33,661 nucleotides of DNA from a virus, in the IMG/VR virus record IMGVR_UViG_3300034685_000262, positions 1 through 33,661 of that record, one strand, 5' to 3'. Position 1 is the first letter of the stretch, and the number at the start of each line of letters is the position of its first letter. Below the pieces are notes generated by a model, which made no database searches, had not been told where the DNA came from, and saw nothing but the letters and a program-made list of their open reading frames with translations. A program made the position numbers and the translations under genes. Shown here in pieces: positions 1 through 33,661 of this stretch.

Positions 1-881
1 TGATAGCAGATAGAGTAATACAGCATTCAATTAGTTGGGATATATTAAATACAAGGGGATTTATTGATGGTAAAGTATTCATAAATGATATAACTTCACA
101 GAGCCAATTAATAGATGATGGACATTACGGTGCTAGAAATTTAGCATTTGATGATACAATTGGGGGTTATACATCAGCTTCATGGGAAGCAGATGCGAAC
201 GATAAAAAAGGTTGGGTAGGTCAAGATTTTGGAACACAAAAAATAATAAAAGTATATTCAATATCGGCATGTACGGACTACCCAGGAAACTCACCAATAG
301 ATTGGACTTTTGAAGGAAGTAACGACATAACAAATTGGGATGTGTTAGATATACAAACAGGTCATTCTTGGGTTAGTGGTGAAACTAAATACTTTTTTAT
401 AGATAATATACAAGGTTATAGGTATTATAGAATCAATGTAACTAATTGTGGCGGTACTAGATATGTTATAATATCTGAAATAGAAATGTCAGAATTTAAT
501 ATTTCTTGTTTAATTCGTTCGTTATCTGGTGGCTGTGGTTATGCAGATGCTAATGGTAATGCTACTACCACTGACCAAGGAAATGGAGGCTTTCCAACTA
601 ATAATGAATGGGACATTTATATAGTTAATTCAAATTTAGATGGAAAAATTGTCAAAGGTGACGATAATGTATGGCATTGGAGTAATATGTATTCATGGGT
701 TAAAGACACACCAATTATATCAATGACAAATAACGCTAACCGTGTATATCGAGGAAAAGATTTAAATAATAAGTTAGCAGTTACACCAAGTTCAACATCT
801 AGTTCGGTAATAGGATTTAGGCCTGTATTAGAATATATTGAACCAGATGGTAGTTCTAAACAGATTACTTTATGGTATTAG
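1..881 (+). CDS. Phage tail/receptor-binding protein with F5/8 type C-like domain, 5' partial
   Basis: The frame is open from the window edge, so the true start lies to the left. About 293 codons are visible. The N-terminal segment (LIADRVIQHSISWD) is nearly identical to a stretch in the next gene. A segment from about base 120 to 490 looks like a discoidin (F5/8 type C) carbohydrate-binding fold: ARNLAFDD, a W-rich strand, GWVGQDFG, DWTFEGSND and RYYRINV. The C-terminal segment (NNEWD, VWHW, GFRPVLEY) is a module shared with the downstream gene. The stop at 879-881 overlaps the GGAGGTG ribosome-binding site of that gene. A cell-surface-binding tail or adhesin role is inferred from the domain and the late-region position; the exact virion part is unknown. 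Confidence 0.7.
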   Translation, partial: IADRVIQHSISWDILNTRGFIDGKVFINDITSQSQLIDDGHYGARNLAFDDTIGGYTSASWEADANDKKGWVGQDFGTQKIIKVYSISACTDYPGNSPIDWTFEGSNDITNWDVLDIQTGHSWVSGETKYFFIDNIQGYRYYRINVTNCGGTRYVIISEIEMSEFNISCLIRSLSGGCGYADANGNATTTDQGNGGFPTNNEWDIYIVNSNLDGKIVKGDDNVWHWSNMYSWVKDTPIISMTNNANRVYRGKDLNNKLAVTPSSTSSSVIGFRPVLEYIEPDGSSKQITLWY

Positions 882-894
882 GAGGTGAAGTAGT

Positions 895-3501
895 ATGGCA
901 ATTAGAACTGATATTAATGATATGGTTATAGGTGATAAGATTTCATGTGAATATACTGCTTCATCTAATACAATGGGGACATTTGCTAATTTGGGTAGTG
1001 CAGTAAAAGCAGAAATTCCCTTAAGTTCATCTTCAACACCTGATGGTACATTTTATTTTATTATGGTAGGATATGATTATTTAGGTAGAAAGAAACTTAT
1101 TGCAGACAGAAATATTCAACACAGTATTTCATGGGATACGTTAAATAAGTCAGGAGTTGCTGCTAGTAGCGGGAATATAATAACTATTAATAATGTCTAT
1201 TCAAATAGATATGAATTAACTTTAAGATTATTAACAGGTGGCGTAAGTTCTACTGATAGAAATAATGAGTGGGATAAAATAATAGTAAAATCAAATCTTA
1301 ATGGAACAATAACCCCTGGTGACAATAATGTATGGAATTGGAACAAAATTTGGAGTCAGACTTCCACTACTAATACATCTGGTGCGGGTAATAGGACAGT
1401 TAGAGGATATACTGCTGTTGATGGTTCAAGTTATATTGCATCTAATAACACTATTGCTGCAGATACAGGATTTAGACCTGTTTTATTAGTTAAAACTTTA
1501 AACACCCTAGGCAATTTTTCAGTAGATAAAACTGAAATTCATAATGATAATGTTAATATTACAGGAGAGATTTCTGACCTTGATAACAATCAAGTACAGT
1601 ATAGAATTTTATTAAATAATGCTGTAATCAAGGATTGGTCAGAATTACTCGATTCACCTGTAAGTATAACTTATACTGTACAAAATTCATTATTTATACT
1701 AGGTGATAACACTTTAACTATAGAATATAAAAATAGTAACAATACACGTAATATTTGGAAACAAAATATTACTTTAATAAATACCCCCGCCACTGCTGAT
1801 TTGAGTGTTGATAAAATCTATACTCACTCTGATAATATTGTTATATCTGGCACAATTTCAGATGTAGATAGCGATGATGTTCAATATAAGATTAGTGTCA
1901 TAAGGAATGGTAATACTGAAGTAATTCAAGACTGGATTAATCTACAAAGCCAGCCGTTAAATTTAAGCTATGCTCTTTCGAATTCATACTTTGCAGTTGG
2001 TGAAAATACTGTTGTAGTTGATTACAGAGATAAATTTGGACAAGGCGGATCTTGGCAAGTACAGGTTTGGAAAACCAATGTTAATCCTATATACAATCTT
2101 GTTGCTAATAGGACAGCTATATATGATAAGCCTATTACTATATCAGGAAGTATTTCAGACCCTGACGGAGACCCTATCAGGTATAGGGTAAATGGTGGAG
2201 AATGGACAGCTTGGGTTAATTCTCCTGCAAGTATAAATCTAACATATCAACCTTCGGATTTTAATGTAGGTCCAAATAATGTGACAATAGACATGGAAGA
2301 TACTTTTGGCGGAATAAATTCATATTCTGTTGTTATATACAAAAAAAGCCATGACAGCACATATATATCATCAGCGAACCCAAATATGAATTATTTTAAT
2401 GATACCAGTTTGAAAATAAGCGAATCAGAAATTACATTATTCCGTATTAATAGCGTAGATGCAAGAAAAGGATATTTAAAACAAGCAACGTTAACACTGA
2501 AAATGAAAACCACCACCGGCGGTACTATAAAAGTAGCTAAAATACTAGCAGATTGGGATTCTACAACTGTCACTGGCAATACTTGCCCTAATATTGATAC
2601 CGCTAATGCTATAACCCAATCAGTTGTGGGAGGGGAAATAATAAATCTTGATGTATCTAATTCAGGCCCTTATGGTATTGCAATATATTCTGTATCTGAT
2701 TCGTTGGAAGCAAATTATTATGGACATACTGAATCTATAATATATCAGCCTACAATTTTACAACAACCTAAAAAGATATATGCTAAACGTGTTCTTTTAG
2801 ATTGGTTGGATATAGTACTTGAACAGCCGTCATCCTATATAAAAACCATAGTGAAAAGAAGTAATTATTCAAATATGTCGGCTGCCATCGCAGTAGCAGA
2901 AATATCTGATATGTCTATAAAATCATTTGAAGACACAAGTATAGAACAAAATAAAACTTATTATTATAGAATAGATGTCCAAACTGATACAGTTCTCAAT
3001 GCTAATATAGTACAGGTTATTACACCAGATTTAGGATTCAAGAGAGAATTAGTAGGAAGCAACTATGTTTTAAAACTAGCCGAAGGACTTGCTTTTGATG
3101 ATGTTGGAGTAGATTACAACTTTTACACAACACCAGATAAAATAAAGATGCGTCCACTTAATATTGGAACGGTAATAGGCGGAAGTATTTCCAGTGTTTA
3201 TGCTGTTGAAATAATAAACGGATATGAAAATATGAGTTTTGATATAACATTAAGAGCAGTTAAAAATGGCCTACCAGCAAAGGAGATGGGCACATATTGT
3301 TTGTTACCAGATGCAACAGAAGATGAATTTAAGACAAAAGTTGAAATGAGCTTATCTGATGGACCATTTAATCCTGTATACCCTGTTCAATTTAGATTAA
3401 GTCCAATGGGTAGGGCTGTTCTATATATAAGAATAAAGCCTACTCTTGTTTCTGCCGGGGATGAAATGTTTCAAATTGTCATGTCGGGTAAGCCTGTTTA
3501 G
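895..3501 (+). CDS. Large modular tail/adhesin protein with Ig-like repeats and DNRLRE-like domain
   Basis: An 868-residue protein; its ATG follows GGAGGTG by 7 bases. Residues about 1-200 repeat the C-terminal module of the preceding gene (IADRNIQHSISWD, NNEWDKIIV, VWNWNKIW, GFRPVL). Three Ig-like or cadherin-like repeats of about 95 residues follow (about 205-485), each with an SVDKTEIHNDNVNITGEISD-like opening and a D-x-D turn. Next is a DNRLRE-like segment (about 490-620) starting DSTYISSANPN, then a fibronectin III-like segment (YYYRIDV) and a C-terminal beta-rich region. There is no signal peptide or membrane segment, as expected for a virion protein. It is probably a host-binding tail component. 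Tandem arrangement with its paralogue suggests duplication. Confidence 0.65.
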   Translation: MAIRTDINDMVIGDKISCEYTASSNTMGTFANLGSAVKAEIPLSSSSTPDGTFYFIMVGYDYLGRKKLIADRNIQHSISWDTLNKSGVAASSGNIITINNVYSNRYELTLRLLTGGVSSTDRNNEWDKIIVKSNLNGTITPGDNNVWNWNKIWSQTSTTNTSGAGNRTVRGYTAVDGSSYIASNNTIAADTGFRPVLLVKTLNTLGNFSVDKTEIHNDNVNITGEISDLDNNQVQYRILLNNAVIKDWSELLDSPVSITYTVQNSLFILGDNTLTIEYKNSNNTRNIWKQNITLINTPATADLSVDKIYTHSDNIVISGTISDVDSDDVQYKISVIRNGNTEVIQDWINLQSQPLNLSYALSNSYFAVGENTVVVDYRDKFGQGGSWQVQVWKTNVNPIYNLVANRTAIYDKPITISGSISDPDGDPIRYRVNGGEWTAWVNSPASINLTYQPSDFNVGPNNVTIDMEDTFGGINSYSVVIYKKSHDSTYISSANPNMNYFNDTSLKISESEITLFRINSVDARKGYLKQATLTLKMKTTTGGTIKVAKILADWDSTTVTGNTCPNIDTANAITQSVVGGEIINLDVSNSGPYGIAIYSVSDSLEANYYGHTESIIYQPTILQQPKKIYAKRVLLDWLDIVLEQPSSYIKTIVKRSNYSNMSAAIAVAEISDMSIKSFEDTSIEQNKTYYYRIDVQTDTVLNANIVQVITPDLGFKRELVGSNYVLKLAEGLAFDDVGVDYNFYTTPDKIKMRPLNIGTVIGGSISSVYAVEIINGYENMSFDITLRAVKNGLPAKEMGTYCLLPDATEDEFKTKVEMSLSDGPFNPVYPVQFRLSPMGRAVLYIRIKPTLVSAGDEMFQIVMSGKPV

Positions 3502-3513
3502 GAGTTGGTAGTA

Positions 3514-5535
3514 TTGGCTGATTTAGTTTCATCTGCGATTATTAATGCAAAGAATGAGCTGGATTTAAAATATAATACTCCTTATGGGCAAGGAATAAAA
3601 GATTTAATATCTAATACAAGAATCCCCGCCCACATGGATGACTTTTTTGCGTCTTTTTATGTTGAACCAGCACATACGGATGGACCTACTGGCACAGTGT
3701 ATAACCCCTACAAGAAAAATGTAGAAGCAATCTTCCGTGTAACTGAAACTGCGCTGTTAGATATTAAACAAAGATTGTTACAGCCTCCGCAATTAACATA
3801 TCCTGTAAGTATAAAACAAGATACTTATACTAGACAAGCAAAACCGACAACATCTTACGGCCAATCTCATTCAATTGTAGTCGGTAAGGCAGTAGATGGT
3901 GAGTATAGGGGATTTATTGAATTTGACCTAACTAACATTTCAAATCTTATTGTAAAGAAAGGCATGAATTGTTTAAAATTGACGCTAACACTTAAAAAAA
4001 TCACAGGCAGTGGAATTGTTGATTTTTACGAAGTAAATTCAAACTGGTACGAAAATTATTTAATGTGGATTACTTCAATAAATTACAACCAAGAGCCAGT
4101 ATTTTCGTATAATTTTACTCGACCAGAAAATGAAATTGATATAAGGACTTATGTATTAGATTTACTCTGCAGAGGGAAAACAAAACTTAACTTAATGTTA
4201 AGAAGTGATAATTTTTTAATATTCAACTCAAAAGAATCAGGCTCAGGAGCCTTTTTAACATTAGTTTACACAGATCCAGCATGGACAGGAGCATATGATT
4301 TTGTCGATAAATATTGTCAAGCTATAATACGTGCAGTTGCTAAAAAAGACATAGCAGCAATCTATAGGTTATCAGGAAAGTGTATAAAAGAAGCTGAAGT
4401 TATCATTAAGTACCCTGGAACTATAAATGGAAGAATGAATATAACAAGATTGGCAGTTTTTGGTAAAGCTGATATTGTATACAGCAAATATTTAAATAGT
4501 TCTGTATTAATAAGACATTATACAGATTTAAATTCTGAAGTTGATTTCAAAGGGTATACTGGTTATGGGTCAGTAAACATACCATATACAAAACATATTT
4601 TAAGTTCTGTTTATGTAAAGCCTGAAGAAGATTCTACAGATACATCTTCTAACGCTGAAATTATTAGAAAAACTTTACATTCTTTTATAGATGTTGTCAA
4701 ATCAATATATACAGTTTCTTCTTTGGTAATAAGAAAAAACGGAATGTCTGATCTGCTGTCTGAGTCAGGATTAACAGGTTGGGCGGCGGTAGGACAAGCA
4801 AATATAACTTTACCAAAAGATATGTATAGTATTATTAATATTAGAACATCAGAAAAATCTGAACTAATATCGTCTTTATTTATACAGGGAAGGAAAAATT
4901 TAAAATCTGCATATGTTACTAGAAGAAGTAATAAAAAAGACATTTTTGGGTATTTTATAAGACCTGAAAATATCGACTTATTTGGAGAATCAAGGTTTAT
5001 TGTAGGTTCTGATGCTTTTTCAAGTATGGTCATAAGAAAAGGTGACTCTAAAGATACGATAGGTTTATTTATAAATCCTTATAAAGAAAATTTGACTGGA
5101 TCGTTAAAGTTTATTATTGGAAAAGATGTTTTTTCAAGTATAGTTATACGCAAACAGGACCAATATGATATTTTAAGTTCAATAATAAAAAGATTAACGA
5201 GCAATATTGATGTATATAGTGATTTTACAATACCTGAAAAGAAACATTTAATATCTTCAATTGAAATAAATCAGATAAAAGACTTACTAGTAGATTTTAA
5301 TGTAAGACAATATGATATACAAGAATTCATATCACAACTTTATATACATGGTTGGCTGCATAACAATATTATAAGCGGTTTTGATATTGCTGTTAAAAGT
5401 GTCTATTTAGGAGCCGCCACCACCATTAAGAATAATTTCAGAATATGGAGACCAAACATTGAAGGACAGCTTGATTTCCAAGATAGAAAATTACCGAGAA
5501 TATGGAGACGAGAAGATTTTCTGCCGATAGTATAA
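3514..5535 (+). CDS. DNRLRE-like, repetitive tail fibre-like protein
   Basis: About 673 residues. The frame opens at a TTG at 3505, but that codon directly abuts GGAG (3501-3504). The TTG at 3514 has 9-base spacing and is preferred. Residues about 85-255 look like a DNRLRE domain: KQDTYTRQAKPTTSYG, then RGFIEFDL, ending in LTLVYTDPAW. The C-terminal ~350 residues hold a degenerate repeat of about 20-40 residues of the type SSxxIRKxxxxDLxSxFxI (SSLVIRKNGMSDLLS, SSMVIRKGDSKDTIG, SSIVIRKQDQYDILS), suggesting a beta-solenoid or fibre shaft. It begins right after the upstream stop, so the two are probably co-translated. Tail fibre or baseplate-associated role inferred from position and repeats. 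Confidence 0.6.
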   Translation: MADLVSSAIINAKNELDLKYNTPYGQGIKDLISNTRIPAHMDDFFASFYVEPAHTDGPTGTVYNPYKKNVEAIFRVTETALLDIKQRLLQPPQLTYPVSIKQDTYTRQAKPTTSYGQSHSIVVGKAVDGEYRGFIEFDLTNISNLIVKKGMNCLKLTLTLKKITGSGIVDFYEVNSNWYENYLMWITSINYNQEPVFSYNFTRPENEIDIRTYVLDLLCRGKTKLNLMLRSDNFLIFNSKESGSGAFLTLVYTDPAWTGAYDFVDKYCQAIIRAVAKKDIAAIYRLSGKCIKEAEVIIKYPGTINGRMNITRLAVFGKADIVYSKYLNSSVLIRHYTDLNSEVDFKGYTGYGSVNIPYTKHILSSVYVKPEEDSTDTSSNAEIIRKTLHSFIDVVKSIYTVSSLVIRKNGMSDLLSESGLTGWAAVGQANITLPKDMYSIINIRTSEKSELISSLFIQGRKNLKSAYVTRRSNKKDIFGYFIRPENIDLFGESRFIVGSDAFSSMVIRKGDSKDTIGLFINPYKENLTGSLKFIIGKDVFSSIVIRKQDQYDILSSIIKRLTSNIDVYSDFTIPEKKHLISSIEINQIKDLLVDFNVRQYDIQEFISQLYIHGWLHNNIISGFDIAVKSVYLGAATTIKNNFRIWRPNIEGQLDFQDRKLPRIWRREDFLPIV

Positions 5536-5556
5536 ACTAATTAAGGGGCGATTAAA

Positions 5557-5796
5557 TTGAAAAAGTCAGATAATTTTTGGAAAGATGGTATTAGTATACA
5601 AGACTTTGAGAAGCTTTCTTTAGGGGGGTTGTTAATAATAGTTGTCCTTGTTATATGTTTTAAATTTGTAACCAGAGAAATAACGAGCCCAGATATGATA
5701 TATCTTTCAGGGGTATTGGCGGGGGCTTTTGTAGCAAGGAAGGCTTTTAAATATGCTTATGATAAAAAACAAAAAGGGGATGATCCAACTATATGA
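5557..5796 (+). CDS. Small membrane protein, possible holin
   Basis: A 79-residue protein starting at TTG, 8 bases after AAGGGG (5543-5548). It has one clear hydrophobic segment (GGLLIIVVLVICFKFV, about residues 23-39) and a second weaker one (about 49-66), with a charged C-terminus (DKKQKGDD). Its stop overlaps the start of the amidase gene (ATGA at 5793-5796), so it is translationally coupled to the endolysin. Size, topology and linkage fit a holin or similar lysis membrane protein, but there is no recognised holin signature. A second, better holin-family match lies far away at 31363-31758. Confidence 0.55.
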   Translation: MKKSDNFWKDGISIQDFEKLSLGGLLIIVVLVICFKFVTREITSPDMIYLSGVLAGAFVARKAFKYAYDKKQKGDDPTI

Positions 5797-6584
5797 AACA
5801 AAAAGGACAATTCGTTTTATTCAATAAAGAAGAATTCAAAGAATGGATTAATAAGACAACAATTAAAAGAGAGATAAAATTTATACAGAACCATCACACT
5901 TACTTACCTGACTATAAATCTTTTAAGAATAATCACTTTACTTTATTAGAAAATATGAAAGCATACCATGTAAATAGCGCCGGTATGAGTGATATCGCAC
6001 AAAATATTACAACATTTCCGGATGGAACTATTGCAGTATGTCGTCCATTAGATACAACACCAGCAGGTATAAAGGGTAGAAATTCAGGAGCCATTTGCAT
6101 TGAACACCTAGGTAATTTTGATTCAGATATAATGACAGAAGAACATAAACAGACAATCATATTTGTAAATGCTGTTCTTTGTCTAAGATTTAACTTAAAA
6201 CCTTCTACAACTACTATATTATATCACCATTGGTTTGATCTTAATTCCGGAGATTTTGTTGCTGATAAAGGATACAGAAACACAAAAACATGCCCGGGAG
6301 CAAAGTTTTTCGGCGGAAACACAATTGAGGCTGCAAACAAAAATTTTATACCTTTAATAATAAAGGAAGCGGAGGCGACGAAATTTATGTCTGTTTTCAA
6401 AGACTTGGTTAAAGATGGTAAAAAACATTGGGCGGCGGATTTAATTGAAAAAGCTGCTGAAATAGGTATAGTAAAAGGAATAGAACAAGAAGATAGAAGT
6501 GTAATTTTTAATCCAGATGCCCCCATCACCCGTGCAGAAGCAGTAGCACTAATTATGAGAGCAATTGAATATGTTAAAAATTAA
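5793..6584 (+). CDS. N-acetylmuramoyl-L-alanine amidase endolysin with C-terminal SLH segment
   Basis: A 263-residue protein. The N-terminal domain (about 1-195) has the amidase_2/PGRP layout: His34-His35 after the first strand, FPDGTIAVCRPLDTTPAGIKG, ICIEHLGNF, His145-His146-Trp, and TCPG with Cys167. Three of these would be the zinc ligands expected of this family, which cuts the bond between N-acetylmuramic acid and L-alanine. Residues about 215-263 are one S-layer-homology repeat (HWAADLIEKAAEIGIVKGI, PDAPITRAEAVALIMRAIEY), probably anchoring the enzyme to the cell wall. There is no signal peptide, so release through a holin is expected. It is coupled by ATGA overlap to the small membrane protein upstream and followed by a hairpin terminator. 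Confidence 0.9.
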   Translation: MKQKGQFVLFNKEEFKEWINKTTIKREIKFIQNHHTYLPDYKSFKNNHFTLLENMKAYHVNSAGMSDIAQNITTFPDGTIAVCRPLDTTPAGIKGRNSGAICIEHLGNFDSDIMTEEHKQTIIFVNAVLCLRFNLKPSTTTILYHHWFDLNSGDFVADKGYRNTKTCPGAKFFGGNTIEAANKNFIPLIIKEAEATKFMSVFKDLVKDGKKHWAADLIEKAAEIGIVKGIEQEDRSVIFNPDAPITRAEAVALIMRAIEYVKN

Positions 6585-6601
6585 GTTTTAATTAAGTTAT
6601 C

Positions 6602-6640
6602 TACCCCCACACCTACTTACAAAATAGGTGGACGGGGGTA
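6602..6640. terminator. Bidirectional hairpin terminator between converging genes
   Basis: TACCCCC with CACCTA on the left pairs with TAGGTG and GGGGGTA on the right, a GC-rich interrupted stem in an AT-rich setting. It sits between the plus-strand endolysin and the minus-strand gene that ends at 6649. No perfect U-tract follows on either strand, so efficiency is uncertain. Confidence 0.6.
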
Positions 6641-6648
6641 CATTTAAA

Positions 6649-7266
6649 TTAATTTTTAAATTGAAAATTCTTTAAGATATAATCAATTTCTAAAGTGAGA
6701 GAATATGTTTGAGAGAATTCTTTAAAATCGCCGTGATAAATATCATGTATCCAAATGTTAACTATTAAATTTTTATCAAGAAAAGAGTATTCCACAATAC
6801 CTGAACCTTCATATTTAAAATACGTAATTTTTACATTATAGTAAGTATTACTAAGCTTTAAATCTTCAAAAAATATTTTTTCTACATTTGCACCTTCAAC
6901 TGGTTTTTTATTATCATAAAAATAATCATGAATATTAAACTTATTGGTATTTATAATATTATAACCTATGATTATAATAGTTTTATAAGTACCTAAAACT
7001 TCGGTATTAAATTCTTTTTCTAATATAATAGCTTTATTATTATCCTCATTTAATGTATATTTACATGCTTTAGAAAACTTAAATTTTATATATTTATCTT
7101 CATATATATAATTCCCGTCTGGATCAACTAATACTAGTCTTTGATTATCGTTATTATTATTTTTGTTTGAAGTATTTCTAAAAAGTAAAAACGATATAAA
7201 AAGTCCAATAGAAAAAGATACTAATACTATTGCTAATGTTATTAAAATTACTGTTCGTGTTTTCAT
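6649..7266 (-). CDS. Membrane-anchored accessory (moron-like) protein of unknown function
   Basis: A 205-residue protein on the strand opposite to all its phage neighbours. Residues 1-30 are a positively charged start followed by a hydrophobic segment (VILITLAIVLVSFSIGLFIS). This is a signal anchor without a lipobox cysteine. An Asn-rich linker (NKNNNNDN) follows, then a soluble beta-rich domain of about 165 residues that I do not recognise. The domain would face the outside of the cell. A consensus promoter lies upstream on the minus strand (7322-7350), and GGGGTG precedes the ATG. An independent promoter, opposite strand and surface location fit a gene expressed in the lysogen (lysogenic conversion or superinfection exclusion). 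That role is inference. Confidence 0.7.
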   Translation of the reverse strand: MKTRTVILITLAIVLVSFSIGLFISFLLFRNTSNKNNNNDNQRLVLVDPDGNYIYEDKYIKFKFSKACKYTLNEDNNKAIILEKEFNTEVLGTYKTIIIIGYNIINTNKFNIHDYFYDNKKPVEGANVEKIFFEDLKLSNTYYNVKITYFKYEGSGIVEYSFLDKNLIVNIWIHDIYHGDFKEFSQTYSLTLEIDYILKNFQFKN

Positions 7267-7321
7267 AAAAATAATTTAAACACCCCACATTAGTCAAAAC
7301 TATAAACAACTGTATGTATAA

Positions 7322-7350
7322 ATTGTAAAATCATAGATTAATTCTGTCAA
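7322..7350 (-). promoter_or_regulatory. Sigma-A-type promoter for the minus-strand accessory gene
   Basis: Read on the minus strand: TTGACA (7345-7350), a 17-base spacer, then TACAAT (7322-7327), about 55 bases before the ATG. The -35 is perfect and the -10 matches TATAAT at 5 of 6 positions. It should be readable by the host housekeeping polymerase in a lysogen. Confidence 0.7.
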
Positions 7351-7372
7351 GTATTCAATAATCGCAGATAAA

Positions 7373-7388
7373 TGTTAAAATTTTAACA
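7373..7388. repeat. Perfect 16-bp AT-rich palindrome
   Basis: TGTTAAAATTTTAACA is a perfect palindrome about 22 bases upstream of the minus-strand -35 box. It could be an operator for that promoter or part of the adjacent repeat region. An AT-only core palindrome is weak evidence alone. Confidence 0.45.
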
Positions 7389-7405
7389 ATTGCTGCCTTT
7401 AAAAC

Positions 7406-7839
7406 ACGCAAAACCTAAGTGCGTATATATAGTAATAATATTATTATAATTAATATCTATATTATAAAGGTAATATATTATATACTCAAATTTTACGTGT
7501 ACACTTAAAATCTTAGTACTTTACCTTAGTGAAACGTAAAAATTGAGTGCGTATATATTAATAGTACTTTAATATTATTAATAATAGAATGTTATATTAT
7601 ATACGTACTCAGATTTTGCGTGTACATTAAAACTTTAAGTACTAAGGTAAAATTTTACATTTAATTTTTTAATCTTTAGTGTAAAGATGAAGATTTAAGT
7701 GTTAATGTACACGTAAAACCTGAGTACTTTACTTTAATGAAACGCAAAATTTGAGTGCGTATATAATAATACTTTAATAATTATATTAAAATATCTATAT
7801 TATAAAGTACTATATTATATACGCACTCAAATTTTGCGT
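7406..7839. repeat. Array of seven 17-24 bp motifs in alternating orientation (possible origin or control region)
   Basis: The unit is ACGCAAAATTTGAGTGCGTA followed by TATA, with variants. Plus-orientation copies: 7406-7429, 7534-7557, 7711-7727 (shortened) and 7742-7765. Minus-orientation copies: 7479-7498, 7598-7621 and 7816-7839. They form three head-to-head pairs enclosing AT-only loops of roughly 40-50 bases. The last pair is a perfect 24-bp inverted repeat. Loops of the second and third pairs also share AGTACTTTA-like strings, so the arms extend further with small indels. No convincing gene is present here. Candidate functions are a replication origin with initiator-binding sites, or an operator cluster. 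Confidence 0.8.
7742..7839. repeat. Perfect 24-bp inverted repeat with AT-rich 50-bp loop
   Basis: Arms 7742-7765 and 7816-7839 are exact reverse complements; the intervening 50 bases contain no long GC stretch. Imperfect complementarity continues inward (AATACTTTAATA against AGTACTTTATA), so a much longer hairpin or cruciform is possible. Confidence 0.85.
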
Positions 7840-7849
7840 ACCTTAATCT

Positions 7850-7923
7850 TACTTTTAAAAATTTTCCATACTTTTAAAGTTTTCTACTATTTTTAAAGTT
7901 TTCCCTACTTTTAAAGTTTTTTC
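7850..7923 (+). repeat. Four tandem 18-19 bp direct repeats, iteron-like
   Basis: TACTTTTAAAGTTTTCC and close variants start at about 7850, 7869, 7888 and 7906, a period of 18-19 bases. Each unit contains ACTTTTAAAGT or a near match, itself a near-palindrome. The regular period directly beside the inverted array fits iterons of a replication origin. Confidence 0.7.
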
Positions 7924-7960
7924 AACCTTAGTTTTTTAAATAAAAATAATATTTATTTCT

Positions 7961-7992
7961 CCCGGTACATATGCGCCAAAGGCGCACTGGGT
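7961..7992. other. GC-rich hairpin in AT-rich non-coding region
   Basis: TGCGCC (7972-7977) and GGCGCA (7981-7986) form a tight stem with an AAA loop. Flanking CCCGG and CTGGG can extend it imperfectly. No U-tract follows, so a terminator is not favoured. It may be part of an origin or an RNA structure. Confidence 0.5.
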
Positions 7993-8049
7993 AATTAAAA
8001 GAATCCCGCACATTGTTAAAAAATTAACGATAAAATTTTTTCTTTTTCG

Positions 8050-8082
8050 TTTAACTGGCGCGTGGTTCAAAAGGTATAAGTA
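8050..8082 (+). promoter_or_regulatory. Phage promoter-like box, copy 1 (TTTAACT-N18-TATAAGTA)
   Basis: TTTAACT at 8050-8056 and TATAAGTA at 8075-8082 are separated by exactly 18 bases. The same pair with identical spacing occurs at 14627, 21525 and 31766, always in non-coding DNA before a gene or gene cluster. Conservation continues as TAG and a purine run just downstream. Here it precedes the replication gene cluster by about 45 bases. Confidence 0.6.
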
Positions 8083-8133
8083 ATTAGAAAGAAAATTTTA
8101 GAAAAATGGAGGGGGGGGGGCGAGGTGGCTAAA

Positions 8134-8385
8134 ATGGCTTCTAATATATTTTTAGTAGCAAGTATGATTGTAATACTAATGGTAGTTATATTAATGGGAT
8201 GGTTGTTTTTTGATGGTGTCACAGCTAAAGAAGCGATTATTATGATTGTTGTGTGGTTAGTAGCAATAGGATTGATATATGTGTTTAGTTATTTTGTAAA
8301 TTGCTATTGTAGAACACGATTGAACAATGTAATAAACGATATGTGTAGAGAATCGACTGATATATGGTATAAAAGCTTGGACTAA
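8134..8385 (+). CDS. Small two-helix membrane protein of unknown function
   Basis: About 83 residues from the ATG at 8134; an in-frame GTG at 8125 is an alternative start. The ATG is preferred because GAGGTGG (8123-8129) lies just upstream. Two hydrophobic segments (FLVASMIVILMVVILMGWLFF, and IIMIVVWLVAIGLIYVFSYF) are followed by a basic or polar tail (CRTRLNNVINDMC). A run of ten Gs (8111-8120) sits in the leader. It is the first gene after the promoter-like box. No function is recognised. Confidence 0.6.
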   Translation: MASNIFLVASMIVILMVVILMGWLFFDGVTAKEAIIMIVVWLVAIGLIYVFSYFVNCYCRTRLNNVINDMCRESTDIWYKSLD

Positions 8386-8475
8386 AGAATATGAAAACAT
8401 TTGTGTTACAAAATTTTTTGTTGTGTCTAATCTAAATACGAAATATAAACTATTAAGATGGAAGGAGTGTTTTAT

Positions 8476-8655
8476 ATGCCAGCAAAAGCTTTGCAAGTTA
8501 TTATGGACTATTCGGAACACGAAATAATTAAGAAAGGTGCTGCTCTAAGAAAAGACCCTATTGCTACTTATATGAGGGAAATAGCATTGCAGACCGCTGA
8601 AAAAGAATTAAAAGAAGCCGGTTTGTGGGATTACGAAAACAATAAACCCCTGTAA
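8476..8655 (+). CDS. Small helical protein, possible ribbon-helix-helix regulator
   Basis: 59 residues from the ATG at 8476, which follows GAAGGAG (8461-8467) by 8 bases; an upstream in-frame ATG at 8458 lies before that site. The sequence PAKALQVIMDYSEHEIIKKG, then DPIATYMREIALQTAEKELKEAG, predicts a short strand followed by helices, as in small CopG/Arc-like DNA-binding proteins. This is only a fold-level guess. It sits immediately before the replication genes and could regulate them or the adjacent repeat region. Confidence 0.6.
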   Translation: MPAKALQVIMDYSEHEIIKKGAALRKDPIATYMREIALQTAEKELKEAGLWDYENNKPL

Positions 8656-8689
8656 AATTTAATGTGTGGTGGCGGAAAGGAGCATCATT

Positions 8690-9406
8690 ATGCCTAGAAA
8701 AAAATTTGGTAAATGTGTTTATGCAGAAGTAAGTGAAGAATTTTGTGAGTTTTTAAAGAAGCATGCAAAGGATTATGAGAGTATAAAAAAAGCTTTATCT
8801 GATAAGGTTTATTCTTTGCTCGATATGTTAAATGAAGTAAGGAAAGAATGTGCAAGCAGACATGAGAGGATTGTTGAATTACGAAGAGAAATAAGGTGTT
8901 TAAGGGAATGTAAGGGTTTGGATTTTTCAGATTATAAAATACATTCTCTTTTTATTCCTGCACAGTTAATATTTGATAAGAAGTATTCTACTTTATCATT
9001 GGAAGCTAAGTTTTTATTTTCGGTATTACTTTTATTTAAAGGTGTTGCTGTAAGCAAGGGACAAGTAACAAAAGGTAATTTACTTTATTTAACTGAAACA
9101 GATGTAAATGCTGCAATTAGATTAATTAATGATGGAAAGCTTAGTGATAGTGATAAAAAGAGAATTATTAATGAATTGGTTAATGTTGAGTTATTATTAC
9201 ATGATTTTGATGATAACGGTAATATTATATATCATTTAGGGTGGCTGTATGAATTTTTCCTATATCCTTCTATGTATATGTTACAAGAATATGTTAAGTC
9301 TTCTGGAAAAAGTTTTGGTTGTATTGGTCCTGTTGAAGATGATTCTATATATTCGCATAGTCAATATGATGAAATGGATAGATTGTCAAAAGAATTGGAG
9401 GAATAG
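8690..9406 (+). CDS. Probable phage replication initiator with RepA N-like winged-helix segment
   Basis: 238 residues from the ATG at 8690, after AAAGGAG (8676-8682). An upstream GTG at 8666 is in frame but lies before the ribosome-binding site. Residues about 20-75 are helical and Arg/Glu-rich, a likely coiled coil (LLDMLNEVRKECASRHERI). Residues about 85-120 (FIPAQLIFDKKYSTLSLEAK, then FLFSVLLL) resemble the start of the RepA N-terminal winged helix of plasmid and phage initiators. The tail is acidic (EEDDSIYSHS-like, KELEE). Position next to an iteron-like array and ahead of loader and helicase genes supports an initiator role. The family match is weak and made by eye. Confidence 0.5.
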   Translation: MPRKKFGKCVYAEVSEEFCEFLKKHAKDYESIKKALSDKVYSLLDMLNEVRKECASRHERIVELRREIRCLRECKGLDFSDYKIHSLFIPAQLIFDKKYSTLSLEAKFLFSVLLLFKGVAVSKGQVTKGNLLYLTETDVNAAIRLINDGKLSDSDKKRIINELVNVELLLHDFDDNGNIIYHLGWLYEFFLYPSMYMLQEYVKSSGKSFGCIGPVEDDSIYSHSQYDEMDRLSKELEE

Positions 9407-9409
9407 TGT

Positions 9410-10795
9410 ATGTTTTTAGTTAGAGAATCTGAGTTGGTTTCTAAAAAAGTCCTAAGTGCCAAAGCCTTAATGTTATTTAAGGCTTTGAATGAATATATAT
9501 TTGATAATAATAGATTAGATTACATGGTCAGTATCAATATTTATGATATGGCTAGTATCATTTCAACATCACACGATTCACTTCTTAAAATTAAGAAGGA
9601 ATTAATTGATAAAGGATTTATTACACAAATAAAAACACCTTCAAAAACAAATGTCTATAAACTAGAAGGTGTTTCTTATGATATTCTTTTAAGAAGGTTT
9701 TTAGATTCCTGTGTCAATTTTAACGGTGAGTTTGATATAAATTCAAACGTTTTATTGAATACTGTTGTAATTTTTAAGGATACTGATGAATTTAGTTGGA
9801 TTTTAAATTTTAGCAACAGTGAAATATGCAAAATGATAGTTGAATGGCAAAAAAATAATCTCTTCGATTTTGGGGAGATTGTTGACGCTCCTAGCAAGGA
9901 ACTGTTTTGTAGTTCAACTATCATAACTAATTATAACACACAAGAGTGTAGTTTGTCACTATCAAATGGAAAAATTAGTGGAAATTTTTCGAATAATGTC
10001 CCAAAACCGATAAAAATAAGTGGTATTTCTACGACCGTTAGCCCTGATGTGGAAGAGGTTAGTGAGTCTAAAAAAGGTGTTTTTAAAGTTTTTGAGGAAA
10101 TGAAGAAACCAGTAGAGAAATGGAATTGCAGAGATTTTGTAGATTATTATAAATTTAAGTTTTTTGAACAGAAGGAGTTTTATTGTAGTGTAAATAAAGC
10201 GACTTACGGTTTGATGTCTAATTTAATAAGGCGTATAGGTAAAGAAGAGACTAAGAAACAGATAAGAAACTTTTTTATGTTAATTGCTTCTGGTGTAGAT
10301 GGTTATAATTTTGATCCTTCTTGGAATTTATTCTTTTCATCTAGGATTCAATCATCTCTTGATACCTATAGAACAACTGGCAAGGTAGTTGACTGTACGG
10401 GCAAGGAGGTACAGAAAAACATTAGTTTAATTAGGGCTGAAGAAGCGCTTTTAAATAAGACACCAGAAAAACAGGCGGAGTTGAAAAAGAAAGAAGATGA
10501 TCGTGCTTTATATGGAAAATTGAGTGCATTTTTAACTCGTTTTGAATTAGCAGAGGATGGAGATGTTGAAAAATTAGACGAGGAATATGTATTAGAAATG
10601 GAAAAATTATTGGTAGAAAAAGGTTTATATACATTCGAAGTAGTTCGGGTTTATACTGATTCTGCAATAAGCTTTTTACTTAAACGAGGATACTCGGCTA
10701 AGCAGATTAGGGAAATAATGGAAAAACACGGTGTTCCAGAGCATTCTATTCATGATACAGGTTTGTGGATGGCTGTATTCAGGGCTAAAGATTGA
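9410..10795 (+). CDS. Winged-helix replication protein (DnaD/initiator-like)
   Basis: 461 residues; the ATG follows GGAGG at 4 bases beyond the upstream stop. The N-terminal ~90 residues look like a winged helix-turn-helix: LSAKALMLFKALNEYIF, NIYDMASIISTSHDSLLKIK, then KELIDKGFITQI. The middle is poorly conserved and Ser/Asn-rich. Residues about 245-320 have a helical segment (WNCRDFVDYYKFKFF, LIRRIGKEETKKQIRNFF), and the C-terminus is charged and helical. The order initiator, this gene, DnaC-like loader, DnaB-like helicase resembles replication modules in Gram-positive phages, where such proteins bind origin DNA and recruit the loader. The specific family is not certain. Confidence 0.6.
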   Translation: MFLVRESELVSKKVLSAKALMLFKALNEYIFDNNRLDYMVSINIYDMASIISTSHDSLLKIKKELIDKGFITQIKTPSKTNVYKLEGVSYDILLRRFLDSCVNFNGEFDINSNVLLNTVVIFKDTDEFSWILNFSNSEICKMIVEWQKNNLFDFGEIVDAPSKELFCSSTIITNYNTQECSLSLSNGKISGNFSNNVPKPIKISGISTTVSPDVEEVSESKKGVFKVFEEMKKPVEKWNCRDFVDYYKFKFFEQKEFYCSVNKATYGLMSNLIRRIGKEETKKQIRNFFMLIASGVDGYNFDPSWNLFFSSRIQSSLDTYRTTGKVVDCTGKEVQKNISLIRAEEALLNKTPEKQAELKKKEDDRALYGKLSAFLTRFELAEDGDVEKLDEEYVLEMEKLLVEKGLYTFEVVRVYTDSAISFLLKRGYSAKQIREIMEKHGVPEHSIHDTGLWMAVFRAKD

Positions 10796-10823
10796 TATTT
10801 GAAATGGTGGTGTGGTTGATTTT

Positions 10824-11555
10824 ATGGTGAATAAAATTCATTCTTTTTGTGCTCAATGTTTATTACAGTTTTGTTGTAGATATTTAACTGGGGAATTAAA
10901 GCCTAAACGTCAAGAGTTTTGTGTGGCTTATATGATATGGAAAGCAATATATGACAGGTCAAATATACCTAAAAAATTTATGCTTGTTAATAAACAAACT
11001 TCAATGAGTTTTGGTAGTGTTGATGCCATTCTTGATAAATACATCAAACATTTAGTGATTAATGTAGATGAACGTGGTGCAGGTTTATTCTTGTTTAGTG
11101 ATACTGTAGGTAATGGTAAAACACATGTGGCTGTTATGATTTTAAATCATTATATAGTAGAGAAGATTCGTATGTTAGGGTGTAAGTGTTTTGATTTAGA
11201 TTATCCGTTGGTAATGTATGTAGATTATGCCTATCTTATTGATACATTAAGATACGAGCGGGATGATTATAGTACTGAATCTTTTATAGATGACATTATG
11301 AATACAAATTTATTGTTATTAGATGATATAGGTTCTGGTAAAATGTCTGATTATGCACGTGAGCAAACAAATATTATAATAAATTATCGCTATAATAAAA
11401 AATTGCCTATTATAGCGACATCTAATTTATCTATTGAAGAATTGTCAAAAGACAGTATGGTTGGAAAAAGGGCTATGTCAAGAATGACTGATAATTCGCT
11501 AGTTGTTCCGTTTAACTGTTCTAGTCTTAGGCGCCCTATAGAGGCTATTAATTAA
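10824..11555 (+). CDS. DnaC-like helicase loader, AAA+ ATPase
   Basis: 243 residues from the ATG at 10824; a GTG at 10812 is in frame, and GGTGGTGTGG lies around it, so the start is uncertain by four codons. Walker A is TVGNGKTH (about residues 94-101) and Walker B is LLLLDDIGSG (about 155-164). A sensor I-like IATSNLS and a C-terminal GKRAMSRM with a candidate arginine finger follow. This matches the DnaC/DnaI/IstB-type loader family, which delivers the replicative helicase to DNA using ATP. A Cys-rich N-terminus (CAQCLLQFCC) could bind metal, like the N-terminal zinc domain of DnaI. Directly upstream of the helicase gene. Confidence 0.85.
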   Translation: MVNKIHSFCAQCLLQFCCRYLTGELKPKRQEFCVAYMIWKAIYDRSNIPKKFMLVNKQTSMSFGSVDAILDKYIKHLVINVDERGAGLFLFSDTVGNGKTHVAVMILNHYIVEKIRMLGCKCFDLDYPLVMYVDYAYLIDTLRYERDDYSTESFIDDIMNTNLLLLDDIGSGKMSDYAREQTNIIINYRYNKKLPIIATSNLSIEELSKDSMVGKRAMSRMTDNSLVVPFNCSSLRRPIEAIN

Positions 11556-11580
11556 GTATGTGTGGGGGGGGGACTTATGA

Positions 11581-12840
11581 GTGTATAATGACATTTATTT
11601 AATAAATCATTGGATAAACTCAGGAGATATTTATTTCTTGTTCAAGAATAAAATATCTGCCGAATATTTTGATCCAAAGGTACTGCCAATAGTAAGTTTC
11701 ATAGAAAAATTCAGTAGAAGTTATAATAAATTACCTTCACATCAAACTTTAGTTAATGAGTTTGAAGAGTATAAAATATTTGATCCGTTAGATCTTGACC
11801 CAATTGAGAAGATAGTTAATTCAATGCGTGGGCGGTATCTTAGCGATAAAGTATTTGTATTAGTACAAGATTTAATAAAACGTGCTGATGCTGATAACTT
11901 TGTAGATGTAGTTAAAGGTTTTCAGACTGATTTAGACAAAGTTGTTAAACAAGTTACTACAGATATTAAATATTATTCATGGGTTAAAAATGCTTTAGAT
12001 AGGTTTAATGAGTATATGAAAAGACACGGTAAAACTGGGTTATTAGGGTTACCTACAGGTCTTAGCAGGTTAGATGAACTTATTGGAGGTATAATGGAAG
12101 ATGATTTTATCTTAATATCCGCCCGCACTGGGCAAGGGAAGTCTTTGTTAGGTGATTATATTGGGTATTCTGTATGGAAGCACTGTTTAAAGGCAAATAT
12201 TAAAAATCCTGTTGTTTGTATAAATACCGAAATGACAGCGACACAGGTATCATATCGTCTTGATACACTAAAAGCACATTTTTCAAACTCAGCTTTAAGG
12301 TTTGGTAATTTAGAGAATGTTGATGATTATGCTGAGTATATTAAGCGATTACAGTCGATTGAAAATGATTATTGTATAATAACACAAGACGATTTTGGTA
12401 GAAATTTTACTCCATTGGATATTAGAAGAGTGATTGAGGATAAGAGACCGGTTCTTGTTATAGTCGACCAGCTCTACGATATATCAGACGGTACTGGAGA
12501 AAAAGATATCAGAAAGCGAATAGTGAATGTTTCCAATGCATTAAGGACAATAAATCTTGAAACTAGGGTTCCGATGGTGGTAATGGCTCAAACGGGGCGG
12601 GAATTTGCGAAAGAAGCAAAAAAAGATGCTAACGCTACTCCTGAATTGTACCAAATACAAGAATCTGATAACCCTGCACAAAAGGCTACAAAAGTTTTAA
12701 CTTTAAGATTGTCTAATAATATTATGACTATTTCTCTTAAGAAAAATAGAGATGGGAAAAAAGACGAAACCATGTTTTTAAATGTAGATATTGATAAGGG
12801 AATTTGGAGCGAATTAGACGAAAGTGAAGCTAATTTCTAA
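11581..12840 (+). CDS. Replicative DNA helicase, DnaB-like
   Basis: 419 residues from a GTG that follows a nine-G run (11564-11572) serving as ribosome-binding site. Residues about 1-130 form a helical N-terminal domain. The RecA-like motor starts at GLPTGLSRLDELIGG, with Walker A ARTGQGKS (181-188) and Walker B PVLVIVDQLYDI (near 288-299). An R-finger-type segment and KKNRDGKKDETMFLNVD near the C-terminus match the DnaB family (usual length about 450). It would unwind DNA at the phage fork, working with the loader upstream and the primase downstream. It closes the first replication cluster; a separate promoter follows. Confidence 0.88.
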   Translation: MYNDIYLINHWINSGDIYFLFKNKISAEYFDPKVLPIVSFIEKFSRSYNKLPSHQTLVNEFEEYKIFDPLDLDPIEKIVNSMRGRYLSDKVFVLVQDLIKRADADNFVDVVKGFQTDLDKVVKQVTTDIKYYSWVKNALDRFNEYMKRHGKTGLLGLPTGLSRLDELIGGIMEDDFILISARTGQGKSLLGDYIGYSVWKHCLKANIKNPVVCINTEMTATQVSYRLDTLKAHFSNSALRFGNLENVDDYAEYIKRLQSIENDYCIITQDDFGRNFTPLDIRRVIEDKRPVLVIVDQLYDISDGTGEKDIRKRIVNVSNALRTINLETRVPMVVMAQTGREFAKEAKKDANATPELYQIQESDNPAQKATKVLTLRLSNNIMTISLKKNRDGKKDETMFLNVDIDKGIWSELDESEANF

Positions 12841-12861
12841 AAAATTCCATAAAATTAGACG

Positions 12862-12890
12862 TTGACAACGAACGTTTGTTCTATTAAAAT
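12862..12890 (+). promoter_or_regulatory. Consensus sigma-A promoter for primase and sigma genes
   Basis: TTGACA (12862-12867), a 17-base spacer, TAAAAT (12885-12890). The -35 is perfect and the -10 matches 5 of 6. A LexA-type box occupies nearly the entire spacer, so repression by the host LexA would block polymerase directly. Confidence 0.8.
12869..12882. promoter_or_regulatory. LexA (SOS) operator 1, between -35 and -10
   Basis: CGAACGTTTGTTCT contains GAAC-N4-GTTC, the core of the Bacillota LexA/DinR box (CGAACRNRYGTTYG-type consensus). It lies in the promoter spacer, the ideal place for a repressor site. Confidence 0.8.
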
Positions 12891-12908
12891 TGGAATTACC
12901 TCCCAAAA

Positions 12909-12922
12909 CGAACACGTGTTCT
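12909..12922. promoter_or_regulatory. LexA (SOS) operator 2, just downstream of the promoter
   Basis: CGAACACGTGTTCT has a perfect GAAC-ACGT-GTTC palindrome exactly 40 bases (about four helical turns) from operator 1. It lies in the leader before the primase ATG. Same-face spacing suggests cooperative or looped LexA binding. Confidence 0.8.
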
Positions 12923-12940
12923 ATAACGAGGGTTGATAGT

Positions 12941-13984
12941 ATGGTTGGTTTAACTGAAAATGATATAGCTTATTTATTAAATCATTTAAAGGAAATATGG
13001 GGTAATAGTGAAAATTATTTAGTGAATCCTAATGCATTTCAAGGCATACGAAAAGTCGGTGAACATTATATGTTCTGCTGTCCAGCACATGCAGAAACAA
13101 GACCTTCTTGCGGGATTATGAGTGAATATCCTTTTGGGTGGAATTGTTTCAGTTGTGGGAGTCATGGAACATTAGCTAAGTTAGTTTCGACTGTTATTGG
13201 CGGTAATGAGATTTATGCTGAGTATTATCTAGAGAAATTATTTTATTTTGATAATGGAATTGAACCGCCTTTAAAAATTAAAGGTTTGCTGTATAGAATA
13301 GATGCTTTAACTAAGGAAAAAGCTTTAAAAACAATGGGACATGCTTATGTTACTGAAGAAGAAGGCTTAAAGTACAAAGGCATAAAACATTCTTACATGT
13401 ATCAGAGAGGGTTTAATGATAGGGCAATAGATAGATTTGAATTGGGGTATGATAGTAGAACTGACAGCATTGTATTTCCTGTAAGAGATCATAGAGGCAG
13501 GATACGATTTTTACAGAGGAGGGCGGTCGGCAGAAAGTTATTTCATAATGATGTTGATGTATATAAGAAAGATATACTGTACGGATTGTACTATATAATG
13601 CAGGCTCCAAAACATATAGATGAAATATATATGGTAGAGAGTGCGACAGACGCAGTAGCCTGTTATGTTAGTAAAAAACCTGCTGTGGCTTTAATGGGAA
13701 GAATATTTTTTGATGAAATGCTTCATCCACTTAAGGTAGCTCATATAAGAAAAATAAATCTTTTTCTTGATAATGATACTGCCGGATGGGATGCAATGGA
13801 AAGAATATCTAAAAAACTTATGCGTTGGGGGTTTGAAGTAACTATACCCAAACATATACCAGGATATAAAGATGCAAATGAGTTATTAATTGCAGGCAAA
13901 TTAAATGAAATAAGATTTGTATATCCTTTAGAACTTACTTTAGCAGAAAAACTAAGATCCTGTAATTTAGGGGGGTCGTATTAA
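12941..13984 (+). CDS. DNA primase, DnaG-type (CHC2 zinc finger and Toprim)
   Basis: 347 residues from the ATG at 12941, which follows GAGGG (12928-12932) by 8 bases. A TTG at 12890 is in frame but would start inside the promoter. Zinc ligands Cys47, His50, Cys69 and Cys72 (CPAH ... NCFSCGSHGT) form the CHC2 finger. The Toprim fold has MVESATDAVA (Glu233) and FLDNDTAGWD (Asp277, Asp279), the metal-binding acidic residues. It is shorter than bacterial DnaG (about 600) because it lacks the C-terminal helicase-binding domain. It would make RNA primers for the phage fork. First gene of the LexA-box operon; its stop shares one base with the next start. Confidence 0.88.
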   Translation: MVGLTENDIAYLLNHLKEIWGNSENYLVNPNAFQGIRKVGEHYMFCCPAHAETRPSCGIMSEYPFGWNCFSCGSHGTLAKLVSTVIGGNEIYAEYYLEKLFYFDNGIEPPLKIKGLLYRIDALTKEKALKTMGHAYVTEEEGLKYKGIKHSYMYQRGFNDRAIDRFELGYDSRTDSIVFPVRDHRGRIRFLQRRAVGRKLFHNDVDVYKKDILYGLYYIMQAPKHIDEIYMVESATDAVACYVSKKPAVALMGRIFFDEMLHPLKVAHIRKINLFLDNDTAGWDAMERISKKLMRWGFEVTIPKHIPGYKDANELLIAGKLNEIRFVYPLELTLAEKLRSCNLGGSY

Positions 13985-14553
13985 TGGGCGTTTTAGATGA
14001 ATTACTGGAGATAAAAGAAACTGAAGAATTTCTTAAGACAGTTCAATCTTTTTGTAGAAAAAAACTTTCAAGTGTCTATTATCTTAATGAGTATGATAAA
14101 GAAGATATAACACAAAATGTACTTATTAAAGTTTATAAGGCTCTTGATAAGTATGATAAAAGTGTTTCAAAAGCATCAACCTATTTTGATGTAATTGTTA
14201 CTAATGGTATAAAATCATGTCTACGAGAGATTAATAAAGAAAATAACAAATTGAATTCTTCAGCACTTGCTTTGGTGGAATACTATGAACCAGATGAGAG
14301 TGATGAACCAAGCCATTTGAAAACTGAGGTAACTGATGATAGTTCTATATTTGATACTGTAGATTTAGTTATAGATTTTATGGAAAATTCAGGGTTAAGT
14401 GAAAAGGAAAAGAAAATTTTTAGTCTAAGATATGAAGGGTTTGAGTTTCAAGATATAGCTCAAATGTTGGGTTATACAAAAGCAAGAATAAGCCAGTTGT
14501 GGAAAGGTATTGTTGAAAAGTGCAAGTTAAGTTGTAAGACATCTCAAGTATAG
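13984..14553 (+). CDS. Small phage RNA polymerase sigma factor (ECF-like)
   Basis: 189 residues, start overlapping the primase stop (TAATG), with AGGGGGG upstream. Region 2 is visible at YDKEDITQNVLIKVYKALDK, followed by ASTYFDVIVTNGIKSCLRE. An acidic linker (EPDESDEP) precedes region 4: LSEKEKKIFSLRYEGFEFQD, then IAQMLGYTKARISQLWKGI, a helix-turn-helix that would read the -35. The two-domain layout and length fit ECF-type or phage sigma factors. Being in the SOS-controlled operon, it is a good candidate to switch on later phage promoters such as the TTTAACT-N18-TATAAGTA boxes. The target is inference. Confidence 0.8.
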   Translation: MGVLDELLEIKETEEFLKTVQSFCRKKLSSVYYLNEYDKEDITQNVLIKVYKALDKYDKSVSKASTYFDVIVTNGIKSCLREINKENNKLNSSALALVEYYEPDESDEPSHLKTEVTDDSSIFDTVDLVIDFMENSGLSEKEKKIFSLRYEGFEFQDIAQMLGYTKARISQLWKGIVEKCKLSCKTSQV

Positions 14554-14626
14554 TCAATTATCTGTTTCTATAAGCGGTGGGTAGTTGGCCATGAAAAAGT
14601 ACACATATATTTTCTAAAAATTTCCA

Positions 14627-14659
14627 TTTAACTAAAACACTATTAATAAACTATAAGTA
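14627..14659 (+). promoter_or_regulatory. Phage promoter-like box, copy 2
   Basis: TTTAACT (14627-14633), exactly 18 bases, TATAAGTA (14652-14659). The flank AAATTTCCA before the first box is shared with copy 3 at 21525. It starts the leader of the ssDNA-binding protein and polymerase genes. Confidence 0.6.
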
Positions 14660-14678
14660 AGTAGAAAGAAAAATTTCA

Positions 14679-14937
14679 GACTTTGTTGTACCTAGTTCGC
14701 ATTAAGGGTACCTATGCTTTTAGGGTTGCGAATACCTAAGAGGACAAAGTCACAACAGTCAATAAAAAATTATTAATTTGTTTTGTACGGTGCCGTTACA
14801 TCGGAATTTAAGCCTTTGGAGAGTCATACTAAACGCAAGTAGGATTCCGAAAGCGGACTCTAGGAATAAGGAAAAGAACATAAAAGTTATAAAACTAATA
14901 ACTTTTTATAAGTTTCTTATAACGGACAAAGTCACAA
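14679..14937 (+). ncRNA. Structured leader RNA with nested hairpin, pseudoknot and repeated 14-mer
   Basis: The 424 bases between 14554 and 14977 hold no convincing gene. GACTTTGT (14679-14686) pairs with ACAAAGTC (14744-14751), enclosing TTCGCA/TGCGAA (14696-14701 with 14727-14732). GGACAAAGTCACAA occurs twice (14742-14755 and 14924-14937), so the second copy could compete for the same partner strand. Between them TCGGAAT (14801-14807) pairs with ATTCCGA (14844-14850), and AGAGTC (14820-14825) pairs with GACTCT (14856-14861). The two stems interleave as a pseudoknot. An AAAAGTTAT/ATAACTTTT hairpin with a T-run follows near 14883-14905. This looks like a cis-regulatory RNA for the downstream genes; its class is not recognised. 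Confidence 0.55.
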
Positions 14938-14977
14938 AGAAAATAAAAAAAATAAAAGTGAAAAGGAGAAAAGAAAT

Positions 14978-15550
14978 ATGTTTAAAGGGTTTAATCAAAT
15001 TAAAGAAGCTATGGAAAAAACTGCGACATTGTTTAAAATGAAATCTGGAGAAAGCAAACTTATAAGAGTTCTTGTGCCGACAAGAGAGATAAATGCGGCT
15101 TATGAACATGTAGAAAATTTTGGTGGTTTTTGGAAGACTATTGAGTGTTTAGGAAAGAGAGAATGTCCTTTATGTAAGACAGGTAAATCTGCTTCTCTAA
15201 GAGCGTATATTCCTGTTCTGGATAAAACAGACGGTAAAGTTAAGATTTTTAAAGCATCAAAAGATGTTATTAGATTTCTTATTGCTTTGGAAGAAGAATA
15301 TGGGGATCTCTGTAACTATGATTTGAAAGTTGTAAGGCAGGGTGAGGGACTTAAAACACAATACAGCTTTTTTGCTAAAGATAAAAGTGATGAAGATTTA
15401 TCAAAGTATGCTGAGTATATACCGCCAATAGAAAATCTTATTGAAAAACTTACAAAAGAAGAGATTGAAGAACTAATGGATGGCAGTACACCCGTGAGTA
15501 ATAGTGATAATAATGGTAATAAAGATGACGATGAAGATTATCCGTTTTAA
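14978..15550 (+). CDS. Single-stranded DNA-binding protein, gp32-like
   Basis: 190 residues; ATG after AAAAGGAG. The core (SGESKLIRVLVPTREI, then FWKTIECLGKRECPLC) has the aromatic and basic pattern of gp32-like OB-fold proteins; ECPLC may contribute metal ligands. The C-terminus is highly acidic (NKDDDEDYPF) and ends in an aromatic tip, as in SSB proteins, where the tail recruits replication partners. It would coat ssDNA at the phage fork and during RecA-type recombination. It sits just upstream of the polymerase and downstream of a long structured leader, which may tune its level. Family assignment is by eye. Confidence 0.7.
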   Translation: MFKGFNQIKEAMEKTATLFKMKSGESKLIRVLVPTREINAAYEHVENFGGFWKTIECLGKRECPLCKTGKSASLRAYIPVLDKTDGKVKIFKASKDVIRFLIALEEEYGDLCNYDLKVVRQGEGLKTQYSFFAKDKSDEDLSKYAEYIPPIENLIEKLTKEEIEELMDGSTPVSNSDNNGNKDDDEDYPF

Positions 15551-15556
15551 CTTAAC

Positions 15557-15784
15557 TTGACAAGAAGTCTCCCCACTCATAGTGGTGTGGAGATGGATTA
15601 TAGAATATTTAGCCGAAGGCCTTTATCAGAATTAACCAACTCATCTCCAGCTTCTATAAGCGGGAGATGAATTGGTATTAGGGTAGGAATTATCCGAAGT
15701 TATGCCTGTTGAGTTAGTGGATTACGGGGATGGTGAAGCAGGAATCCCCACCTTACGCTTCATTTAGAAGGTGGAGAATTTCAA
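15557..15784 (+). mobile_element. IS200/IS605 remnant with omegaRNA-like right end, no tnpB or tnpA
   Basis: Starts with TTGAC (15557-15561), a possible insertion/TAM motif, followed by a hairpin CCAC/GTGG (15573-15585). A strong stem TCATCTCC/GGAGATGA (15641-15670) comes next. From 15682 the sequence GGTAGGAATTATCCGAAGTT continues to GAAGCAGGAA and a right-end hairpin CCACCTT/AAGGTGG (15748-15774), ending in TTTCAA (15779-15784). This order is typical of IS605-family right ends, where the tnpB 3' end doubles as the omegaRNA scaffold. Read as protein, it gives a stop-broken match to the TnpB C-terminus (VGIIRSYAC). No transposase gene is present. A related element lies at 26703-26843. Confidence 0.65.
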
Positions 15785-15805
15785 GAAGGATATTGAGGTG
15801 GTTTT

Positions 15806-16459
15806 ATGGATTTAGATTTAATATCCTATATTATAGACGGTTTAGAAAAGAAAAAGAAAGGATTGAATAATAGCATAGTAAAAAAGGAGAAACCGATAAA
15901 AGTAAAGAAATTAACAAAAAAGCAACAGCAGATATTAGAAATTGCTAATGAAACAATCCTTCCAGATAATTATCATGTAATTTGGACAGAAGATCAGTTA
16001 GATGGTGTGTGTGATTTATTATTGCTGGAGGATTATGTGGCTGTCGACACTGAAACTACTGGTATAAATCCTTTTGTTAATGAAATTGTTGGTTTTTCAT
16101 TGTGGTTGCCGAAATTTAATTGTGGTTATTATGTTCCATTAAAACATGTTGATGATATTGGTTCTAGTCCTCCACCCGTTGGTGGGCGGGTAGGTATTGA
16201 TTATGTAAAATGTTTATCTAAAGATACTGTAATTAAAAAAGTTAAACCTTTATTAGAAGATAGTAAGAAAAAGCTCATATTACACAACAGTAAATTTGAT
16301 ATGCACATTTTATATAATTGGTTAGGCATTAAAATTACTCCTTATTTTGATACAATGATTGCTTCGGCATTATTAGATGAAAACCAATCAAAAGGATTAA
16401 AAGAGTTATCAGGGATATATCTTAAAGAGCCTGCTGATAAATTTAGTACGCTGTTCGGT
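15806..16459 (+). CDS. polA: DNA polymerase I (family A), exon 1: proofreading exonuclease part
   Basis: Residues 1-218 of a 746-residue polymerase split over three exons (15806-16459, 16722-17402, 18774-19679). The ATG follows GAGGTGG by 6 bases. The 3'-5' exonuclease motifs are intact: AVDTETTG (Asp81, Glu83) and LILHNSKFD (Asn161, Asp165). The N-terminal 5'-3' exonuclease of bacterial Pol I is absent, as usual in phage enzymes. The exon ends on a codon boundary after ...TLFG: GTTCGG at its end pairs with CCGAAC inside the intron, a P1 helix with a T-G pair at the splice site. Unspliced, translation would stop at 16463-16465. Confidence 0.85.
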
Positions 16460-16721
16460 AAGTAATAATTTTGCCGAACTAAAACCTACCTCAATCGGTG
16501 AAGCCCTAACGTAAAGTCGAGGGTAATACCGAGCCTACAATACTGGTGACAGTAGTTGGGGTGTAACGACTTGATGAGCTATTTAGCGGGTAGTTTGTCA
16601 GAAGCAAGTTTAAAACTTGCTTAAACGGTAGGCACAAATCTTTGGAGTAACCGCTAATAAAACTCCTATTAAAAGGTTTGTGAAGGTATAGTCTACTCCA
16701 TTGGAAACAATGGGTATAGTG
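16460..16721 (+). ncRNA. Group I intron 1 in the polymerase gene, no ORF
   Basis: 262 bases between exons 1 and 2. P1 is formed by GTTCGGT of the exon and GCCGAAC in the intron. The diagnostic 3' core GAAGGTATAGTCT (16682-16694) matches the GAAGATATAGTC-type P7/J8-7 signature of phage group IA introns, and ACGGTAGGCACAAAT upstream fits the P3/P7 strands. The intron is taken to end at G16721, giving the continuous protein TLFG-KETFDTVP. The 5' site is well supported. The 3' site is set by reading frame and terminal G, because P10 pairing is short (about three A-T pairs). Confidence 0.8.
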
Positions 16722-17402
16722 AAAGAAACATTTGATACAGTCCCGATACTGTTAAAAGAGGGGCGGCGGGGGTGTTTAGCAGGGTATTATGCTATTAAAG
16801 ATACTTATATGACATATAGATTATATGAGTTTTTTAATAAAGCATTGAATAGATCCGGGTTAGAAAAAATAAAGCAACTTTTCTTTGAATTAGAGATGCC
16901 TTTTATTAATATCGTGTGGGACAGTGAACAGCACGGTGTAAAATTTGATTTAGATTATATTACAAACACTGTAGCTGTACAATTACACAAAGAATACGAA
17001 GAATTGCAATCTCAGATTTATTCTTATCTTGGCGAAATTAATTTAAAATCACCAAAGCAGTTATCTGAAGTCTTGTATAAAAAATTAAATCTCCCTGTTG
17101 TTAATAAAAAGAAAGCTGACAGTACAGATAGAAAGACTTTAAAGAAATTAAAGAACGCCCATCCTGTTATTCCACTGTTACTAGAATTTAGGGCAAAAGC
17201 AAAACTCATTGATGCTTTTGTTGAAAAGCTTCCTAAAAATGTTGTTAACGGGAGAATACACACGAGTTTTCAAACAATAGGATGCGTTACTGGTAGGATG
17301 AGTAGTAGCAACCCTAATTTACAACAACTCCCTGCTGGTAACTTAATTAGAAATGCTTTTGTAGCAGATGAAGGAAGGTTGCTTTTGTCTTGTGACTTCA
17401 GT
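16722..17402 (+). CDS. polA: DNA polymerase I (family A), exon 2
   Basis: Residues 219-445. It completes the exonuclease domain with YYAIKD (Exo III, Tyr241 and Asp245) and continues into the thumb and palm (INLKSPKQLSEVLYKKLNLP, GRIHTSFQTIGCVTGRMSSS, NPNLQQLP). It ends within catalytic motif A at CDFS, with Asp443 the metal-binding aspartate. In-frame codons continue upstream to 16701 but belong to intron 1. The end at 17402 is fixed by P1: GACTTCAG pairs with CTGAAGTC in intron 2, and a TGA follows immediately if unspliced. Confidence 0.85.
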
Positions 17403-18773
17403 TGAGTGTGGGCTGAAGTCGTTAATCTAAACCTACTCAAAACAGGGAACGCTAAGGTTTACTTTCAAAATATTTTGTATGTTTGTGTATTTTTAGCAAT
17501 TTTAGGGGTGTGTAAAATTAGTTTTAATATTGCTTTTAAAACAAATTTTATTAAATGAGGTGCAATAAAGTTTGTGTATTAATAGGAGTTCTAATAGTTA
17601 TAAATTAACCAAAAGATTTACACAAGAAATACCTAGAGATATTTTAGAGGATTTATATGTTAATAAAAATATGTCGTGTAAAGAAATTGCCGAGGTATTT
17701 GGCTGTTCAAAAGACTGTATTAATAACAGATTGCGCTTATTTAATATTCCTTTAAGAGTGAGAAATTATTCTGATTCTATTATCTTAACAAAAGAAGCTC
17801 TTTATACTATGTATGTTTTAGAGAAAAAATCTCAAAAAGAAATTGCAAAAATAATAAATAGGTCTCAAACTTATGTTAGAAGTAAGATGGAAGAGTTTGG
17901 TATTGAAGCTAGAGACAGTGGTATTGCACAAGCAATGAAAAGAGGATTTTCTATAAATGAACAGTTTTTCTTTTCTTGGTCAAAAGAATTTGCTTATTTA
18001 CTAGGTTTACTTTTTGCAGATGGTTCGATTAGTAGTGGAAAGAAGTATAGTATTAAATTGCAATTGAAAGATCAAGATTATGAACTTTTAGAAAAAATAG
18101 CTGATTTAATTAATTATCCTAAAAATTCAATTAAATTAATTATTAACAAACAATTTAATACACGACATAGAGCTATTGTTTTTAACCGGAGAGATATTGT
18201 AAATCAGTTAATGAAATGTGGGCTAACTGCTAAAAAATCAAAAACTAAAAAATTTCCTGATGTACCTGATGAATATTTAAGTGATTTTATTAGAGGGTAT
18301 TTTGATGGTAATGGTACTGTTTATATATGTAGAAATAATTTATGTTTTGGGTTTTCTTGTGGGTCTAAAGATTTTATAACAAAACTTCATGAAATAGTAT
18401 TAATGCATGTTAATAGTTTTGTTAAAGTTTTTGTTGACAAAAGAACAGGTAATAATAATTATTCGTTTATAATAGCAGGTAATCATTGTGCAAAAGAATT
18501 TTATAATTTTATTTATACACACCCTTATTTATTTCTTGAACGTAAAAAAAGAGTTTTTGAAAGTAAACTATGCTAACCCTGTGCTCCCAGTGGAGGGGAG
18601 TGCAACGACTGAGTATTAATTGTTATTTATAAATAACAATTAATACGAATACAGGTCGCTACCTTATAATAGGTAAATCAATCGAACCTGTATATACGGT
18701 AGGCTGAGGCTTAGTTTCCACAAAGTTGCCTCATGAAGGTATAGTCTGGCTTACAGGAAACTGTAAGGTATTG
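17403..18773 (+). mobile_element. Group I intron 2 with LAGLIDADG homing endonuclease gene, inserted in polymerase motif A
   Basis: 1371 bases. P1 is a perfect 8-bp pairing of exon GACTTCAG with intron CTGAAGTC, plus a T-G at the splice site. The core near the 3' end has TACGGTAGGCTGAGG and TGAAGGTATAGTCT (18733-18746). Taking G18773 as the last base yields DFS-SQELRW, the expected family A motif A. TCACA at the start of exon 3 can pair with TGTGG just before the internal guide (P10), supporting this boundary. The ORF for a homing endonuclease sits in a peripheral loop. Insertion in a near-invariant catalytic codon run is typical of homing introns. Confidence 0.85.
17572..18576 (+). CDS. LAGLIDADG homing endonuclease inside intron 2
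   Basis: 334 residues from TTG at 17572, 9 bases after AGGTG. Two LAGLIDADG motifs are visible: LLGLLFADGS (about residues 143-152) and FIRGYFDGNG (about 239-248), so it should act as a monomer cutting the intronless polymerase allele. The N-terminal ~130 residues carry two helix-turn-helix-like repeats (MSCKEIAEVFGCSKDCINNR and KSQKEIAKIINRSQTYVRSK), likely added DNA-binding modules. Acidic Asp/Glu at the motif ends are retained, so it may be active. It is embedded in the intron and does not contribute to the polymerase reading frame. Confidence 0.88.
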   Translation: MCINRSSNSYKLTKRFTQEIPRDILEDLYVNKNMSCKEIAEVFGCSKDCINNRLRLFNIPLRVRNYSDSIILTKEALYTMYVLEKKSQKEIAKIINRSQTYVRSKMEEFGIEARDSGIAQAMKRGFSINEQFFFSWSKEFAYLLGLLFADGSISSGKKYSIKLQLKDQDYELLEKIADLINYPKNSIKLIINKQFNTRHRAIVFNRRDIVNQLMKCGLTAKKSKTKKFPDVPDEYLSDFIRGYFDGNGTVYICRNNLCFGFSCGSKDFITKLHEIVLMHVNSFVKVFVDKRTGNNNYSFIIAGNHCAKEFYNFIYTHPYLFLERKKRVFESKLC

Positions 18774-19679
18774 TCACAGGAATTGCGCTGGTTGGGGGAA
18801 CTTTCTAAAGATTCTTTATTAATGGATATATACAAAAATAATAAAGATGTTCATTCAATGACTGGTACTAAAATATGGAATATGCAAAATCCTGATAAAC
18901 AATTAACTTATGAAGAGTTTTGCTATTGTAGGGGTATGTATCCATTATTCCATGATGCTGATGGTAATTTAATTGAAGAGAGGTTTAATGATACTAATTA
19001 TATAAATCAGTTATTTACTGAAGGTAAGATTAATACAACAGATCCGGTTAAATTAAAAGAGGACGCTGTACTAGGGAAGAAATTAGAGAAAATTAGAAAG
19101 TTTGCTAAAACAGTAAATTTCGGTACTGTATATGGGATAGGGGCTTCTAGTTTAGCAGATACTTTAGAGGTTTCAGAAGAAGAGGCTCAAATGTTTATTG
19201 ACGGGTTTTTTGAGACATATAAAGGTGTTTCAAAATGGGTTCGTAGTATATGGAAACAGGTTGATTCTAAAAAGTATGTTGAAACTATTCTTGGCAGAAA
19301 ACGCCGCTTGTATAATGAAGTTAATAGTGGGCAAGCTTGGCAATTAGAAAGTGCACATCGAATGGCCGTAAATTTTTGTATTCAAGGGAGTTCTGGAGAT
19401 CAATTAAAGACAGCTTGTCTAAAACTACAGCCTTTGTTAAAGGAATTAAATTCCAGAATTGTATTATATATACATGATGAGCTCATTATAGATGTACCAG
19501 AGAATATTGGTATTGATAATATTAGAAGGATTCAGGAAGTAATGTGTAATGCTATTCCAATGAATATCGGTATGCTTTCTGATGCAGAGTGTGGGTGGCG
19601 TTGGTCACAGATATTATCTGAAGATGAAATAGAGAAATTACATTTGTCTAATGTTAATGAAGATGAAAACGAGGAGTAA
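18774..19679 (+). CDS. polA: DNA polymerase I (family A), exon 3: catalytic palm and fingers
   Basis: Residues 446-746, starting SQELRW directly after the intron and completing motif A. Motif B is RKFAKTVNFGTVYG (Lys557, Phe561, Tyr565, Gly566) in the O-helix, and motif C is YIHDELIID (His679, Asp680, Glu681). All catalytic residues of family A are present, so spliced protein should be a proofreading replicative polymerase. The frame is open back to 18726, but those codons lie in the intron core. The next gene has its ribosome-binding site just after the stop. Confidence 0.88.
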   Translation, partial: SQELRWLGELSKDSLLMDIYKNNKDVHSMTGTKIWNMQNPDKQLTYEEFCYCRGMYPLFHDADGNLIEERFNDTNYINQLFTEGKINTTDPVKLKEDAVLGKKLEKIRKFAKTVNFGTVYGIGASSLADTLEVSEEEAQMFIDGFFETYKGVSKWVRSIWKQVDSKKYVETILGRKRRLYNEVNSGQAWQLESAHRMAVNFCIQGSSGDQLKTACLKLQPLLKELNSRIVLYIHDELIIDVPENIGIDNIRRIQEVMCNAIPMNIGMLSDAECGWRWSQILSEDEIEKLHLSNVNEDENEE

Positions 19680-19693
19680 AGGAGTTGGTGCTA

Positions 19694-20557
19694 TTGAGTT
19701 TAGCAAATTTAGTAAAAAGGATTAAAGCAGAAATAAGAGAACAAGAGAAACCTTTGGGTGAAAAGTTTATAAAGTCATTAGATGATTTTTTAGTTCAGGA
19801 TAGGGGTAGTAAAAATAAACTTGGTAGTTGTTATATACGTCCTTCTCTTTATTATAAATGTATACGCCAGGTATGGTATAAAATATTAGGTTTTCCTTGT
19901 TCTGAGAATACGAATGCAAGAAGTATTAGAACTTTAGAAATTGGTACTGCATTACATGAATGGGTACAAAGAGAAATATTTATGCAAAAAGATTTTCCTT
20001 TTTCACTCGTCCCCCCTCATGAGCTTCCGGCGTGGGGGCGGGAAGGGATTGAGTTTTTTAATGAGCAACAAAATAGAGAAGAAAACAGACCGGATATGGA
20101 AATAGGATTTATAGATAAAAGGTGGACGGAAAAATATTATATCTATAGTATTGTAGATGGTATTTTTAATTTTGAAAATATGGATATGATATTTGAATTT
20201 AAGACTATAAATCCTAATGATTTTGATTATTTATATGAGCCTTTGGAGGATCATAAAAAACAAGCTGCATTATACGCGCTGAGTTTAGGTATTGATAACA
20301 TAATGTTTTTATACCTCAATAAAGGTAATTCTCAATGGAAGGCATTTCATTTTGAAGTTAATCAAGAACAAAAGGAGTGGGCTTTAAAGCGAGTGCAATT
20401 AATTGATAGACATTTAATAAATAAAGTACTTCCTGAGAAAGAAGAGAATAATTACTGCAACTTTTGTGCTTATAAGAAACTTTGTCAGGAAAATAAGTGT
20501 AATGCTGTTTATGTTCAAGATTCTGATTTTTTTGTGTGGGGTGGGTGGCTAGATTAA
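19694..20557 (+). CDS. RecB/Cas4-like PD-(D/E)XK nuclease with probable iron-sulfur cluster
   Basis: 287 residues from TTG at 19694, 9 bases after AAAGGAG (19678-19684); in-frame TTG and GTG at 19685 and 19688 are too close to the site. Key features are SLYYKCIRQVWY (first Cys), LEIGTALHEWVQ, MIFEFKTIN (the E-x-K of the nuclease core) preceded by an Asp, and a C-terminal NYCNFCAYKKLCQ with three cysteines. One Cys early and CX2CX5C late is the Cas4/AddB pattern for a 4Fe-4S cluster. It probably degrades or resects DNA during recombination or replication. The polymerase gene is immediately upstream. Confidence 0.8.
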   Translation: MSLANLVKRIKAEIREQEKPLGEKFIKSLDDFLVQDRGSKNKLGSCYIRPSLYYKCIRQVWYKILGFPCSENTNARSIRTLEIGTALHEWVQREIFMQKDFPFSLVPPHELPAWGREGIEFFNEQQNREENRPDMEIGFIDKRWTEKYYIYSIVDGIFNFENMDMIFEFKTINPNDFDYLYEPLEDHKKQAALYALSLGIDNIMFLYLNKGNSQWKAFHFEVNQEQKEWALKRVQLIDRHLINKVLPEKEENNYCNFCAYKKLCQENKCNAVYVQDSDFFVWGGWLD

Positions 20558-20572
20558 TTATAATCCAGCTAA

Positions 20573-20597
20573 CTACCACCATCTCTGTAGGTGGTGG
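20573..20597 (+). other. Intergenic hairpin, weak terminator or IS end remnant
   Basis: CTACCACC pairs with GGTGGTGG around a 9-base loop. No U-tract follows. GAAGTTTCAA about 15 bases later resembles the TTTCAA end of the element at 15557-15784, so it may be a decayed IS605 end. Evidence is thin. Confidence 0.4.
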
Positions 20598-20675
20598 ACG
20601 AGCTTATTGGAAGTTTCAATATAATTAATAACTTGTAAAGTGTTATCTAAGAGAGAGGAGGGGGGGGAGAAGTGG

Positions 20676-20855
20676 ATGGAAAAATTTTTCAGTTTATTTA
20701 CGTGTAGTATGTGTATTATTGGTTTTGTTAATAGTATGGCCATATCATATAAATATGGTCCTAATTTAAAAGTATCGTTATTTTCTATGGTTATGGGTTT
20801 AGTTTGTTGTATGGCATTTATTTATCAGTTAAAAGAATATTTTAGAGAAAGGTGA
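20676..20855 (+). CDS. Small membrane protein of unknown function
   Basis: 59 residues from ATG at 20676; a GTG at 20640 is in frame but lies before the ribosome-binding site GGAGGGGGGGGAG. Two hydrophobic segments are visible (FSLFTCSMCIIGFVNSMAI, and VSLFSMVMGLVCCMAFIYQL) with a basic C-terminus (KEYFRER). Cys-rich helices are unusual but unexplained. It is followed after 4 bases by the ThyX-like gene. No function is recognised. Confidence 0.6.
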   Translation: MEKFFSLFTCSMCIIGFVNSMAISYKYGPNLKVSLFSMVMGLVCCMAFIYQLKEYFRER

Positions 20856-20859
20856 TTTT

Positions 20860-21498
20860 ATGAAGATAGAAAATGCGCAAGTGTTTGGTTTTGAGGCATC
20901 AATTCGTGCTTTACGCAATCCGCTTAATTCGTGGGAGAAAAGTGATAGTAGAATCAAAAGTTGTGATGACCCCTTATACTGGTGTAGTAAAAATGCAAAT
21001 GAAGAAAGATTTGTGTTAGGTGAAAATGATATGCTATTATCACAGAAATTAACCAAAGCAGGAACAGAACACTGTAAGCATTTAAGACTTATAACTGTTT
21101 GGGTAGATATTACTGCTCCCAGATTTTGGTGGCAAGAGTTTGATACTTATAGACATGTTGAAAAAATATCTTGTTCTACAATGCATACTCTTATGAAAGG
21201 GCCTGTAGGTGAATTAGATTTTGAGAAAGATAATATACCGGCATCATTAATTGAAAAAATAAATACTTATATTCAGTTGTATCAAGATACAAATGACCCA
21301 GAAGAGAAACGTGATTTTTTAGTAGCATGTAAAAATATTCTTCCTGAGGGATTTTTACAGAAACGTACGATTTGTACCAACTATCAAACATTGTTGAATA
21401 TATTTAAGCAACGCAGACAACATAAGCTCCCGCAATGGCATCAATTTTGCAGTTGGATTTTGGAATTACCTTACTTTGTTATGTTAACTGGAGTATAA
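20860..21498 (+). CDS. ThyX-like protein (possible flavin-dependent thymidylate synthase)
   Basis: 212 residues; ATG after AAAGGTG. The central RHVEKISCSTMH resembles the ThyX signature (RHR-x7-S), though the third position is not Arg. GENDMLLSQKLTKAGTEHCK, TAPRFWWQEFDTYRH and RRQHKLPQWHQFCSWI match the general order of ThyX helices. ThyX makes dTMP from dUMP using FAD and methylenetetrahydrofolate, which would complement the dUTPase and NrdD here. Because signature residues are only partly kept, it could instead be a divergent phage homologue with another role. Confidence 0.6.
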   Translation: MKIENAQVFGFEASIRALRNPLNSWEKSDSRIKSCDDPLYWCSKNANEERFVLGENDMLLSQKLTKAGTEHCKHLRLITVWVDITAPRFWWQEFDTYRHVEKISCSTMHTLMKGPVGELDFEKDNIPASLIEKINTYIQLYQDTNDPEEKRDFLVACKNILPEGFLQKRTICTNYQTLLNIFKQRRQHKLPQWHQFCSWILELPYFVMLTGV

Positions 21499-21524
21499 CA
21501 GTTAACATTTGTATAAAATTTCCA

Positions 21525-21557
21525 TTTAACTAAAACCATTCCTGCAAGGTATAAGTA
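21525..21557 (+). promoter_or_regulatory. Phage promoter-like box, copy 3
   Basis: TTTAACT (21525-21531), exactly 18 bases, TATAAGTA (21550-21557). Preceded by AAATTTCCA as in copy 2. It precedes the RusA-RecA cluster. Confidence 0.6.
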
Positions 21558-21590
21558 AGTAGGAGGAATTTTTGAAAGGAATGGTTTTAG
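21530..21590. repeat. Perfect 14-bp inverted repeat around promoter-like box 3 and an SD
   Basis: CTAAAACCATTCCT (21530-21543) and AGGAATGGTTTTAG (21577-21590) are exact reverse complements. The 33-base loop contains TATAAGTA and AGGAGG. In RNA it would put the ribosome-binding site in the loop; in DNA it may be an operator. Confidence 0.65.
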
Positions 21591-21705
21591 TGTCTAAAAA
21601 GTTTCAGAAAGTTCAGGATAATGTTTTAAAGATGCTACACTCGTAGATTCAATAACTCGCGCTTATAGAAGGCTATTAGCGAATGGTAAACTTAAGAGGG
21701 GTTGA
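21572..21705 (+). pseudogene. Short phage gene remnant split by a frame change (or -1 frameshift product)
   Basis: A TTG at 21572 follows AGGAGG and reads 24 codons (KGMVLVSKKFQKVQDNVLKM) to TAG at 21644-21646. The -1 frame continues with ATLVDSITRAYRRLLANGKL to TGA at 21703-21705. The two parts look like the ends of a small phage protein whose C-terminus has an S-x-T-R-A-x-R-R pattern. The overlap contains T TTA AAG (21625-21631), a formal slippery heptamer in the right phase, and a hairpin CGCTTATAG/CTATTAGCG (21660-21681) follows. An internal deletion or indel is the simpler explanation. Confidence 0.5.
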
Positions 21706-21709
21706 TTCT

Positions 21710-21982
21710 ATGTCTATTACGATAAGTATTGATGCTGTGAAAGATATTGATGTAAGTGAGTATGCTGGTATTCAGATTGATTTTAAGCTCCGAAACGGAG
21801 CAAGTACACGTCTTGAACTGTCCTTATCAGATGCTGAATTTTTAAAAGAGCGTCTTGAAGAGTTTTTTCATGGACAAACTTTTGGGGATTTAAAGTTTGA
21901 ATTTGATGACAAGATACAAGAACTTAAGGAAGAGTGCCATATTTTAAGAGAAGAAAATGCAGCGTTAAGGGTGGGTTGGTAG
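21710..21982 (+). CDS. Small protein with C-terminal coiled coil, unknown function
   Basis: 90 residues from ATG at 21710 after GAGGGG (21696-21701); an upstream ATG at 21683 is in frame but precedes that site. The N-terminal half is strand-rich (SITISIDAVKDIDVSEY, IQIDFKLRNG). The C-terminal half is a charged helix with a heptad look (DDKIQELKEECHILREENAA), likely a coiled coil. It ends one base before the TTG of the RusA gene. No family recognised. Confidence 0.6.
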   Translation: MSITISIDAVKDIDVSEYAGIQIDFKLRNGASTRLELSLSDAEFLKERLEEFFHGQTFGDLKFEFDDKIQELKEECHILREENAALRVGW

Positions 21983-21983
21983 C

Positions 21984-22397
21984 TTGAAAACTGTATCTTT
22001 TACAATACTAGGTGAACCAAAATCAAAACAGAGAGCGAGAATTTTAAAAAATGGGCATAGGTATACACCTGAAGATACTGTTAATTATGAAGTACTTGTT
22101 AAAGAGATGTATGCTATTGCTACAGGTGGTGGGTATTATTTTGAAGGCCCTGTTAAAGTAGATATAACAGCTTATTTTTCAATACCACGATCAGTTAGCA
22201 AGAAAAAACGCACTGAAATGCTTGCAGGTAAAATAAGACCAATGAAGCTTGACTGCGATAACATAGCAAAAATAATTTTTGATGGGTTAAATGGTGTTGC
22301 ATTTAAAGATGACAAACAAGTTGTTGAGCTTAAGGTAATTAAATTTTATTCTGCAAGCCCATGCGTTGAAGTTAAAATTTCAGAGTTTTTGGAGTAG
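21984..22397 (+). CDS. rusA: RusA-type Holliday junction resolvase
   Basis: 137 residues, TTG start. The sequence opens FTILGEPKSKQRAR, the RusA family start (substrate-binding Lys/Gln/Arg). It contains RPMKLDCDNIAKIIFDGLNG, with the D-x-D-N-x-x-K catalytic aspartates, and FKDDKQVVEL, with further catalytic Asp residues. Length is close to E. coli RusA (120). It resolves four-way junctions formed by RecA-type recombination or fork regression, and could also debranch DNA before packaging. It lies in a cluster with RecA and another junction-type nuclease. Confidence 0.9.
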   Translation: MKTVSFTILGEPKSKQRARILKNGHRYTPEDTVNYEVLVKEMYAIATGGGYYFEGPVKVDITAYFSIPRSVSKKKRTEMLAGKIRPMKLDCDNIAKIIFDGLNGVAFKDDKQVVELKVIKFYSASPCVEVKISEFLE

Positions 22398-22403
22398 GGT
22401 ATT

Positions 22404-22943
22404 ATGGATAGGAAAGAAATTGAGCAAAATATTGAGAAAATGATTACTGCTAGTAAAGTTGCTGCTAAATTAAAAATTTCTGGCTTACCTGTCCCGCAAA
22501 AACCAGATTTTTTAGATAGTAATATTACTATTTTTGATGAGTGGGACAGACTTAAAAAAGAGTATGGTGGTATTGCTAACATTCCTTTTAATGAATTAGG
22601 TGAATATTTAGACAAATGGTCAAATCTGATCTCTTATGCACGTTGGACAGAAGCAGTTGCAGATATAAAGCAAGCCACTTCTCGTGAAATTAGGGATACT
22701 GTTGAAAAACAACTATATGTCTTACAGGATGGTGGGCGGGAGCTGAGAGCAGCATCAGTTCAAACAGAGCCTATATATATTCAATGGGAAAATAAATTTG
22801 TAGAGGATTACGCTTATTATGTGGCAGTAAAGGGGTTAAGGGAAGGTTATGAATGTAGGGCTAATTCTATAAGCAGAGAAATAACAAGAAGAACTACAGA
22901 ATTTAGTGATAATAGAAGAAGTTTTAATCGGGGAGGGGCGTAA
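22404..22943 (+). CDS. Helical protein of unknown function in recombination cluster
   Basis: 179 residues, almost entirely predicted helix and charged: DRKEIEQNIEKMITASKVAA, YLDKWSNLISYARWTEAVAD, and a C-terminal FVEDYAYYVAVKGLREGYEC and RREITRR-like basic stretch. I do not recognise a family. Its position between RusA and RecA, size and basic helical C-terminus would suit a recombination mediator (UvsY-like role), but this is speculation. Its stop touches the GTG of the next reading frame. Confidence 0.65.
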   Translation: MDRKEIEQNIEKMITASKVAAKLKISGLPVPQKPDFLDSNITIFDEWDRLKKEYGGIANIPFNELGEYLDKWSNLISYARWTEAVADIKQATSREIRDTVEKQLYVLQDGGRELRAASVQTEPIYIQWENKFVEDYAYYVAVKGLREGYECRANSISREITRRTTEFSDNRRSFNRGGA

Positions 22944-22944
22944 G

Positions 22945-23214
22945 GTGAAAAGATATAATAAAGAAGAGAAACTTAATTTTATTAGTAGTTAGTTGTTTAG
23001 TAGTTTATTATTTGCTGTTAATTCTGTTACTTATGATGAAGATGAAGAGGTTCCGTTTATAATTTTAGTTATTTTAATCGAACAAATTAAAGAGTTTTTA
23101 AGTGAGTCGGGTTTTACTTACAGGGTACAGAAAGAAGAATCTGAAGGTAGTGATAATATTATTGCTCCTAATGGAGGGTGGAAGAATGCTTTTAGACGGA
23201 AAAAGGGTAATTAA
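22945..23214 (+). pseudogene. Small gene interrupted by an in-frame amber codon
   Basis: A GTG at 22945 has an excellent ribosome-binding site (GGGGAGGGG, 6-base spacing) and reads KRYNKEEKLNFISS before TAG at 22990-22992. The same frame then stays open for 73 more codons (LFSSLLFAVNSVTYDEDEEV, ILVILIEQIKEFLSESGF, ending FRRKKGN). The TTG right after the TAG has no ribosome-binding site. The simplest reading is one 89-codon gene broken by a single nonsense change; amber suppression is the alternative. TAG ends many other genes here, so it is not generally reassigned. Confidence 0.55.
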
Positions 23215-23455
23215 GAAAATAGAGTTCGAGCGATACTTAAACACATTAGGTTTTCCACGTGAGGTATTAAATAATTCGGCAAATAGAATAAAGAGAAGTA
23301 CTAAATATGGTTCATGGTTAAAAAGAACAAATCCTGAAAAATTTAATCGATTGTATAATGAATATCTTGAGAAACATGATGCTACTCCTGTTAATTCAAA
23401 AAATCCTGAAATATGGTCTGAATTTATTAAATCCTGTATGAAGGCGGTGGATTGA
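23186..23455 (+). CDS. Small basic protein of unknown function
   Basis: 89 residues from ATG at 23186, just after GGAGGGTGG; the reading frame is open further upstream but without a suitable start site. It overlaps the end of the preceding frame by 29 bases. The sequence is basic and helical (KRVIKKIEFERYLNTLGFPR, ANRIKRSTKYGSWLKRTNPE, KFNRLYNEYLEKHD), suggestive of nucleic-acid binding. It lies just before RecA and may be co-translated. No family recognised. Confidence 0.6.
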   Translation: MLLDGKRVIKKIEFERYLNTLGFPREVLNNSANRIKRSTKYGSWLKRTNPEKFNRLYNEYLEKHDATPVNSKNPEIWSEFIKSCMKAVD

Positions 23456-23456
23456 G

Positions 23457-24521
23457 TTGGATGATTTACGTGTTATAGTTGCTGATTTAAAGAAGGAATT
23501 TGGTAATGACAGTGTTTTTATTCTTGGTGAAAATGAAAAATTATGTAATGTAGAAACACGATCATCTGGTTCTTTAGCTTTAGATATAGCTCTTGGTGGT
23601 GGGTATGGTAAAGGTAGGGCTGTGGAGTTAAGGGGAGCTGAACGTGCAGGGAAGAGCAGTTTACTTTGTATGGCAATAGCTGAGGCTCAAAAAAATGAAG
23701 AAGATAAATTGTGTGCGATAATAGACACTGAACACACTTTTAACCCTGACTGGGCAATGAAATTAGGAGTGAATTTGAACAGTCTTGTGTTTTCGCAACC
23801 AGATAAACCAGCTGAAGAAATTTATGAGATGATCGAGGTTATGTTAAAAACAAAAAAGTTTAGTATTATTGGCCTTGATAGTTTGGCTGGTCTTGTTCCA
23901 AAAGAAGAGTTTGAAAGTGATGAATGGGATAAAGAAAGCAGGGTGGGGGGAACATCTAAGATCAATGCAAGAGCAATTAGAAAATTAATTAATACAGGTT
24001 TGTTAAGTGATTCAGGTACAACACTAATAATAATTAACCAGCTTAGAGATGCTATAGGTGTTTTTAGCCAGTATGGTGTTCCAACAACTACTGTTGGGGG
24101 GAGATCGTGGAAACATGCATTTACTCATCAAATTGACGTTTCGACTGGAGAGTTTTTTTCTGTTGGAAACGGTGCAGATAAAAAATTTTTAGGCCAGCAG
24201 ATAGTTACTAAGGTAGTTAAAAACAAGATAGGTCCACCATTTCGAAGGGCGGTAATTGATATATATTACGAATATGGTGTTGACAGGGTTGCTGAGTTGG
24301 TTAGTGTTGCCAGGTTAATGGGGGTACTTCATGCTGCTGGAGCTTGGCTAACAGCTATGGATCCTCGTACTGGTGAGGTTCTTTTACATGATGGCAAGGA
24401 GATTAAGTTTAATGGTAAAGAGAAAGCTAGAGAAGCTTTGAATGAGGACATTGAAAAAACAGGTGGAGAAATTTATTTAAAAATTTTAAATTTAGTTTTA
24501 GATGTAGTACAAGGTAGGTGA
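23457..24521 (+). CDS. recA: RecA-like recombinase
   Basis: 354 residues, TTG start right after the upstream stop, ribosome-binding site GGCGGTGG inside the previous gene. Walker A is GAERAGKSS (about 60-68), variant of the bacterial GPESSGKTT. Walker B lies at FSIIGLDSLAGLV, and the L1/L2 DNA-binding region contains ARAIRKL and IINQLRDAIG, with GGRSWKHA following. The glutamine of L2 (NQ) is kept. Length matches bacterial RecA (about 350), but the sequence is divergent, so it is probably phage-lineage RecA. It would pair homologous DNA for repair or recombination-dependent replication. Confidence 0.9.
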   Translation: MDDLRVIVADLKKEFGNDSVFILGENEKLCNVETRSSGSLALDIALGGGYGKGRAVELRGAERAGKSSLLCMAIAEAQKNEEDKLCAIIDTEHTFNPDWAMKLGVNLNSLVFSQPDKPAEEIYEMIEVMLKTKKFSIIGLDSLAGLVPKEEFESDEWDKESRVGGTSKINARAIRKLINTGLLSDSGTTLIIINQLRDAIGVFSQYGVPTTTVGGRSWKHAFTHQIDVSTGEFFSVGNGADKKFLGQQIVTKVVKNKIGPPFRRAVIDIYYEYGVDRVAELVSVARLMGVLHAAGAWLTAMDPRTGEVLLHDGKEIKFNGKEKAREALNEDIEKTGGEIYLKILNLVLDVVQGR

Positions 24522-24527
24522 GCTTCA

Positions 24528-24707
24528 ATGTTTTTAGCAGTAATAATTGCACTAGGGTTATTGAGTTTAAGGTTGTTTTTAGATTATGTAAATGCCATAT
24601 ACTACAGACAAAAGATTGAGGAATTACTAGAGCATGAAAAAACGAGATTTATAGATATGTTTTCAGTTGCTATGGCAAAAGAACTTTTAAAGCGAAAGGC
24701 GGGTTAG
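24528..24707 (+). CDS. Small single-pass membrane protein
   Basis: 59 residues, ATG at 24528 six bases after the RecA stop, with GGTGAGC-like bases upstream. The N-terminus is hydrophobic (FLAVIIALGLLSLRLFL), followed by a charged helix (RQKIEELLEHEKTRFIDMF) ending KRKAG. It fills the gap between recA and the next nuclease gene, with good spacing on both sides, which supports it being real. Function unknown. Confidence 0.5.
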   Translation: MFLAVIIALGLLSLRLFLDYVNAIYYRQKIEELLEHEKTRFIDMFSVAMAKELLKRKAG

Positions 24708-24709
24708 GT

Positions 24710-25072
24710 TTGAATTATAAAAAAATATCAAAAAAACATGAATCCCGAATAGCCCGCCACCTCTCTAAAATAGGAGAATCAGCGAAAGTCCAGAAAGCTT
24801 CAGGCGCAATGTTCAATAAAAAGTCAGATGTCATATCAGAACTTTTCAGAATTGAAGCCAAAACAAAATCAAAGCTTTCAAAATCTATTACCCTTAAAAA
24901 AGAATATTTTGAGAAAATCCATAAAGAAGCTCTTGAGACAGGAAAAATACCTGTATTGGTTTTTTCCTTTGGAGATGGTCAGGATTTCTATGTATTAGAG
25001 GAACATGATTTTTCAATATTAGTACAAGAATTTAAAAATCAAGGAGCGGGCAACAATGAAAGAAAAAGTTAA
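24710..25072 (+). CDS. PD-(D/E)XK resolvase-like endonuclease
   Basis: 120 residues from TTG, with AAAGGCGG upstream. The core is KASGAMFNKKSDVISELFRI, then EAKTKSKLSKSITLKKEYFE and IPVLVFSFGDGQDFYVL. This is the order of Holliday junction resolvase-like nucleases: an early Glu or Ser, Asp37-type residue in KSDV, and the E-A-K motif. Phages often carry this family next to recombination genes. With RusA nearby, it may process different branched substrates. Catalytic residues appear intact, but the assignment is by motif only. Confidence 0.75.
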   Translation: MNYKKISKKHESRIARHLSKIGESAKVQKASGAMFNKKSDVISELFRIEAKTKSKLSKSITLKKEYFEKIHKEALETGKIPVLVFSFGDGQDFYVLEEHDFSILVQEFKNQGAGNNERKS

Positions 25073-25124
25073 GTACATTGAATTTGTAAATGCTGATGGT
25101 GATGACAGAGATGTGGGTATTTAA
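25056..25124 (+). CDS. Possible 22-residue peptide overlapping the nuclease gene end
   Basis: ATG at 25056 follows AAGGAG at 8 bases and reads KEKVKYIEFVNADGDDRDVG to TAA. The strong ribosome-binding site is the only support. It may be the start of a longer gene lost by deletion, since non-coding DNA with an AACCACA/TGTGGTT stem (about 25139-25197) follows. Confidence 0.3.
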   Translation: MKEKVKYIEFVNADGDDRDVGI

Positions 25125-25208
25125 CTTTGAAGGTGGATTAACCACAAAAACATATTTTGATAAATAGTAACCATGCGTTAACTTTCAGTGTGGTTAGGAG
25201 GTTGAAGA

Positions 25209-25430
25209 ATGATTAAGAAAATAGAAAAAACCATTAAAATATGCGACATTTGCAAAAAAGAAGTACCGCATTTTGCAATACCAGAGAAAGACGGTGCAGC
25301 AATACCCCAGATAAGAATATCTAAATATCAGGCACCTGACGAAATGCTAGATGTATGTCAGGACTGTTCAAACGAATTATTAGCAACATTTGCATTGCTG
25401 TGTTTAAAGGCGGTGAGTGAGGATGATTAA
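25209..25430 (+). CDS. Small zinc-ribbon-like protein
   Basis: 73 residues; ATG after AGGAGG. Two Cys pairs (IKICDICKKE, then LDVCQDCSNE) about 37 residues apart form a likely treble-clef or zinc-ribbon site. An acidic tail follows. Such proteins are common in phage early clusters and often bind nucleic acid or RNA polymerase, but no specific role can be given. It overlaps the next small gene by 8 bases. Confidence 0.65.
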   Translation: MIKKIEKTIKICDICKKEVPHFAIPEKDGAAIPQIRISKYQAPDEMLDVCQDCSNELLATFALLCLKAVSEDD

Positions 25431-25596
25431 TTGTGAATATTATGTTCCTGCGTGGGAAGGAAGCAAAACTTCAGGAAAACAACCAGATTTTTGCCTGAAA
25501 TACAAAGTGCCTTTAAACGGGTATTGTATCAAGAACTGCGAAGTTCAAACCAAACTGGTGAGTGAGGGGAAGGATAATGAAAGAAAGCCAGTATAG
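25423..25596 (+). CDS. Small Cys-containing protein, likely zinc-binding
   Basis: 57 residues: MINCEYYVPAWEGSKTSGK, then QPDFCLKYKVPLNGYCIKNC and QTKLVSEGKDNERKPV. The ATG lies inside the end of the preceding gene and its own end overlaps the start of the YopX-like gene, a tight coupled arrangement. Four cysteines (positions 4, 24, 35, 39) could hold a metal. Coupled overlaps on both sides support expression. No family recognised. Confidence 0.5.
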   Translation: MINCEYYVPAWEGSKTSGKQPDFCLKYKVPLNGYCIKNCEVQTKLVSEGKDNERKPV

Positions 25597-25981
25597 GTTC
25601 CGAGTATGGGATGACTTCTGGAAGGAAATGCATTACTTTGATTTTTGCACGAATATTGAAGTGCGAAATGGTTGCTTGTGGGTTGTTCACAGTGAAGGGG
25701 CAATATGCTTAGATTATGTGCCGCCAATACATGTAATGCAATACACTACACGCAAAGACAAAAAAATGCAATGGATATATGGTGGCGATATATTGCGGCG
25801 TGAAGGATGTTGGAATGTAAGAATTGAGTTTGAAAAAGGCGTATTTTGGGTTAGGGACGCAAATAAAGTCAGATACAACAATAAAATATTGAATACACCT
25901 ATTGCATCTTTCCAAATCGAGACATTTGAAGTAATAGGTAATGTATGGCAAAACCCAGAATTGCTAGAAGGAGTGAACTAG
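25577..25981 (+). CDS. YopX family protein
   Basis: 134 residues from ATG at 25577, after GAGGGGAAGG; a GTG at 25562 is in frame but precedes it. The hallmarks are YRFRVWDDFWKEMHYFDF near the start, HVMQYTTRKDKKMQWIYGGD in the middle, and FEVIGNVWQNPELLEG at the end. All match the YopX family found in many Gram-positive phages. The family forms small beta-rich oligomers; its function is unknown. It is in a run of small early-type genes and directly abuts the next start. Confidence 0.85.
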   Translation: MKESQYRFRVWDDFWKEMHYFDFCTNIEVRNGCLWVVHSEGAICLDYVPPIHVMQYTTRKDKKMQWIYGGDILRREGCWNVRIEFEKGVFWVRDANKVRYNNKILNTPIASFQIETFEVIGNVWQNPELLEGVN

Positions 25982-26209
25982 ATGCAACCAATAAAAGATA
26001 GAGACAATGTTCATGTAATTTTACTAGAAGATGGTTCTTATTGGATGTCTGGAGGATTTAGCGGGAATAGAGATGGGATTATGTCCACACTTAATTTAAG
26101 TTCAGCCACTTTTCTACCGTTTGAAGATGCTTGTTATAAAGCCAACAAGTTAAATGAAAATGGAAAGCGTTGTGAAGTTATCCCTGTACTGTTAATAGTT
26201 GATGATTGA
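25982..26209 (+). CDS. Small hypothetical protein
   Basis: 75 residues; ATG directly after the upstream stop, ribosome-binding site AGAAGGAG within it. The sequence HVILLEDGSYWMSGGFSGN, then LPFEDACYKANKLNENGKRC, looks like a small alpha/beta protein. It resembles many short phage early proteins, and I recognise no family. It is last in the small-gene run before a non-coding hairpin. Confidence 0.6.
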   Translation: MQPIKDRDNVHVILLEDGSYWMSGGFSGNRDGIMSTLNLSSATFLPFEDACYKANKLNENGKRCEVIPVLLIVDD

Positions 26210-26254
26210 CTATAGAACAATAGGAAATTTCACTTGAAACCAACTAAAATCAGC

Positions 26255-26299
26255 CCTTATCGTGTATGTGTTATGCTAAAAGCGTAGTACATGATAAGG
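26255..26299 (+). promoter_or_regulatory. Long hairpin masking a Shine-Dalgarno sequence
   Basis: CCTTATCGTGTA (26255-26266) pairs with TACATGATAAGG (26288-26299), 12 bp with one G-T. An inner ATGCT/AGCGT stem with an AAA loop extends it. The 3' strand includes AAGG of the ribosome-binding site AAGGAGG (26296-26302) that serves the GTG at 26310. This is a likely translational switch: riboswitch, thermosensor or protein-binding hairpin. Confidence 0.65.
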
Positions 26300-26309
26300 A
26301 GGAATTTAA

Positions 26310-26412
26310 GTGAATTGTATCAACTTACCCGAGTTTAATGTTTGAAAAATGTCCTTATTGTGGCCAAGAATTAGATTGGAATTACAGTATACCTAACTAT
26401 GAGTGGCAGTAG
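26310..26412 (+). CDS. Tiny zinc-knuckle reading frame(s), overlapping or frameshifted
   Basis: The best ribosome-binding site (AAGGAGG) points to GTG 26310, which reads NCINLPEFNV and stops at 26343-26345. An ATG at 26338 overlaps that stop and reads FEKCPYCGQELDWNYSIPNY to TAG at 26410-26412. CPYCG is a zinc-knuckle pair. Either two coupled mini-ORFs exist, or one gene of about 34 codons carries a frame change around 26337. With the first frame's Cys, a CX..CPYC site would result. Confidence 0.4.
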
Positions 26413-26438
26413 TTAACTAAAAGATGGAGGAAGTAAGT

Positions 26439-26732
26439 GTGATGGGTATTAAAAATGATGATGTTATAAAAAGTGTATATGCAGCTTCACAGTTTCGTAT
26501 GCGGTATGTTGATAGTTTTTTCAATGGTTTATCTGTAGGTGATAAAGTAAGAATTAACTCCCCTTTTTATAAAAATATACTTGCAAGAATTATTCAAAAA
26601 ACTGATTATTTGATAGTTTTACAAGATGTAAATAGGAGCTACATTAGACCTGTAGTAAGTAAATTTGATTATTATTGTGGTGCTTGTAAAATTGAAAAAT
26701 TGGCGTCCGCATTATTTGACTTCAGTTATTAA
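26439..26732 (+). CDS. Small hypothetical protein, 3' end overlapping an omegaRNA-like element
   Basis: About 97 residues from GTG 26439 (8 bases after GGAGG; ATG 26442 is the alternative). The sequence GIKNDDVIKSVYAASQFRM, then FFNGLSVGDKVRINSPFYKN and KTDYLIVLQDVNRSYI, suggests a small SH3- or KOW-like beta barrel (GDKVRI). Two Cys occur late (YYCGACKIEK). The last 10 codons form the left strand of the stem of the downstream element, so the natural C-terminus may have been replaced by the insertion. Confidence 0.55.
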   Translation: MMGIKNDDVIKSVYAASQFRMRYVDSFFNGLSVGDKVRINSPFYKNILARIIQKTDYLIVLQDVNRSYIRPVVSKFDYYCGACKIEKLASALFDFSY

Positions 26733-26843
26733 TAAGGACGCTGTTACGGTAGGAACTATCGGAAGTTACGCCTGTGGAGTTAGTAGGTTGCGAGGACGAA
26801 GAAGCAGGAAGAAGCCTACGACTTCAGTCGTGGGAGGTTCACA
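26703..26843 (+). mobile_element. Second omegaRNA-like IS605 right-end element, no transposase
   Basis: GCGTCC (26703-26708) pairs with GGACGC (26736-26741). From 26748, GGTAGGAACTATCGGAAGTT to GAAGCAGGAA matches the element at 15682 in about 52 of 63 bases by my count. A right-end hairpin CCTACGAC/GTCGTGGG (26815-26834) and TTCACAA follow. One frame is open and reads VGTIGSYACGVSRLRGRRSR, similar to TnpB C-termini, but the nuclease domain is missing. So this is the RNA-coding end of an IS605 element, with no tnpB in this window. Confidence 0.6.
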
Positions 26844-26913
26844 AAGTTAACGAAATAGATTTGTTTTTATTTTAACTATAAATTTTAAATTGTTTAGAAG
26901 GAGTCGATTTAAT

Positions 26914-28806
26914 ATGCTGCTAGAAACAACTTACGAAAAAGAGTTTGAAAGTTTAATGACACATCTAAAGAATAAGTATCCTGAAGAGTTGTTTAATCTA
27001 GAGGGAATTGGTAAGCAGTTAGATATGTCTATATTCTCTAAAAGTTTTTTCAAAAATACTTCAAGTGTAGCCGATGTATCGGTTGATAGTAATGCTAATG
27101 TAGATGATTCGAGTATTATAGCTTATAATGTAGAACTTCCAAAAGCATTTTTCAGGCTTAATTCTTTATATCTTATCTGGAAATACCTTAAAAAATTATA
27201 TGATATTGAAACAGCGAATAAAGCTGTTGAAATGCAAATTTGTGGAGATATTTACATTAATGATCTTGTAGGTATCAACGCCCCTTATTGTTATAACTTT
27301 AGTTCGTATGATGTTGCTATTTCCGGGCTGCCTTTCGTAAACAAAGTTAAAAGTAATCCTCCGAAACATTTAAGTAGCTTTATTGGGCAGTTGATTCATT
27401 TTACTGTATACGCCAGCAATTCAGTCTTGGGGGCGGTAGGATTAGCAGATTTTTTAATTGTGACAAGTTATTATGTGGATAAGCTTTTCAGAGATAATCC
27501 CGATGTTCCAGAAGAATATTTGTGGAGACAAGTTAAGCAAGAAATACAGTCGTTTATATTTTCATGTAATCAACCTTTTAGATCGGGGATTCAATCGGGG
27601 TTTTATAATGTTTCCATTTATGATAAATATTTCCTAGACGATTTGTGTGGTACTTATATATTCCCGGATGGTTATGCTGTTAATAAAGAAACTGTGAAGA
27701 AGTTACAGGAATTATATGTGGATTTAATGAGTGAAACATTAAGATATACTCCAATTACTTTTCCAGTAACTACTGCATGTTTTAGTATAGATGAAAATAA
27801 AAACATTAAAGACAAAGAGTTTTTGTCTTTCATAGCAGATAAAAATAGAGAATTTGGTTTTATAAATATGTATTTTGGTGAGACAAGTACCCTCAGTGCG
27901 TGTTGCCGTTTAAGATCCTCGTTTAAAAACGAGTATTTTAATCAACTTGGGGCGGGGGGTACGAAAATAGGCTCACTAGGAGTAGTAACAATAAATATTC
28001 CTCGAGTAGCAATAAAAGCTCAAAGAGATAGTGATAAATTCTTTAATTTATTGACAGAGCTTGTAAGCATAGCTATTAAAATAAACAATGTAAAAAGATA
28101 TTTACTGAAAAAGAGAATAGACTCAAATAATCTTCCTTTATATAAATTAGGTTTTATGGATTTGAAAACTCAATATAGTACAGTCGGATTAGTAGGACTT
28201 AATGAAGCTTGTAATTTTATGGGACTAAGTATATTAAATAAAGATGGGCAAGAGTTTGTATCAAAGATACTCGATATTGTTAATGCATTGAATGATAAAG
28301 CAGTTGAACAATACAATGCTCCGCATAACGTTGAACAGGTCCCGGCTGAGAACAGTGCAATAAAATTAGCTCAAAAGGATAAATTATTAGGTTACCAAAA
28401 CGAGTACCGTTTATACTCTAATCAGTTTATCCCATTAACTACTAATGCTAATTTACTTGATAGGATTGCTGTTCAAGGTATGTTTGATGAAAAAATGACA
28501 GGAGGGGCTATATGTCATTTGAATGTAGAACAGAGAATAGAAAACCCTAAGTTTATTGAAAATTTAATAGCTGTAGCAGCAAAAGCAGGTGTAGTTTATA
28601 CAGCGATTAACTATAATTTGCAGAAGTGTAGAAATGAGCATATGTCAGTAGGTAAAAACAATAGTTGCTCTATTTGTGGGTCAGAGATAGTAGATAATTT
28701 TACTCGTGTAGTTGGTTTTTTGGTTAACACAAAGAACTTTCACAAAGTTAGAAGGGAGTATGATTATCCTAATAGGGTTTTTGTAAAGGAGTTGGAGTTA
28801 TGCTGA
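26914..28806 (+). CDS. nrdD: Anaerobic (class III) ribonucleoside-triphosphate reductase
   Basis: 630 residues from ATG at 26914, 10 bases after AGAAGGAG; a TTG at 26890 precedes that site. It converts NTPs to dNTPs with a glycyl radical and is inactivated by oxygen. The C-terminal RVVGFLVNTKNF contains the radical Gly loop. Just before it CSICGS gives one Cys pair of the zinc site; the other pair seems replaced by KCRNEH. Active-site cysteines fit YINDLVGINAPYC and TTACFSIDENKN or STLSACCRLRSS. It lacks an obvious ATP-cone. The stop overlaps the activase start, so the two are made together. It implies an anaerobic host. Confidence 0.9.
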   Translation: MLLETTYEKEFESLMTHLKNKYPEELFNLEGIGKQLDMSIFSKSFFKNTSSVADVSVDSNANVDDSSIIAYNVELPKAFFRLNSLYLIWKYLKKLYDIETANKAVEMQICGDIYINDLVGINAPYCYNFSSYDVAISGLPFVNKVKSNPPKHLSSFIGQLIHFTVYASNSVLGAVGLADFLIVTSYYVDKLFRDNPDVPEEYLWRQVKQEIQSFIFSCNQPFRSGIQSGFYNVSIYDKYFLDDLCGTYIFPDGYAVNKETVKKLQELYVDLMSETLRYTPITFPVTTACFSIDENKNIKDKEFLSFIADKNREFGFINMYFGETSTLSACCRLRSSFKNEYFNQLGAGGTKIGSLGVVTINIPRVAIKAQRDSDKFFNLLTELVSIAIKINNVKRYLLKKRIDSNNLPLYKLGFMDLKTQYSTVGLVGLNEACNFMGLSILNKDGQEFVSKILDIVNALNDKAVEQYNAPHNVEQVPAENSAIKLAQKDKLLGYQNEYRLYSNQFIPLTTNANLLDRIAVQGMFDEKMTGGAICHLNVEQRIENPKFIENLIAVAAKAGVVYTAINYNLQKCRNEHMSVGKNNSCSICGSEIVDNFTRVVGFLVNTKNFHKVRREYDYPNRVFVKELELC

Positions 28807-29264
28807 GAATAGCAGCTACTCAATATTCATTGGAGACAAAAAGTTTTGAGGTTTATGTTTCTGGCTGTAAAGGCAATCCGTATTGTTCGGGTTGCCATAA
28901 TCCAGAATTGTGGGATTTCAAAATCGGTAGTATCTATAATGAAAAGTATTTTTCTTATTTAAAAAACAGAATTAAACAGTTTGATATTTTAGTTGACAAT
29001 ATTATGGTAATGGGCGGGGAGCCTTTAGACCAAGATATTAATAGTTTGATTAAATTTCTAAAAGATTTAAAAACATTGAACAAACAAATATGGCTTTTCA
29101 CAAGGTTTGAACTAGAAGAAATTCCAAAAGAAGTTTTAAGTTTATGTGATTATGTAAAAACAGGTAGATATCTAAAAGACTTGCAAACTGTTGATAATAC
29201 TCAGTTTGGTATAAAATTAGCGACATCGAATCAAAAAATATTTAAGTTAGCGGAGGTGCGATAA
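28800..29264 (+). CDS. nrdG: Anaerobic ribonucleotide reductase activase, radical SAM
   Basis: 154 residues; ATG overlaps the end of nrdD. The cluster motif is GCKGNPYCSGCHNPELWDF, with cysteines spaced CX5CX2C instead of the usual CX3CX2C. MVMGGEPLDQ is the GGE motif that binds the SAM amino group. It would install the glycyl radical on NrdD using SAM and a 4Fe-4S cluster. Length matches NrdG (about 155). The widened first spacing is worth checking but may be normal in this subfamily. Confidence 0.88.
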   Translation: MLRIAATQYSLETKSFEVYVSGCKGNPYCSGCHNPELWDFKIGSIYNEKYFSYLKNRIKQFDILVDNIMVMGGEPLDQDINSLIKFLKDLKTLNKQIWLFTRFELEEIPKEVLSLCDYVKTGRYLKDLQTVDNTQFGIKLATSNQKIFKLAEVR

Positions 29265-29267
29265 TAG

Positions 29268-29774
29268 ATGAGATTAATTCAACCGATAAAAGTGAGAGGA
29301 TTCGAAAAAGTCTCGTTTGAGCAGTATTGTAAAGATATGGGTGGTAATGCTGATTTATTACAAGAATACAACGATATAAAATTACCTAGAAGAGCAACAA
29401 AATATTCTGCCGGATATGATTTTTTTAGTCCGATATCATTCATTCTCCAACCAGGAGAGCAAATAAAAATACCTACTGGTATAAAGGCTTATATGTTAGA
29501 TGATGAAGCATTACTTCTATATATTAGAAGTAGTATAGGATTTAAGTTTAATGTAAGATTAAAAAACTGCGTCGCTGTTATAGATAAAGATTACTACGAT
29601 AACATTAACAATGAGGGGCATATATGGATAGCACTTGCAAATGAAGGAGATAAGCAGTTGGAAGTACGCAAGGGAGATGCATTGATTCAAGGTATATTTA
29701 CCAAATTTTTAATGGTAGATGGTGATGGTGTAGATGAAGAAAGACAGGGCGGAATAGGTAGTACTAGTAACTAA
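29268..29774 (+). CDS. dut: dUTPase (deoxyuridine 5'-triphosphate nucleotidohydrolase)
   Basis: 168 residues; ATG after GGAGGTG at the nrdG end. The five trimeric dUTPase motifs are in order: SAGYDFFSP (I), YIRSSIGFK (II), AVIDKDYYDNI (III, catalytic Asp), ALIQGIFTKF (IV), and RQGGIGSTSN (V). It hydrolyses dUTP to dUMP, protecting phage DNA from uracil and feeding the ThyX-like step. An N-terminal extension of about 30 residues (RLIQPIKVRGFEKVSFEQYC) precedes motif I. Follows nrdG directly in a nucleotide-metabolism operon. Confidence 0.92.
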   Translation: MRLIQPIKVRGFEKVSFEQYCKDMGGNADLLQEYNDIKLPRRATKYSAGYDFFSPISFILQPGEQIKIPTGIKAYMLDDEALLLYIRSSIGFKFNVRLKNCVAVIDKDYYDNINNEGHIWIALANEGDKQLEVRKGDALIQGIFTKFLMVDGDGVDEERQGGIGSTSN

Positions 29775-29799
29775 ACGTTTTGAAAGGTAGGTTTTTGAA

Positions 29800-30153
29800 G
29801 TGTTAAAGATTAAAGACATTAATGATAGTATAACAGAAGATCTTCTTGCTACTCTTATAGGTAATTATATCCATGTACCTACTAATCCTTTAGTTGTAAA
29901 TGAGGGTTTGGAAGAGAATACTGTAAACGTCTGGTTTGGCGGGCGGGTTGCTGGTTATGAAATTTCAAAAATTTGGTATGATTTTAAAGAAAATGAGTAT
30001 AAAGAAGATGCTGGTGTTGTTTACAGTATTGTTATGGTAGATGGTGCATCATATATAATTTCTGACTTTTCTGAGGCGTATATATTAACCGAGGATGAGT
30101 TTAAGTCTTTGCTTAGAGAGTATACACTTAAATCTTATACTGAGCCTTTATGA
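29800..30153 (+). CDS. Hypothetical protein in nucleotide-metabolism operon
   Basis: 117 residues from GTG, 10 bases after AAAGGTAGG. The sequence KIKDINDSITEDLLATLIGN, then NVWFGGRVAGYEISKIWYDF and VDGASYIISDFSEAYILTED, is an acidic alpha/beta protein with several aromatic strands. No family recognised. Between dUTPase and a dNTP diphosphohydrolase; association with nucleotide metabolism is by position only. Confidence 0.6.
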   Translation: MLKIKDINDSITEDLLATLIGNYIHVPTNPLVVNEGLEENTVNVWFGGRVAGYEISKIWYDFKENEYKEDAGVVYSIVMVDGASYIISDFSEAYILTEDEFKSLLREYTLKSYTEPL

Positions 30154-30216
30154 AACTAAATCCAGTAGGTTCTAACGTACTTTTTAAAATACTTTGAAAG
30201 GAGAGAAATTCAAGTT

Positions 30217-30558
30217 ATGAAGGTAATTAAAGGCGTAGGACCTGATGCTGAAATTTCTGTTAATGAGAAAGGTGGGAAACAGAGTAAGGCACTATATCGA
30301 ATGGATTTAATTGACCCATACGCCATACTTAAGGCTGCTAAAGTTTTGGCTGAGGGGGCGGAAAAGTATGGTAAAGACAATTGGAGACTGATTCCTTGTG
30401 AAGATCATATAAATCATGCAATTATCCATTTTTATAGCTGGTTGGCGGGGGATCGTTCTGATGAACATTTAGCTCATGCTTTATGTAGAGCTATATTTGC
30501 TGTGGCTTCAGATCCAGAAGATCCATCTCCATTACAGCCTATTGATTTAGAAGATTAA
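30217..30558 (+). CDS. dATP/dGTP diphosphohydrolase-domain protein (DUF5664-like)
   Basis: 113 residues; ATG after GAAAGGAG at about 14 bases, with GAGAG closer. The order GGKQSKALYRMDLIDPYAIL, VLAEGAEKYGKDNWRLIP, then HINHAIIHFYSWLAGDRSDE and HLAHALCRAIFAV matches the small phage family with E-K-Y-G-x-x-N-W and H-L-A-H-A. That family is related to MazG-like and MazZ enzymes that remove pyrophosphate from purine dNTPs. It would tune dATP or dGTP pools. MazZ relatives occur in phages with diaminopurine DNA, but no purZ-like gene is seen in this window. Confidence 0.75.
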   Translation: MKVIKGVGPDAEISVNEKGGKQSKALYRMDLIDPYAILKAAKVLAEGAEKYGKDNWRLIPCEDHINHAIIHFYSWLAGDRSDEHLAHALCRAIFAVASDPEDPSPLQPIDLED

Positions 30559-30581
30559 CCTTGTACAGTTTAAGTAGGTTT

Positions 30582-30600
30582 AAGGTGGTGATACTACCTT
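30582..30600 (+). promoter_or_regulatory. Hairpin containing the ribosome-binding site of the second sigma gene
   Basis: AAGGTGGT (30582-30589) pairs with ACTACCTT (about 30593-30600) around a 3-base loop, 8 bp with one G-T. The left strand is the Shine-Dalgarno of the TTG at 30600, so folding would reduce translation. Confidence 0.5.
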
Positions 30601-31385
30601 TGAAAGATTTATATTCTTTATATAACATGTCTAATATTGAAAGAGCGAAAAACGATAATGAATATTTAGGTGAGCTGATTGAAAATAACGTTAATCTCAT
30701 ATGGCACGCTATTCATAAATATATAAACATATCTAATAATGTATTAGAGACTTGTGGAGTTACAAGAGATGACTTGTTACAGTTGGGTAAAATTGGATTT
30801 ATTAAAGCTATAAGGGCTTTTGATACAACTAGAGGAGTTAAGTTTTCATCTTTTGCTGTTGTAGCTATTGTCAGAGAAATAAGATATTTTCTCAGAAGTA
30901 ATTTCAGTATTATAAAAGTGCCGAGGACTGTACAGGCATTAATAACAAATATTAAGAATTTGGAAGCTGATTTGGGATACCTGCCACCGCCCAAAGATTT
31001 AGCAGCATTCTTTGGCACTACAGAAAAACGTATAAAACAAGTTTTGAAAGTAGGTGAGTTTATTAAAAGTATCGATGAATCTAGTGATAATATGAATTAT
31101 GCAAATAATATTGAAAGCAATGAAAGAGTTGATTTAGCAGTTGAAGATAAGTTGTTTATAGATACCATAATAGAAACTGTTAAAGAAAAACTTACAGACA
31201 TTGAAATGGAGATATTAAAATTACAATTATCCGGCAACAACCAGTGTGATACTGCGAGGGACTTGGGTATTTCTAATATGAAAGTTAGTAGGACAGTTCA
31301 TAAAATTCGTTCAATATTAGAAAGTGAAAATTTTATTAATAAATATGGAAAGGATGATTTTTATGACCAAACAAGAAATGGTTAA
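30600..31385 (+). CDS. Sigma-70 family RNA polymerase sigma factor (SigF/SigG-like layout)
   Basis: 261 residues from TTG at 30600, 8 bases after AAGGTGGTGAT; a TTG at 30561 is in frame but precedes it. Region 2: DDLLQLGKIGFIKAIRAFDT and GVKFSSFAVVAIVREIRYFL, close to the core-binding and -10-melting helices. Region 3: IIKVPRTVQALITNI and PPKDLAAFFGTTEKRIKQVL. Region 4: LTDIEMEILKLQLSGNNQCD and ARDLGISNMKVSRTVHKI, a helix-turn-helix. The three-region layout and length fit SigB/F/G-like factors. It could direct late transcription. It overlaps the next gene by 23 bases. Confidence 0.85.
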   Translation: MKDLYSLYNMSNIERAKNDNEYLGELIENNVNLIWHAIHKYINISNNVLETCGVTRDDLLQLGKIGFIKAIRAFDTTRGVKFSSFAVVAIVREIRYFLRSNFSIIKVPRTVQALITNIKNLEADLGYLPPPKDLAAFFGTTEKRIKQVLKVGEFIKSIDESSDNMNYANNIESNERVDLAVEDKLFIDTIIETVKEKLTDIEMEILKLQLSGNNQCDTARDLGISNMKVSRTVHKIRSILESENFINKYGKDDFYDQTRNG

Positions 31386-31758
31386 TTTTATATTAACAGT
31401 ATGTGTAATTCCTTTAATAGGCACTGTTACTGCTTATTTAATTAGTTTTTTAAAGGTTAAAACATCTCAGCTTAAACAGGCTGTATCTGATAACGTGTGT
31501 CAGAAGTATATAGATATAGCCGTGGACATTGTTTCATCTGCTGTAATCACTGTTAACCAAACGTTTGTTGATGAGCTTAAAAAGGGTGGAAAATTTACTA
31601 AAGAACGCCAACAGGAAGCTTTTAATAAGTGTAAATCAATTATTCTCCTCATGCTTAGTGAAGAAGTCAAAAGGGTTATTTCGCTATTATATGGAGATTT
31701 AGATCGTTGGATAGATACTAAAATAGAAGCTTTTGTGAATATAGGTAAGAAAGTTTAA
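31363..31758 (+). CDS. LLH-type holin-like membrane protein
   Basis: 131 residues from ATG at 31363 after GGAAAGGATG; an in-frame ATG at 31324 lies deeper in the sigma gene. One N-terminal transmembrane segment (MVNFILTVCVIPLIGTVTAY) is followed by a long helical domain: YIDIAVDIVSSAVITVNQTF, GGKFTKERQQEAFNKCKSII. The pattern (one helix, then a paired-helix domain with a G-K-x-x-x-K-R-x-x-A/V-x-x turn) matches LLH-family phage holins. It is far from the endolysin, which is unusual, so another membrane role is possible. Confidence 0.6.
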   Translation: MTKQEMVNFILTVCVIPLIGTVTAYLISFLKVKTSQLKQAVSDNVCQKYIDIAVDIVSSAVITVNQTFVDELKKGGKFTKERQQEAFNKCKSIILLMLSEEVKRVISLLYGDLDRWIDTKIEAFVNIGKKV

Positions 31759-31765
31759 TACTGAA

Positions 31766-31798
31766 TTTAACTAAACCGGCTCTTTCTGACTATAAGTA
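31766..31798 (+). promoter_or_regulatory. Phage promoter-like box, copy 4
   Basis: TTTAACT (31766-31772), exactly 18 bases, TATAAGTA (31791-31798), upstream of the excisionase and integrase genes. The second box falls in the apex of the overlapping terminator hairpin, so the two functions may compete. Confidence 0.55.
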
Positions 31799-31821
31799 GT
31801 TAGGAAGAGCTTTATTTATTT
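31779..31821 (+). terminator. Rho-independent terminator after the sigma/holin genes
   Basis: GCTCTTTCTGACTA (31779-31792) pairs with TAGTTAGGAAGAGC (31797-31810), about 14 bp with two or three G-T pairs and a 4-base loop, followed by TTTATTTATTT. It ends the long replication and metabolism transcript before the integration genes. Confidence 0.75.
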
Positions 31822-31852
31822 AATCAAAAAATGTATAATAGGAGGTGTACTG

Positions 31853-32056
31853 ATGCACATTGAAAATACAATAAAGAGTTTAGACGAGTTGCCATTATCC
31901 CTTTCTGTTTCTGATGTGGCAAAGGTTTTGGGTATATCAAAACATAACGCTTATGTTTTATGTAGAAGCAAAGGTTTTCCTTCCGTAAGGGTGGGGAGGC
32001 GGATAATAGTACCAAAACCTGCTTTTCAAAAATGGATTGAGAATCCAAAAGCATAA
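31853..32056 (+). CDS. xis: Excisionase-like small DNA-binding protein
   Basis: 67 residues; ATG after AGGAGGTG. The sequence LSVSDVAKVLGISKHNAYVL, then CRSKGFPSVRVGRRIIVPKP and AFQKWIE, is the MerR-like winged helix-turn-helix (HTH_17) seen in excisionases and Tn916 Xis-like proteins. It lies 12 bases before the integrase gene with a terminator upstream, a standard recombination module. It probably binds attachment-site DNA and steers the integrase towards excision; a purely regulatory role is possible. Confidence 0.8.
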   Translation: MHIENTIKSLDELPLSLSVSDVAKVLGISKHNAYVLCRSKGFPSVRVGRRIIVPKPAFQKWIENPKA

Positions 32057-32068
32057 GGAGGTTTTACA

Positions 32069-33208
32069 ATGGCAAATAGAAGGGGTAATGGAGAAGGAAG
32101 TATCACTAAAGTGCGTGAAAACCTTTGGATGGGGCGTGTGATGATCGGGTATAAGTCTGATGGTAAACCAAACAGAAAAAGTATCTATGGTAAGACCCGT
32201 AAAGAAGTACAGGATAAACTGGTCGCATTGCTAAATGAAATTAATACTGGTACTTATGTTGAGCCAACAAAAATAACGTTAATACAATGGTTACAGGATT
32301 GGCTTAAAAAATATAAAAGTATAAAATTAAAGCCACTAACATACGATTTATACGAAATATTAATTCAAACAAGTATTAAATCGGAAATAGGTAACATATT
32401 GTTAAAAGATTTACGCCCTGCTCATATTCAAGGCTTTTATAATACTAAGTATAGTGATGGATATTCACCATCTACTATACGTAAATTCCATGCAGTACTG
32501 CGAGGGGCGTTAGAACAGGCAGTTAGAAATAATCTAATTCCACAAAACCCTGCATTACATGTAGAATTGCCTTCCATGGAACCAAAGGTGATAAAGGCAT
32601 TTACTCTGGAAGAACAAAAAAGGTTTGAAGAATGCGCCCGAAAATATCAATATTATCCCGCATTTATAGTCGCTTTGGATACTGGCCTGCGAATGAGTGA
32701 ATTGCTTGCTTTAAGGTGGGACGATATAGACTTGGTTAATGGATATGTAGTTGTAAACAAGAATTTAGTTTTTGTAAAGGACAGAGAAAACGACACAGGA
32801 AAGAATGTCTTTGTAGTTCAAAATACTACAAAGACAAAGAGTGGAAATAGAAAAATTCCACTTACACAAAGGGCATTGAAGTTATTAAAAGAGTTGAAAC
32901 TAAAGCAAGTAAGTAAGAGCGATATCGTATTTTGTAACAAGAAAGGTTCGTACATCCTAAAGAGAAATTTTCAAAGAACTTTTTACAATATAATAAAACA
33001 AGTTGGAATACCGAAGTGCGGGGTTCATACTTTAAGACACACATTTGCAACCAGGCTTTTTGAGAGAGGGGTCCCTGAAAAAACAATTAGCGATTTACTT
33101 GGGCATTCTTCTATCAGTTTTACGCTGGATACTTATACGCATGTCCTTCCAGATACAAAGCAAGATGCAATTAAAGTATTGGATGAAATATACCATTGTT
33201 GTAATTAA
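32069..33208 (+). CDS. int: Tyrosine integrase
   Basis: 379 residues; ATG after AAGGAGG. The N-terminal ~55 residues (GNGEGSITKVRENLWMGRVM, KPNRKSIYGKTRKEVQDKL) form an AP2-like arm-binding domain. A SAM-like core-binding domain follows (ITLIQWLQDWLKKYK). The catalytic domain has LDTGLRMSELLALRW (Arg I), HTLRHTFATRLF (His-x-x-Arg), LGHSSISFTLDTYTHV (His and the Tyr nucleophile). All catalytic residues are present. It integrates the phage into the tRNA-Lys gene whose 3' part lies 208 bases downstream. Length is normal for Tn916/phi-type integrases. Confidence 0.93.
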   Translation: MANRRGNGEGSITKVRENLWMGRVMIGYKSDGKPNRKSIYGKTRKEVQDKLVALLNEINTGTYVEPTKITLIQWLQDWLKKYKSIKLKPLTYDLYEILIQTSIKSEIGNILLKDLRPAHIQGFYNTKYSDGYSPSTIRKFHAVLRGALEQAVRNNLIPQNPALHVELPSMEPKVIKAFTLEEQKRFEECARKYQYYPAFIVALDTGLRMSELLALRWDDIDLVNGYVVVNKNLVFVKDRENDTGKNVFVVQNTTKTKSGNRKIPLTQRALKLLKELKLKQVSKSDIVFCNKKGSYILKRNFQRTFYNIIKQVGIPKCGVHTLRHTFATRLFERGVPEKTISDLLGHSSISFTLDTYTHVLPDTKQDAIKVLDEIYHCCN

Positions 33209-33212
33209 TGTG

Positions 33213-33403
33213 TACACCAATGTAAACCAAATAGTAAACCAATACAGATGATTTTATATAAATTTAAATGGTTTTAGATGAAATGAATTGTAACAATTAT
33301 GTAAAAAGTAAAATTATACCAAAAGGTTTTGGCAAGTAATATCAGTAAAATTCTGTATTACCAAGGCTTTTAGAAAATATCTGTTTTGGTTCAAATTGGT
33401 GTA
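33213..33403. repeat. Inverted 9-mers flanking the attachment region, possible integrase arm sites
   Basis: TACACCAAT (33213-33221) and ATTGGTGTA (33395-33403) are exact reverse complements. Related GTAAACCAA copies occur at 33222-33242. The 207 bases between the integrase stop and the tRNA fragment hold no gene. The layout fits arm-type binding sites. Confidence 0.45.
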
Positions 33404-33415
33404 TAAATCTGTAAT

Positions 33416-33467
33416 CACTTGACTTTTAATCAAGGTGTCCCGCGTTCGAGTCGCGGATGGCTCACCA
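33416..33467 (+). other. Attachment site: displaced 3' part of a tRNA-Lys(UUU) gene
   Basis: Anticodon stem CTTGA/TCAAG with loop CTTTTAA (33423-33429, anticodon UUU), a 5-base variable loop, T-arm CCGCG-TTCGAGT-CGCGG (33440-33456), acceptor strand ATGGCTC, then A and encoded CCA. The 5' acceptor strand and D-arm are absent upstream, where phage DNA continues. So this is only the 3' part, left behind by integration; the complete tRNA should be at the other prophage end. Confidence 0.85.
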
Positions 33468-33469
33468 AA

Positions 33470-33505
33470 ACCTTCTATGTATTAGCGTAGAGGGTTTTTA
33501 TTTTT
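33470..33505 (+). terminator. Host terminator following the tRNA-Lys 3' end
   Basis: ACCTTCTATG (33470-33479) pairs with CGTAGAGGGT (33486-33495), 10 bp with two G-T pairs, followed by TTTTTATTTTT. Natural terminator of the host tRNA gene, lying just beyond CCA. Confidence 0.8.
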
Positions 33506-33509
33506 GGGG

Positions 33510-33538
33510 GCAAACAGGGGGACAGGTACACTGTTTGC
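33510..33538. repeat. Small palindromic element in host flank
   Basis: GCAAACAG (33510-33517) and CTGTTTGC (33531-33538) are exact inverted repeats enclosing GGGGACAGGTACA. GGGGACAGG-type palindromes are often seen next to Y1 (REP-associated) transposase genes in Bacillota; that link is from memory and uncertain here. Confidence 0.4.
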
Positions 33539-33598
33539 TTAATAAAAGTATGAAAATTGGCGTATCTTTCAATACTTTTCCGGTAAACTTGCTTAGAG

Positions 33599-33661
33599 CT
33601 AAGCTTTGTTTCTTTCATTATCAGCTATTTTTCTTTCCTTTTTGCTGCGAATCTTTCCTAC
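33599..33661 (-). CDS. C-terminal end of a host gene, partial
   Basis: On the minus strand an open frame enters from the window edge and reads VGKIRSKKERKIADNERNKA before TAG at 33599-33601. Only 20 residues are visible, highly charged. It may be the end of a transposase linked to the palindrome nearby, but the stretch is too short to identify. Confidence 0.3.
   Translation of the reverse strand, partial: VGKIRSKKERKIADNERNKA

Follow-up and report, generated by a model that had tools for sequence, protein, structure and literature searches.

TnpA moves the ends of IS200/IS605-family elements as single strands. In ISDra2-type elements of this family, the right end carries the scaffold of an omegaRNA (reRNA), followed by a guide of about 16 nt of flanking DNA, with which TnpB cleaves target DNA beside a TAM; subterminal hairpins and a short left motif complete the layout (PMC8612924). 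TnpB processes a longer transcript into its omegaRNA (PMC10278001), and in plasmids it can behave as a gene drive that promotes the spread of the IS (PMC11870625). Protein-less IS200/IS605 derivatives of the MITE/PATE-like kind and ORF-less variants of the BcISt1 IStron (PMC4227781) keep their ends, have lost their proteins and are presumably moved in trans. RAGATH-18 (RF03064) is the scaffold of IS607-type TnpB guide RNAs, and 10,258 of the 16,029 RAGATH-18 RNAs in a survey adjoin an IS607 TnpB while 36% do not (PMC11061315), so orphan copies are not rare. Phages are also described that encode TldR proteins together with a TnpB-type guide RNA (PMC13418256).

The window analysed here is a whole IMG/VR virus record of 33,661 bases with genes for an integrase, a sigma factor, a helicase, a primase, SSB, an interrupted DNA polymerase, a recombinase and an anaerobic ribonucleotide reductase. 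The sequence under study (element 1) sits in the gap between ssb, which ends at 15550, and polA, which starts at 15806, and is oriented on the coding strand of both genes. With a probability of about 0.87, we read positions 15551 (or 15627) to 15784 as a non-autonomous IS200/IS605-family element that consists of one or two left-end hairpins, a TnpB omegaRNA scaffold and a right-end hairpin and has lost tnpA and tnpB; this figure covers the identity of the element, not whether the copy is still active. The kind is already known, and this is a new case in a phage. Element 1 has the right-end scaffold, flanking guide, subterminal hairpins and short left motif of the ISDra2 type but no tnpA or tnpB, a total length of about 160-235 bp and a clostridial-group scaffold that no Rfam family reaches. 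Unlike the MITE/PATE-like elements and BcISt1 variants, it has a complete omegaRNA and a place in a phage replication module, and this copy contains no intron. RAGATH-18 is represented by an orphan copy upstream of ssb in the same phage, although the TnpB family of element 1 is a different one and RAGATH-18 matches our covariance model weakly. The likeness to phage TldR systems extends to a phage-borne TnpB-type guide RNA, but no TldR protein accompanies element 1 and its guide is the insertion flank.

Parts and boundaries of the ssb-polA element

All parts of element 1 lie on the + strand. The outer candidate for its left boundary is a TTTAA target/TAM-like motif at 15546-15550, whose TAA is the ssb stop codon. 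TTTAA is also found 5' of the left ends of L061, L082, L053, L054 and an element in a polA intron of the sister phage L009, and homology to L009 ends exactly at 15550, the only breakpoint that coincides for element 1, on its left side. Next to this motif lies left-end hairpin A (AAGAAGTCTCC...TGGAGATGGATT, 15551-15605), whose exact arms (AAGAAGTCTCC-N-GGAGATG, 15562-15595) are identical to those at the left end of L053, an autonomous tnpA+tnpB element of the clostridial genome G004; these arms occur once in the window and in none of 100 shuffles. After TTTAA, the related left ends contain AAGAAG-TCTCC-hairpin-GGAGATGAATT (L053, L054, L061 and L082, with a variant in the L009 element), and hairpin A is without the outer stem that most relatives have. 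A first-pass annotation had recognised this hairpin and set the boundary at TTGAC|AAGAAG; the hairpin holds, but relatives begin after TTTAA or TTTAT, and TTGAC is internal to left end A.

The second candidate for the left boundary is TTTAT at 15622-15626, followed by a left-end-like hairpin B (15627-15678, with the hairpin at 15635-15676; DNA fold z = -8.8) that is fused directly to the scaffold, as is the left hairpin in L061 and L082. The protein-less element L035 also begins at TTTAT|C, and TTTATC is common to element 1, L022 and L023. Group A IStrons, in which the IS belongs to the IS200/IS605 kind, are known to use TTTAT as an insertion motif (PMC4227781). The unit is thus 15551-15784 or 15627-15784, its exact extent being ambiguous, and perhaps one element sits inside the remains of another.

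On the right, the omegaRNA scaffold with two main helices and a short inner one (15679-15750) is followed by the right-end hairpin, with a predicted 7-bp stem, and the terminal TTTCAA (15746-15784); hairpins, scaffold and terminus, including the right end at 15784, lie where they had first been placed. The right ends of the relatives read GTTCAA or GTTCAC. With subterminal hairpins at both ends, the element carries neither tnpA nor tnpB: the window has no PF07282 match, tblastn with eight TnpBs finds nothing in it or in the sister contig, and tblastn with one TnpA likewise finds nothing in either. The loss of tnpB had been noticed, together with a supposed stop-broken remnant of its frame. No recognisable remnant exists, and the frame through the scaffold is not tnpB, since in relatives the tnpB stop comes just before the scaffold.

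The would-be 16-nt guide, of the length used by ISDra2, is the flanking DNA at 15785-15800. It covers the polA ribosome-binding site, as had been proposed, but not the start codon, because a guide of this length ends before the ATG at 15806. This placement, and the existence of phage-encoded TldR regulators (PMC13418256), could be taken to mean that element 1 is a domesticated guide RNA regulating polA with a nuclease-dead, TldR-like TnpB, a meaning raised in the first-pass annotation. Such a role is very improbable: neither a TnpB nor a TldR-like protein is encoded by the phage, the element is missing from the sister phage, the guide is simply flanking DNA, as for every such element, and directly to its left stands the element's own end (ATTTCAA), not TTTAA or TTTAT.

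Scaffold identity and relatives with and without tnpB

We built a covariance model (R1) from 18 omegaRNA-type 3' ends, several of them directly downstream of an intact tnpB, with the window excluded. Compensatory changes occur in 11 of its 16 pairs, a count equalled in none of 500 shuffles, and sliding the partners abolishes the signal; when the window copies are added, 12 of the 16 pairs show double changes, again equalled in 0 of 500 shuffles. Scoring the window blind, with filters off, R1 matches element 1 at 15679-15783 (75.9 bits, E 1.5e-13), and apart from this and two further matches of 91.8 and 24.2 bits nothing in the window exceeds 12.1 bits. To judge from covariation and homology, and not from folding energy (for the whole of element 1 the RNA z = -1.6 is not significant alone), the scaffold is a real structured RNA of the IS200/IS605 TnpB omegaRNA type. 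The initial description of a lone IS605-type end between ssb and polA, without tnpB and with its omegaRNA scaffold essentially intact, is borne out.

The ssb-polA spacers of L009, L010 and L049 each hold a hairpin too, which might suggest that element 1 is a native hairpin or terminator of the phage that resembles IS605 ends by chance. These spacer hairpins are, however, unrelated in sequence, and neither a 105-nt blind covariance match nor the exact left-end arms is a chance likeness, so we find this reading scarcely credible.

A covariance search had been suggested as a check. In contrast to the purpose-built R1, the Rfam models assign no family to element 1 at their thresholds, and the best result at E up to 5 is at chance level. 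A weak RAGATH-18 match among the sub-threshold results was taken as a hint; the IS605-type omegaRNA of the clostridial group and RAGATH-18 have a common core, CCUGUGGAG...GAUGAAGCAGGAA. The HEARO/IscB omegaRNA (RF02033) was considered and rejected, since the HEARO model gives no match with E raised to 5. The omegaRNAs of this clostridial IS605 group are missed by Rfam 15 at gathering thresholds, so phage annotation probably reports too few such elements.

The homologous scaffold lies at the 3' end of tnpB or just after it in L027, L029, L034, L036, L037, L039, L045, L056 and L057, and a class-wide search found TnpA followed by an intact TnpB of 366-367 aa directly before the scaffold in L020, L027 and L029. 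A pattern scan of genome contigs gave six matches, five of them chance and only L006 a true relative, whose genome holds further copies. Among viral contigs, 16 stretches carry the scaffold pattern: tnpB precedes the scaffold in L034, L036, L037 (L041 being the same element), L039 and L045, appears broken in L032/L040 and L033, and is absent or a short 3' scrap in L031, L035, L038 and L046, while L042-L044 lie at contig edges. L035 is a protein-less copy with the same layout as element 1. G004 combines the autonomous element (L053/L075), which has left-end arms and a scaffold type as in element 1, with two protein-less copies (L061, L082).

A close autonomous partner with the same ends, or a close match to the right end of element 1, was found neither in phages and plasmids nor in 291 genomes of one clostridial class, and seven genomes of the order of G022 gave no better match. 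Against phage and plasmid records, blastn returned nothing for element 1 or for the copy near nrdD described below. The exact 20-base scaffold pattern is absent from viral contigs, and the sole viral-contig match to a looser pattern, L008, was rejected as unrelated.

Further orphan guide RNAs and the sister phage

The first-pass annotation missed two further orphan guide RNAs, at 14786-14916 and 26697-26842. The window therefore holds three, of two TnpB families. The copy at 26697-26842 (146 bp, + strand) follows TTGAA (26692-26696) and lies inside the 3' end of the ORF at 26424-26732, upstream of nrdD; its left boundary was placed by visual comparison with the TTGAA context in L050/L051. It gives the best R1 match in the window, again blind (26745-26841, 91.8 bits, E 9e-17), and differs from the right end of the tnpB-bearing viral contig L039 at 3 of 98 positions, two of which together turn a G-C pair of the first helix into C-G.

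The other orphan, upstream of ssb, is a RAGATH-18 RNA (14813-14873, + strand; Rfam RF03064, 64.5 bits), which R1 matches weakly (14786-14916, 24.2 bits, E 0.004). It is flanked by a direct repeat, GGACAAAGTCACAA, starting at 14742 and 14924 (region 14742-14937), and the likely guide region consequently matches the left flank too. Upstream of the RAGATH-18 RNA, immediately ahead of where the alignable region begins, half of an IS605-type right-end hairpin (TTCTATAAGCGGTGGGTAGTT) stands at 14560-14592, and L009 has a different hairpin at the corresponding position.

The sister contig L009/L091 (IMGVR_UViG_3300033999_000173) is collinear with the window over 14591-31774 and mostly 98-100% identical in long runs. 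It has the nrdD copy without any difference across 146 bp and the RAGATH-18 copy with five differences (Rfam 69.3 bits). The element between ssb and polA is missing; in its place the L009 spacer holds another hairpin, and polA starts with divergent sequence. In the window, polA is split by two inserts (16466-16730 and 17399-18773). In polA intron 1, L009 carries an additional 223-bp IS605-type element whose left end reads TTTAA|CCTAATCGGCGACAGAAG and whose right end reads GTAGTTCAC. The matching empty site in the window, AAGTTTAA|AACTTGC (16606-16620), is exact, and the target is not duplicated. This pair testifies directly to an IS605-type insertion or loss in the recent history of the lineage. 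With a weak R1 match (23.9 bits, E 0.015), the RNA of the L009 element is on less sure ground than the ends, and the insertion of this element is not direct evidence for element 1, whose flanks in L009 form no clean empty site. A clean empty site for element 1 was found neither in L009 nor in related phages; the one proposed earlier, TTGAC joined to GAAGGATATTG (TTGACGAAGGATATTGAG), is absent from related phages, its sole match lying in an unrelated context.

Among the meanings first offered, a non-autonomous element moved by a TnpA in trans fits best, given the clean insertion in L009 and the presence of both autonomous and protein-less copies in G004. A dead relic, an insertion of the same kind that has decayed, is inactive and persists because it is harmless, overlaps with this explanation on identity and differs on activity; we judge it a serious possibility, somewhat short of even odds. 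Element 1 changes one base that is invariant in the model alignment (TGTGGAG to TGTTGAG), has altered terminal bases and two left-end candidates and, within the 75 to 103 bits spanned by copies with a linked long tnpB frame, scores near the bottom and below most; orphan or tnpB-broken copies are, moreover, common in viral contigs. The altered base and the TTTCAA end make some decay of element 1 possible. However, its main helices are all intact, the related L009 element is a clean insertion, and the nrdD copy, which has almost the sequence of a tnpB-linked copy, shows a double change that preserves a base pair.

Element 1 also lies in a tract of about 1.4 kb (about 15000-16430) in which identity to L009 falls to 81-94% per 250-base bin between highly identical runs. 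Gene conversion leaves such tracts, and this one could be placed within a homing-like process, in which the orphan guide RNAs direct a TnpB, encoded by the host or by some other mobile element, to co-infecting phages without the element; these would be cut at that site and the element copied in, as for homing introns. Three orphans in one phage and a fourth in its sister, all in or near genes of replication or nucleotide metabolism, would suit such a process, as would the TnpB-driven spread of plasmid IS (PMC11870625). As a sign of gene conversion the tract is weak, since homing and ordinary phage recombination would both leave it, and divergent tracts without an insertion in either phage occur at 20000-20650, 24300-24700 and 28500-29500. 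The guide of the L009 element perfectly matches the empty site beside TTTAA in the window, but this is true by construction of every such element; elsewhere in both phages, guide matches amount to noise with three mismatches, plus this expected empty site and the repeat flanking RAGATH-18. TnpB is found in neither phage, and we hold homing to be unlikely.

Proposed route of acquisition and maintenance

In this phage lineage, the IS200/IS605 (and IS607-type) elements are polymorphic and non-autonomous; their guide RNA is retained, and the proteins would have to come in trans. As for element 1, a TnpA acting in trans would most likely have brought it into the phage in single-stranded form, beside a TTTAA or TTTAT motif, into a gap between ssb and polA that presumably tolerates insertion. 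Read-through RNA of ssb-polA would include the scaffold and the guide, and a matching TnpB in the cell could cut the omegaRNA from this transcript. TnpB might then be guided to copies of the site without the element, so that retention of the element would be favoured. Targetable DNA would exist only where the motif directly abuts the flank (TTTAA or TTTAT followed by GAAGGATATTGAGGTG), that is, in phages without the element.

An integrase-bearing phage and its sister contig thus carry several orphan guide RNAs, of two TnpB families, near ssb, polA and nrdD, and at least some of these have been gained or lost recently. They form a natural test case for the question whether guide RNAs on their own, with TnpB borrowed in trans, are able to pass from phage to phage. 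Were the homing-like process true, TnpB guide RNAs without proteins would accumulate in phages at replication genes and serve there as miniature homing elements, each used by a TnpB in trans to cut rival phages without the element at that site and so be copied into them.

The comparison of the two phages reveals a mosaic in which runs of 100% identity are broken by sharp tracts of 85-94%; divergent tracts lie at 15000-16430, 20000-20650, 24300-24700, 26850-27600 and 28500-29500. The nrdD gene of L009 carries an insertion of ~960 bp (at 27595) that is absent from the window. The polA inserts match no Rfam family at E up to 0.5, leaving their intron type unrecognised by Rfam. The second polA insert (17399-18773) encodes an HNH endonuclease (17572-18576) and is missing from L009, with three mismatches immediately ahead of the insertion site.
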